Shown: piece after piece, positions 1 through 64,000 of the stretch | Position numbering within the stretch: the first letter of the stretch is position 1 | Layout: the number at the start of each line of letters is the position of its first letter | Notes under the pieces: model-generated | Told to the model about the DNA's origin: nothing | Seen by the model: the letters and a program-made list of their open reading frames with translations, nothing else | Database searches by the model: none | Source: Rhizophagus irregularis | Taxonomy: Eukaryota; Glomeromycota; Glomeromycetes; Glomerales; Glomeraceae | Length of the DNA stretch: 64,000 nt | NCBI RefSeq assembly: GCF_026210795.1 | Contig: NC_089453.1 | Coordinates: forward strand, 2,544,501-2,608,500 | Direction of reading: 5' to 3' | Made by a program: the position numbers and the translations under genes

Positions 1-2269
1 TGACTCGGAGAAAACTCAGGAAATTATTAGTGTCCAACTTCATATGTACGAAACTTCATATTTACGAAAGAATGAATTCATATCAGGGATAGCCTTATTA
101 TATTTGGCACTTAACTCTTTCATATTTGAGAATGTGCAAGTGTGCAACTTCATAATAATTAGTATCAGGATTATAAACCGGTCAAATGTATGAAATCAAA
201 AAATTATCTCTCCATATTCGAAATCATGAAACTTCTCTTGCATTATCTTATTCGATCTATTTGTCCCAGGACTATATAGTCCGGTAAATCTTCAACTTTG
301 GTTAGTCACGTAAAACAAGCTTTCGTATTGGGAATATGTGTAAAAAATATGAAACTTTCTCCTGCATCTCTCTTTCATATTAGGAATGCATTAAAAGATG
401 AAACTTTTCCTTTCATCTATCTAGGAATATATGAAACATGAAACTTCTCCTGCATTTACCCTTAATATTAACATATTGGTAAATGTGAGTCACGCAAAAT
501 ATTTTGGGTAAAAGATGTAGATCTTCGTTAAGTCGGGCCAAATTTATAGTGTCGGCCAAAGCTAATTTAAGATCACGGGACAATCATTTACTGCGCTTCT
601 TTTTCTCCAAGTAAAAAAAAAGAGAAGTATTATAACACATCAAGAAGGCTTTCAGCGTCTAAAACTATCAAGGCATGACATGAAATTACTTAATAATTGA
701 TGTAATCAATAACGTAAATCGTAAATACAGCCACATCATCAATAAACAAATATACTTGCCTATTTTTTTTTGTTGAGGAAATTTCTTTATACATTAAATA
801 GACGACAATTTAATTTAATTTAGCCAGTGGACAAATCCTGCTGATTATTTTCATATTAAAAAGTGTAAAGGAAATTAAGTCAGAACTTGCTTTATTAAAT
901 ATTTTCAAATAACGAGCTTACCAAATGTATAATTTTATATTTAAATAATTTTTTTTTTTTCGAAAGGACGAGCTTGTCAATGTTAAATTATATATTCTTT
1001 TTTTTTTAAAAAAAAAAATGATTATTGTTTTTAAAAGTCCCAATTATCTGGTATAGTATATATATTTTTCGAAGAATTAAATATATTAAATACATTATTA
1101 AAAAAAAATTATGACATTACCACGTATTGCGCGAAGAAGATAATCATAAGAGAGAACTTGCCATTTTTATATTTTCATTTGGAAAAAGCATACCATTTTT
1201 ATATATTCATTTATATTGAAAAAATTAACGTTGAACAAAAAGCATCTTTCATGCAATTAACTTTATGGGGACATATGGTTTGGTAGAATATCTACAATTA
1301 CCTAATTACTTTGTTAAAAAAATTGAATCACATGATATGATCTGCATGCGCCAAAATTTATTAAACTTCAAACACTTCATACAAAAAGAATTATTTTCGC
1401 TGTATTTATATATACAGTATATAAGCATATTTAAAAAAAGTTGTTCTTGTAATCTTATTTTGATCAAAATAAAATTTGAATATTGAGAATTATATGTAAG
1501 AATTAATTGTAAATTTTCTTATTAAATATTCAAATTTTTATAGATCAAGGACTGACTTTCTATTACTTTTGTCAATAAGTTTAATAATAATAATGTCCAA
1601 ATTTATAATATATAACAAGTATGGATCGCATTCATTTTTCTGACAATCATTTTAACGACAATTATCTCAAAGGATATTTACGTGAATTTTAGTAAATTTT
1701 GAGGTAAGGAAACTAAGATTAGAATTAGTAGGGTTAGGATAAGGTTAAGGGCACTTAACGTTGGCCGGAATTTAAATTAACAAGAAAAAAAATTTGTTAA
1801 ATAAGTCAAAAATGACATTCAAAATCATTTGACACTTTATCATTATTTTTGTTTTTATCTCCGTATTCCTGAGAAAGAATTGAGATCAGATTCTAATGAA
1901 AATATTTCTTTTTTTTTATGAAAATTTCGATGTCAATACGGTACAATAAATTTATATTCAAAATATACAGTATCTGTAATATCAATTAATGTATCCATAT
2001 ATTTATCTTATTTTAAGAAAAATACTAAAGATTTATTAGAGAATAATGTGTTAAAATTTTTTGAGTAAGTGGGATAGAAATTATTGTATAAGTTTAATGT
2101 CTTACAGGAAACTAAAATTAATAAAAACTGAACTAACTATCAACTATCCCGAAAATTAAACTTTATCGATCGAAAATTATTGAAAGACATTCTCATTTAC
2201 ATTTACGTACAGATATTGACTTCATTTGATAACGAAACGTCCGGAAAAAAAAAATTCTTACGTGGCGCA
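1..2269. other. Gene-free AT-rich spacer with short degenerate repeats
   Basis: No convincing coding region on either strand. The first 460 bases contain several diverged copies of a short word close to ATGAAACTTCTCCTGCAT (around 226-246, 343-365 and 436-455), so this may be the tail of a decayed tandem array. Around 1620-1760 is a stretch containing TAGGGTTAGGATAAGG that resembles 52,370-52,590. The small open frame at 1265-1486 has no recognisable features and looks like chance. Confidence 0.6.
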
Positions 2270-2277
2270 GCTGTAAT

Positions 2278-3346
2278 TAGTGTTCCGAAAGGGTCGAGTC
2301 AGGTCGGGTTTGAGGATGTACTCGAACTCGACCCGAGTATAAAAACCAAACCGCACAAATACCCGGGTTACAGCTGTTTTCATAAGACCTGGGACAAAAT
2401 AAATTTTTGAACCCGACCGCCGACCCACCGATCCGGTTCAGTTATTTATTTTACAAATCAAACTATCAAATCAGGATCACGTGCCCAGCTAAAATACCGG
2501 ATCGGCGGATCGACGGATCGGGTTCAAAAATTTAGGTCTTATGAAAACAGCTGTAATATTTACATGACCCGACCTCTGACCCGACCCGACATAGTTTAAC
2601 CCGGGTCCAAATAAAATTTTCAGATGTTCAGAAAAAACAATTATATTACGTTACACAACTATTTATATTGATGTGGTGTAATTATTTGATCATTTCTGTA
2701 GTTCTGTAGAAAACGCGAAATTCCAAATATTCTTTCTATTACAAGAATTGCTTATTAAAAAATTAAGTTATGTAAAATACCTTAGTTTCATTTTAAAATT
2801 TTATTGTAAAATTAAAATATATAATTTTATTAAATCCTTCTTACGCCCAGCCTTATTTCAAACACATACACGCGTGATTTGTATTTTCTATAATTACAAG
2901 ATAATCTCTTGCTATTGCTGCTAGGTGTGAAACTGGGAATACTCTACTTTATTTAACTACAGTTTATATTTTCATAACGAATTATGTAATAAAATCTAAT
3001 TTAAGAAGTCTAGAAAAGTATTTAGCCTTTGAATCAAGATATTTTACTATGATGGAAGGTATATGTTTAATAATAATTAGTATATTTTATAAGTTCGCCT
3101 CATTCATTTTATACACAAACAAAAGTTAGAAATTAAAAATCATGTAACGTAAACGTTTTGTAAATATTTTAAATATAAATATCTGATTAAACCCGAGTCA
3201 ACCCGGGTCAACCCGGGTCAAGCAAAGGTGTGACCCTGACCAAACGGGTCGGGTTGAATATAAGACTCGTGTCAAATAATGATAAACCCGATTCAGATTT
3301 TAAACACGGGTCGGGTCAAATGACCCGGGTTTGACCCGACCCACTA
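2278..3346. mobile_element. hAT-type non-autonomous element, 8-bp target duplication
   Basis: A 1,069-bp element. The left end begins TAGTGTTCCGAAAGGGTCG and the right end finishes GACCCGACCCACTA. It is flanked by a perfect 8-bp direct repeat GCTGTAAT at 2270-2277 and 3347-3354. An 8-bp duplication with ends starting TAGTG fits the hAT superfamily (consensus YARNG). The inner borders on both sides are rich in GGGTC/GACCC words, and the middle is ordinary AT-rich sequence with no transposase. A smaller inverted-repeat element sits inside at 2371-2553. The same kind of element occurs at 23,971-24,240 and 45,915-46,447. Confidence 0.8.
2371..2553. mobile_element. Nested MITE with TA target duplication
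   Basis: A 183-bp inverted-repeat element inserted in the larger hAT-type element. The left end is CAGCTGTTTTCATAAGACCT and the right end is its reverse complement. The inversion continues inward: the left arm reads TTTTTGAACCCGACC and the right arm reads GATCGGGTTCAAAAA. A TA dinucleotide flanks each side (2369-2370 and 2554-2555), as for Tc1/mariner-type MITEs. The left arm carries about 11 extra bases after AAGACCT that the right arm lacks. Confidence 0.7.
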
Positions 3347-3540
3347 GCTGTAATTAATTTAACTGCTTGTAAGAATGACTCAGAAAAAAAAAGCTAGGTC
3401 ACAACTCCTCTCTTTCATATGTTACTTATTTTGAATCATTTACTATTTATTTATGTTTTTGCAACATGAACTTTATCTTTTCATTTGGGAGTTAAAGATT
3501 ATCTAGGTTATCACTTTTATCTGATTCAGCAAACCAAGTT

Positions 3541-3913
3541 TTAACTAAGCGAATTCAACCTATACAAAACTGTCAATCAACGCAGCTAAGAACTGGATTA
3601 TTTTATCGACCACCTTATGTGACATATAAAATAATCTTACAAGAAAATATTTTCTGGGAAAATGATTACGAATTTACGATTACATGTTCTCAAAAGCAAG
3701 AAAAGAAATTCACGGAAGAGATTTTGATATGGATGACTTGAAACGCAAATATGTTTAATTTCTAATCAATAATTCAATCTCAAATTAAGTTTGCAACAGC
3801 AGATCCTCCCTTTTCACCTCCATATTCATGATTATCCGGATTCTAATGGGAATGCAAGTTTTTTTTATGGAAACATTGAAAGTAACACAGGCGCAAGCAG
3901 TTTTAATGGATGA
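3541..3913 (+). pseudogene. Decayed copy of the local YHITC-motif family
   Basis: Three reading frames in succession match the small-protein family clustered at 50.8-64 kb. From 3541, one frame reads ...LFYRPPYVTYKI... then YEFTITC, the two Cys-motif units. A frameshift near 3715 leads to FDMDDLKRKYV, matching the DLKR segment of the 51-kb copies. A further shift and a stop lead into FNLKLSLQQQILPFHLHI, which matches the C-terminal FNLELNLKQVLPFYLYI of the 50.8-kb copy. The stops and shifts make it a pseudogene. A CCCTATAA-ended element starts 35 bp downstream. The family is not recognised and function is unknown. Confidence 0.65.
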
Positions 3914-3947
3914 TGATCAAAGCTACTTTGATGATGTTATGTCCCAT

Positions 3948-4046
3948 CCCTATAAAAAAGTGGATACTTTTTTATGCTGTGAGATATAGAATTGTGCATT
4001 TCACGTATTTCTTGGTAGTGTAAAAACCGTATCTACTTTTTTTATG
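3948..4046. mobile_element. Short CCCTATAA-family element, right end worn
   Basis: About 99 bp. It starts CCCTATAAAAAAGTGGATAC and ends GTATCTACTTTTTTTATG. The outer GGG of the right end has changed, so no target duplication can be read. The interior has the 'agatatagaattgtgca' type of sequence also seen in the 13,973-14,175 copy. Confidence 0.55.
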
Positions 4047-7000
4047 ACATAAACAGGACATAAATTGAATTAAAGATTATAATTGTCAATTTGCCTAGCC
4101 GCAACAATTTTTCATGAAACATTTTGATGCTTCAATTTAAAAATTATATTATTTGTGAATTTTAATATAATTATTGTAAACTCGATTTTTGATAAAGGAT
4201 TACTAAATAAAATTTTATACGTTTTAAGCATCTGATTATCAGAAAATAGAGCGTGTGAAAACAGAAAATTGAAAACTTTGAATATATTAAAACTAATTTT
4301 ACTTTAATGCTACACGGACGTCTGTATTCATTTCAAAGAATTAATTAAAAATATTTTTTAGGTTTCTATAAATTTTAGGCAGTTAAATATAATGTAAAAT
4401 TGCATATACACATGATTATTCTCGTGCCCTCATATCATTAACCAGCTTTAACGATCACAAACATCAAAATTATTTTTTCGCACTCCCTAAATATTATGAT
4501 ATAACTTAATTTTATTATACTCGTTATTTATACATTGTGTTTAAACCAAAATTTTTTAACGTTGAATTGATAATCAAATTGTGGCGCAGCAATTTATGGC
4601 AAATTCTGACTCGGAGAAAATAAATAAAAAGAATGGCTAACAAGAAATTCTCATTTCTTTCATAAAATTACTTACTTCGGATAGATAGTGCTATTAAATA
4701 AACTAGTCACTTACAACGCCAATGTTGCTTATTTTGGCAAACAAGGGATGATAATCGGTTCATCTTTGTTAACTCTGGCAGTTTGGCCCGAGTTAAGTTT
4801 AACCAAATTCAAAAGTCACAGGATATTTTTATCTATCACGTAGCGTCGTAGCGTTGCAAATTAACTTGACGTTATCATTGCATAATTTCACCAATATCAT
4901 ATTTAAAATTAGTACGTACGTGATGAGTCTTATTTTAGCACAATTATAGTTAGTAGTACACTAAACTGAAAAAAAATCTCTCTAGAAGATAAAAGAAATT
5001 TCTTCTTTTTCGGGTATAACTTTTCGTTTGACGAAAAATCCTCCATTGTGCGACATTTTCATAATTTTAACCTACATATTTATATATATTAATAATAAAA
5101 GATTTCATCTGATCTTGTGATTTAATTTTTAGAATCATTTTTTAAAGTCGATATTTTGCCGCATAAATTACAAAACAATGTCCTATCAAAGAAGGGGAGT
5201 ATGGATTTTGGTATGAACGATATTCGGTGCTGTGCCCAAACTGACTTCTGATTACATAGGTTAAATAACCTCAAGTTTAGTTTTGCATTGGAAATGTTCC
5301 ATAGTAAATTATCGTGATCCCAAGGGTAAAATTATTCTGTAAGTTATCGGTATATCAAGTTTTTAATAGTATATCGGTATATCGAATATCGGTATATCGA
5401 GGTTAGACAAAAATGATACCAAATGTAAACATGGCGTTTCTTTGGCATTTCATAATGGCGCTTATGATGGTTTTCAGTGGCTACTGTACAAATGTGATTC
5501 ACCCAATTATTTTACACTCGTAATTAATTGTTTCATTGCACATGACTTTAATTCGGGTTACGTCTTTTTTAATGGTGTTAATAGCACGTTTTGTATATAA
5601 GCACATTGAACTGGCAGATAAATTAGCGACATGGGATAATGAACCTATTATTATAAATTATCGATTTTTCAGAGTCTCAATGCGTGAAATAAATTGGGCA
5701 TAGTGGATATAAATACACGTAAACAAATTATTCAATGAACTCTGTATCTATCTACTTCTATTAATGTACTGACGGTTATAATTGTATTTATCTTATGGAA
5801 CTTCAAGCTCAAATTGTGATATTTTAACATTTTTGCTAACCAAAATATGAATTTTTATAGCACACTGTTTAATAAGTACAAATAATCAGTTTCTAGATAA
5901 ATTTATGCACTTATCAAAATTATTATTCACCAAAACGTTTTGTAAGTCAGGCCAAAGTCAAATATCACGTGATCGACACTCGAACATAAAGACATAAAGG
6001 AGGAATAATCGTGTTCTTTAAAAATTTTAATATAAGATATCCACAAATAATTTTGAATAATTCGGGTCGGTATAAACTAATATAACGAATGACGTTATGT
6101 CACGTTAATCAGGTGACCTAAGTATTTCAAATATTGCATAAAAATATTTGTTTCAGCATAATTATGTCAATTTAAATAAATTTACTTAAAAATCACATCA
6201 TTATTATTCATAAACTAATATATTTATTATATAATTTTGAAAAAAATAAATTCGGATCGACCGGGTCGATCAAAAAGAATATTGGATATATCTAGCGAAA
6301 ATATTCCCATAAACTGCTAAATATATAAACAATATTAACTCTAATATAAGTATAATTTTTTAACACAAATTCTTAAAGATCGAATCAACAACAAACACGA
6401 TTTAACATTTTGCGCGATTCTTAAATATACTGTATATAAATAAAATAATTAAAGGATCATTGCCCCCTGCATTGGGAATAGATTAGATACTTTCTATAGT
6501 GATAGTCATTTGATACTGGGAAATAATAAACAAATAAAAATATTTTGCGTCACTACAATTTCATTAAGGTAAATTGGCGTTATTAATAAGCAAAAAAAGA
6601 ATTCTTTAACCGAGAGTTGATATAATAGTTAACTAATTCATATTGATTACCTTATAATCAATGTGTTAATTTTGTTATACAAAGCATTACATAAGGCGCA
6701 GTAAGATTTGGGGACGAACATTAAAAAAATTTTTATTTGGTTTTACTATACAATAATTTGATAAATACTTTTTTTAAGCAAAAAAAATATAATAAATATG
6801 ATTCTGATAATATTGATAATATCCGTTATGGTATCTCATTATGCACAATAATTTCTGGATTTTTTTAAAGTATATGTTTTTACAATCAGTTTGAGCGTAA
6901 AGCTCCTATGATGTGTAGTGAGTACAATAAAATAAATGTGAATTAGTTATCCGACTTGAAAAATATAAAATATAAAAAATAGATAATTTTATAAAATTAT

Positions 7001-10000
7001 CATAAAGAAATCTTTTTAACAATATTCATCGAGGTTTAAAATATTCATAGCTATTATAATTATATAAAATATAAATTTTCTATTTTACATTTTGATTTAT
7101 TAAAGCATACTTACTTTCTAATAATACATACTAAAATTACTATGCAGGTGAGAAATGGGTTTTTTTTTGAGTCTACTTTATGTTGAATAATAATTTAAGT
7201 TCGCAAATGGTATTTACTATTTATTTAGTGATAGTCTATCAGGTGATTTTTGGTATTACAAACATAATTTTGGGCAACAGAAATTATGAAAATCTTTCAA
7301 ATTTAGCATTTAGCATTTAACGCAAAGTAGCCAAATTCGCCGATATGTACAATGTTACTAAAAAAAATTGGCGTTATTAATAAGCAAAACAAAAGAAACT
7401 TAATGAAAAAAAATCCAAAAACGCGAATTTTAATGTAATATTTAAATGAACGCTTTATAACAATAGGAATAATATGAAGGGGGGTTATTTACCAAAAATG
7501 ATCAAACAACAAGTTTTCCTGATGAACACTTAGATACACGAAATCAGGACTGCACTTCGCAGTCACCCGATATAACTATATTTATTTAAAGTTATTAAAG
7601 TTTTATTCCTGAAAAAATTATTACACAAAAAAAGGGGGTGGACGAGTTGCAGGCATTTTTTATTTTCCAAACTAAAATTATAATTCGTGCAAGTTTAAAA
7701 CTTTCTTAATTAAACGCATCGTGTGATTATATTCCACGTATGAAATCCCCGATATGGGTGATAAAAAAATATGCATTTGGTAAAAAAAAAAAAGATTTTC
7801 TAGCTATTGTTTATAAATTCCGCGTAACCTTCTAGAATTCCGTAGAAGCTCCGTTCTTTTGTCTGCAAAATCTGCTATTTAGGCGGACAAGCGTTTTTTT
7901 TTTAAAAAAAACAAATGATAAACTTTTATGCATTAGACCCGGGGAAAGCGGACGGCGCCGTAATAGGGCTATTATAAATTAGTTTTTATCCATAAACTCC
8001 GATTTGTGCATGAAAATTAAGTATAGTTGCTAAATAAGATTGCATAAACAAATTACAATTGATTTTTTATACATAGCATAAACGTACATTTTCGTGGAAA
8101 AAAACAAAATATAAATACGTGTTAAGCTCCATTAGCAAGAGAGCTGTATGGACAATTCCATCACCTCGTAAAAAAATCAACGAACCGGTTGATGATAATT
8201 GTAAAAACATTCAACAAACGTAGTTGATGTTTAAAAATTTCATAATGAATTCGAATAATTTTAAATTTTTCGTAAAATTCTATCGTTTTTTTCTCTCGGC
8301 ATATTAACATGTCTCGTCTCGTCTTAATCGGATTTGATAATCTCTATCAAAGGCCATATAAACGTTAATTCTTGAACCTTTTCTTCACACGAATTTTTTA
8401 AGTTTAATAGGGTATTTATGAAAAGTAACAAAAATACTTGGGTATTATGATATGTAAAAATAAAATAACTTTATCTATATTTTATCTCTAACAATTATGA
8501 AATATGATTAATTACTGAGAGACCTTGAAGATCAACCTCCCTTTTTTTTATTTTCTCACTTGATTAGAAAAGATACGAAAGAAACAATGTAAATTATTCC
8601 TTCCTCCTCCCTTGTTATTAATTTTTTTTTTATGTCAATTTCATTTTCTTTTTTTATGTATTTGTATGGGAAGTAAAACTTTGGCAAATTCAAATACTTT
8701 TCAATTTAATTAAATTCAGCTAATGTAAATTTATCAAAGTTTCTATGATATTACCTTCATCCATTAAGTAATAAAAATATGTGTAATCTCATGTATTATC
8801 ATGAATATGTAATCGAAAAAGTCCGTAAAAATTTCGATTCATAATTATTATTAGTAATTGTTTAGTAACCTGAAAATGGCGATAAACAAGTTAATCAAGT
8901 TAATAAAATTTTTAATGATCTCCATAACAGATAACAGTACTTTCATTATTAATTATACTAGTGTAAAAAAAACATTGAATTTGTTTTTGTTTCACAAAAA
9001 AAAAAAATTAAAAAAATTAAAAAAATCGGATAATACTCAAGAATTTACTCGCGTAAAAGTTCTTTGATTATTTTAGTTTGTTGAATAATTAGTTCGATAG
9101 GAAATATTAAAATTAAACCGCGTCAAAAGAATTTATTCCGTTATAAATATTATTATTTGTAATGATTATTAATTTGGGCGTGATATACTGTCGATCATTT
9201 ACTGATCAAGTTTCTTTAGACTTTGAGCCGATTACTTCCGATTATATGCTAATTAAATGTGATTTATCGGGCGAAGCCATAGATTTTCGGACGAACTTTT
9301 AAAATTTTAGTATATATTCATTTACTATTTAGGAAATTGCAGCAAAGGTATAGAATGAAACTATTTTAATTCGCCTTAAATAATAATTTTCTTTGTTCTC
9401 TCTTTTTTTATATGATTGTTATGTACGTATATATTTAAATTATATGAATATATAAAATATAATAAATTAAGTTGATTATAAAAATTGAGCATATAGTATT
9501 AAATATAAAATGTAGAATTATATTGTATTCGAACGAAATTAATTAATTAAAAATTAACTTTATAAAAAATTTTTTTTTAGAAATTTGATTACATTTCTGA
9601 GTTTTTTTTTTTTTTTTTGGAATAAAATTAGAAAATGATAATTTTTTCCTAAAAAATTTTTTGTGGGGATAACATAATGTATGTATGATAAGCGCTAAAT
9701 CACAAGCTGTTGCATATCATTGTTGTGATTGTTGTGCATCATTTCTTCGCTGCAAATCATGTGGTTTATGGTTTTTCCGTAGATCCTTAACCGGTATAGC
9801 CCGTATTCCCTTCCTTAAAATGATTGGTACACAGTTTGCCCACAGATTTAGTGCAACATTTATCTTAAAAAAAGTAATTTCGCGTTTTTATGTTATTAAA
9901 AAAAATACTCTTTGCATATAACATGATATAAAATATTTAAATTTGTACTTCAAAGTAAATCAGTTTACGTAACCAGAACTTCGCCTACTATTAAGATAGA

Positions 10001-10595
10001 TCACCCTGTGGCTTAAGGTAAGATTTAAATATTTAATAAAAAATTTAAATTTTACAGATAAAAAAAGAACTTTAAAAAATCTTACTAAAATGAATTTTTT
10101 ATCTTTTTTTACAGTTTATTAAAAGTGTTTCAAATTAAAAAAAACTCTCAAAACGAAAATGCTCTTAAAGAAATTAATTGACAATCCGGATAAGATCGGC
10201 ACTTTTATAATTGATTTTAGAAATAAGGTACTTAATAAAATTACTAATAATTCGAATCTACTGTGCATAAAAATAATTATAAATTCGAAGAATTGATTTT
10301 TTTGAGCTTATAGTAAAGTATCTTTTATATTTTAGGAAAATCTTTGAAAATTTGCCAAAAAATACAAAATTGGTATATGTATATATACAGTAAAAATAAA
10401 TCAATAATTATATTTTATTATTTATGACTTACCTATATACGCAGCTCAGATTCCAAAATGATAAAAAAATCATAATAAATTTGCCCGCAAACGTTTATAG
10501 TACCGATATTATCCAATAAAGAAATATTTAAAAAGAAAATTCAAAAAATCAATACTTCAGTTGCTAATCAAAAAGATCTAACACCAAGGAAATTG
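4047..10595. other. Long gene-free AT-rich stretch
   Basis: No gene supported. Small features seen: a repeated 'ATCGGTATATCGA' block at 5341-5400 that recurs near 44,600; a palindrome GATCGACC-G-GGTCGATC near 6255-6271; a perfect 25-bp direct repeat at 6571-6595 and 7365-7389; and a GACTGC/GCAGTC hairpin at 7548-7564. The open frame at 9685-9921 is Cys-rich at its start but has no recognisable domain or neighbours, and I do not call it. Confidence 0.55.
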
Positions 10596-10865
10596 AATGT
10601 TCTTAAATAGAGTACCCTAAATAAATAAAATAATACATTTAAACGTCCTCAAGAAAGAGAGGGGGGCATTTTAACGTATTTTAAAGAAAAAGGATAAAGT
10701 ATTTTAAAATAATAGTAGAAAAAATGAAATGAGAAAAAAAGAAGCGGGCGCAAAACATATCGAAAACTTACCGTGTTCTTAAATAAGAAATCCTAAACTA
10801 AAACGTCAAAGTATTCTTAAAAAGAGAAGAAGAGGTATTTTAAAGTTATTTCAAGAAAAAAAAAG
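10596..10865. repeat. Two diverged tandem copies of a ~175-bp unit
   Basis: The segment from about 10,596 ('gttcttaaatagagta...ccta' leading into 'aaacgtcctcaagaaagag...attttaacgtattttaaagaaaaa') is repeated from about 10,773 ('gttcttaaataagaaatccta...aaacgtc...attcttaaaaagagaag...attttaaagttatttcaagaaaaa'). The second copy is shorter and diverged. No coding potential. Confidence 0.5.
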
Positions 10866-10895
10866 ACTAGCTCTTTAAAATAAAGGACAAGAAAA

Positions 10896-11001
10896 CCCTA
10901 TAAAAAAATTCTGGAAAAACTCCGATAAATGATTATTTTTCTAGTTTTTATTCCGAGGAAGCCCAGACACGTGATCATTTTCTAAAAAATTTTTCATAGG
11001 G
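10896..11001. mobile_element. Short inverted-repeat element with CCCTATAA ends
   Basis: A 106-bp element. The left end is CCCTATAAAAAAATT and the right end AAATTTTTCATAGGG. It is flanked by AAA on both sides, a weak target-site signal in A-rich DNA. The interior (GATAAATGATTATTTTT, TTTTTATTCCGAGGAA, GACACGTGATCATTTT) recurs at 40,604-40,704. Confidence 0.6.
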
Positions 11002-13972
11002 AAAGAAATGAGTTGAGAGTGCGAAAAGCTAAGTCAGTGAGGCTAGCGTTCAACTGTCACGTGAGAGGAACAGGATAAGAATCGTAAACCGGAACAGGTT
11101 AAGGTTCTCCCTTTTAAAAATCACGTACATAATTTGTAAAAAAAATAAATTATAAAATCTCATTACTTTATCGCCATAAAATTCGAAATCTTTGGCTCAT
11201 ATTATTAAACTTATTAAACTTATAATAACTTTTGACAACAAAATAATTACGCTGATCAGTCCTAATATCGATCTCTGGTTGGTAATACTATAAATTTGGC
11301 GAGAATTATAAGTTTCCCTAATCCCTACAATATCTGTACCTTCAGGGCTGCTTTACTGCAGTAGGAACTTGCATTTAAATATATAATCACTAACTAGCTT
11401 GCATTTAGCAAATGCAATTCATGATCATCTGATACGTGATTACTGTTGTAATAGGGTAAATGTGGATTTTGGGGAAACAATTCAAACCTGTTTGTTTATT
11501 TATTAAGTAATATTTTATTATTAATTAGCGCATGAGAATTATTTTTAATTTATCTATCAATGAAATAAATTTGCATAAATGCTATAATTATCAATTAGAT
11601 AAGAAAGACGATAATATTAGAGAGTGATTTTAAGGTTCAGGTTTATAATCGGGTTTAGTTTTATTATAACCAATTGCATCTGAATAATCGATATTAAATA
11701 AATGAATGCATGAAATTGATAAAAATAATTCAACCATTAGAATTGATTTTTAGAACAATAATACGTTTAAACAATATAAGATAATCTTCATTCGATAAAA
11801 ATAATTTTTTTAAAAAATTCTTATAAATTAACTTAATTGGCTTGTTATACATATTCGTATATTTAGCTATAAAGCATGCATTTTAGGCTCGGGACTTTAG
11901 AAAAACTTTTTTCCGCTAATAGGAATTCCTCAGCCACTAAATTATTTATTGCTATAAATGAAAAAGCGGAATTTATGCCATTAAATAAAACAGTGCCAGT
12001 TGTAAAATACTGTATTTCAATACAGTACTAACTTGGGTGGCGCTTCCCAAGACTTTGATCTAACCCAATTTAGTTGGCCGGATCCAAATAATATTTATTA
12101 AATAATTAAGCATTAGTAATCCATATAATTATATAAGTAATGTATAGAACAACTTACCGAATTATCTACGACATTCCAATCCGAAGTGAATGAAACTAAA
12201 AAAGTCAATAAAAAAATAATAATTTGATTGTTATTAATTATTATTAGCAGCAAGAAAAACAAAAGAACAACGGTGTCTACTGATTCTGTGTTATAAAGCT
12301 GAAGATGTAAATCATAATTTCAATTAATCGACTGCAACAAATAAGATACTATTCCATCTAAATTTAATTGGTACAATTGTAAAAAAAAAAAATCGAAATT
12401 TTACCGAATTATCCTCAACATAAACCGTTTTATCCATTTTGACACTAAAAGATAATCCTAAAAAAAATCAAAAAAAGAAAAAAAATTTAATTAATACAAC
12501 TATTACAACACTATTTACTAATGATAATGAATTTAGACCGGTCCGCAGATTAATTTTGCTAGGACAATCCAACTCGCAAATAAAAATGATATTATTGCCT
12601 GATCAAAATTTTGAACGAAAAATTTTTAGGGAATAAAATTATTTCTGCATCATTAAATTTAAAAAGTTAAAAGGATGTAGATTTATTCTGATATTGCAAA
12701 TGAAAGTACTATGAACAAATACAAAATTTAGGTGATCGAATCTAGCCAATAAATTTTTGTCATCACCTTAGGTGATCGACATCATAGCACAGGATCATAA
12801 ATGATTAGCAATCACGTGATATTTTTGAGAACGTAACTGGTAATAAGATTTTAATAAAAAAGTATTCTATGATTTTGCTTATATCACATACATTACACAT
12901 ACTTTTCCTTGTGTGTTTTTTGAAACTTTTTTTGTCCTTTTGTCACCACTTACGTGGTCGACATCAATTTCAACCATTTTGAAAACAGATTTCCAAAACA
13001 TCTTTTTTTTTTAAAAAAAAAAAATAATAAATACAAACTTTGATTTAGAACACGAATTAAAGTATTTTTCAGTTAATCATTTGTTAGTTATCAAAAGTTT
13101 TTTGTAGAATATAAATTTTGATTTTAATTCTTTGGCCTCTCCTCATATTCATGTAAAATTTCGTGGCCTATCCGTGTAAATTCATCGGCTTTTCTTAAAT
13201 AGTGACATAATTTTTTGCAGAATTGGCAATTAATTACTAAAATGGTGTAAATAATCATCATGTTTAATAATAACTTTTAACAGCCACATTAGTATGTAAG
13301 AATTATTTTCATCTGTAAAAGGATCTCGCCCATACTGTAAAAGTTAATTACTTAATTTATCCATGTATGCCATTCTTCCCACATACATACATCCTTACAT
13401 GAGGTAAATAATACTCATACATTTCTTTTACAAAATGAATATTTAGTTGATCAAAAAATTTTTTATTTTCAACATGAGACTAAATTAGTTTTTTTGCATA
13501 AATGAAATATTATGTATTTGCTGCTGCTGGTTTATATCACAGGGATTAACGTCTATTTTAAATATCTTTTGACTTTTAATTTATTTAAATATCTTCAGCT
13601 GAGGACAAAATATGCGGTAATTCGGATGTAATTAATTCGTCTGTGAATAGTAGCACGATATAAAGAAATAATCACCAATCGGCCTTGTACGTGACTTCAT
13701 TAATTCTGGCCAGAATTATGTCTGGAATTATAAATTTGGCCCGAATTAAATTAAATTTGCAGACGGCTACATGTGGTTCAATTAAAACGTGATAGATAAT
13801 CTCTTGACACTTCTGCTAGTGAAGCTAATTCTAAAAATAAAGATGACTTTAAAAGTAAAACTAAAAATCTACTGAAAATGAATTTAGTACTTGTTCCGCA
13901 GTAGAAAATTTGCTACAGATAAAAATTATCCATATAGGTTAAATCCAATTATTGTTTATGATACCTTTATAT
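11002..13972. other. Gene-free AT-rich stretch
   Basis: No coding region supported on either strand. A short word TTAGGTGATCGA occurs twice around 12,730 and 12,769, and several ATCACGTGAT-type palindromes lie here. The frame at 12,439-12,636 is lysine-rich, low in complexity and not convincing. Confidence 0.5.
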
Positions 13973-14175
13973 CCCTATAAAAAAAAGTAGACCCGTCATT
14001 TATACTGAAAGATACGTTTGTATACTGAGAGATACGAGAGAATGCACAATTCGTATCTCACGTGATACGTTTTTTCAGTACTCTCAGTATACAAGACGTA
14101 TCATAAGAGATACGGAATTGTGTAGTTTCCCGTATCTCTCAGTATACAAAATTCGTATCTACTTTTTTTATAGGG
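13973..14175. mobile_element. CCCTATAA-family MITE, 3-bp target duplication TAT
   Basis: A 203-bp element with inverted ends: left CCCTATAAAAAAAAGTAGA and right TCTACTTTTTTTATAGGG. TAT flanks both sides (13,970-13,972 and 14,176-14,178). The interior is built from repeated words of the type GTATACTGAGAGATACG and its inverse, so the whole element can fold back on itself. This is the best-preserved short member of the family in the window. Confidence 0.75.
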
Positions 14176-15051
14176 TATCACAATTCAGCAAATTTACTAT
14201 TTGTAAAAATATTTATCTTGCTTTGTTATACATTTTTTATAGTAAATGTTAAAACAAAGTGCTATTTTCCTCTGAAAATAGTATTCCATTATAAATTAAT
14301 TATAATATCAGCACGACTTCGTGGCTCATTATTCATCTGGGCATTATTTATTCAATAGTTACAAATAAGTACCGATATATATATACAGTATATATATATA
14401 TTTATTTATATAAGTGTTACTAATAGTTTTATAATAAAACCAATTCTTATTAATATTCATCACGTACAGAGAAAAGAAAATGACATGTAGAATTTTAGAA
14501 TTTAAAATAAATCATCAAAAAGAATGTTAAATAAATAAAAGACTATATTTAGACATAAGAATATAACGCTCATGATGTACGTTAAATTAAATCGCAATAA
14601 CCCTGTGAATTGTGATTAGAGCTTCGAACCGGATGACCCTAATGCTGTTATGGAGTTAATCGTTTCACAAAAAAAGTATCCTGTGTGTTAACCGTTTCAA
14701 AAAAAAGTATTCTGTGTCGGTTAGTAACGGATCCTAGGCTTACTGGCGCAGCAATTATTTATTATAATTAATTCAAAAATAATTATATTACATTTTCGCT
14801 TTTTAAATCATATATCTCATTTTACTTAATCAATTAAGCATTCTATCAACCATATTACTATTATTTATTATTTATGAGTTGAATATAATTGTATATTATT
14901 CTCTGAAACGAAAGATTATATGTGAATATAAATTTCCGTATTTATTTTATTTAAAATTATTGGTAACTATACAAAAAATGACAATAAACAACAATAATAG
15001 GTTTCTGAAAATAGATTTCTGTAACTTTGAATTGGAATATTTTATTTATGA
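14176..15051. other. AT-rich spacer, small tandem duplication
   Basis: No gene supported. A (TA)-rich tract containing ATATACAGTATATA lies at 14,378-14,402. A 31-32-bp tandem duplication (GTTAATCGTTTCACAAAAAA and GTTAACCGTTTCAAAAAAAA) lies at 14,656-14,718. Confidence 0.45.
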
Positions 15052-15499
15052 CCCTATAAAAAAATTGGATACGTTTTTTATAAAGTTTTTATACGATTTT
15101 TTTTCCTTAGAAATAACGTATCATAATAGGATACGGGAAAATGCACAATTCCGTATCACTAAAAATATGGTTTGGATACGGAATTTGCACGGGATTTATA
15201 TGGAATTTACATGATTTGATCACTGATTTTATCACGAAATTTATACGATTTGGTCACTGAATTTACTATTTGTATTACAGTTTACTATAATTGTATTTAC
15301 ATAAATCTAATTTTACTTTGTTTATTTTTTATTTTTTATTTAATTTAATAAAGTACAAATACATTATGAAAATTCCCTCCTTATTAAAACCACCTATTGC
15401 AACCAAAATTATCTATAAGTTCGGGTTCATTTGGAGTCAAACAACCTAAAAGAACAAAAAAAAAAGATTGGAAACAAAACCCCCCCTCATATAGTATCT

Positions 15500-15850
15500 G
15501 CAATCGTCCAAGTCACCAAAGGTCAGCATTCCTACAAAAAAAGAAAGAGAACTCCAGAATGTCTGACCTACATAAAAGAAAAGAATTATAAAGCGTCTGA
15601 TGAAAAAGAAACCAAAACAACAAAATAAATCCAAAACTGACCTACAAAAAAAGAAGACTCTGAAGCAACAAAACTGAAACAACCTACAAAAAGAAAAGAA
15701 TCTGAACCCAACTTACAAAAAAACAAGAAAATTTGAACTGACCTAAAAAAAGAAAAAAATCCTGAATCATCTTAAAAGAAAAAAACTCCCAAACTGATCT
15801 ACAAAAAAAGAAAAAAGAAACTGAATATTCTCACAAAAAAAAATCTGCTG
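15500..15850 (+). repeat. Diverged minisatellite, ~35-45-bp units
   Basis: Roughly ten diverged units built around CTGACCTACAAAAAAAGAA, strongly A-rich and T-poor on the plus strand. Short open frames run through it in all phases because stops are rare, but there is no stable frame, so it is not called as a gene. Confidence 0.5.
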
Positions 15851-15899
15851 GCCTATGAAATTAAATATAAATAAAAAAGAAAGGGGAATAAAGAATAAA

Positions 15900-16200
15900 C
15901 CAAAAAAAATATTTTTTTAAAAAGAGGGTAACGAAGTTAGGAAAGTTAAAAAAAAATTTTTTTTTAAAGGGAGGACGTCAAAGTTAGAAAAATAAAAATT
16001 TTTTATAAAGAGGAAATAGAAATAGAAAGAAGAAAATTTTTTTAAAAAAAAAGAAGAGTGGGAATAAAAGAAAAAATTTTTTTTTAAGGGAGTGATGAAA
16101 AAAAATTTTTTTTCAAAGGAGAGTGACGAAAAAAATTTTTTTTTAAAGTGAGATACGAAAAAAAAAATTATTTTTCAAAGGGGGTGACGAAGAAAGAAGA
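15900..16200. repeat. A-tract/T-tract minisatellite, ~35-40-bp units
   Basis: Repeated units of the type GGGAGTGACGAAAAAAATTT followed by T-runs and AAAG. Each unit contains an A7-9/T7-9 self-complementary block, so a single strand could form a row of small hairpins. Confidence 0.5.
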
Positions 16201-16556
16201 AAAATTTAGAAAAAATAACAAAAATAAGACAAGAGAAAGAGAAAGGAAAGGAAAGACAGAAAGGAAGATCGGAAGATCAAACTCATCAAAGTAAGGGTTT
16301 ATATAAAAACAAAAAACGTATCATAACAAAACAATAATCAATCATGTGATCTCGTGTTATGATACGGGATTTAAGTTTAAAAATTCCGTATACATTCCGC
16401 ATGATTAATTTTTTCCGTATACATTTAGTTTTTTAAAAAATGTTCAAAAATGAATTGCTTATTAAATATACGGAATTTGTATACGGAATCTATAGAAACG
16501 TACAAAAAATGTATACAAAACGTATCCTTTCCGTATACATATTTCTTATAGGGTGA

Positions 16557-19500
16557 CAATAGGAAAATAGATTTTTTTATTCTAATTATTATCCTTTTTG
16601 GGATGATAATACTCTAAATCATTATAATTAAAACTGTCTTCTACACATGAAAATGATTTTAAGTTTTTCGATTATATGATTCGTAATGAAATTTGTGCGA
16701 CCATGTTAATTAACATTTTTTGTTTTTGATAGGAGATTATTTTGAAAAGACGTATAAGATAATCGATCAGATCTATTATTATCAAGCTTAAGATAAATTT
16801 AGACCCTTAATAAGATAATTTTAGAAATTCTTATTGGAATATTGGATTTCTTTTTTAATTGTCAATCATAACTCAAATCACCTACATTATTGATCATTTT
16901 TATCAAACAATTATAATTCCATGGTTTTTATTACCTAAATTCTAATAATAATTCTTTATTATTATTATAATATAAAAATATAATTAAATAAAAAAAAGAA
17001 TAAGAATTCATAGAGTAATTATTTTCCAAAATAAAATAATATATAAATATCATTATTAATATAGAAACTAGCTTGAAAGGCCATTTTAAAGTTGGTTATG
17101 AAAAGTTGTTTCAGTTATTAACAGTTAAACTAAAAAAAGATAATAATTATGTATAAATTGTATATATGACTTTAAAAAGTTGATAATATATTTATTAAGA
17201 AAATTTATTATTTGTTAATTTAGGAAATGAGAGCAAAAATGAAATAATTCAAACATATATTGAGTATTAAAATATTTATAAACATGTCAAATTTTTTTTT
17301 AAAAAAAAGTATCATTTTACGACTTTCTTTTTACTCAAATTTTTATATCCCAAAACCAAATCTAAAAAATACAAACATGCTCGACATGCACAAAGTTCAT
17401 ATAATGTGCAATGGAGTTGGGCGATGATGGACGAGTTAGTCGATATAAGACGAGAATTAAATAAATTCATAATTTTAACGTCTATTTTAAAAAGTTTTTA
17501 ATGATGACTATCTATAAATTTTCTAAAAAATTATTACAAAAAAAGACATTATTAATTGACTATATAATAGAATATATTTTATACCCACCAATACATATTT
17601 ATACAAAATTCAGTTTATTACCAGGACCATATTAAATCATTTCCAATAAAATTAACAATATTCTGGGAACTGATTTAGACACTATAAGTCAAATTTTTGA
17701 TAATTAAAATAAATTTATTATATATATGTCCTTGATTATTTTCATGCTTTTTAAGTTTGGCCTTATAACAAACTATTTCACTTTATTATTAACTTTATTA
17801 TTTTTTATATATTTTTTTTCAATTAAAACAAATCCTTTCACATTAAATATACTTTTTTAAAAAAATTCTATTTAGAAATTCGCGCATTTTTATACTATAA
17901 TTTTAAACTTTTTTAATAATATAACAGTTATTATCAAATCTTAAGCTCCTTATATCATATAGTTTTAAATTTTATAATAATAATATTATAATATTATAAA
18001 CAACGGACAAACCCTTTTACAACATTTGACTTCAAGTAATTTTTTATAGTTATATAATAAATTTAGAAATATTAAAAGTCCACAAAAATGACCTTGAGTG
18101 TAGTCATAAACTTTACAATTTTTAAAAAAAAGTCAAAAAAAAAAACTAATAAATCTATAAATCTATACATATGCAATTTATATTTTATATTAAAAAAAAA
18201 AAGATACATTTCTATATTTAGATAAAAAGATAACTACTACTTAAATAATCCCGAAGAATTAATCAAGTTTATTAGAAAATATATATTATTTTTATACTGT
18301 ATATATGAATTTGAATAAGGAAGACCTAAAAGTTGAAGCTTTTTATTTATTTTTTCAACATTTTAATCTTTATAATTTATACTAAAAAAAAAAAAGTAGA
18401 AAAAATCATTAATATTTAAAGAAAATTAACATTGAAAATATCATAATAATTCATTAGAATAAAATCAAGAAAAAGGAAGTAATTTCGACATATTTCTATG
18501 ATTGGATTATTAACATTCTTAATTAAAGTTAATATACTACAATCCACAACACAAATTATGAAGAACCAAAAGATTTAATACAACTAGCTATAAATTCTAT
18601 AAATATAAATAATTTAAAATTTGTTAATATTAAAAAAATTGAGATACAACTATAATAATACAAAGATATTTCTTTCAATTGGATTTAATATATGACGATA
18701 GTACCTTTTCACTTTCTACAAAAAAGGTACCACACATATATATATATATATTCTTATTTCACCAAAAAAGATACTCTTTATATAGGCATTAAAATAGAAA
18801 AAAATTTGAACGAACTTAATAACTTATATTTAATTATAAAAATAGTACTTATAGTATGCTCAATACAACCTACTATCTGATACAATTTTAACTAGTATTT
18901 AAAATCCAAGAAACTTATGGGCATTAAATACATCAATCATACATGGATCGATGCTAAAGTCCTGTGAAAATAATTATTTTAACCCTATATGTATGGTATG
19001 CCCCAATTGTGGACTGATGCATATTTATACCGGCCAATTGATTTAAGAGGATTTAGTGAGCCAGTCATATACCTACTTTTTATATAATAAAATATTGATG
19101 CTAAATTAAATCTTAAAATAAACTGAAATAAAAGAGCATTCTTAGCTTTCTATAATATAGTATTTCAAAATTAACTATTTTATTGAACCTTAGTAACTTA
19201 AACTGGGAAGTTACATAATTCTTATAATCAAATTAAATTTATATCTAAATAATAAATTCAATAAAAGTATCATAGTAACAAAGAAAGTTAAAATTAAAAC
19301 TATTGGAAAATCAACATAAAATTCTGAATTTTTATACATTAGAAGATTTTTATATAGTGATATATAATATTATATATACTGTAAACTTATGTTCAACTAT
19401 TTACTGATTTCAAAATACCGAAACAATTCTAAATTTTATATATCATAAAATTATATATGAGATTTGTTCATTTTGGTTAGAATCATTTTAGCGGTATATT

Positions 19501-20064
19501 TAATATTTACGATTTAATATTATCTTAAACCAAAATTATTGCTAGCTTATGGAATTACAGAAATCAATATAGTAGTGATGAAAAATTCATAAAGAACTTT
19601 TAGATGAGTTCTGGTTATTATTTATTATTTAACTTGAATTTTTCATTTTTTTAATTGCATTTATATTATTTATATTAATTAATTGCTTTGTTAAGCGAGA
19701 GCTCAGAATTCTCGAAAAGATGTGTGGTGAATAGACTGAATAGTCATAGATGATCAAAGTGAGATATCAAAGACTAGGTACAGAGGTACAAGGGATAATT
19801 TTTATTGACAATCAAATATTATGTAACCACATAAATAATTATGCAAAGAATTTTTTTTGTTTATAAAAAATTTTAATTTTAATTTTATTACTATTATTAT
19901 TTCTTTATTATAAAAAAAAAAATAATAATAATTTTATTTTTTAATCATACAAATAACAATAATTCTATTAGAAATATTTAATTTTACTTATAACTCAAGA
20001 ACAGGAATTTATTATATCATATATTTTTATTATTTAAAATAACAAGTGAACAAAAATCATTACT
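16557..20064. other. Very AT-rich stretch with possible gene relics
   Basis: No intact gene. Two fragments look less random than their surroundings. Near 17,375-17,440 is a Cys-rich piece (CSTCTKF, then CAMELG/CNGVG in the next frame). At about 18,904-19,044 an open frame of around 47 codons ends ...SCENNYFNPICMVCPNCGLM, with four Cys spaced C-x8-C-x2-C-x2-C. Both could be zinc-binding remnants, for example of an RNA-polymerase-like gene, but I cannot support a family. Confidence 0.35.
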
Positions 20065-22018
20065 TTATAAATTAACACCTCTCCATCTTTCATCATTTTT
20101 AAATACAATAACCAAAAGTATAATACTAAGAATACTGAAAAATGCCATAATAGTATATGTAAAACCCATACCTATTAAATCTACAAGAGGATTAACTAAT
20201 ACTATTAAAATAGCAACAAAAAAATACGAAATAAAATCACTTAAAGCTAATGCTGAAGCACTTTTTCCTGGGTTTGCATCAATCAAATATGTTGAAATAC
20301 AATTACTTTGACCTTGTAATCCAATTCCAGCTACAGGATATTTTTTTTTTTATTATCAAGTTAGCTTTTTTATTATTTTCACGATAAAAAAAAATTTACT
20401 GAAACTTTAACTTACCTATGAATGAAATTATCAGTGGTATTAAAATGTGAACTTTAATTTGAGTTAACCATCCATAAGTTACAATGAATAAAGGTACTAT
20501 CAAACTTGAATAAAATGCCACGTAAATTCTCATTACAGGAAATCTATAAATGATATCTCTATTTTCTAATATTTCTTGCATAATTTCCGTAGTTTCTTCT
20601 TTCATCAGTCTCTTTTTTTCTTCTTTTTTCATTTCTCTTTCCTTCCTCGTTTCAACATCACTTTCATATCCCGCAAGGCGATCAGAATATATTCCAGCAA
20701 TAAAACTACCAATCAAATAACCAACAGGAGGACTTATATAAGCAAATAAAAGATATAAGCTTGATACATTATAATAATAAGAAAACATTTTTGTGATTAA
20801 TATACTTTGCGAATATATAACTAAATTAACTAATGATTTACTTAATATTGAAAATGTAATATTTAATTGTAGTAATAATTTAAATGGTAATAAAGGATTG
20901 TAAGATTTTTTTTGTGTAAATGATTTTGATTCTTCTGATGGTGATTGTGGATGTGATTCTCTTATAATTCGAATTATATGTGGTTTTGATGTAAACTTTT
21001 CCTCCGGTTCTCTAAATGTTTCGGGTAAGAATGACGTTATGAGTAAAAGCGTTGCACTTCCTAATATCGCTAATATATAAAATACCCAACGCCATCCCAA
21101 TGAATTTGTTATTAAATCACCAATGTTTGGTCCGCTCGCAAGCGCAATGAAATATCCAACGAGATAAATGGCATACGCTTTTCCACGTTCTATAATTAAA
21201 ATTAGAGAAAATAAATAAAAAAAGTAAAAAAAGCAAAAATAAATACTTAATAAAAGATCTTACCAGCCGGAATGAATACATCACTAACAGTTCCACCACC
21301 AAGACTAAGAGCAGCTGAAATTCCAATTGATTGTATTATCCCAAAAAGTACCAATATAATTGCATTTTTTGCAAATCCGCATATTATATTACTCATTGTA
21401 TATATCAACAATGAAGCCAAATACACTCTTTTTCTGGTTTTAAGTTGATCTGAATATGATGACCAAAATATTGGCTTTTAAATATATATAAAAAAAAAAA
21501 TTTTTTTAGAAGGAATAAAACATTAAATTTATAAGAAACATTTAAACATCTTTTAAACTTACTGCTATTCCTCGAAAAATGATATAAATTCCAACTGTAT
21601 TTACGTTAAATTAAATTATGAACAACATCTTAACATACTATATATACTATATATACGTTGTATTTCACCACAACATTATATTATTATTGCACTTACGTAA
21701 CAAATTTATAATTATAGCAGTAGCTTCAAATTCTTCTTTCATATCTGATATCGCAGGATACAATGATCTAAAAAAGGTTCTTATCTATAACTAAATTCTT
21801 TATTTAATAGAACGTAAGTTACGAATAGGTCAACAAATTACGTACGTATTCGATAACGGAGTGAGAAATGCTGGTAAGGCTACGAGAAAAAGAATACGAT
21901 ATTTCTTTATGTATGGCCATTTTTGTGGATCATATAAAATTCTATGTGCTACATCTTCTGCCTCTTCCTCTTCTTCACTACTTGACTTTTGATGCGATAC
22001 TTCACCTATATCAGTCAT
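20065..22018 (-). CDS. Major facilitator superfamily transporter (DHA1-like), six exons
   Basis: A 508-aa, roughly 12-helix proton-coupled transporter of the drug:H+ antiporter-1 type, predicted in the plasma or vacuolar membrane; substrate unknown. Exons on the minus strand: 22018-21846, 21767-21697, 21594-21563, 21474-21264, 21189-20416 and 20330-20065. All introns are GT-AG and the phases join without a gap. Residues 1-40 are acidic and Ser/Glu-rich (cytosolic). YPAISDM follows helix 1, SSYSDQLKTRKRVY (about 97-110) is the MFS loop-2/3 motif, and GGGTVSDVF...ERGKAY (about 151-167) and GPNIGD are typical DHA1 signatures. Highly charged loops lie after LGWRWVFY and around ETRKEREMKKEEKKR. 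Family assignment is firm; drug or polyamine specificity is not. It starts about 500 bp from, and divergent to, the TspO-like gene. Confidence 0.92.
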
Positions 22019-22523
22019 ATTTTTGATAAAAGATTATATTTCAAATTTTTTTAAATAAAAAATAAAAAATCATTATAAAAAAAAATACTTTTCATTCTGA
22101 CGATTGTGACGATAAAAAAATTACTAAGCCTCAATTTTATGGCTATATTTTAAGAAGCCACAAAATGTTGATCAAACATTTTAATTTGGAAAGGTATAGT
22201 TGATTTCCATTTAGGGCAAGGCTTAATAGGCGCAATCACGATTATTTGCAAGGAGCGTTACACGTTGCATAGTCTAATTTAACTTAATATAGTTAACTCT
22301 ACTGTTGAAGTATTAGTTATACCACAGGCCCAGTTGTCAAGAGTATCTTAATTGATACTCAAATTAATATTGAAGATCAAATCATGTAATTTTTTGGTTG
22401 GTCAATTTTTTGAATGTAGAATCATAGCTATCAGCCGCAAAAGCGGCTGATACATATCGATAAATATACGCGTTTAGTTTTTTTACGTTCATTTTTCATT
22501 TCGTAATACATTAAAAAAAAAAA
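22019..22523. promoter_or_regulatory. Divergent intergenic region (MFS / TspO-like)
   Basis: About 505 bp between two start codons on opposite strands; it must hold the promoters of both genes. No clear TATA box. The notable element is a perfect hairpin at 22,429-22,452. Confidence 0.6.
22429..22452. promoter_or_regulatory. Perfect 10-bp inverted repeat with 4-nt loop
   Basis: TATCAGCCGC - AAAA - GCGGCTGATA lies 72 bp upstream of the TspO-like start. Its GC-rich stem stands out in very AT-rich DNA. It could be a dimeric transcription-factor site or an RNA hairpin in the 5' leader. The regulatory role is inference. Confidence 0.4.
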
Positions 22524-23415
22524 ATGTGTAATGATATTATTCTTAAAGTATCCAACCTTATCGCTTTTATTTTATTGACAGCAGTAAAAGGTTTTACAAC
22601 CTTTAATAATAAAGTAGCGAATAATGACTTTTTACTTGAAACATACAATAGTACTACGACATTCACAAATGTTTACCTTTTGCCCAAGCAATACACTTTT
22701 GGAATTTGGGGACTGATTTATATTTTACTTGCTGGGTTCGTTTTATATCAGCAGTGGACCGAAAAAGCAAATAATGTGACCATTCATGGAGTTTCATATC
22801 ATTTCTGTATAGCCGCTACCTTAAACATTATCTGGTTAATTCTAATATGGGTAAGAGATTAATTTTTTTTTTAGAAAAAAATTTTATCATAATTCTTTAT
22901 ATTTACGGAAATATATATTTATTTATATATATATATTTTTCTAATAGTTTATACAAGAAAACGAAAAACTCTTTATTATTATAGATACTTTGGTCATTAC
23001 AACCCTCTTCGTATTCTTATATTTTATATATGATAACTTAGAAGAACATTATCCTCCAGAAACACTTACAGATCGAATATTTGTTCATGCACCTTTTAAA
23101 ATATATTTCGCATGGACTTTCATAACACTAATTATAAACTTTTGGATTGCAATTCCTACGCTCAATACAATTATAATATCAAGTATTACTCTTGTATACC
23201 TTGGATTTATGGGACTTTATTATGTTGATTATCGTAAAAAAGCCGACCTTTTTATTACTGCAACTATTGCTTGGGCACTTGTCGGTATCGCTATAAAGCA
23301 TTATGAGATTTTGCCTATTTTAGCTGCTTCTTCCTTCTCTATTGGGATGATCTTGGGAGGTGTTCTCAGATATAATTATGATATTTATATAATTTATAAT
23401 GAAAAGGGATTTTAA
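22524..23415 (+). CDS. TspO/MBR-like (tryptophan-rich sensory) membrane protein
   Basis: Two exons (22524-22850 and 22948-23415; GTAAGA...AATAG intron, phase 0) give 264 aa. The first 25 residues are hydrophobic (signal anchor or signal peptide). YTFGIWGLIYILLAGFVLYQ (about 53-72) resembles the Trp-containing first helix of TspO/MBR-related proteins, and about six further hydrophobic segments follow (NIIWLILIW; APFKIYFAWTFITLIINFWI; ATIAWALVGIAI). Typical bacterial TspO is about 160 aa with five helices; this longer form resembles the extended bacterial and eukaryotic relatives with PF-x-IYxxW. TspO proteins bind porphyrins and lipids or act in stress sensing; whether this relative does so is unknown. 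The start is chosen as the first ATG after an upstream A-run, leaving a full first helix. Confidence 0.72.
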
Positions 23416-23962
23416 ATTAATTTTTGTTTACACGTTTGTTTATTAAGAATTATTTTTAATTTTTAATTTTAAGAATCTTTATGTGAATTCTTTTTTCTTA
23501 AAAACAATTGATAATTTAAAGTATGTAATTTAGCGATATATTTTATAATTTGGTAGGAATTAGTATTATTTAGACATAATAAAATTAATTATAAATATTG
23601 TATATAACGAACGCGAGCGAAATTGCAAAAATAAAAAAATAAAAAGTTTTTTAATGGTTGGAATAAAATCCATTAATATATACGCTAATACTTGTATAAT
23701 TTTAACTTTATAAAAGCTTTTAATGCGTATAAAACGTTCAATGGTATTGAGTTATTATATTAATCGTAAAAAATGATTTTTTTAAAGATAATTATATAAA
23801 TAATTGATATGCACGTATGAATAAAAAATATAATTCAAGTAAAATGATTCATACCGGATAAAGATAATATACGCCAAATTATTTAATATGGAATCTTGTA
23901 TGTTTTCATTTTAAGGACGCTATTATATTGTTTATTTTCAGTTACTTTCGTCTTTTAATTAC
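23416..23962. other. Spacer downstream of the TspO-like gene
   Basis: AT-rich, with no coding region seen. It carries the 3' flank of the TspO-like gene and runs to the target duplication of the next hAT-type element. Confidence 0.5.
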
Positions 23963-23970
23963 ATACTGTA

Positions 23971-24240
23971 TAGTTCCGAAAGAGTCAAGTCGGGTCGAGT
24001 CGTGAGAAGTATTCGAACTCGACTCGAGTGTAAAAGTAGGAATGACCCGGATTCGACTTGACCTTATAGTCTGACTCGGATAACCAGGGTTCGACCTGTC
24101 AAGTTATATTTATCGTAGGGACGCCAGGTCAAAGTAAAGGTATGACATGTCGGGACGTCATCAAATCATGCGACCCAACCTGACCCCTAAATACGAGTCG
24201 GGTCAGTAACCCAGGTTTGACCCGACCCTTTGGAACGCTA
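23971..24240. mobile_element. hAT-type non-autonomous element, 270 bp
   Basis: The left end is TAGTTCCGAAAGAGTCAAGT and the right end GACCCGACCCTTTGGAACGCTA. It is flanked by a perfect 8-bp duplication ATACTGTA (23,963-23,970 and 24,241-24,248). The interior is rich in GGGTCGAG/CTCGACTC words. It belongs to the same family as the 2278-3346 element, and its short length means it depends on another source of transposase. Confidence 0.82.
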
Positions 24241-24248
24241 ATACTGTA

Positions 24249-26400
24249 TAATTAATACTTCCTCTCAGTATCCTCTCCGTCGTTCAGTTAAAATAAATTT
24301 CTTTTTTTTGTAATTTTACGAGAATGATTAGCGTTATTTACTAACGAAAGACGAGTTGGTTAATAAACTTTTTGTTTACTGTTACTTTTATCGCGGTGTT
24401 TATTTTAATAATGGATATTCAAGAGGTATAATATTACATAATTTTTTCCTAAAATAAGAAAAGTGATAAAAGAAATTATTTACAACGTAATCTTTTCATC
24501 AATCATCAAACAATTACCATTGTACAGATTGTAGCGTAATTTGAGGTAAATTGAGATCTATTAATTGCGATAATGAAAATTATTTTTATTATACAATGTA
24601 GTTTAATTTGTTAAGAAAACAAACCATAAATTAACGTTATAATATAATTAAATCGTTAATAACAGAGAATTATTTTTCGTAAAACGATTCTAACTACCAG
24701 TATTTGCTGCTACCAAGTAAGATGGTATTACGAGTTTATAATATTATCGTATATTTTGTGAACTCATCGATTAAAAAAGTTATCGTCGAAAACGTACGTG
24801 AGAAGTAAGGTTAGAAATTTTTTATTTGATAACTCAGATTTCTACAATTAATAATGGTGTAATAACTAATACTCTCCTATCACTAATAAACGGAAACCGT
24901 TTGCGTAATCTGTTATAGGGCGTTTTTTCTCGGCAAGATTGTAATATAAAAAGTTTATCATTTTACTTTTAACTTTTAGTGCAAATAAATAGAATTTGAT
25001 ACAAATATACATTGCCCTTGTTATTCATTACCATAAAAATTTATTTTTATTTTATTTTTATTTTTACATTGAAAGGGCGAATACATTGTTTAGTTACTGA
25101 CTAGTAACGGTATAAAAGCACTACTAAGTACTCAACTAAACTAGACATACAACATCCAACAGCTAAACTAATTGGACCCACCCTTCGTAAGAAGAACTAG
25201 AAGAACTGACGCAGTCAACAAACAAAGGGATTAAAAACTAAAGTAAAAATAAGGGGAGACGTACCGGGAAGACAATCAAATAAAAAAAAATTGTAAATGA
25301 TCCGTATTTTTCTAAATACTGTCAGAGGTGAAATGGTTTTATTACCATAAAAAAAAAATCCATTTGTCAAACTACGAGAAAGCATGTGATATTTGAGCGC
25401 AATGACATCACTATCCGATCAAATTGCGGCCACAATCACATGATCACCCGTAAATACATCACAAAAAAGTAAAAAATAAATGAAAAGTATATATCATTAA
25501 TATCATTAAAAAAAATGTATCGTTAAAGAAAAAATAAATAATAAAAAATGCAACATTTATCATGAATATTAAAGTACGTATTTAAAGTTAAAAATTTATA
25601 ATCATATTCGTCGAGTTGAGAACTTTTGATTTATGATCTTCGATAAAAATTTTTCATACAAAAAAGTTATATTTTTTAATTACAAATTTTTCATTATGGA
25701 ATGGTATTATATTTTTTAATTTACTTAATTAATAATCGCGTTACACCTGATCTTAAAATTTCATTAGCCTTTAACCCATTACAACCACTTTGACAGAGGA
25801 AATTGTATGATTTAATTTACTGTCCTCCGTGTCGCTTCAAACAATAAAATACTGATAACCTTAATTCGAGATTGAATTACTGTTATAGCAATTTCAGACC
25901 AATTATATCATCCAAGAAATTTTGTATTGACGTTCATTTCAAAATATACAAGATATGTATTTATGAAAAAGTTATATAATTAATTATATTAATTTTCTTG
26001 GAAATAAAAATAATTTAAAGAATTAATATTTATGGAAGATATTATTATACTTATTTACGTGAGAAATTGTTTCTTGTTTGAACTATTTAATCGTTATCTA
26101 TACCTTCTTCATATTAGTTGTTTTGGCCGAATGTCCAATTGACATCATTATACCATATGACTGTCCATGAACCAATTACCTAAAACTTTCCATTTAAGAA
26201 TATGGCTTAGATATTTACGGATTATGGCTTATGTGTTTAAAGTAATTTTAAGTTTAGGCTTATGCTGTTATGCATTTAAAGACATTTTAACATCATGGCT
26301 TATACTATGGCTTATTCCGTATTTTATATTTAAGACTGACCATCAATCCTTAGTTAAAAAAAATTTTTTTTAATTTTCAAAAATTTTTTAAACAATAGAG
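24249..26400. other. AT-rich spacer
   Basis: No supported gene. A TATAAAAG word lies at 25,111-25,118 followed by a relatively pyrimidine-poor stretch, but no open frame follows, so a promoter is not called. The 26,167-26,373 frame is a run of 'atggctta/atttaa' repeats and has no protein character. Confidence 0.45.
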
Positions 26401-27184
26401 ATTATTTGCTTTTTTCTAAGGATGGCTGATTTTATCTTTAGAATAAAAATTATCTAGATTTTCAAAATATTCTAAACAATAAAAGATTATTTGCTTTTCT
26501 AAGGATGACTTATTTTATTTTTATAATAAAAATTATCTAAATTATGTTTGGATAAGAAATCCTATTCTTCTTATGCCAACTAATATCCTCACTAATATCC
26601 ATATGAAATGAAATAAACATCTACTAGTACTCCTTTTCCATGCTCTTTTTCTTTGAGTAATATTCTCTTCCTAGCTAGAATTCTTTCTATACATTAAAAG
26701 TAATGAGAGACACCACTAAAGGAAGAATAATGATTAATTATATTTCTCCTTATTATCTAACTAAAGGAAATTTCAGATAATTCTATTTTGAAGTGGGAAA
26801 ATATGATCAATACTTCAAACTATGGTCAAAATTAGAATCTTGTAGATCTGATATGATACTATTTTTACAACTGATTTCTTATGATGGGCTTGTTCCACTA
26901 GCTTAAATGTATTGGGATTACTGGTTTAAGAAAATTTTTACCTGCCAAACCAGAAACTAACATCAATACAAATAAACACAAAAACATATTTTATGAAAAT
27001 AAGGAATACCTATGAAACTTGATGTGCGCACAGATGGAGATTACTATCATTCCTATTGTGATCTTACCCTAAAGTTTGCAAATCAAAATATGCCAGTTGC
27101 AATTCTGGAATTGATTATGACAGCACTACTTACTCTTCTGGATAAACATTTCTATTGAATCTTCAATTATAATATTTTGATATC
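26401..27184. other. Start of CpG-poor relic tract
   Basis: From about 26.4 kb onward CG dinucleotides nearly disappear while TG and CA are common. The sequence has local protein-like fragments but stops in every frame. It leads into the reverse-transcriptase relic. Confidence 0.45.
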
Positions 27185-27665
27185 AATATGCAAGGGTTAC
27201 CACTTGACTCTATATTCAAACTGTTGAGAAAAATAAATTAAATCATTCAACACGCAAATGGAAAAAAATAAAGATTTGTGAATATTAGCACTTAATATGA
27301 CTAAGGCGTATGGTTGAATTAATATCTATATGCTTGAAAAAGTGATGAAACATATTAGATTTCTGAATAATTTATGTAAATTATTAATAAATTTATTTTT
27401 AGAAAGAAAAAATAGAATATTTACACCTGCAAAAGCATATGATATGCAAGTGGATATTGGCCAAGGTAAGATGTAAACCACTTCCAAATTCATCTTATTG
27501 GCCTAGTGGGATTGTGGGAAACTTTAAAGAAAAGAAGCTAAATGTCATTCACTTTTGGCAATAAGAAATTCAAAAATGTACTATGAATAAGTGTCAAGTT
27601 TTCTAATGCTAATGATGACTTGGAGGAAATCTTGACTACTGCTACTTTTAATTGAATAATTTAAG
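27185..27665 (+). pseudogene. LINE-type reverse transcriptase relic
   Basis: One plus-strand frame, interrupted by stops, reads ...NKDL-stop-ILALNMTKAYG-stop-INIYMLEKVMKH... then INLFLERKNRIFTP...YDMQVDIGQG. This matches the order of non-LTR reverse-transcriptase motifs (DMSKAYDxVN, then LFxxRKNxVxT, then GIDQG). About 140 bp later ANDDLEEILTTATFN resembles the segment after the catalytic YxDD motif. The catalytic motif itself is not recognisable. Several stops and the loss of CpG show an old, dead copy. Confidence 0.6.
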
Positions 27666-30600
27666 CTGAAAAGTTATATGATACAAACTAGAAGTAAAGA
27701 AATTCCATGGAAATTTTAAAAAACTAGGCATGTATGTCAAAAATAATTAAAAAAAATAACTCTTACTCACGGATAGAAGAATAAGAAGTTAAAAAAAAAG
27801 AAAAAGAATAAGAAGTATAAGAAGTTAAAAAAGAAAATACAAATTACATAATAACAAACTTATTCTAGTTTATTATCTAACATAAGAAACCCTACAAGAT
27901 TAAAAAGTTTCTCTATAATTGTTATTACCTAATATAAAATTTGAAATTTTTAGTACTATCACTGTTATGGAAAATTCATCAAATTAATTGATATACTTTA
28001 TATTTGAGTATCATATCAGAGCAAACATTTTGCAAATTTTAATTTATTCTTAAAAATTTTCTTAAATGGTTTTTACAAGACACAAATATGAAATTTAAGT
28101 GTAAATACTTATTTAGAAATAACATCTCAAAGTTATTTACAAAATTAATTTCTTGGTTTATATAAATTATTGTATTAATAATTAGATATTAGTCTTATAT
28201 ACTATATTTGAAAGGATATTAGAAAAATTATTTCTTACCACAAAAGTAGTATATAATAATCTAAAGAAAAGAATCAGCAATAATGCAAGTTTCTCACTCC
28301 AAATTCTAAGAATTGACTGTCCAAAGAACAAGACTTAGTAGTTTCCAATGCCAAAAGGTCAAAGACTCGAAAACATTAAAAAACTTTAAAGAAATATAGA
28401 AAATCATAAAAAGAAGTTCTTCTTTTCATATTGACAAGACTTTAAATAATACATTTATAGGCCTATAAATTTTTTAAAGAAACGGGAAAATGCATCAAAC
28501 ATGAACATATTCATAATATAATATTAATTTTGAAATAGATTATAATAGAATTTATATATTAAAGTAATGAAATACTCTTCATCTTGAAAAATTCATTGAT
28601 GAATTGTGTGCACCTTGTTGTGGCACCTTCATACATGTTAACAACAGAGTGACAATTTATTGGATACCTAAAAATATTGTCACAAGCCAACCTTCATGAT
28701 ATCAGCCAGCAAGTTTGTCAAAATCTATAAATATAGCAAACAAAACTCTAGTAGAAAATAACAGAGAGAAAGTGCAAAAAGTGATATTCCTCATAGATTT
28801 AATATTAGTAAATGGAGGCTGGACATTATGATTTTTGATATAATCTGAACCAACAGAGAAAAGTCCAATATGATTGTGCAATTTGGCCTAGGAATTTAAC
28901 TGAAATTTAAGTATAAAAAAGAATTGGAATATCTTTAGACAACACTAAATACATAAACTTTGATGCTCATTAAGGGAATGAGGTATATTGAAGATTTATC
29001 TAAATCTTTAGAACAAACTAGAACAAGAGAAACAAAAAATGAATAAAATTGATAGAATCACTATAATTCAATTATTAATCAAGGTTTTATTGAAATCAAT
29101 GGATGAAGAACAAGATGATATGATAGAAATTCCAACAAAAAATTACCTCTCAATAAACAGTCATCTTTTTACATAGTCCTAATGTAAAATTTCAATTAAT
29201 TAATCAATCACAAATATTCAATAACCATAGACTTTTTTGAATTTGAAAATCTAGATATATTATTTAAAAAGGAATAAGTTCCAGTTAACATGCATATTTT
29301 GTAATTAATAATGATTAATACAAACTTAATTACCCTAGCTAGTAATCAGTCAAAATATATAATTTATGTTACAAAACGAGCAAAACTACACATTCAGAAA
29401 TTTGATAGCTGTATTTTCGCTCAACTTACAGAAAACTAAGATCTTGTTATTTTATCAAATAAAGTTATTTAATTAATAACTTTAATTTATTGCATTCGGT
29501 TAATAATAACTTGATTTACTATATTTGGACTAGAAAAATCAAAAGTGCATCCTTTGTTTAAGGAAGACAATAACACATGCATTTTTTTTAAAAAAATACA
29601 CGAAAGATAGATATGAAAAAAAAAATTTTTAATATTTTAGAATAAAATCAAAATAACATCTGGAAAAAAACACCCAAAAAAGACCTACCCTACCTGACCT
29701 TGCCTTTAAAAGAAAGAAAGTGGGTGGGTAAAAGGAAAAAAATTATGGTTAATTAAAATGAATTAATCAAATCACAACTCATGTCTAATTAATGGATGTC
29801 AGCAGATGGGTTGTTGGACTTGAGAGTGAAGTGTGTAGACTTTTAGAGACCAATATGCATTTGGAGAGGGATAAGAATCATAAAGACAAATATTCGCAAG
29901 TAAAGACTATCAGGAACATGGGATTATTCTGAATGAAGAAGAAATCTCTGATACATCCTCATGAAAATATCTATTAATTAATTTTTTTTTGCAATCCTTG
30001 GTACAAATGAATGATTCTGTGATGAAATTAGCAATAATAACCATAAGAAAGATTATCTTTTAAGAAAGAAAAATATACTATAATTATTAATTAATATTAC
30101 ATATTATACAATATATAATTACAAGACACTCTTATATTCCTTTACTCAAAGTTTCTGTTTTAGCAAATTCATTTCATCTTAACTTTCACAAAGGAATGTA
30201 TTAAGATATATTATAAAAGTACAAGTAATATTCTGAATATATACTTTACTGATCTCAACAATTATTCCAAGACACTAATTTAAAGAATATTCATATCTAA
30301 ACATAACTGTCAGGAGACACTTTAGAAAGATTCATTGATTTTGATTCACTTATATCAACATAATCAAAAAATTATGGAAATCTATTATTATATTATAGCT
30401 GGATTAATTTACTTTCACTTAGAAATGTTAATAGCTATTTCACCATTCTTATTCAATATATTAAGTATTAATACAAAATTAAATAGTAATACACAAAAAC
30501 TGTAATAAGTCCTGCATGTTTTACCATACTTACGTCTGTGCTGTCAAGGTTTCTTACAAAGTTTAATGAAGTTGATATGTACTGAATCCTGGTCTAATTT

Positions 30601-33070
30601 TAAAACAATGGTAGATGAATTCATAGAATCATATAGGAACTAATTTCAATCCAGCATTAATGCACCTAATATGTTTTTCACAAACTCAATGCCAACCAAA
30701 AAAAACATGTATATTTTAATAACTGTTCTTTTTGATTTATTAGATGGATCATAAGTTGCCTTAAATATAGACAATGGGAATATTAGTTTTATAAGAAAGA
30801 CTATTACTTAAAAATGGAAATTGACTATAAATATTGTATATTATATAACAAGACATTTTACATTCTTTTAACTCTAGGTAGATTCTGTTTTTCATTTCAA
30901 CTTTCGCAAAGAGAAATTTATTAAGATATATTATAAAAAGGACAAGTAATATTTCTCAGATGTAGGAATACAATTATTCCAAGATACTTTTGAAATTTAT
31001 AGAATACCAAAGCAAAGTATGGCTTAACATCAACTAATGTGAAAGATAATGAATGATATGAATGACAATAGGAATATTATTGTTGAAAAATCATATATAA
31101 AGAATCTTCTTCATTGAAAAAATATAAAGTGAATGAAAATATTTCTTGAAACTTCAAAATCTTCAGCATGATAATAAAGATCTTACTAGCTTTTCCTTTA
31201 TTGACAAAAGATATACTCATTCATGATGGTGGCCCATTATTAAAAATAATGTGAGAAGTGTGAAACATTCAAAATAAATCCTTGATATTTAATTTAGCAT
31301 TTAGCATCATCTCTTTCCTCAGATTTTTTATGAAGGTTGAAAAGAATTTACATTATAAAATTAGTTTAGTTGTATTCAGAATTTTCCATTTATTTAATTA
31401 TTTAGAATCCAAAAGTTACTTCAGAATTTATAAGCAATTTAATACAACTGTTACAAGAGATATTGAAAGATTTAAAAACATGGACAAAAACAAAAAGACG
31501 TAAATCAAAATATATATTTAAATCAATTGAACAGAAAGTAGAAAATAATGATTAAAATGAAGACAGTCATATTTTAATGCATTATAGTATGGTACCAAGA
31601 AAGTGCAATGCATGTAATTCTAAAAGCTTCACAAAAATCAAAAATAGTTCATCTTAAAGGTGGATATTATATACAAGATTAGGGATGTTTATAAAACAAC
31701 AAATTCGACAAAGTGTTAAGGAATTATTAAATGCTTTAAAAACCTTAGTAAAATTATAGATTTGTCATAGAACAAGTTATTAAAGATGAAAACAGTTTAT
31801 TTAAATTATAAAACTTACTATTGCTTGACTATGTTGAAAGTTAAAACATGAAATATAATCAATTTTTAGAATAAATACTATATAATTATCATATTTTGCC
31901 AAAGAAGTATGGTATACTTTTTAATTATTAATAATATTGTAGAAGATGTATGTAATGGTACAATAATAAGGAACTTTGGATCATTATATATTAATATTTG
32001 CTAATAAAACTGTTGTAGATGAAAAAGTAGATGTAAAAGCATAGTAGGATTGAATATGATCAATATATTCAATTGAAATTCCAATATGGATTGGAAATTC
32101 TTGATATGATTTAATAAGAAAAAGATTCCTGCGTCCATACAGCCAAATAATACATTATGTTAGAAATGAGTACCAATAGTTCATTACATTTATAAGTATT
32201 TGACAGAAGTGGATTTCTGGTCATGTTATATATTCTGTGATATCACTGATTTGGGATATAGCTGACATGCACACTAATGTTCAGTATATAACAGACAAAA
32301 ATGATTGAATTCTTGAAACTTGACAAATCAATACTTAAAAAAATAACCCCAAAAATCAATTGGAGTTCAGAACCTCGATCTATAAGTATTTGTTTAATTA
32401 GTCATAAATTCAGAATAAGGAATACCACAGAATATGCATACTTCATGCCTTGCAACTCAGAATAATCATGCCTCAGTCAATAGATGCCTTTAATTTATTG
32501 CATGCAGTTAACTTTTTAAGAATGCTTATTTAGAAATCCATGATAAGAATGAATAGAAGCATTAGATTTATACTGGCAAACAAGAAACATTTTAGAAAAT
32601 CATAGTATAAAAGTAAAAAAAGAAGAATACATTAATATTTCAGTTTTTTCTGAATAAATTTCCTTAAAATTTTGATAGCTATGGAAGCAATAACCAATGC
32701 AATAATATTTTTGTTTCATATTTGCTATGATAATAAAAATTGGACACATTAAAAACTTTACATCAAAGATTTAAAAAATATAAAAAATTGAACAAAAAAA
32801 TGTTTATTAATCAAAAAGCTAAAAAAATATAACATGAAAGAGATAGTATATGAAAAACCAATTAATTATATATCAACTCTAAGGAAAGGCAAACAACATT
32901 AAAACATATATAGTAGTCCTTCACTATACTCCAGGCTAGTAATTATAGTAAATCACTAACTTTATTTTTAAAGAAAATAATGATGTGTTGTATAAATTCA
33001 CTAAGAATTATTCATATTCCTAATGGACTTATGATACTTAGTCAAACATTTTTTGAACAACTGCAACTAG
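27666..33070. other. CpG-depleted relic tract, no intact gene
   Basis: Repeat-derived DNA with stops in all frames. In 28,021-28,980 I count only two CG dinucleotides. Two diverged direct copies of a segment containing 'TTAAGATATATTATAAAA...CAAGTAATAT' lie at about 30,100-30,290 and 30,835-31,010. The open frame at 31,282-31,503 has no recognisable feature. Confidence 0.45.
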
Positions 33071-33595
33071 AAATGCATGCGATATATGGGGTCCAATTTC
33101 TATTGTTCCATGCACAGATTATGACAATAGGATAGATTTATGATATTATTAAATAGAAGTATTAGAATATTATCTGAATTGCAGATGTACAGCATTTTAA
33201 TGATTGTTTAAGGAATTTTCTGATAATCATCTTTAAACTTCAATCCTATTTATATGTAAGACAGAGGGGTATAAATATAATATGATCAGAGATGCATGCG
33301 ATATATGGGGTCCAATTTCCATTGTTTCATGCACAGATCATGGTAATAGGATAGATTATGGTATTATTAAATAGAAGTATTAGAATATTATCTGAACTGC
33401 AGATGTACAGCATTTTAATTATAGTTTAAGGAATTTTATAATAATCATTCAATATATGTAAAACAGAGGAGTATAAATATAACATGATTAGAAATGCATG
33501 CAATATATGGGATCCAATTTCCATTGTTTCGTGCACAGATCATGATCATGAGTTGTGTAGTATTATTAAATAAAATATTAGAATATTAACTGAAA
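33071..33595 (+). repeat. Tandem satellite, 2.5 copies of a ~200-219-bp unit
   Basis: Units start at ATGCATGCGATATATGGGG near 33,073, 33,292 and 33,494 (spacings 219 and 202). Each contains CCAATTTC-ATTGTT-CATGCACAGAT and TAGAAGTATTAGAATATTA. The third unit is partial. The array ends about 70 bp before a small open frame at 33,664, so it could be its 5' flank, but no promoter element is evident. Confidence 0.7.
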
Positions 33596-33663
33596 TAACA
33601 AAAAAAACTCTTTCATCTCACAAATTTTTCCAAAAATTACTGTGGAATTTTATATAAGAGAAA

Positions 33664-33945
33664 ATGGGCAAAAAGTCTAACAAGTCTAACAAAAAGTTTT
33701 CAAATATACAGTCCATACCTGTACAAGAGTTTGTCAATGCCTTCACTGCTGCCTTCACTACTTTACTAGATGAACTTATAGATGGTCAGTTCCAGCATAA
33801 AGAAAGACAAGGCAACATGCACCAAAAAAAATTACCTGAGTTTTTTCAGCTTAGGCTTTTTTTTCTTTCCCTTTTAATGGTAATCTTTCTGGTTCCAGTG
33901 CATTATTTTATTTTTTCTTTCTTGTATACTACCCTCTTGGCTTAA
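33664..33945 (+). CDS. Hypothetical small protein (93 aa), doubtful
   Basis: Not recognised. The ATG follows TATATAAGAGAAA. The N-terminus is basic and Ser/Asn-rich (MGKKSNKSNKKFSN), the middle contains FVNAFTAAFTTLLDELIDG (possibly an amphipathic helix), and the C-terminal 30 residues are strongly hydrophobic (LRLFFLSLLMVIFLVPVHYF), as in a tail-anchored protein. It lies inside the CpG-poor tract next to a satellite, and no CG is seen in the frame, so it may be a relic. A splice within the hydrophobic end is possible. Function is unknown. Confidence 0.28.
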   Translation: MGKKSNKSNKKFSNIQSIPVQEFVNAFTAAFTTLLDELIDGQFQHKERQGNMHQKKLPEFFQLRLFFLSLLMVIFLVPVHYFIFSFLYTTLLA

Positions 33946-34980
33946 TATTGAATGCTCTTCTTTAAAATCTCTAATGTTTTATTCTTAAAAGTTAGTGCTA
34001 TTTAACCCAATTGATTGGTTATTTTAAATCACTCAGTTTAAACTTGTTTAAATTTAATGGTTTAAATTTTTTATTTTATTAATCAAGTTAGTCTATAAAA
34101 TTAGCAAATTTTCAATTAAATAATAATACATGTTAAAATTTATATTTTCAAATTATTTCATTAGCTTCTATATTAAAAATAATAATAACAAACATGGTAT
34201 GATACTATATTACAGTTATTCTTTTTTTATGATGGACAAATTTTAAAATATTAGACAGCAGTTTGTTCTGAAACATTTTTTATTTCTTTGAGAATTGGAA
34301 CTGATCAAAAAAAATCTTACTCGAATAATAATCAATCAACTACTGTACCTGAATAATTATCAATTAGTTAATCGGTTAATATATGAATTTTAGAAATTAG
34401 AAATTAATGATCAAGAAAGCTTTAACCAATTAAAAACTGATTAACTGAGAGCTTTAACCAATTAATTAATTAATCAACACTATAAATCATACTTTTACTT
34501 GTATATTTTGCCATAGAAGAATGAGAGTGAAAAAGAGGTTTTTAATTATGTGAAGGATCATCTCCTTCAAGGACTACATGGCAAAATATTAAACTTTAAC
34601 TGAGCAAAAACCAAAAATGTTCACAATAGAGACGAAGATGCAAGTTACTTTTTAGTTAATAACAATATAATTCTTAGATGTCTTCTGTATTAATAATTAA
34701 GATTATTTTCAATTCAGATTGAGGAACAGAACTAGGAAAGATTTTTTATTCAGTATTGAAAAAATTCATTTGTTAAAATTTTAGTATAGAGAGAATACAT
34801 GACCAAAATTTCACATCTCTTGCATTAAATAATTTTTATGGTTTAATCAATTAACAGACGTGAAGATACAACAAGTACTCAACATACAAAGACACTAAAT
34901 GGAAATTTCAATATTTAACTTTAACTCTTCCTACTTTGGATATAGTGAACCATAATTACCCAGGCTTATTAAATAATAGC
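33946..34980. other. AT-rich relic DNA
   Basis: No gene seen. A stretch near 34,310-34,480 is rich in 'aatcaattaatc' words, with several weak inverted matches. Confidence 0.4.
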
Positions 34981-35100
34981 ATTTAATGTCTACTCTGTAA
35001 CAAGTAACCAGAAATAAATAGCCATCTCTGGATGTATCCTGAACTCAAAGATACTATACAAGAATGTTTCAAAAGAATTGGTAACTGACTAATTAAACTT
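34981..35100 (+). pseudogene. Relic of LINE C-terminal Cys/His segment
   Basis: A plus-strand frame reads CLLCNK-stop-PEINSHLWMYPELKDTIQECFKRIGN-stop. The C-x2-C ... H-L-W-x-x-P arrangement resembles the Cys/His knuckle near the C-terminus of non-LTR retrotransposon proteins in fungi (usual form CxxC...HLWxCP). The final Cys is replaced by Tyr and stops interrupt the frame. Too far from the 27-kb relic to be the same copy. Confidence 0.4.
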
Positions 35101-35825
35101 TTATGATAACATGTATAAGAATGGAGCATTAGGGCTAAACGAGAACAATATGAACAAATTACGGGAACAAGAAGTAAACAGAAATGATTTTCTCGAGACA
35201 GTAAAAGAGAGTTCATGGCATATGAAATCCCAGGTGGATAAACATTCATTTATTATTGCAGATTCAGTCAAATATTCACTGACTTTTCATTGGGTGTACA
35301 GAAATAAATCTGTACACCTAGTGGTATTATTATTTCTGAAAACATATGTTACTAATGATCTGGTCAGCATATTCAGTTTTGTAATCACTTTAATACTTTA
35401 ATACCATCAAAAATTCAAAATAATTCTAAAAAGACTTCATGAGAGTAGCAATATTTTTAAAAAAGAAATTTGGAAAAAGCACAACAATAAGTAGAAAACT
35501 TTACGTTCAAATATGAGCCTTTCAAAATGAAGTTTTAAAGATTTCTCTGGTTTTCATAATAATCAGGCAGGCGTACTAATTAACACTAATACTTAAATGT
35601 GACATATTCATGAAAATAACTACATTAATTCTTATAATGATTTTAGAAATTTTAAACTCTATAATGATTTTCTATATATTTGTTTTTCTCATCTAATTTC
35701 TTACATAGTGGACCATTTTATAAACATTTAGAATCTAATAATATTATTACTTTATCTATATGTACAGATGATTGTCTTATTTATAATGTTTAGTTTCCTA
35801 CATCTTCTAGTATATAATATTAATT
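35101..35825. other. AT-rich relic DNA between two gene fragments
   Basis: The frame at 35,111-35,401 is open but unrecognised and lies directly after the LINE fragment; it may be altered retroelement sequence. Nothing else seen. Confidence 0.35.
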
Positions 35826-35829
35826 TGTT

Positions 35830-36145
35830 CTGGCAAACCAACAATAATACTTGAACTCCTTGCAACTTCAACTAAAAAGGAATTAGATGAACATTTTGAA
35901 CGAACTCTTAAATATTCCCAATTACTTAAGAGGAGTCATCTTATTATTCATGACATTTGGACGTACACTTTACATGCGAAAATGAACCAAATAAACCACC
36001 ATTGGCCAATTAAAGAACAGCGAAAAAAGGGTTGAATGCTATAATGTTTTGGCATAATCGTAATTTTACAAGTGTTTATATGAGTGCATATTACAACAAT
36101 GAAAATGGTAATATGATAGAAATTATGAAGTGTTATAGAAAATAA
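35830..36145 (+). pseudogene. C-terminal fragment of a nuclease-like repeat-family protein
   Basis: The first part reads SGKPTIILELLATSTKKELD then EHFERTLKYSQLL...IIHDIWTYTLHA...WPIKEQRKKG-stop. A one-base shift near 36,030 brings in GLNAIMFWHNRNFTSVYMSA...GNMIEIMKC-stop. The pattern 'ELLA..T...L..HF.R...Y...L' followed by 'W.....GLN...FWHD..F..V.MSA' resembles the C-terminal part of a multicopy family I recall from Rhizophagus whose other members carry a restriction-enzyme-like nuclease fold. That link is from memory and unverified. No upstream catalytic part is present, and the frameshift makes it a pseudogene. Confidence 0.45.
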
Positions 36146-37130
36146 AAAATGTGAAATCTAGGCTTATAATCATTACAATGGTAGGTGATATGGTATTTAT
36201 TTTAGGCTAATATAATACCTTTGTTATCCAAATTATATTAAAGTTTAGCTAGTTATAATTTTAATTCTAACATTAATAATATGCTTTTGTAGATTTCAAG
36301 ACTTTAATATGCCTACTATGGATGTGATAATAAGAAATATTCGGTGAAAACAATTAATCATAAAAATATTTCCCAACTTCATTTCTTCCAATAAAAATGA
36401 ATTTGAAACTTGTTGGATGCACTATACAAAGTACAGGAGAACATTACATAGTATGACATTAACATCAACACAGGAATCATTGTATTTTTTTAAGTATAAG
36501 CTTGCACACGTTAATTAACATCACCTGTTTATTTTCTATTATTTTTGCTATCAAATCTATTAGAGGCTTTTACAAGAAGAATATTTTCAGATGGTATACA
36601 TCCACGCCAGTCGTTACATACAGGAACATTTTTGATATTATGGGATGGTAAAACTATCAGGAAATTATTACCAAAGTTCTTCGAAAAAAATATTTCATCT
36701 CTGCAGCAAAGACTCACAGTCACGTGATCTGGAAGAAATGTTAAACAAAAAGGTAACAAAGAAAGAACAAATATCAGACGGTACCAGCCAAAGATTCAAT
36801 ATGGAAAATTCAGATCCCAATTTTCCACGTGATACTGATTTCTCATGTGATCTTTGTATCTTATACAAGTATTAATATTTATTGCCACATTCTCTCATTC
36901 AATAATAACTCATATGTTGGCAATTGTTTGATAAAATTTTTAAATTTATATGCTCTAATAGAATTGTCTAATTCACGTGTAGTACTGGATTTCCAATATT
37001 CCCTTCTTCAAAAATATGAACATTTCCGACCAATCAGTTTCTTATAATTTGTTACAATAAAAAATCTTTGTAATAATAAACTTGTTAAAATTTCACTTTT
37101 ATATTCTATACATACAATTTTTTTCATCCA
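36146..37130. other. Spacer with ambiguous open frames
   Basis: Around 36,530-36,760 both strands are open for 60-76 codons, with similar plausibility and no recognised domain. Three CACGTG palindromes lie at 36,721, 36,826 and 36,974. No gene is called. Confidence 0.4.
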
Positions 37131-37895
37131 TTTTCTATAGTTTTCAAAAATGATTTGTTTTTTCCATCTAAACGTAAATTTATATTAGTAACGCCTAGAG
37201 ACGATCTATCAGTAGATATTGCTTCTTCTGTTTCTTCAGACTTATCTGTTATTACTAATCCATTATTATCTTTTGAGCTATCATTTTTAAAGTATTCACA
37301 TTTTATTTCTATATTATGTTAACTAAGAATTCTTGTATAAAATTCAATTCTATATAGTAATTACAATTTAATTTTTTACGTTCACTTTTTTTCTTTGATA
37401 AATTCCTCAATGATTTTAACGACTATATTTTCAGTTTTAATGACTAAACTATTTCCACTTGTATTTTCTTACTCCTTTTCTTAGTAGTAATATCATTAGT
37501 TAATATCATTTTAATTTTATATATTTTATTTTTCCGTTCTTCGTTATTTTTAGTTATTATGTATAAAAATTTTTTATATCCATCTATGACATATTATACA
37601 CCTTTTCACGTTCTTTTTTGCAACTAATTTTAATTTCTTGTATATCTTTCTCTATAAAAATTATTAATATTGTTCGATCCTCCTATCGATCAACACAATT
37701 TTATCGTATATCTTCATCATCCACTAATGCTTTAATACTTCTATTCTTATTCATTATATCATTTTATAAGGTTTAGAAACTTTAACATCATCAATCACTT
37801 CTTTTCTGCATTCTATCGTTCTTGTATCCTTCAAATTAGTTATATAAATCCAACATTCCATTTCCATATTTCGTCTAATATTACTTATAAAAGTT
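37131..37895 (-). pseudogene. Broken gene of unknown family, minus strand
   Basis: Read from 37,895 downward, protein-like pieces appear in shifting frames: MECWIYITNLKDTRTIECRK then EVIDDVKVSKPYKM; RSIKALVDDEDIR; IFIEKDIQEIKISCKKEREK; and finally a 60-codon open piece with FKNDSSKDNNGLVITDKSEE then TEEAISTDRSSLGVTNINLR. Stops and shifts separate them. The composition (charged, K/E/D-rich) differs from the surrounding AT-rich spacer. Family not recognised. Confidence 0.4.
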
Positions 37896-39338
37896 ATTTG
37901 TTCGTAACGAAAAATTAGGAGAAAATGAAGAAGTTAATTATTCATTTATTTTATTAAAATATTTATCATTATATTAATATTAAATTTATTTTACTTTTTT
38001 AGTTATTTTTAATATTGCATGTACCGTAAATTTCTTTGCTTGTTTTCATTATCGTTATTGGAATATTGCAGGTTGCCAAAGTTTTTCGTTTATGATTTAT
38101 TTTTGTATTGTTTATTCACATTTATTTCAATACATTTATTGTTACAAACCTTCATTGGTAAGGCGGTATAACACATTTATTTCATTATTTTATTCTGTTA
38201 CTGTCACGTGACTGCGACGAAAAATGATGGTAAAGTTATTTATTTGCTTTAAATGATGCTGAATTTTTTACAAATACTTACCAGACAATTGAATTTTAAC
38301 CAACCAAAATTTTGGGATACGCTGAGACTATCGATCAACCATCAGACCATTGTTGTATTTCGTTGAAAATAAAATTAATAAAAAAATCATTCCACTAATG
38401 AAAGGTAAAAAAGTGATTATAAGCATTAGAATTTTATCACAAATTCAATGTGAAACTTTGATTTTTAATTATATGATATATAACAAATATAGGCCTTTAT
38501 TAAAACGAGTTGAATTAGGTAAAGTAGGTTAAGTTTTTCGTATCGAGGCTGGAGTGAAAAATAGTCAGCTGGCACTATTGTGTGATCCAGATTCTACCGT
38601 TTACAGTAAGAATGTGGGATACGAAATTTCACCCCCTATAAATTATTTCTTCATTGCAATTAACTAAATTCTAATATTATGTTGTGATTATCATATTATT
38701 AGCTTGAAGATAAGAATGCTGAAAAGCTCGTGTAATATGTTTAGCTTTAATTGTAGTATTATTTTAATAAATTTGTTGATCGTACTAACCATGAAATTCA
38801 ATATATGGTTAGTTTGATGTCCAAATATAGCTTAAACTTTTCCAGCATTTTTATATTAAGCTTGAAGCTTGAAGCATATACTTAAGTATAAGTTTAAGCA
38901 TAAGCCTCAAGCTTCAAGCTTCAAGTATTGGATTCTACGGATGCAGGTTAATATATATTGATTCTTTTTTAAAAAAAAATTGACGATCATGACGTAATCA
39001 TGTACATAACAAAATGGTAAAAATGAAGCGTAATTAATAATTTATTTAATATGATAAAAAAAAGTACTATGAAAGCTATCGAAAAAAAAATTTCTTACCA
39101 TAAAATAATATTACATAAATAAAATAAATTATTTTTTTCTTTTTTTTAAAAAAAAGGTTATGTTCTTACCATTATCAGTTAAATAAAAAAAACATGGAAG
39201 ATTTCAAATGTCAATCATTATGTAATCAAAATTTCCCATTTAAGTTAAAAAAAATTCGGCATCTATAAAAGAATATTTTTATAAATATAATTACATCAAA
39301 AAAATATTTGATCATAAAGAAAAAAAAGATTCTGTTTA
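37896..39338. other. AT-rich spacer with an AAGCTTGAAGC palindrome
   Basis: No gene. Around 38,860-38,930 CTTGAAGCTTGAAGC is followed about 40 bases later by GCTTCAAGCTTCAAG, giving a 15-bp-arm imperfect hairpin. The 38,350-38,532 frame is not convincing. Confidence 0.45.
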
Positions 39339-39560
39339 GGCCGGGCAAAAAAAAATTTAGATTCTCGTGACCTGGCCGGGTCAGTTTTTCGAAAAATGGA
39401 AATTTTTTTTTTATAGTAAAATTTTTTATCACGTGATTTTAAGTTTTTGGCCAATGTGCGCAAAAAATTTTACATATCTGATATGAAAAAAAATGCCGGC
39501 CGGCTGGGTCATTTTTAAAATTTTATGTCACGAGAATCCAAAAAATTTTTTTTCCCGGCC
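39339..39560. mobile_element. PIF/Harbinger-like MITE, TTA target duplication
   Basis: 222 bp. The left end is GGCCGGGCAAAAAAAAATTT then GATTCTCGTGAC; the right end is the inverse, GTCACGAGAATCC then AAAATTTTTTTTCCCGGCC. TTA flanks both sides (39,336-39,338 and 39,561-39,563), the usual PIF/Harbinger target. The interior contains ATCACGTGAT. No coding capacity. Confidence 0.75.
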
Positions 39561-39937
39561 TTATAAAGAAATATTGACTTCATTTTTAATTTAATGACGC
39601 TCATATAAAAAAATATTTAATAAAGATCTCTTTTTTTCGGAAAAAAAAGAAAAAAAGAAAAAAAAATCGATTAAGAAAAAATATATTAATAAAATATCTA
39701 TTCCTTACATAAAAAAATAAATAAAATAAATTATTTTATATTAAATTAAATAAATAAAAATAAATAAATAAATACTATACCAGCAAAACTCACTTTAATT
39801 TGTGTAATTCATTCAATTGTTGAATGAGAAAGTAATAATTTTATTATAAAAGAAACTATTGGTATTATGAGAAAAGAAGATAATACAACAATGAACTAAA
39901 AAATAATTTTCTTTTTTCAAAAAATCCATCAGTTCCA

Positions 39938-40340
39938 AAATGGATTCCCGTTTTTATATCTGGTGATGTAGTTAGACTTACAGGAAAATTTTCTTTCAAT
40001 GAGGAACCTTCTCATGATGATATTTTGGAGGTAATTTTTAATTTATTATTTATGTAAAAAAAGTAATAATACCCAAAGAAAATAATTATTAATTCTTTTT
40101 TTAAAATAAAAAAATAAATTAGATGCAGATGAATCATTTGACGATTAGTTCAACCTCTGTTTTTTTTCATTTGGTTACGTTATAAGACAAATACAAGATG
40201 ATGATGATTTATTTAAAAGTATCAAACTTAATGTTAATGAATTTGTTGGAAAGAGATATGTTGCTGACAATTTAATATAAAATGTAGATACTTAAAAGCG
40301 GATGAGAGAATTGATAATAAAGCGAAAAAAATCCATAACC
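39938..40340 (+). pseudogene. Broken two-exon gene of unknown family
   Basis: The first piece reads VPKWIPVFISGDVVRLTGKF then SFNEEPSHDDILE and meets a plausible intron (GTAATT...ATTAG, about 40,030-40,121). The second piece reads MQMNHLTISSTSVF, then shifts frame in a run of eight T into GYVIRQIQDDDDLFKSIKLN then VNEFVGKRYVADNLI-stop, and a further shift gives KCRYLKADERI. The segment 'sGDVVRLTGKF' resembles OB-fold-type or beta-rich proteins only loosely. No start codon is evident upstream. A poly-T sequencing error could account for the first shift but not the second. Confidence 0.5.
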
Positions 40341-40603
40341 AGATTCTTTTTCTTAATATATTCTACATTATTACAAACAAAAACATAAATATATAACTCA
40401 CAATAAATAACATATTAATTAAAAAAATATTAAAGGGCGTGCCAACTTGATTCCTGACGCCACCCTTAATTTATGTGTAAGAATTTTGTATTGCGTTAAT
40501 GACGTAAGTGGAAGAAAGGAAGAAAAGAAAATTGCATGGGTTACAGATCAAAATCGTCTAGTACATAACAATAGAATGTCCATCGCTACGTCTGGACATT
40601 GAA

Positions 40604-40704
40604 TGGAAATTCTGGAAAAAACTCTGATAAATGATCATTTTTTTAGTTTTTATTCCGAAGAAACTCAGACGCGTGATCATTTTTCTGAAAAATTATTTAT
40701 AGGG
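40604..40704. mobile_element. Second copy of the 10,896-11,001 short element
   Basis: AATTCTGGAAAAAACTCTGA, then GATAAATGATCATTTTTTTA, TTTTTATTCCGAAGAA, GACGCGTGATCATTTTT and ATTTATAGGG match the 10.9-kb element along its length. The left CCCTATAA end is lost, so it is a truncated or worn copy with no readable target duplication. Confidence 0.6.
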
Positions 40705-41633
40705 ACTTTTTAGGACTTCGTTCCCGATGATTATTTCTTTATTGCAAATTAATTGAAAGAAGCCGATTTCCCTCGTGATGATAAAACTTTCTTTCATTAG
40801 TGATTTACATAAAAGCAAGAGTACGGAGAAAAAAATATATATTTCTAATTTGTCAAAATTCACTGCTGAATAAACTATTAAGTATTGATCATTATCATCC
40901 TTATTATTAGAAACCATCTAACAGCGTGAAATTAATTTTTCTTTATGATGTGACATAATTTTTTATATAATACAACTAACTGTATAAATAATTTTGAATC
41001 GTGTTAATACTAATAAATAATAGTTTAAATTAACTTAATAATCTAGGTTCGAATTAAAAAATACAGTAATTTTAACAGTTAATTTATTTATTTAGTAGCT
41101 TCAAGATGGATGAAATTAGCGTTGTGAATTTTATGGAGCAAATATAATTCAATATTAGAATAATTTTTTTGTTGTAGAATTAATAAATAAATTATAATAA
41201 AAATTTTTTAGAATTTTTTTTTTTTTTTTAGAATAAAATTTTAATCGATCGGGTTAATAATGGCTAATCGATTTTCAAGAGATAAAAAATTAAATCGCAC
41301 ATAAAAACTTTTATTATAATAAATTATTCATGATTTATTTGAAAAAAAATGCCTTTCTTTAAAAAAGAAATTTACGTTCATTTTTTTCGGTCAGATCATT
41401 CATTAAATTGTTTAATTCATTTAAATTCTTCAATTCTATTTATTTTTAAAAATATTTGTATGTAAATACTAGATTAATACATTTCATATCAATAATTAAC
41501 GTGTTCGATACTGAAAAAAGGTGGTACTGCATATTAAAAGGTTTGAATCAAAAATTTTTATACCAAGACGACTTACGGTATATCGACATTAATCATTCCC
41601 AACGGGCAACTATATCCAATAAAATATTCTTTT
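40705..41633. other. AT-rich spacer
   Basis: No gene supported. The short open frames at 40,693-40,917 (minus) and 41,456-41,638 (plus) show no recognisable motif. Confidence 0.4.
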
Positions 41634-41745
41634 TTTAAAAATCTACCTTTGGTTTATCATAATCTCCAGAAGATAGCCATATTATTGGATTATATCCATC
41701 AACAATTTCCTTGTCATTATAATACACTTTATTTGTCAAGATCAA
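41634..41745 (-). pseudogene. Small TLDc-like protein fragment
   Basis: The minus-strand frame reads TNKVYYNDKEIVDGYNPIIW then LSSGDYDKPKVDF-stop. 'EI(L/V)(G/D)GYNPxxW' followed by an acidic stretch is the hallmark of the TLDc domain, common in BTB-TLDc proteins of this group of fungi. Only about 35 residues survive, with no start codon, so it is an isolated fragment. Confidence 0.35.
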
Positions 41746-42311
41746 TTCAATTATTCATATAAACAAGTAATGCGTGATATTTTTAAGTTAGGCAAAAGTG
41801 ACATATTTTTGCAAAAACTTTGTCATGAACCAATTAATGAAAATCAAAATTACCATAAGTACATTCATTATTATTTGGTGAATTAAACCGCGCATTTTTG
41901 GACTAGCCGATTTAACGTACCTCATTTGATTTTATGAAATACTTATAAAATTGACGCATAAATCCGCGCATATGATTCATTGTTGATCGGCATCACATGA
42001 CTCGTCAATTTACAACATCTGCAATTTTCGTTCTGTTCCTCACAACATTACTAAGGATCTTTCATATTACCCTGTTTAAACAGATAAGTCAAAACAAAAA
42101 TAGGCATTCGGATGAATTTATTCATTTTTTAACTAAAACATTCAAATAACAAAACAACCATTTATCAAATGTATAAATGTTTGTAAAATCAATTTATTGC
42201 AATTTACTATAAATCCCATTAAATTATAACTAACAAATTGTCTTAAATCCCAAATAATTCATTATAAATGGACTATTACAAAAACCAAGAAAATTGAAAT
42301 TTAATATGATT
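41746..42311. other. 3' spacer of the UHRF-like gene
   Basis: No gene. 41,905-41,965 contains a repeat (GCCGATTTAACGTACCTC... AAATACTTATAAAATTGACGC) that recurs in opposite orientation at 61,995-62,060. An 8-bp direct repeat CCGCGCAT stands at each side, near 41,889 and 41,965. Confidence 0.5.
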
Positions 42312-44200
42312 TTACAAGTCATAAGTAGGGATCACCTCATGTAACGCTTTGATAAGTTTTTGATTCGGTTTCAATCTGAAATTCGTTGGAAATTCGGTTC
42401 TACATTCAGGACATTTGTGACCCATAATTGATATACTTCGAGTAAGACAATCCAGGCAAACATTATGAGTACAATTTGTAGTGATAGGTTGCACAACTAA
42501 TCCAAAGCAAACGGGACACTTGAATTCCCGTTCGCTTATAATTTCGATTAATTCCGTGTGGTTTTCAAATTTTGATTCAAGAACTGTAGTCCAGGCTCGT
42601 TGATTATCTTTATCATCTTCAATAAACTTTTTAAGGTTGGCCGAAATTTTGTATTTGTTGTCTTTTTTAGCTTTTTTGGACTTTACACCTTTATCATCAT
42701 CTGAATCAAGTGTACGTTTCTTGGAAACTTCGTCATCATCTCCAACGATCATTTTTATTCCAAGTTCCTTAATTCGTTTCTTTCCCTCCGAAGTCCATGG
42801 AGCTGGTTCTGGATCGTCCCGGCGCATAAGATATCTCCAAACCTTGAATCCTGACGCACCTCTTTCTGGCCAATACTTTACTAACTTATATATTCCATCA
42901 TATCTAATTCCTTCCTCTGGTGCGTATTTTGGATTATGCTTCATTAATTTCGAGGATCGACATACTCTTACTGGCATACTGTTTTTCCAATTCCGCGCTT
43001 CGGCTCCTTTTTTAGCGTTAACTTCAGCATCACAAGTCCTAGCAAGAGCTTCATTTGTTTTAGTCAACTCTTGATCGAATGACTGTACTGCAACTCGTTT
43101 ATTTCCAGTTTTAAGGTCTCGACCACCGGAACCAGTATAGTAAAATTCATCGCCATTATCCGTGTCTTCAGGGTATCCACCGCTGAGTACAATAGATACA
43201 GAGCCAATGCTAGCTTTTCCAGCGATACCAGCAACAGGTGGACGATGGACTCCTGATTCAGAGCAAAATATTCTATATTTCCATAATGAACCAACTGGAA
43301 CACCAGGAATTGGTCCAAAGTAATCAGGTTCTACTATCTCACATTTCTTGGATAGTCCTACGCAAGCCATTCCTCCTCCCCATTTCTTTTTTTGTGTAGC
43401 TGACGGCATCTTTGATTTTTTCGAATTTTCGAGATCTAAACTTTGGCCAGCTAACACAACACCAACATTTTTATGCTTACAATCTTGACAATACCACTCC
43501 TCGTTTGGTAGCTCAGTGATTTGCGGGGATAAGCAATAGAAATGAAAATAATATTGGCACTCGTCACACACTATTGTGTGTTCATCGTCATCCTTTCCGC
43601 CACAAATATTGCACCCACAATGCTTACACTTTTTTTTTTTATTTTCACATAAAGTACAAAAATATTCCTCTTCTTGTTCAAAATTATTCAGATCATCCAT
43701 GACAGATGTTGATTTAGTTTCGATAGGGTGGTTCGAAATCTCGTGTTCTGACACTTGTGAATTAACTTTTTTCTCAGCTTTCACAGGGATATCCACAGAT
43801 AAAACTGCAGATTCGGTTTCACTAGAGGTTTCAATTTTTTGTTTTCTAATGAGTAGGACAACGCTATTGTGCTTAATATTATAATGAAAGAGAGTGTGTC
43901 CATTTTCCAGCTGAACATTTTAATAAATATTTTTATAAAAAAAATTATGTTAGTGTCGGAAAAAGAGTTAAGATACATTAAAATTACAAATACTTGACAG
44001 TTCATACTAAAAAACGCGTAATTACGCGTCCTATTTACCTGTTTACCTCCAAATAAAAGGCGTTGCCTTTCAGGTGGATATTCTTTACAACCGAACTCTT
44101 TAGAAATTATATCACGGAGTTCTTTTATATCGTCCGTGGGTGAACACGTTATTTTGATTTTTTCACTTTTGTCGTTTGGTGCGCTGATAAAAATAAACAT
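42312..44200 (-). CDS. UHRF1-like protein (UBL-PHD-SRA-RING), no tandem Tudor domain
   Basis: A nuclear reader of hemimethylated CpG and E3 ubiquitin ligase by homology; in animals UHRF1 recruits DNMT1. Two exons: 44200-44039 and 43910-42312, joined by a 128-bp GTAAAT...TTCAG intron in phase 0; 586 aa. Ubiquitin-like domain about 1-77, split by the intron (LLFGGKQ | LENGHTLFHYNI). Pre-PHD Cys and PHD about 139-198 (C157, C169, C172, H177, C180, C195, C198). The linker AKM-equivalent SKMPSATQ leads to WGGGMACVG. SRA about 250-438, with pocket residues SGGY300 and Y312-TGSGG and the NKR finger 324-326. C3HC4 RING 519-558, ending LHEVIP. Human UHRF1 (about 790 aa) has a tandem Tudor domain between UBL and PHD; here only about 60 low-complexity residues lie there, so H3K9me3 reading is probably absent. 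Start at the ATG giving a UBL of normal length. Confidence 0.93.
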
Positions 44201-45914
44201 TTTTTTCAAAAGATTATAGAAAGTGTAATAATATTGTAGTACGCAACGCAGAGTAAAAAGAAAGACAATCCACTTTTATCTAGGATTATCCCCCTTAAAT
44301 TATTTGAATATGAGTAATACTATAACTTTGCCTTTCTAGATAACTTTACTCATGATGGATTACTCGAGTAATCATTCTAACCCGAATCATACATACACGT
44401 ACATATAAGGAAGTCAAGTAAGATATGTTAGGTTGATAACCTTGATCCTTCTATCTATATTAGTATGCATGTAAGGAGTTCAAGAGTTAATGCACGTGAT
44501 AGATCACATCTTTTTTTGCAATAAACGCAGTAAAACTCAAAATATAGTTACGTATATCCGTCATTGTATAGCGGTAGGAAAGTAAAAATTTATCATTATA
44601 TCGAGTTTTTAATGATATATCGGTATATCGAATATGAATACTAGACAGGTAACATGATTTTATTCTTTAAAAAAAAAAATAAAAAAATAAACTGAGCCCG
44701 ATCTTGCACTACATCCATTTTATATGCATTACGTGAATACTGGTTTTTTTTTTAAGCCCCCCCCCCCCTTAAACCAAATTCGTTCGACCATGTGAGTCTT
44801 TACCAAATGTCTATCTACATCACAATTATTGAACATCTCAATAATTATAACTTTATTAAAATTTTAAATTTAATTAATTTAATTATTTTCATTCAAGAAA
44901 AAAAGTATTTTAAATATGCTGATTTATATGTAATAAAATTTTAATCACTTTACCAAAATTTTTTATTAGGATAGAACATTTACTACTAGTAGTTAATAAT
45001 TTAGATTAAAAAAAATTGAGGAAGAGAAGCGCTGCATGTTAAAGCAATAAATTAGTCCATTATATGATATTAAAATTATTATATAATATATTTATTTTAA
45101 AAGAAAATAGATTCCATATTATTTCGTGATCTTTACTGCGATGTAATGTACAATCTATGTTTAGTATACTCCTTAGCGGCCAAATAATTTACCAGATTCT
45201 ATGACATTATCCAGCAAATACTTAAAACTTTTATTGATCAAGCTTCTGGATTGGGTAAGCATTATTTCTAAAAAATGTGTGTTTAATTTAAAAATTTTTA
45301 ATGTAATATTGATCTAAATATGTTGTTTCTTATTTTCGTTACTTTTCTCATCATGAACTATATATTTAAAGGAAGATGAAAATATTTAGATACTTTTTCT
45401 GCTAGAGATTAAGTGAGTATATTCTTCTTGTACTATAGGTTTTAACATCTTCATCATCAACTTTTGTTGATGTGATCTCTTTGGATCTGGAAAGGTCGTT
45501 CAAAGCATGAGACTTGTGAAGACGGAATAGGAAAAGGAGAGAATGATGACAACAAGAATGATTCAGATTTAGATCTAATGATTAACAATCCTCGTAGATA
45601 AAATTAGATTTTTATGCGTTGGAAAGTATTTGGTTTAGTCACAGTAAAGTATTGTAAATAATAATTACCTTTGAAGAAGGTAAATGTACATTATAAAATT
45701 CTGAGAATTCTTCAATTAAGATGAATAATTGATTTCTTATTGTAAGTTTTAATATCGTTAATATCGTTATCAATAAATAAAGCTTAATTGACTTTTATTT
45801 TTATTTTTTATTTATTTAAGGATTGATTTTTTTTTTCAAATAAGCAGGCGATATTGTAAATTGTAATAAAGTTAATTTTAGTTTCCAACCTCAATAATAT
45901 GAAACAGAAATGAT
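44201..45914. other. 5' flank of UHRF-like gene and AT-rich spacer
   Basis: No gene. It contains a second copy of the ATATCGGTATATCGAATAT repeat (about 44,598-44,640, compare 5341-5400), a run of 12 C at 44,757-44,768 that is exceptional in this composition, and fragments with no clear frame near 45,450-45,600. Confidence 0.45.
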
Positions 45915-46447
45915 TAGAGTTCCGAATGGGTCAGGTCAGGTCAGGTTATATCAGGTTATCTGTTTGACCTGACCTGAACTGAAACCTGAAAATTTTCAGG
46001 ATTTTTGTTAAAATATCAAAAAAAAATGGTGCAAAACATTTTTTTTGAAAATATTATGATTCACTTTTTTATATTTAAATCGTATAAAAAGGTGAATCGC
46101 AATACCGCAACTAACTTTATATATATAAAATCAATATAAAAAAGTGAATTCCGATACCGCAATTCACTTTTTATATATAAAATCGATATAAAAAAGTGAA
46201 TTCCGATACCGCAATTCACTTTTTATATATAAAATCAATATAAAAAAGTGAATCCCAATATCGCAACTCACTTTTATTATATAAAATCAATATAAAAAGC
46301 GAATTATAATACCATCACTTATATTATATAAAATCATATTTTCAGGTCAACAGGTCATTCAGGTTATATTATTGATGTTACCTGAACTGATAAATTCAGG
46401 TCAACCTGTCAGGTTACCTGAATTTGGTCAACCTGTTTGGAACTCTA
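45915..46447. mobile_element. hAT-type-family element carrying a tandem hairpin array
   Basis: 533 bp with inverted ends TAGAGTTCCGAATGGGTCAG and ...GACC/GGTCAACCTGTTTGGAACTCTA. The outermost nine bases TAGAGTTCC are perfectly inverted. Subterminal regions are built from CAGGTCAGGT and ACCTGAC words. No matching 8-bp flank is found, so the copy may be rearranged. The core holds a 52-bp tandem repeat. Confidence 0.65.
46085..46335. repeat. 52-bp tandem repeat, about five units
   Basis: The GTGAAT word of successive units falls at 46,092, 46,144, 46,196, 46,248 and (as GCGAAT) 46,299, a spacing of 52, 52, 52 and 51. Each unit reads AAAAAGTGAATTCCGATACC then GCAATTCACTTTTTATATA, so AAAGTGAATT and AATTCACTTT form a hairpin in every unit. 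Confidence 0.8.
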
Positions 46448-47059
46448 CTGTTTGGTTATATATTGTAAATAATTTTTATATTTTTTCATTAAATTGTGTA
46501 TGTGTAACAAATGAGTGTAATAAAAGGCAATTATATAAACGAAAAAATAATAAAAAAAAATCGTTTTTTAATTTGGACCTGCTGGCTAGATGATCTGTCA
46601 AAATATCCAGCTGATTTATTTTTTAAAAAGGCACACTTTTAATGTTACTTTCTTTTTTTTTGTACTTTATTACTTAATATGAGCAGATACAATATTTCTG
46701 TCATATACACTTTCTAATGTATAATAAAGTAAATGTTATTTATCTAAATTAAAATAAAACCAAATTTTAGGTTATTTCTACAAATTTTGTAAAATCTAAT
46801 AATTTAACTTTTCTATTATTGGATTTTGCCCCGTTAGTTATATCTTTATTTTTACCCATTTTAATTCGTTTATTTCAAGCGTTTTTGTCTTCTCATTTCC
46901 TTCTTTTTCGGAAGCCTTGTCGAACAAACCGAATTTACTCTTTGAACTCTTCGCTTGTAACTTTTTTCTTTAGAACTTTATTTTCCATTACTTTTCCATA
47001 TATAATCATACAGTATAACTTCGTTTGTCGCAGATCTTTCTTTTTATTTCTGGCTATTA
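46448..47059. other. Spacer
   Basis: No gene. On the minus strand, a short lysine-rich frame beginning MGKNKDITNGAKSNN at about 46,859 is open for about 36 codons but unrecognised. Confidence 0.35.
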
Positions 47060-47635
47060 CTATTCTTTCCTCCTGAATAATCTTCCATCTTTACTTTCTT
47101 CTGTTTTAACTGATCTTGGATGTGATATCTTTATCTCTTTTTGCTGTAAATCTGAATAAAATTATTAAATTTTTTTTTAGCCAGAGGAACTATCCAGATA
47201 TCGTTCAAACCAGTACCCTATATTCTCTTTATTTTTGAAATACGCATAGATATACCATGTTCCTTTGATTACGTAAATTCTGTGGACATTTTACGAAAAT
47301 AACATATAGAAAAGCACGGAATAAATTTTTTATAGTGATAGTTTTTGCAAAAATAAAACCATACGTCTCCTTCATCAATGTAAATAGCTCAGCGAATGTC
47401 AAATTTTCTAAATCATCAGGTATTTTTTTGTACGTGTATTTAATAAATCCCCGTCTTTCATCTGATAATTTTTAAACGCTACGAACCATCGTAGAATGTA
47501 AACACTACTGTTGACCTGAGAAACCAGAACGCCTTTATCTACTTCTTCAAACTCTTTGGCTTTTTCCAGTTCGAAATGAATTTCAACCTTCACAGATTGC
47601 TTCTTCATACTGAATTTATTGATAATACCGAGAGG
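47060..47635 (-). pseudogene. Broken gene of unknown family, minus strand
   Basis: From 47,635 the frame reads LLDPLGIINKFSMKKQSVKV then EIHFELEKAKEFEEVDKGVL, VSQVNSSVYILRWFVAFKNY, QMKDGDLLNTRTKK. A frameshift near 47,420 then gives PDDLENLTFAELFTLMKETY then GFIFAKTITIKNLFRAFLY...NMVYLCVFQK-stop, and FYSDLQQKEIKISHPRSVK then TEESKDGRLFRRKE follows about 100 bp on. The pieces are collinear and protein-like. I do not recognise the family. An intron near the shift is an alternative to a frameshift. Confidence 0.45.
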
Positions 47636-47640
47636 ATCCA

Positions 47641-50600
47641 GTAGACCAGTACATCACCTTGCTGGAATATCGTATATTATTATTATTTCATGTGACTCGG
47701 TACTTTTTAATGTTATTTTTTTATATAAAAAAAAAGAAATGCATCTTTCTATATTATTATAGTGCATTTCATTTTTTATTTAAAGAACGTATTTTTTTAT
47801 TTTTATTAAAATGATTTTTTTTTAAAATTAAACAAGTGACGTTACATTTTTTAATATATAAAAGTGCATTTCGTTATTTTTTGTTTTAAAAGAACGTAAC
47901 GAAACGACATTATTTTAATATAAAAGTCTCGTTCTTTTTAAGAATTTTAAAGAAAAAACCAATTTTCTGGTTTTTTTTATCTAATTAAAACAACCGCATT
48001 TTTTTTTAACACTTTTTCTGCTTAACACCGACAAATCAGTGATTAAAAATACATATGATTTTTTTTTTGATAAATACTGATTTAAACGGGCCAAGTAACC
48101 AACTCGATTGTACCCATTTAAATTCGGGTTTCAAAATACAACAGGTTCCAAACTCTAATTTCCAGACGATAATACTTTTTTTTAAAAAAAATAATTTAAC
48201 AAAATTAAAACATGATCTTTTTTACAAGTTCATAAATTAAATTAAGAAAATATACTTTCATAATAATATTTGTGCTTAATAAATATTTTTTTTAAAAAAA
48301 ACAAGATTGCATTTCAACTTTATTAGTAATTCATAAAATATTATTAAGTAACATTCAGTTGACACTTGACGGATATATAATAATAACATAAAAGAAAAAA
48401 CCAATTCTACTAAGAAAAGAAAATTTAACGTAGTTCAACTGCTGAAGAAAGATGATTTAATTGCGAAATATTCTAAAAGGAGGAAATAAAACTAAATTAT
48501 GATTATGTTGGCGAAACAAGTAAATGAAAAAATCCTATTAATAGGAATATTAACTGCTGAAGTTATTTTCATATACGTCTATTTTTAAATTTGACGGATA
48601 TATTTGTTACACCATAATCAGGTGAGTATTTCACCATCCAACGCTCGTCATCTCAAAGAATAATTTTGCAACTAGAACACAATTATCACTTCAATTGTAT
48701 CGATTAAATCAAATAACTATACCTTTTAAACAATTTTACCAGGGCTGTTAAGCTGCTACACAGAGGATGTAAGAAATACTAATCGAAATTTTCTTTTTCA
48801 ATTATTACTAGCGTAATTGTTTAACGCTATTAACATAGTAATAAATAAATTAAGTAAAAATTTTCATACTTCTCTCGAATTACCGAATGAAGTCTTTAAA
48901 TAATCGTCTTTTTTTGATAAAAGAACAAGAAATAGGTCAAATATCCCATTATTATTTATAATTGGTTAATATTTACCTTCGTTACAATGTGTAACAGACT
49001 AACGATTTAAAGTTACCGTAGTTATCGTAGTTATGCAACACTGGAAGTTGCATATATATACAATAAATTATTCCATTTATTTTATTAGCCCCTAAAAATT
49101 TTTTCTCCGTTAAAATTTAAAGTTCTCGTCTTCATTATAATTAATATTAAGTAATTTTTTTTTATTAAATAAACCTATAATCTATTAACGTTAACAGTTA
49201 ATATATTGAAAATTGCATGAGACCGATATTATAATATAACCGTTATTTATGTACTCACATAGTAAATATACCACATCCTTTCGGAATAAGTATTATTAAA
49301 GAATTTTGATAAATAGATTTCGTATTTTCCTTTGCCCGGAATATAATGCCGGCCAAAACAGAAATCTATGGGAAACCGTACGTTCATTCATTGGATAATT
49401 ATTACTATTATTGGATTGACAAAGCTCATTTAATAATCACCTCGCATCCTTGGAAACTCCCTTTTTTATAATATTTTGTGATGAATGTGAACAGATAATG
49501 CTCACAAGATAAAAAAAAAATTTTTTTATTCTAGTTGTTGAATTATTGTTGATTATTACAACAAATTCGTTTAAAAAATTTTTTTTTATTTTAAATTACC
49601 ATAAACTAAAAAAATATGAAAAATAAAATTACGAAAAATAAAATTATGAGGATTTCGGCCTCATAAATATACAAAAGTAAAATCTATATAGTAGAACAAG
49701 ATTTATGTATCGTTTTGAGTAAATCAAATTTAACTTTATCTTAAGAAACTGTCAAATTTTTTCATTTATAATACATATATGAGATGGAAAGTCAGAAATA
49801 ATATATTGTAAAAAGAAGATTAAAAATTTGGATTTGAGTGTTATTAGAATTTAGGAATAAAAATCAAAAAAAAATTTAGTCGATAAAAGAAATGATATAA
49901 CGTAAGTTCCCTCAATAAAAGACACTCTGCACATCCTTCTTAATTTAATTATATGAAAGAGGAATGTATTTCCTCGTGATTTCGGTAAACATTACACTTC
50001 CGAATTGATCTACCAAATAAGTAATATATGAATGAAAAAAATACAAGGCTGAATTTGTGATATCAATGTGACTTATTTGTTTTGGAGCACAATTATACAA
50101 AATACGGAGCATACCGATTTTCTCTGAGTTCAATTTCTCCGAGTCCGTCACTCTGAGGGCACAGCAATGAGTTCGTAAAGCATTAACCTTTAAAGGCTCT
50201 CGCCATTTTTATCGTTATAGTTTTGCTTTAATTGCGATTTTAACGTTCTTAATCGCTTAATAAACATTTATAGCTTAACCTTGCAATATCATCGTTTTCA
50301 AAATAGTATAGCTTTATATATTGCATTAAAAAAAGAATATCAGATTACCGGGAAAAAACCGGAAATATATTGGTACTTGAATATTTGATCACAAATTAAG
50401 ACGCAAAATAGTCTTACAATTTTAAAAATAAATATTTTCACCCTTACTTTTTTACACCACATTTCCTCACTTAGAGTCTAGAAACTTTATTAAAAGAATT
50501 AATTTTTAATAAACATCTTATTGTGTACATTCTTTATTAACTATTTAAATTAATATTTATAATTCTTAGAAGTTTACTAATTGTAATTACCAATCCGAAG

Positions 50601-50821
50601 AAAAAGAGAGTTTTACTACTTTCTTTTTTATAATTATAATTATACAACTTATTATTAAAAAAAAAATAAAATAAAATAAAATTTAATTACTAGAAAAGTG
50701 AACCTAATTATTTTTTCTTCTATTAACACATACTTAGAATATTATTGTTGCAAAGAAGTAACTTGACAATTATAATCTCCAACTCCATTTATGTCTTGAT
50801 GAATGACATCATTTCCGGACA
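47641..50821. other. AT-rich spacer
   Basis: No supported gene. A pair of similar segments (TATAGTGCATTTCATTTTTT..AAAGAACGTA and AAAGTGCATTTCGTTATTTT..AAAGAACGTA) lies at about 47,758 and 47,863. The minus-strand frame 49,945-50,151 (68 aa, MTDSEKLNSEKIGMLRILYN...) is moderately protein-like but lacks context, and I leave it uncalled. Confidence 0.4.
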
Positions 50822-51239
50822 TTACATTGTCGATGTTTGTGGCGTATTAATTCCTTCGAGAAAAGTGGTTGCGTTTTCGCCGGAATTTAATCTCATTTGT
50901 CTTTCAGGAATATAGAGATAAAAAGGGAGAACCTGCTTCAAATTTAATTCGAGATTAAATTTTTTATGTGAAGTTAATAATATATTACATTCACGTTTTA
51001 GATCATCTAAAAAATCTATTCCATAAATTTTCTTATTTAATAAGTTTACAATTAAATGATGTGACATTATTTTACATGCAACATGATAACCTGTATTTGG
51101 ATCCAGATAAAAGAACTCGTAATCGTAATCTTCATCATACATTCGTTGTAAAACCATTTCACAAGTTACATGATAAAAATTATCATCATGTGGTGGTTGA
51201 TAAAATAATTTAATATCATTAGAAATTGTGTAGGCTTCT
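50822..51239 (-). CDS. YHITC-motif family member, downstream tandem copy (5' end unclear)
   Basis: Unknown function. From 51,239 the open frame reads LEAYTISNDIKLFYQPPHDD then NFYHVTCEM (first Cys motif), then YDYEFFYLDPNTGYHVACKI (second), LLNKKIYGIDFLDDLKREC, and a C-terminal helix FNLELNLKQVLPFYLYI, ending at 50,822. The first ATG (51,157) would cut off the first motif, which every better-preserved paralogue keeps, so the true start is probably upstream. The frame stays open to about 51,358 without ATG or stop, just below the stop of the neighbouring copy. I tried to join the two by GT-AG splicing but the obvious sites do not keep the frame. Either a cryptic first exon or a decayed start. 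Confidence 0.5.
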
Positions 51240-51347
51240 AAAGTAAATGCAACGCGCGAGTCGCTGATAGGTTGAATAATTTATCAGTGATTTTTGAGCG
51301 TTAATATAAAAATTTTAATGTCTTTTTTAATACAAATTCTTAGAATT

Positions 51348-51791
51348 TCATAAATACGTTACGAACCTTTCAAAAATTCGATCTTGTAAAGAAGGAAGTG
51401 CGTTCTTCAAGCTCATCTCGAGATCTATTTTTTGATCTCGCGTCAATGTATATTTGCGTTTTAGGTCATTTGTATTAAAATCTATACTATAAAATTCTTT
51501 ATTCAATATATCTACAATCAAAGTATTTGATAATAATTTGCATATAACATGATAACTTGCATTTGAATTTTGGTAAAAGAACTCGTAATCATATTCATCT
51601 TCCAAGGAAATGAGATTTTCCAAATTTTGAAATTGTAAAACCATTTTACAAGTTATATGATAAAAATTATTATCATTTGGTTGTAAGTAAAAAAATCTAA
51701 ATTCATTTAACTTCGAAATTTGTTCCAACGATATTTGACTTATTATATCTAAATTGATCGATGTAGCAGTATTCGTGTTGCTTTGAGACAT
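51348..51791 (-). CDS. YHITC-motif family member, upstream tandem copy (147 aa)
   Basis: Unknown function; probably soluble, with no signal peptide or membrane segment. The start MSQSNTNT resembles the MSTSQENN start of the plus-strand paralogues. Residues about 31-49 (FRFFYLQPNDNNFYHITCKM) are the first motif, about 68-87 (YDYEFFYQNSNASYHVICKL) the second. Then come ILNKEFYSID and NDLKRKY, and a predicted helix IDLEMSLKNALPSL ends the protein. The unit matches that of the copy immediately downstream segment for segment (MVLQ, EDEYDYEFFY, LNK, DLKR), so the two are tandem duplicates about 110 bp apart. Conserved Tyr-His-x-x-Cys residues suggest metal binding or a structural core, which is inference. 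Confidence 0.6.
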   Translation of the reverse strand: MSQSNTNTATSINLDIISQISLEQISKLNEFRFFYLQPNDNNFYHITCKMVLQFQNLENLISLEDEYDYEFFYQNSNASYHVICKLLSNTLIVDILNKEFYSIDFNTNDLKRKYTLTRDQKIDLEMSLKNALPSLQDRIFERFVTYL

Positions 51792-53225
51792 TGTACTTTA
51801 TGTTGAAAATAATTAAACATAAAATAAAACTCTGTATAATAATACTGTATTTTTAAAGAATATATACCATATATACTGTATATGTAAAATGACTTTTCGG
51901 TCCACTAAAATCGAATTTTGTCAAAATAAAGTAATGTGAAAATATATATATATAATTTTGATTTTTTAATGTAACGACGGAATTATCTTTCAATATATAT
52001 ATATATATTAAGCGAATTAGTGGAGAAAAGAGAGAAAAAAAAAATTAAAATCCAAAATGAAAAGACGTGGTTATTAATTTGGTTCGTTATATATAATAGT
52101 AATTATTTAATTATTCTAATTATTTAAAAAAAAAAAAATTTTTTTTTATTTATTATGGCAATTTAATTTTAATAGAATAACTTGTACTACTAACTAATTT
52201 CAAAAAGCAATTTTGCGTTTTACTTTTTATTACGTTGTGTATGTACATTTCTTAAAGTTGGACATTAAATGATAAACTGGCATTATAATAAGTCTAGTAA
52301 TAAAATATAATACAGACGATCTTTAAATGATAAAATACAACTAAGAGAATGATTCTGACCGGTCGACGTTATTTGTAAGAGTCGCATTCATTTCATCGAC
52401 AATTACAGACTTTTCACCGACAGTGTCATTTCGCAAACAAATGTTTCACCGACAATCATCTTACCAACATGGGAATTTAGGATTAGAGTTAGGGTTAGGT
52501 AAGGAAATTATAGTATTAAGGTTAGGATAAGTGGATTAGGATTTCAAAACTGTCAGTAAATGATCCTGTCGGGTGAAACCCTGCATTATTTATGTTTACA
52601 ATTAATAAATTACTAATTCAAAAATTTTTTTATCAAACTATACAAGTTATAATTTCATTAGGTAATTTAATTTTTGATTAAACTTATGATATATCATAAA
52701 GGGATGGTTGGCTTTTAAACGCAAAAGTTGGTGCCGGTGCTTTATAATTATTTATGAGTTCATTTTGTCTTATGAATTTAAGCAATTTTGAAAAAAATGT
52801 TGTTAATAATTAACTGAGGATCTTTAAGGATAAAATTATGCGATAGAAATAATTAGATAATAGATGGTGTAATAGGTAATAAATAAAAATAGAACGCAAT
52901 ATAGTAGAAATAGCATTCTTATTAAGATTTTGAAAGAAAACTGTATAACACTAAATAAATTTTTACCTTCGCATAAAATCTAATGCAAATTTAATAACAA
53001 AATCATATTTGGTTGTTCTATATATGTTTCTTCGAATTAAAGTTTTATAAATGATTGATTAGTGTTGAAGGCTTATGTGACGCAAAATGTCACGTGCCTA
53101 TAATTTTTTTGTTAAATTTTGTAGCGGTACCAGATCACAACGATAAGCCATTAAATTAACATCTCTCATAATTTATATAACATAATACAATATACACTGT
53201 AAGTAAAAATTTTTTCTTTGGCATT
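51792..53225. other. AT-rich spacer with telomere-like degenerate block
   Basis: No gene. 52,370-52,590 has GACAATC/TTTCACCGACA words around TTAGAGTTAGGGTTAGGTAA, resembling 1620-1760. (TA)-rich tracts lie near 51,880 and 51,940-52,010. Confidence 0.45.
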
Positions 53226-53233
53226 TTTGAAAT

Positions 53234-53447
53234 TAGTGCTTCGATCCGGATGGGATTTTAACGGATCAATCCGCGGTTTACTATGGTTTGGCAACGGTTT
53301 ATTTGAGTTGGAGCTATAAGTTTGGCCAAAATTAATAAAATTTGTAGAAGAATAATTTTTTTAAATCTGACAAAAATTATAGTTTGACAAAAATAATAGA
53401 AAAATGTTGTGATGCTAATCAACGGATCAATCCGGATCGAAGCACTA
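53234..53447. mobile_element. hAT-type MITE, 8-bp target duplication
   Basis: 214 bp with perfect 18-bp inverted ends TAGTGCTTCGATCCGGAT / ATCCGGATCGAAGCACTA. It is flanked by the 8-bp direct repeat TTTGAAAT (53,226-53,233 and 53,448-53,455). An inner CGGATCAATCCG word is repeated at both sides. No coding capacity; the short open frame across it is chance. Confidence 0.88.
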
Positions 53448-53639
53448 TTTGAAATTACCATTCACGATTACACCACTTGATTCATAAGTTTTATTAATAT
53501 ATAAAGTTAATAAATACATTAATTATCATTCAGAGCTCTTTCAAATTCTGTGGATGAAACAGAATAATCGGATTTATCATAGAAAAAAGTTATTGAATAC
53601 TCACAATATCGAACATTATATTCATTAATTTAGTAAATT

Positions 53640-54620
53640 TGCTAACTTGCTGTTTCTTACTTTCCTGCATTTCTACTATATCTCCCAGATCCTCACAAAA
53701 ATTTCATCCTTTTGTAATGCCATCTTCAAAATCTCCTTCTTTTCTTCCTTATTTCCTCGATCTCTTCAAAATGAAATCAATCATTTCATTGCATTTTCTT
53801 TTTTCTGGTTGAGCTTTGTTCATGATTGACTCCTCTGTATCCTCCGTAGCTGCCTTTTCATCGATTGCCGAGCAATTTCTCCATCCACCTTTTCTCTAAA
53901 AGCATCCTTGTAATTTCCTCCTAATGTTAAATAAAAAAAAAATCAATATAATTATATACACACACAACACCTTAGTGTGAAGTTACATAAATATTTACCA
54001 ATACAGGCAAGGCGCTCCAGCAACCTTTTTCGTTCATAGAAATTCCATGCACCATTTTATGTCATACTTTTTCTTTATAGTTCTTTAATATATTAATTGG
54101 GTTTACTTTGTACTCACCGTGGACCGATTTTTATAAAAAAATTCCAACATTTTTAATTATAAAATTTAATATACTTAGAAGGTCAGAGTTTCAGGAATCA
54201 GGGCTTAGAGGGGATTCTGTCTCTTTGTGAAAGCTTCCACAACCTTTGCAGGAATGATATTTTCATTTTTGATAAGGAACTTATATAGCTCCCTTTTGAT
54301 GACGGTATAGAATCTTTCGACAATTGCTCCCTAGCATTCTCTTAAGAGTGAGAACATTTCGTTTATTAGTGGTGGTAATAACGAACAAGTGTTTTTCTTG
54401 ATTTCCATTTTATTTATCCTTGTTTTTTTGAATCTTGCAGTGTTAAGATGCCACTTCTTTTAACCAACCAGAAATTTTTACATGAGCTGGGGACTTTTTA
54501 CAGAATTCTTCATCATTTTTTACAATATCTTTTAGTGATTTGTATATTGACTCTTTAGATACCCTCAGCGGACAGTTAATATATAATTTGTTAATTGTTG
54601 ATTTGAGAGTATTATCTCAA
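53640..54620 (-). pseudogene. Broken gene of unknown family, minus strand
   Basis: Read downward from 54,620: INCPLRVSKESIYKSLKDIV then KNDEEFCKKSPAHVKISGWL and KEVAS-stop; then NEMFSLLREC-stop-GAIVERFYTVIK then RELYKFLIKNENIIPAKVVE and AFTKRQNPL-stop; then LGGNYKDAFREKVDGEIARQ then SMKRQLRRI, and NKEEKKEILKMALQKDEIF. The pieces are collinear and highly charged, interrupted by stops and shifts. I do not recognise the family; an old retroelement or a host gene are both possible. Confidence 0.45.
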
Positions 54621-54857
54621 CAGTACCAGATTTTTGCAACCACAAACAAATTTTCGTTGAAAAATAATCAAAGATTGTTTACAAAACATGAAAAAATGTG
54701 GTATTAAATGATGCAATTTTATCATTATATTTATATTCATCAATAAATAATTAGACAAATACAAAATACATCATTGGCACAAGGAAAATTTGCACTCCAA
54801 AGGTATAAATGGATGAAATAACTTGATCTGCGCATAATTTATAATATAGTGATTAAT

Positions 54858-56370
54858 TATGGCGCGCCGATGTGGACAGATTGGTATTTTATTAATACCA
54901 ACTCCTGCTATTTAAAATAATACTAGCACTTGTATTTTAAAATTACTGAATTTGCCTAAAATGGCAATTCCTTTTTATATTATTAGACAGATTTGTATTT
55001 GTTTAATACCAAATTTCTCTAATTAAATATTACCAACTCTTGTAATTTTAAAATTAGTAGATCTTTTTTCTTTAATAGACAGATTCATATTTTTTTATTG
55101 CCTCCTTTTTTCATTAGAAGATCTTTTTTCTTTAATAGACAGATTTGTATTTTTTATTATTAGCTCTGACGATCATTTTTATTCGCTAAATCTCACCGCA
55201 GGTGATCCTTACCGCAGGTGATTTTATTCCGGCCAAATTATAATTCCAGCTGGAGTTAATTGTGTAACCTAATAAAAAGTTTTGACTTTTTTAGTAACAA
55301 TGTGGTATAAAAATTGCACCAATGAGTTCGGAAGATGCCCGTTTCTAATCAAATATGCAGTTAAATTTTGTGTAGCCTCACTGAATAAATCACTTTACTT
55401 AAAAAATCTATTTCGTAATGGTCAAAAGTGGTCTATTTGACCTTAAAAGTGGTCAAACTTGACCTTATTGATGGTTAAAAGTGGTCAAATGACCATCAGT
55501 TGCCTTAATTGATGGTCAAAAGTAGTCTATTTGGTGGTCAAATGTAACCATCAGCTACCTTAATTGATGGTTAAAAGTGGTCAAACGTGGCCATCAGCTG
55601 CCTTAATTGATGGTCAAAAGTGGTCAAATATGCCCTCGCCTTTAACTACCAATTATTAGTATAACCAAACAGAAATTTTCGAAAAATTTCTATGTGCTAT
55701 ATGACCACTTTTTAGGGTCAAATAGACCACTTTTGACCATCAATTAAGGTAGCTGATGGTCACGTTTGCCACTTTTAAGGTCAAATAGACCACTTTTGAC
55801 CATTACGAAATAGATTTCTTAAGTAAAGTGATTTATTCAGTGAGGATACACAAAATTTAACTGCATATTTACTTATAAACGGGTATCTTCCGGATCTATT
55901 AGTGCAATATTTATACCACATTGTAACTAAAAAAAATCAAAAACTTTTTTATTAGGTTACACAATTGAATTTGGCTGGAATTATAATTTGACCGGTGAAA
56001 TCACCTGCGGTGAGATTTAGCAGATCTGCTAATGAATAAAAATGATCGTCAGAGCTAATAATAAAAAATATAAATCTGTCTGGTAAAGAAAAAAGATCTG
56101 CTAATAAAAAAAGGGGATAATAAAAAATATAAATCTGTCTATTGAAGAAAAAAAGATCTGCCAATTTTAAAATTACTAGAGTTGGTAATATTTAATTAGA
56201 GAAAGTTCGTAATAAATAAATATGAATCTGTCTAATAATGCAAAAAGAAATTGCCATTTTAGACAAAAATCTGCCACTTGCAGTAATATTAAAATACATG
56301 AGCTGGTATTATTTAAATAGTGGAAGTTGGTATTAAAAAAATACCAATCTGTCCACGTCGGCGCGCCATA
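54858..56370. mobile_element. 1.5-kb fold-back (long inverted-repeat) element
   Basis: The left end is TATGGCGCGCCGATGTGGAC and the right end GTCCACGTCGGCGCGCCATA. The two halves are inverted copies over nearly the whole length: for example CTTAAAAAATCTATTTCGTA at about 55,398 and TACGAAATAGATTTCTTAAG at about 55,803, and CACCGCAGGTGAT at about 55,195 and ATCACCTGCGGTG at about 56,000. ATTAAT flanks each end (54,852-54,857 and 56,371-56,376), a candidate target duplication. Only the centre (about 55,460-55,690) is unpaired, made of short tandem units. No transposase is present. Confidence 0.8.
55463..55640 (+). repeat. GTGGTCAAA-type tandem units in the fold-back centre
   Basis: About four units of 41-55 bp, each starting ATTGATGGT(C/T)AAAAGT and ending CCATCAGCTGCCTTA or similar. 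They sit at the loop side of the fold-back element. Confidence 0.6.
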
Positions 56371-56376
56371 ATTAAT

Positions 56377-58310
56377 TAATCAATTAAATATTACTAGTGT
56401 TAAATTTCCTAATATGTTGATATAATGATTAAACCAGTTAGTACGTGACATAGATTACAAATCAAATGGTTTTGACTTTTGACCCTGTTGGGATTTAAAT
56501 TATTTATGCCCGTTCTGTTTTGCTAAAAATAAATTTGGACTGAACAAGGCCATTGTATAAAACTGTATTGTAATATTTTACTTTGCCAAGGATAGATTTA
56601 TAATAATATAAATAAAAAATCGGGTTTAATATTAAATAAGAATATCGAACCTTCTTAAAATAACCGCAGTATACTCTTTATCACAACTGGATAAATATTT
56701 TCCTGTACTAACATGTCTTAAAGCTATGATGGAATAATCCGAAACAATTTTTTTAAATGTTCTAATTAATTCATCCGTGTAATATAGAATAGAATATATA
56801 TTTATATTATTGGATATTAAAGATATTAAGGAGCTAGGCGTTGTGATTTAAATTATATTCCTTTATATTATTCTTGTGAAAAGTGTACTGGTTACGCATA
56901 ATAAGTAGTAGTGCGCGATATAGAATATAAATTACGTGGATAAGTGAGATTACATAATCATAAAAAAAATTTTTTTCACTAGTTTGTGAAAAGAATGTAT
57001 AGTACCCAACAATCCCGACATTCAAAATTTTCAAGTGTCCACCATATTTCGAATTTTGCTGTAACAAAAAAGAAAGAAATCGTTCATGGGGATCTCATAA
57101 GTAGATTATTTTGATTTATTTTACAATATTGCGTAATTAATACATTCTTTTTTTCTATACCTTAATACATAAAGATGCAATAAAATTGTCAGATTTCAAG
57201 CGTTCATTTGAAATAGGAAAGGGCCACAACAATAATGGAGAACATGGTATAATACCTTATGTGGACCAGATATGAAATACTTTCAGACAATGATTCCTTT
57301 GAAGTTTTCGTATTCCAAACTAATTGTGACCCATTTAAATAGAATGTTGGGAGCACGAATCAGATAACTTCTTTCCCAATTTTATAGTGCGTGATATAAT
57401 AATAGATTTAATACTCAAAGCGGCATTTTTAATTGCGGTTACAAGTTGCAGTTTCAGTCGAAGCGGCTGCTGCTTTGGTCATAGAAAGTCACTAATTGAC
57501 CAAATCTCAAGCAATATAGTGCAAGAGACTTATCCAGCTTTACTTTTGATTTTTGATTGTAGGCAGTTAATGGATCCATTTAATAGAGTTCTAATCCGAG
57601 GATCGATGGATGGACACATTTTGACAATTATACATAGATTTAATTAATTTAAGTCAAGATTTTTTTTGAGATATCTTCGGATTCTACTCCAATATAGTAA
57701 TATTAAAATCCGGTTCAATTATAAAATGGAGAAGAAATTCAACTCGGATCGAAAATCCATCCGATCGGATGAAAAATTCAATCCGAAACGAATTTCTCTT
57801 TTTTTTTTATTATTAACAACACTCTTAAATTTACTATATTGTGTATTGAGATATGATCTTAGTGTATCTGAAAAAATCCTTTACCTTTATTGATTAAATC
57901 CACATGCAAATTGCCAAAATATTCCCATCCGTCGTGGTGATGTCACCATTTTGAAACGCTAGGTATAGTAAAAGAGGTACAAACACGTGACTATCATTAC
58001 TATTTATAGTTAACCATTAAATACAAATTGTAGACCAAATTAAGCTTGTGCTCCTATTTTGATTCAAATATTTAAATTATTTTTTTAAAGAAAAATTCAT
58101 AATAAATCTGCAACGCTCTTTATAGTTACTAACTTTTTGAGCAATGATATTCTAATTTTTTTTTGTTTGTCTGTTTTTTTTACTTGCATCAAGTATTATG
58201 CATATTATGAGCGAAGAAAATGCAGTCACGCGACTGCAAAAATATTATTCATTATTTTTTATATATTTGCCACTTTTTGATCATAGTTTATTAAAAAAAA
58301 AAAAAACTCA
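56377..58310. other. AT-rich spacer
   Basis: No gene supported. The plus-strand frame at 57,387-57,647 is open for 86 codons but unrecognised. 57,700-57,790 has several GGATCGAAAATCCATCCGAT-like inverted words, possibly a worn element. Confidence 0.4.
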
Positions 58311-58928
58311 ATGAGTACTTCTCAAGAAAACAATATTTTACCGTCATCTCCATTGCCTTACGAGAACTTGTCTCCCATGGCTTCTGCAACTAGCTCACGT
58401 AATAATAATATACAGCAGCCAATAGCTCCAAGTCTAGCTTTCTTTTACAATCCACCAAGTTTTCTCATAAGTTACCACATTACTTGCGAAGAAATACCAG
58501 TGTCCTTTGAACTGGTATATCAATTAACAAATGATGCCGATGACCGAGCTTATAATTATGTTCTACCTGATAGCTATGTATTTTATCACAGTCAATTTAA
58601 TACGAAAAAAATTTATCGAGTAACTTGTGAATTAGCTTCGTCCCAATTTTTAAATAAAAGATTTTATAATATGGAATATAACCAGCAGAGTAATCAACAA
58701 CATCAACAACAACAAGAAATTTCTCTAACACACTTTAAATTTCACTTGAAGCAATTTTTAACTAATTACTTGGCGCATGGAAATATGGTGCATGATAATT
58801 TTAGTGATGAAACCATGGATGGTCCACCTTCTTTTCGAAATACTACTAATGGCGATTATACTCAAGATTATGAGAATAATCCTTCGTTATTCAACCCAAA
58901 CATCGATAATATTCAACAAGACGTTTAA
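58311..58928 (+). CDS. YHITC-motif family member (205 aa), intact
   Basis: Family not recognised. It starts MSTSQENN after a long A-run. Residues about 1-42 are Ser/Pro/Asn-rich. About 43-63 LAFFYNPPSFLISYHITCEE is motif 1. VSFELVYQLTNDADD links to about 92-113 YVFYHSQFNTKKIYRVTCEL, motif 2, then SSQFLNKRFYNMEY, a Gln/His run (QQSNQQHQQQQ), a predicted helix FKFHLKQFLTNYL, and an Asn-rich acidic tail. No signal peptide, no membrane segment and no introns. It is very similar to the 62,154 copy, 3.8 kb away in the same orientation, and converges on the truncated copy at 59,174. Open along its full length, with differences among paralogues clustering outside the motifs, which favours a real gene. 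Molecular role unknown. Confidence 0.7.
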   Translation: MSTSQENNILPSSPLPYENLSPMASATSSRNNNIQQPIAPSLAFFYNPPSFLISYHITCEEIPVSFELVYQLTNDADDRAYNYVLPDSYVFYHSQFNTKKIYRVTCELASSQFLNKRFYNMEYNQQSNQQHQQQQEISLTHFKFHLKQFLTNYLAHGNMVHDNFSDETMDGPPSFRNTTNGDYTQDYENNPSLFNPNIDNIQQDV

Positions 58929-58944
58929 GATTTTTTTATTAGGA

Positions 58945-58945
<1 letters not shown>

Positions 58946-58978
<33 letters not shown>

Positions 58979-58980
58979 TA
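58946..58980 (+). repeat. (ATT)n microsatellite
   Basis: About ten ATT units just after the stop codon of the preceding family gene. Confidence 0.85.
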
Positions 58981-59173
58981 TAAGAAAAATCTTTCGATTT
59001 ATAGTGAGTCTAAAGATATTGCTTACTAAAAGATTTCTCAATGGATTTATTAGACGAAAGAATCATATCAACTTTCATTATGCAATAATTATAGCTATAA
59101 AATAAAATTTAATTAGTGCCGTTTTCTCTCTTTTTTTAATCTAAGTTTATCTCAAAGCAAGTTAGAAATAAAA

Positions 59174-59422
59174 TTATGGTATATTGTAAATAAGAATAAA
59201 ATTCATAGTAATTTTTTTTCGATTTAAATTACATGAATTTTTATCATTTATATTATAATAAAATGTATGATCAGAAGAAAGTGAATCAATATTTTCACAA
59301 GTAATATGGTAAATTTGATAATCGTTTGGTGGATTGTAAAAGAAAGTCATTCTAAAGTTATTATCTGAATAATTGTTGGTCAGTTGAGTTAGTTGAGTAC
59401 AACCTCGCACGTAAACAGTCAT
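59174..59422 (-). CDS. YHITC-motif family member, truncated (82 aa)
   Basis: Starts MTVYVRGC. Residues about 24-42 (FRMTFFYNPPNDYQIYHITC) are a well-kept first motif. The second begins (HTFYYNINDKNS) but loses its Y-H-[IV]-T part, leaving only S-C before an unrelated tail NLNRKKITMNFILIYNIP. The FLNK and C-terminal helix segments are missing, so the gene is either a short family variant or a truncated pseudogene. It converges on the 58,311-58,928 gene, 245 bp away. Confidence 0.45.
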   Translation of the reverse strand: MTVYVRGCTQLTQLTNNYSDNNFRMTFFYNPPNDYQIYHITCENIDSLSSDHTFYYNINDKNSCNLNRKKITMNFILIYNIP

Positions 59423-62153
59423 TTTATAAAGATAAAGGTCATAAGATTAAATTTACTGCTGGAGAAATTTTTTTTTTTTTAACCAAAAAGAAAATTATTA
59501 GTAGACATATTTATACTAAAATGATGTATTATTTAGCTGATCAATATATATACAAATTGTGAAACATCTTAAAATAGACTTTTTATAATGGCCAATGTGT
59601 AATCCCCTGATCGGCACCATTTACACGATTATAAATTTTATATGTATTTATTTATCCATTCCTAAGGAGATTTTGTAGTATTGATTATACTATAATAGAC
59701 GGATTTGAAAATTTGAGTAATTCAGAAAGATTTGCATTTCCAAATGAGAAAACTTTCTTTTAATTTATTCGTAATCTCAATTCTCAATATTATTTTTTAA
59801 GTAATAGTAATAGTTCCGAAGCTTTTAAAATTTAATCATTTTTTAAAATCTTTTAAATGAAAAAAAAAAACCAAGTGAAAGAAAATAGGATTCAACAATA
59901 AAATACACTATATTTGTACTCATGATATACTATAAAACACTATTGTGTAAATGGCAGGGGATAAATCCTGGCTAATTGGAATAGTAAAATGATCGGCCTA
60001 TCGGCCGATCATTTATCCGATTCTAGTAAAATTTTACTTATGCTGGATATAAATAATTACCTAGCGGTGCGGATTGCGCCCAGATTAGAAATATTACAAA
60101 ACTTTCACAGTAAGCTTGTCTTGTCAGACAACCTATATATAAGGTATGAGAGTGCTTATGCTGAAACAATCTAAAAATTAAAAAAATAAATAAATAAAAA
60201 CACAACTAGCTATATGCTGTACTTCTGTAACTGAAAATGTTTTGAAGGACAAAATCACCAATATAAATATCATTCTTTTACCCCTTAAAAAAATACATAC
60301 AGGACATACAACGTTTTATTATGTAACAAAAATTTTACGATTGTTTATTTGAACGAGATTGAATTTATTATCCTTCTTTCTAATACAGATAACGATTTAA
60401 TATAAATCTATAGAGTACCATATGTTAAATACTTATCGTCAATTTATTTTTAGGCTACTAATGCCAAGTTATTACATACGTAAATAAATTATCGATACAA
60501 TTATAATTAGTGCACCGCAGCCTTTAAATTATGCTATAATTTTAAAATTAACGTTCTAGTTTACATTATGAAATTTATTTTGATATTTCATTGCACTTTG
60601 TTTTTTAAAACTTTTAAATCAGGAGAGGAAAAAGTACAAATTTGAGACGAGCTAAAATAGTTGCAAAGAGATGACCGATCTTTGTTTTGAAATATTGTAT
60701 GATGATTTGAAAGAACCATTAATGGAAAAATTTTATTTCATTATAAAAAATTTATTTAAAAACTAACAATAACGAATAATACGTTGATATTATAAATAAA
60801 TAATTAATTATACTCTAGTTAAATATGAGTTTTTAACCTCAATATATCATCGTAAGCCACAATGAATTATTATTTTTTGAATAATATAAATAGTAGGTTA
60901 ACAAAGGTAAATGAAAAAACGATTTGAAATATGACGTTTATTCGTGTAATTTTAGTTAAAATTTCTACGTATCCATTGAACGTATAGTTAGCTTATTTCG
61001 CTGTAAAACAGTTCCTTTTGTACCAATTTTTTTTTCCAACGAAGATTTTATTTACTATTTATTTATTTTTTAAGTCTTAATTCAGTAAAATTTACTCGAG
61101 TAGAATAAAATTACAATCTTTGAAGTCAATTTATTGAATCTGTAATTTGTCATTAGTTGTTCCTGAGCGTCAAATAAACGAACCAATTATATTGGCGAAA
61201 TTCCACGATAACAATGGCGGGTAATAAATTTAAAAATTATAAATAATTTGCAGAGTCTGATGCGAGCATGAAAATAAATAGTTTTATTTATTTGACTTAG
61301 TATAAATTCAATGATAACGGATATGTTAGAAATTAGATTATTAAACGAAAAATTTAACTGATATGTTTTCTAGTATATTTTTTTTTATCTCTAAAAATTT
61401 TTCATTCTCTTAATACAAGCAAACATAATGATTTCACATTGCGCTGCAAAAACTATTGATATTCGTGAATAATATGATAGCCATTTACGTCTAAACACCA
61501 TCCATGAAAATATCAAATTCTTATAGTAAGCTTCTAATAATGGAAATTCAGGTAATACACAATTTAGAGCTTTCCTTAACGGGTAATGTAACTAGAATAC
61601 TCTAGGATTTATCCGATTAGCCTATATATCCAGATTTTTATTGTATATGCCGTATCAATAATAATTCAATCATGTGACCATACTGGAGGTGATATCACCT
61701 GCGGTTATAATTAGCAATTTTCTATATATATAGTATATAAATATTTATTAAAATATTTCTTATAATCCTTTTCACTTTATAAAATTTATTGTCATTTTTT
61801 TTATTAAAATAAGCGAATAAATTATTTATTATTTTTTAATAAAAAAATAATTTTTACAATGTATTAAATGGAAGAAATTGAGTAATTGAATAGAAATATT
61901 ATTTTCTATCAATGTATCAACTATTTTTAGATTAGTAGTACAAAGTCACGTTACCGAAAATTTTGTAGATATTAAGTTTAACCCAAACTTCTCAGGTATT
62001 AGGTGCGTCAATTTTATAAGTATTTCACATAGTCAAATGAGGTGCGTCAAATCGGTGAAATAAATATGAGATAACGCAAATCCGTTATCCATACAAACAT
62101 TTTCTCTCAAACATTTTTTTTGTTTTTTTTTTTTCAAAAAAAAGTAATACTCA
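59423..62153. other. AT-rich spacer with inverted repeats
   Basis: No gene. It holds inverted matches at 59,598-59,631 (ATCCCCTG..CACCATTTACAC) and 59,944-59,963 (GTGTAAATGGCAGGGGAT), a perfect 12-bp-arm hairpin at 59,987-60,014, a GGTGATATCACC palindrome at 61,688-61,699, and the repeat shared with 41.9 kb at 61,995-62,060. Confidence 0.45.
59987..60014. repeat. Perfect 12-bp inverted repeat, 4-nt loop
   Basis: AAATGATCGGCC - TATC - GGCCGATCATTT. It stands out by its GGCC core in AT-rich DNA. No nearby gene explains it. Confidence 0.7.
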
Positions 62154-62711
62154 ATGAGTACTTCTCAAGAAAACAATATTCAACCGCCTTACGAGAACTT
62201 GTCTTCTATGACTTCTGCAACTAGTCAATGTAATAATAATATTCAGCCAATAATTCCAACTTTCTTTTACAATCCGCCAGGTTTTCTCGTAAATTATCAT
62301 ATTACTTGTGAAGAAGTACCAGTGTCCTTTGAACTTGTATATCAATTAACAAATGATACCGATGACAACGACCAAACTTATAATTTATATGTTCAGCCTA
62401 AAAGTTTTGCATTTTATCACAGTCAAATTAATACGAAAAAAATTTATCGAGTAATTTGTGAATTAGCTTCATCCCAATTTTTAAATAAAAGATTTTATAA
62501 TATTGACTACAACCAGCAGAGTAATCAACATCAACAACAAGAAATTCCTCCACTACACTTTAAATTCCACTTGAAGCAATTTTTAACTAATTACTTGGCA
62601 CCTAAAGAAATTTATGAACAGAATTTGCATGAAAATATGATACAAGACAATATGGATGGTTCTCCTTCTTTTCGAAATGCTAGTGGCGATTATACTCAAA
62701 ATTATCAATGA
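62154..62711 (+). CDS. YHITC-motif family member (185 aa), C-terminus frameshifted
   Basis: Close paralogue of the 58,311 gene: the same MSTSQENN start, motif 1 TFFYNPPGFLVNYHITCEEV (about 39-58), VSFELVYQLTND, motif 2 FAFYHSQINTKKIYRVICEL (about 90-109), SSQFLNKRFYNIDY, a shortened Gln/His run, helix FKFHLKQFLTNYL, and SGDYTQNYQ-stop. Relative to its sister, about 13 bases are inserted just before the stop. The old C-terminus survives in another frame to 62,775 (DFENSPALFNLNNDNIQQGI). The loss affects only the Asn-rich tail and leaves both motifs intact, so the protein may still work. Start chosen by match to the paralogue. Function unknown. Confidence 0.68.
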   Translation: MSTSQENNIQPPYENLSSMTSATSQCNNNIQPIIPTFFYNPPGFLVNYHITCEEVPVSFELVYQLTNDTDDNDQTYNLYVQPKSFAFYHSQINTKKIYRVICELASSQFLNKRFYNIDYNQQSNQHQQQEIPPLHFKFHLKQFLTNYLAPKEIYEQNLHENMIQDNMDGSPSFRNASGDYTQNYQ

Positions 62712-62712
62712 A

Positions 62713-62775
62713 GATTTCGAGAATAGTCCGGCATTATTCAACCTCAACAACGATAATATACAACAAGGTATCTAA
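62713..62775 (+). pseudogene. Out-of-frame former C-terminus of the preceding gene
   Basis: Reads DFENSPALFNLNNDNIQQGI-stop and aligns with the in-frame tail of the 58-kb paralogue (ENNPSLFNPNIDNIQQDV). It shows the ancestral reading frame extended about 20 codons further. Confidence 0.75.
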
Positions 62776-62897
62776 GGTTTTCCATTAGGAATTTAGTATT
62801 ATTTTTTTTTTTAGAAAATGTATTAGTTAACTAGTTTAGTATTTTTGTGTATGAATATAAATTATTTATAATATACGATATATATTGTTTATGAAGT

Positions 62898-63116
62898 TTA
62901 TAATATTGAATAAATATTAAATTTTTGACCTAAATATGAAAGCGAATGGAATTTCTTGTTTTCAACATCATGAATTATTTTATTCAAAAATTGAACGAGT
63001 AATGAATGTGAAATGAAAATACTAGTTATCTGATAAGTTACAGTTATTCTATCAATAAAAGTATATAAATGGAATTTTTTTTTTATTGCCATGAATTCTT
63101 CAAAAATGATTTTCAA
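62898..63116 (-). pseudogene. Decayed YHITC-motif family fragment
   Basis: The minus-strand frame contains YTFIDRITVTYQITSIFISH then SLLVQFLNKIIHDVE. This aligns with the second motif plus LNK segment of the family (Y-H-V-T-C ... SNTLIVDILNKEFYSID). The invariant Cys is Ser and the first motif is missing, so it is a fragment or pseudogene, even though it is open. Confidence 0.5.
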
Positions 63117-63315
63117 AATTTACCACATCAACTTATAGATTCTTATTGAACCAACTAATGTGATAATTTAATGAAGTTATAATGTTAACCAAATTCGTAT
63201 AATTTTCTGCGCGAAGATGTACGGTGACACGAGTATTTCAGCCCTCGGTATTAGAATACTCCAGAGTTGATTATGCTGTATGGTTACACATAATTATGTA
63301 ATGTATTGGCATCAT
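63117..63315. other. Short spacer
   Basis: Nothing recognisable. Confidence 0.5.
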
Positions 63316-63531
63316 GGCGGATTTATGAAATACCCCAAAATTTGTCCGTCATGTCAAACTAAATAAATATTTGACAGTATTTTACTATTTAAGTCCCAAA
63401 TTTATTAATAGTGAATAGTCAAAAATGAGCTCTAAAAAAATTTTTTTGTACCCCAAATCTTGCGTCTAACAAATTTTTCCAGTGTTAAAGGCGCGTCATT
63501 ATTTGACATTTTTTTTAAGGATAAATCCGCC
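63316..63531. mobile_element. Probable MITE with GGCGGATTTAT ends
   Basis: 216 bp bounded by GGCGGATTTAT and its inverse ATAAATCCGCC. Inner inverted words GTCATGTCAAA.. and ..TTTGACATT support a fold-back design. No clear target duplication. The CGCGGATTTATGCGTCAATT segment at about 41,945-41,970 has a similar end, suggesting a related family. Confidence 0.55.
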
Positions 63532-63699
63532 GCAATGGAAATTATGCTCAGTTTTTGTATTTATTGTATGCATTATTGTATATTTTAATATATACATTTT
63601 TTAGTATATAATTTACATCAAAAAAATTAATTTACATATTTTGAAGGAGGCAATTTTTTGTAAACTTATAGAAAATTCCTGCATACAGCTATTAATAAT

Positions 63700-63825
63700 A
63701 AATTTTGAAAGTCACCTTACCTCTTTATATATATTTCGGAGTCCTGTTCAATTCTTGAATAAAAAAATTTATGATATCAAACTTAGAAAGTACGTAAGAA
63801 GATGAAAAACAACAAGAAGAATAGT
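63700..63825 (+). pseudogene. Decayed YHITC-motif family fragment at window edge
   Basis: SPVQFLNKKIYDIKLRKYVR with a following AACAAGAAG-rich stretch matches the SSQFLNKRFYNMEYNQQ segment of the intact copies. The upstream KVTLPL.. may be what is left of Y-R-V-T-C. No start codon or first motif is seen before it. Confidence 0.5.
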
Positions 63826-64000
63826 TGACTTTTTCTAATGATCACGGAATTTCAAGGAATATTTGAATTATTGTATTACTAGGCGATTATCATATCCAGC
63901 TGTGTGATCAGAAGGGTTAATATTATAAGTAAGTTCCGCTAGTACTATGAGTACTACTTCCATGCCGGATTTGGCAAATAATGTATACCTTTTATATTGA
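63826..64000. other. Window end
   Basis: No gene or repeat recognised. Confidence 0.4.

Follow-up and report, generated by a model that had tools for sequence, protein, structure and literature searches.

Class B orphan genes of Rhizophagus irregularis carry no known domain and occur at both low and high copy number, according to the part of their description covered here (PMC8647823). The locus reported here lies in a window of 64 kb, the whole stretch of DNA that was analysed, and comprises four full-domain copies of one family, one truncated copy, one confirmed relic, one probable relic and one weaker relic; a single genome thus holds several copies, as in an orphan multicopy family. With somewhat more confidence than doubt, we read them as a small orphan protein-coding family, apparently intronless, that falls into two subfamilies, is clustered and is turning over as copies are duplicated, truncated and left to decay; this judgement concerns the family and how it evolves, not the mechanism. 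The initial annotation of this cluster was largely right in what it observed, which is partly confirmed below, and its interpretation is partly supported.

A domain of 102-115 residues is common to the copies at 51.8, 51.2, 58.3 and 62.2 kb, each of which contains motif 1, motif 2, an LNK segment and a C-terminal helix-like segment. A full-domain hidden Markov model (HMM) trained on these four copies, with the copy at 59.4 kb kept out of the training set, scored them at 132.6-173.9, whereas the highest score among 60 shuffled windows was 13.7; because the same four copies built the model, these scores show only that they lie above the level of chance. Independently of training, single-copy queries in a frameshift-tolerant alignment recovered the other subfamily at 81-103, while 40 shuffled windows, which served as the window-wide null, gave maxima between 58 and 72 for the different queries; the local null consisted of 150 shuffles of the given segment. 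Two subfamilies are distinguished, A of the DLKR type (51.8 and 51.2 kb) and B of the Gln/His type (58.3 and 62.2 kb). Of the five open copies proposed to share one architecture, these four carry both motifs, and the copy at 59.4 kb has only the first part of the domain. Only three copies combine an ATG of their own with both motifs. Motifs 1 and 2 had also been proposed to be an internal duplication, and the repeat is clear in the 51.8 and 51.2 kb copies (0 of 300 shuffles as high in both), weak in the 58.3 kb copy (11 of 300) and not seen in the 62.2 kb copy (103 of 300).

Subfamily A consists of two minus-strand copies in tandem, head to tail. The 51.8 kb copy (51,351-51,791), a single-exon open reading frame of 147 amino acids with an ATG and a short tail, contains all four elements named above. 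The 51.2 kb copy (50,825-51,280) is a 152-codon open frame with the full domain, upstream of which there is no in-frame ATG, nor is there any ATG between this copy and the stop of the 51.8 kb copy. The expected chance counts for frames this long are 0.09 and 0.06, respectively, which makes the pair less striking on length alone. The 51.2 kb copy is either truncated at its 5' end or a second module spliced onto the 51.8 kb copy. A single two-domain gene, in which splicing out 94 or 103 bp as an intron would take away the stop of the 51.8 kb copy and join the frames, is a possible but less likely reading: it is favoured by the missing ATG in the 51.2 kb copy and in the gap, and by candidate donors (GTTCGT and GTATTT) near the end of the 51.8 kb copy that are in the same phase, judged by eye, as a candidate acceptor (CTATCAG). 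However, four donors from other genes of the window all read GTAA[AG][TA], which neither candidate fits, and the tail of the 51.2 kb copy changes frame again relative to a conserved downstream block. This block belongs to a stretch in another reading frame (50,744-50,824, minus strand), of which 50,744-50,798 is conserved in the relic at 3.6 kb (78% over 55 bp, E=4e-7); the whole stretch may be a former C-terminal tail or 3' UTR of the 51.2 kb copy.

Subfamily B, distinguished by its Gln/His stretch, lies on the plus strand. The 58.3 kb copy (58,311-58,928) is an intact single-exon open reading frame of 205 amino acids, and the 62.2 kb copy (62,154-62,711) is a single-exon frame of 185 amino acids carrying a 13-bp insertion that puts its final ~20 residues out of frame with the 58.3 kb copy. 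Because of this shifted tail, and because the 51.2 kb copy has no start codon, perhaps only the 51.8 and 58.3 kb copies are fully intact. Homology within subfamily B (58,274-58,967 against 62,117-62,813) extends little beyond the gene, reaching ~37 bp upstream of the ATG and ~39 bp downstream of the stop in the 58.3 kb copy. Such narrow homology between two intronless copies, together with a 678-column inverted repeat lying between copies at 54.8-56.4 kb, would suit transposable element cargo or products of mRNA-templated (retro)duplication, an origin that we nevertheless consider quite improbable. The homologous block showed no poly(A) tract at its 3' end, a search for target-site duplications at its edges found no shared 7- to 10-mer except AT-rich runs, and the subfamily A pair is arranged in tandem, head to tail. 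Furthermore, no transposase, integrase or reverse transcriptase domain was found in the five family frames and ten other open frames of the window that were scanned. The placement of the motif in a transposon protein had been named as grounds for rejecting a gene family of this kind, and the Pfam rows of the five family frames, with E up to 1, include no transposon domain.

The remaining members are broken to different degrees. The truncated copy at 59.4 kb (59,177-59,422, minus strand) retains no more than the initial part of the domain and runs for 82 codons from its ATG, a length expected by chance in this window. It took no part in training the full model, with which it scores 24.6 bits, a value matched by none of the 60 shuffles, and the four other copies used as queries give 75-87 (0 of 150 shuffles each); motif 2 is not recognisable in it (11.1 bits, 20 of 60 shuffles as high). 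A frameshifted subfamily A relic lies on the plus strand at 3,598-3,831, with a collinear 3' block at 4,054-4,108. The six-frame HMM gives it no support (7.8 bits, 47 of 60 shuffles as high), and the distant relic indicated at 3.6 kb proved real by frameshift-tolerant alignment with the 51.2 kb query, which scores 96 against a maximum of 64 in 40 shuffled windows, and by blastn, which aligns 3,706-3,831 at 71.5% over 130 columns (E=2e-11) and the collinear 55-bp block with E=4e-7. The 51.8 kb query scores 69, under its shuffled-window maximum of 72. In the local test on 3.0-4.3 kb, none of the 150 shuffles was as high with the 51.2 or 51.8 kb query, compared with 28, 38 and 7 for the 58.3, 62.2 and 59.4 kb queries. 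The stretch between the two relic blocks, at 3,981-4,045, is repeated at 14,107-14,171.

Two fragments had further been proposed near the end of the window. That at 63.0 kb (62,901-63,119, minus strand), with the second motif and the LNK segment, is a probable relic, scoring 15.2 bits with the full model (0 of 60 shuffles as high) and 14.6 bits with the motif-2 model (2 of 60); in the window-wide frameshift-tolerant test its scores of 51 and 55 fall inside the range of shuffled windows. The fragment at 63.7 kb (63,605-63,802, plus strand), which contains the LNK segment VQFLNKKIYDI, is weaker, at 13.5 bits with the motif-2 model (3 of 60) and 6.8 bits with the full model (58 of 60). At the DNA level, the two fragments match each other over 30 bp at 90% across the LNK segment (E=7e-6), and the former also matches the 62.2 kb copy (E=0.001). 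When both strands of 62.75-64.0 kb were tested together, shuffles equalled the query in 4 (51.2 kb), 1 (51.8 kb), 19 (58.3 kb), 3 (62.2 kb) and 106 (59.4 kb) of 150 cases. A minus-strand fragment at 9.9 kb is about as good as the one at 63.7 kb, with 14.1 bits for motif 2 (2 of 60), 11.0 bits for motif 1 (7 of 60) and 18 bases identical to motif 2 of the 51.8 kb copy (E=0.003); it matches over 11 residues in a short frame and was left out of the copy count. A stretch at 36.7 kb was rejected as a copy, its score of 61 with the 51.8 kb query lying inside the shuffle range (median 59).

Codon comparisons separate an old pair from a young one. The 51.8 and 51.2 kb copies have been under purifying selection (omega 0.17, p=4e-6; dS 2.5, near saturation), which records past constraint only. 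Across subfamilies, omega is below 1 (p<2e-5) in the 2 pairs tested of 4 possible, and since dS exceeds 10 and is saturated, no size of omega is quoted. For the young pair of 58.3 and 62.2 kb (dS 0.25), the comparison recommended in the initial annotation gave an omega of 0.54 (p=0.055), not significantly below 1; a second alignment gave 0.55 (p=0.063), no region was significant alone, and the codon model thus does not significantly indicate purifying selection. This result, along with the broken state of the 59.4, 3.6, 63.0 and 63.7 kb members, the missing ATG of the 51.2 kb copy and the frameshifted tail of the 62.2 kb copy, would fit a cluster that is now neutral throughout, its once-functional genes retaining open frames through youth. 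We regard such a cluster as rather unlikely, given that 7 of the 8 coding indels between the young copies are multiples of three (for random lengths, a hand calculation puts the chance at ~0.003) and that frames of 205 and 185 codons have chance expectations of 0.001 and 0.005 in this DNA of 26.5% GC; the low omega of the older pair also argues against it, though only as a record of the past. The members are probably better described as an ordinary orphan multicopy family that evolves by birth and death: paralogues of differing age and pseudogenes lie in one cluster, and, as had been proposed, intact, truncated and frameshifted copies occur on both strands.

The family matches no known protein domain across Pfam, NCBIfam, PHROGs and PDB sequences, in agreement with the earlier failure to assign one. 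Nothing exceeded the curated cut-offs in Pfam-A (five proteins) or NCBIfam (four), no PHROGs row for four proteins was better than E=0.021, and PDB sequences yielded no convincing match to the 51.8 kb copy, the 58.3 kb copy or a five-copy profile. Weak rows from NCBIfam and PHROGs, all of them either far short of the cut-off or no better than E=0.021, differed from copy to copy and were rejected. No relatives were found in viral contigs, prokaryote genomes or plasmids (plasmid query 62.2 kb), collections not meant for fungi; one of the two prokaryote-genome scans used N-terminal tail patterns alone. The closest approach to a known domain is a weak local similarity of the 51.8 kb copy alone to the RRM-like domain of the UPF3 (Smg4) family (PF03467, E=0.0021, 18.6 bits against a cut-off of 24; PDB chains 1uw4, E=0.0049, and 7nwu, E=0.0066). 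No UPF3 row appears in Pfam for the other four proteins, none is found for the 58.3 kb copy in PDB, and the similarity is absent from the PDB search with the five-copy profile. Because the match is confined to one copy, below cut-off, and is lost with the profile, we rejected a divergent UPF3 domain as extremely improbable.

Structure prediction, which had been suggested as a check, produced models too poor for fold assignment. Two AlphaFold models from five sequences each had mean pLDDT values of 43.4 and 41.2; the first (mean pLDDT 43) follows a strand-strand-helix-strand-strand-helix order, and the second (51.8 kb query, pLDDT 41) is all-helical and contradicts it. Foldseek on the first model placed several YbjN folds (PDB 5fr7, 5frk and 6vu7) in the top ten with probability up to 0.96, but no row reached E<=0.001 and TM-scores were 0.21-0.33; these rows were not used as evidence because of the low pLDDT and the contradictory secondary structures.

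Hydropathy, taken by itself, suggests that the proteins are intracellular, with no strongly hydrophobic stretch (across five proteins, the maximum 19-residue Kyte-Doolittle mean was 0.19 to 1.25). At the N-terminus, a polar and probably disordered tail would precede a compact domain of two related units, F-F-Y...Y-H-[IV]-T-C-[EK] and then F-[FY]...Y-[HR]-V-x-C-[EK], each of which may form a strand-turn-strand followed by a helix, and a variable linker and C-terminal helix would follow both. Our guess, offered tentatively, is that the domain and terminal helix act together as an adaptor that binds proteins or nucleic acids, with a binding face that would be kept while the linker and tails diversify. 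A broader proposal, which we think unlikely, is that a new domain, restricted to one fungal lineage, arose by tandem duplication of a short unit, with an invariant Tyr-His-x-Thr-Cys in its first half, and serves in a diversifying repertoire for intracellular recognition or regulation, with double-domain forms such as 51.8-51.2 among its members.

The window also contains introns and a UBL-PHD-SRA-RING gene, both of which point to a eukaryote. No paper on this family was recognised in the literature, judged by titles and abstract starts. By itself, the family makes no change to the known picture; lying in DNA that looks fungal, it resembles the duplicating gene families, numerous and poorly known, that such fungi carry. 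If the window comes from an AM fungus, one orphan family becomes searchable and testable through a defined domain signature, its two subfamilies and its relics of differing age. The parts covered of a study on lineage-restricted genes born in Glomeromycotina (PMC10234402) do not describe its domain, and the family would be of the same kind as those genes if it is restricted to that lineage. With the Class B orphan genes of Rhizophagus irregularis, as far as the covered part of their description extends (PMC8647823), it shares both the lack of a known domain and the presence of several copies.

Translation of the end of the window (49-64 kb) located four open reading frames with a common domain, 102-115 residues long, that comprises motif 1 (FFYxPP...YHITCE), motif 2 (FY...Y[HR]VTCE/K), an LNK segment, a variable linker and a C-terminal helix-like segment. 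Named by their positions in kb, copies 51.8 (51351-51791, minus strand) and 51.2 (50825-51280, minus strand) constitute subfamily A, of the DLKR type, and copies 58.3 (58311-58928, plus strand) and 62.2 (62154-62711, plus strand) constitute subfamily B, of the Gln/His type. The G+C content of the 64,000-base window, from base counts, is 26.5%. A full-domain HMM scored the four copies at 132.6-173.9 bits, compared with a maximum of 13.7 over 60 locally shuffled windows; since it was trained on these same copies, the independent evidence is their mutual similarity. Copies 51.8 and 51.2 are 54% identical in their core, 58.3 and 62.2 are 76% identical, and 51.8 has 30-34% identity with subfamily B; single-copy queries found the other subfamily at scores of 81-103 against query-dependent maxima of 58-72 in 40 shuffled windows. 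The initial annotation had described five copies of one architecture, which does not hold: the fifth, at 59.4 kb, shares only the first part of the domain, 51.2 has an open domain frame but no in-frame ATG upstream of it, and a 13-bp insertion in 62.2 shifts the frame of the final ~20 codons.

The missing ATG of 51.2, together with two phase-compatible donor candidates, would also suit a single spliced gene encoding both subfamily A domains. We regard this as unlikely, as four introns in other genes of the window have GTAA[AG][TA] donors, which neither candidate matches. Both 51.8 and 51.2 display a clear internal duplication. When the first part of the domain was aligned with the second by Smith-Waterman and the second part was shuffled 300 times, 51.8 scored 53 (shuffled mean 24.1, sd 4.4) and 51.2 scored 41, values matched by none of the shuffles, compared with 31 for 58.3 (11 of 300) and 24 for 62.2 (103 of 300). 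The proposal that motifs 1 and 2 arose by internal duplication is therefore upheld for subfamily A, the signal being weak or undetectable in subfamily B.

Codon models and gap lengths support selection on the protein sequence, although they are not proof for the present day. The 51.8/51.2 pair gave omega 0.17 (2dlnL 21.1, p=4e-6, dS 2.5). For 58.3 and 62.2, the comparison that the annotation had recommended, omega was not significantly below 1, either with the first alignment (omega 0.54, p=0.055, 2dlnL 3.67, dS 0.25) or with a second (omega 0.55, p=0.063); three sub-regions taken one by one likewise gave no significant result. Their DNA alignment has eight gaps within the coding part of 58.3, seven of them multiples of three (12, 9, 6 and 3 in one row; 6, 3 and 12 in the other) and the eighth of 13; a hand calculation puts the probability of this pattern with random lengths at ~0.003. 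Homology between the two copies spans 58274-58967, barely beyond the gene; at dS 0.25 any additional duplicated flank would be expected to remain alignable, so the duplicated piece was probably gene-sized. Such a size is compatible with ectopic duplication of a short segment as well as with copying from an mRNA template; neither a poly(A) tract nor a target-site duplication was seen for the block. Elsewhere in the window, a large inverted repeat at 54835-56393 (arms 54835-55486 and 55725-56393, 83.6% identity over 678 columns), with 2.2 repeats of a 43-bp unit between its arms (55534-55628), is possibly a foldback element, and local direct repeats of 111-328 bp and 80-84% identity occur at 33069-33594 and 46059-46339.

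The truncated copy 59.4 (59177-59422, minus strand) scored 24.6 bits with a full model built without it (0 of 60 shuffles as high) and 75-87 with the four other single-copy queries (0 of 150 each). Motif 2 was unrecognisable there (motif-2 model 11.1 bits, 20 of 60 shuffles), and its 82-codon frame has a length that chance yields in this DNA. The relic proposed at 3.6 kb went undetected by the six-frame HMM (47 of 60 shuffles as high) and was borne out by frameshift-tolerant alignment with the 51.2 query (96, against a maximum of 64 in 40 shuffled windows) and by two collinear blastn blocks with 51.2 (E=2e-11 and 4e-7). The 51.8 query scored 69, with a shuffled-window maximum of 72; in a local test, the shuffles scoring as high, out of 150, numbered 0 for 51.2, 0 for 51.8, 28 for 58.3, 38 for 62.2 and 7 for 59.4. 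The piece belongs to subfamily A. Because one copy of a 65-bp repeat (3981-4045, the other copy being at 14107-14171; 80%, E=3e-9) separates its collinear blocks, an insertion may have contributed to its disruption. Directly upstream, 3180-3350 is GC-richer, with repeated 'gacccgggt'-like words.

Of the two fragments annotated near the window end, the one at 63.0 kb is a probable relic (full model 15.2 bits, 0 of 60 shuffles; frameshift-tolerant scores of 51 and 55, inside the window-wide shuffle range), and the one at 63.7 kb a weaker candidate (3 of 60 shuffles as high with the motif-2 model, 58 of 60 with the full model). A 30-bp stretch at the LNK segment aligns between the two (blastn, E=7e-6); unrelated AT-rich matches also reach E ~0.003, a level that proves little. 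At 9911-9949 (minus strand), an 11-residue stretch matches motif 2 and has 18 bases in common with 51.8; it is either a tiny relic or chance.

As the annotation had stated, no known domain could be assigned: nothing exceeded the cut-offs in Pfam-A (five proteins) or NCBIfam (four), the best E-value in PHROGs (four) was no better than 0.021, and PDB sequences gave no convincing match for 51.8, 58.3 or the family profile. A hint of similarity to UPF3, present in one copy only, vanished with the profile. Two AlphaFold models had pLDDT below 45 and disagreed with each other; the strand-strand-helix picture from the first can therefore be taken as no more than suggestive, and no weight attaches to the YbjN rows from Foldseek. 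The proteins lack a strongly hydrophobic stretch. Their N-terminal tail is polar and rich in Ser, Gln and Asn, the linker is of the Gln/His or DLKR type, and the end is helix-like. Very tentatively, they could be intracellular adaptors that would use the conserved aromatic-His-Cys unit to bind a protein or a nucleic acid, leaving the tails free to diverge.

A UHRF1-like gene at 42312-44275 (minus strand; ubiquitin-like, PHD, SRA and RING domains), which we take to encode a DNA-methylation reader, and an MFS transporter gene at 20.4-21.3 kb point to an ordinary eukaryotic chromosome. An apparent two-exon gene at 22515-23415 encodes a small, hydrophobic product, by eye perhaps a multi-pass membrane protein; neither exon had a Pfam match at E<=0.01. 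Scans of viral, plasmid and prokaryote collections returned no relatives of the family. Published work describes, in Rhizophagus irregularis, orphan genes without known domains, some in high copy, and expanded families that on occasion form tandem arrays (PMC8647823) and, in Glomeromycotina, lineage-restricted genes that arose in a burst (PMC10234402). Should the window come from a fungus of this kind, the family would be a further case of such genes.
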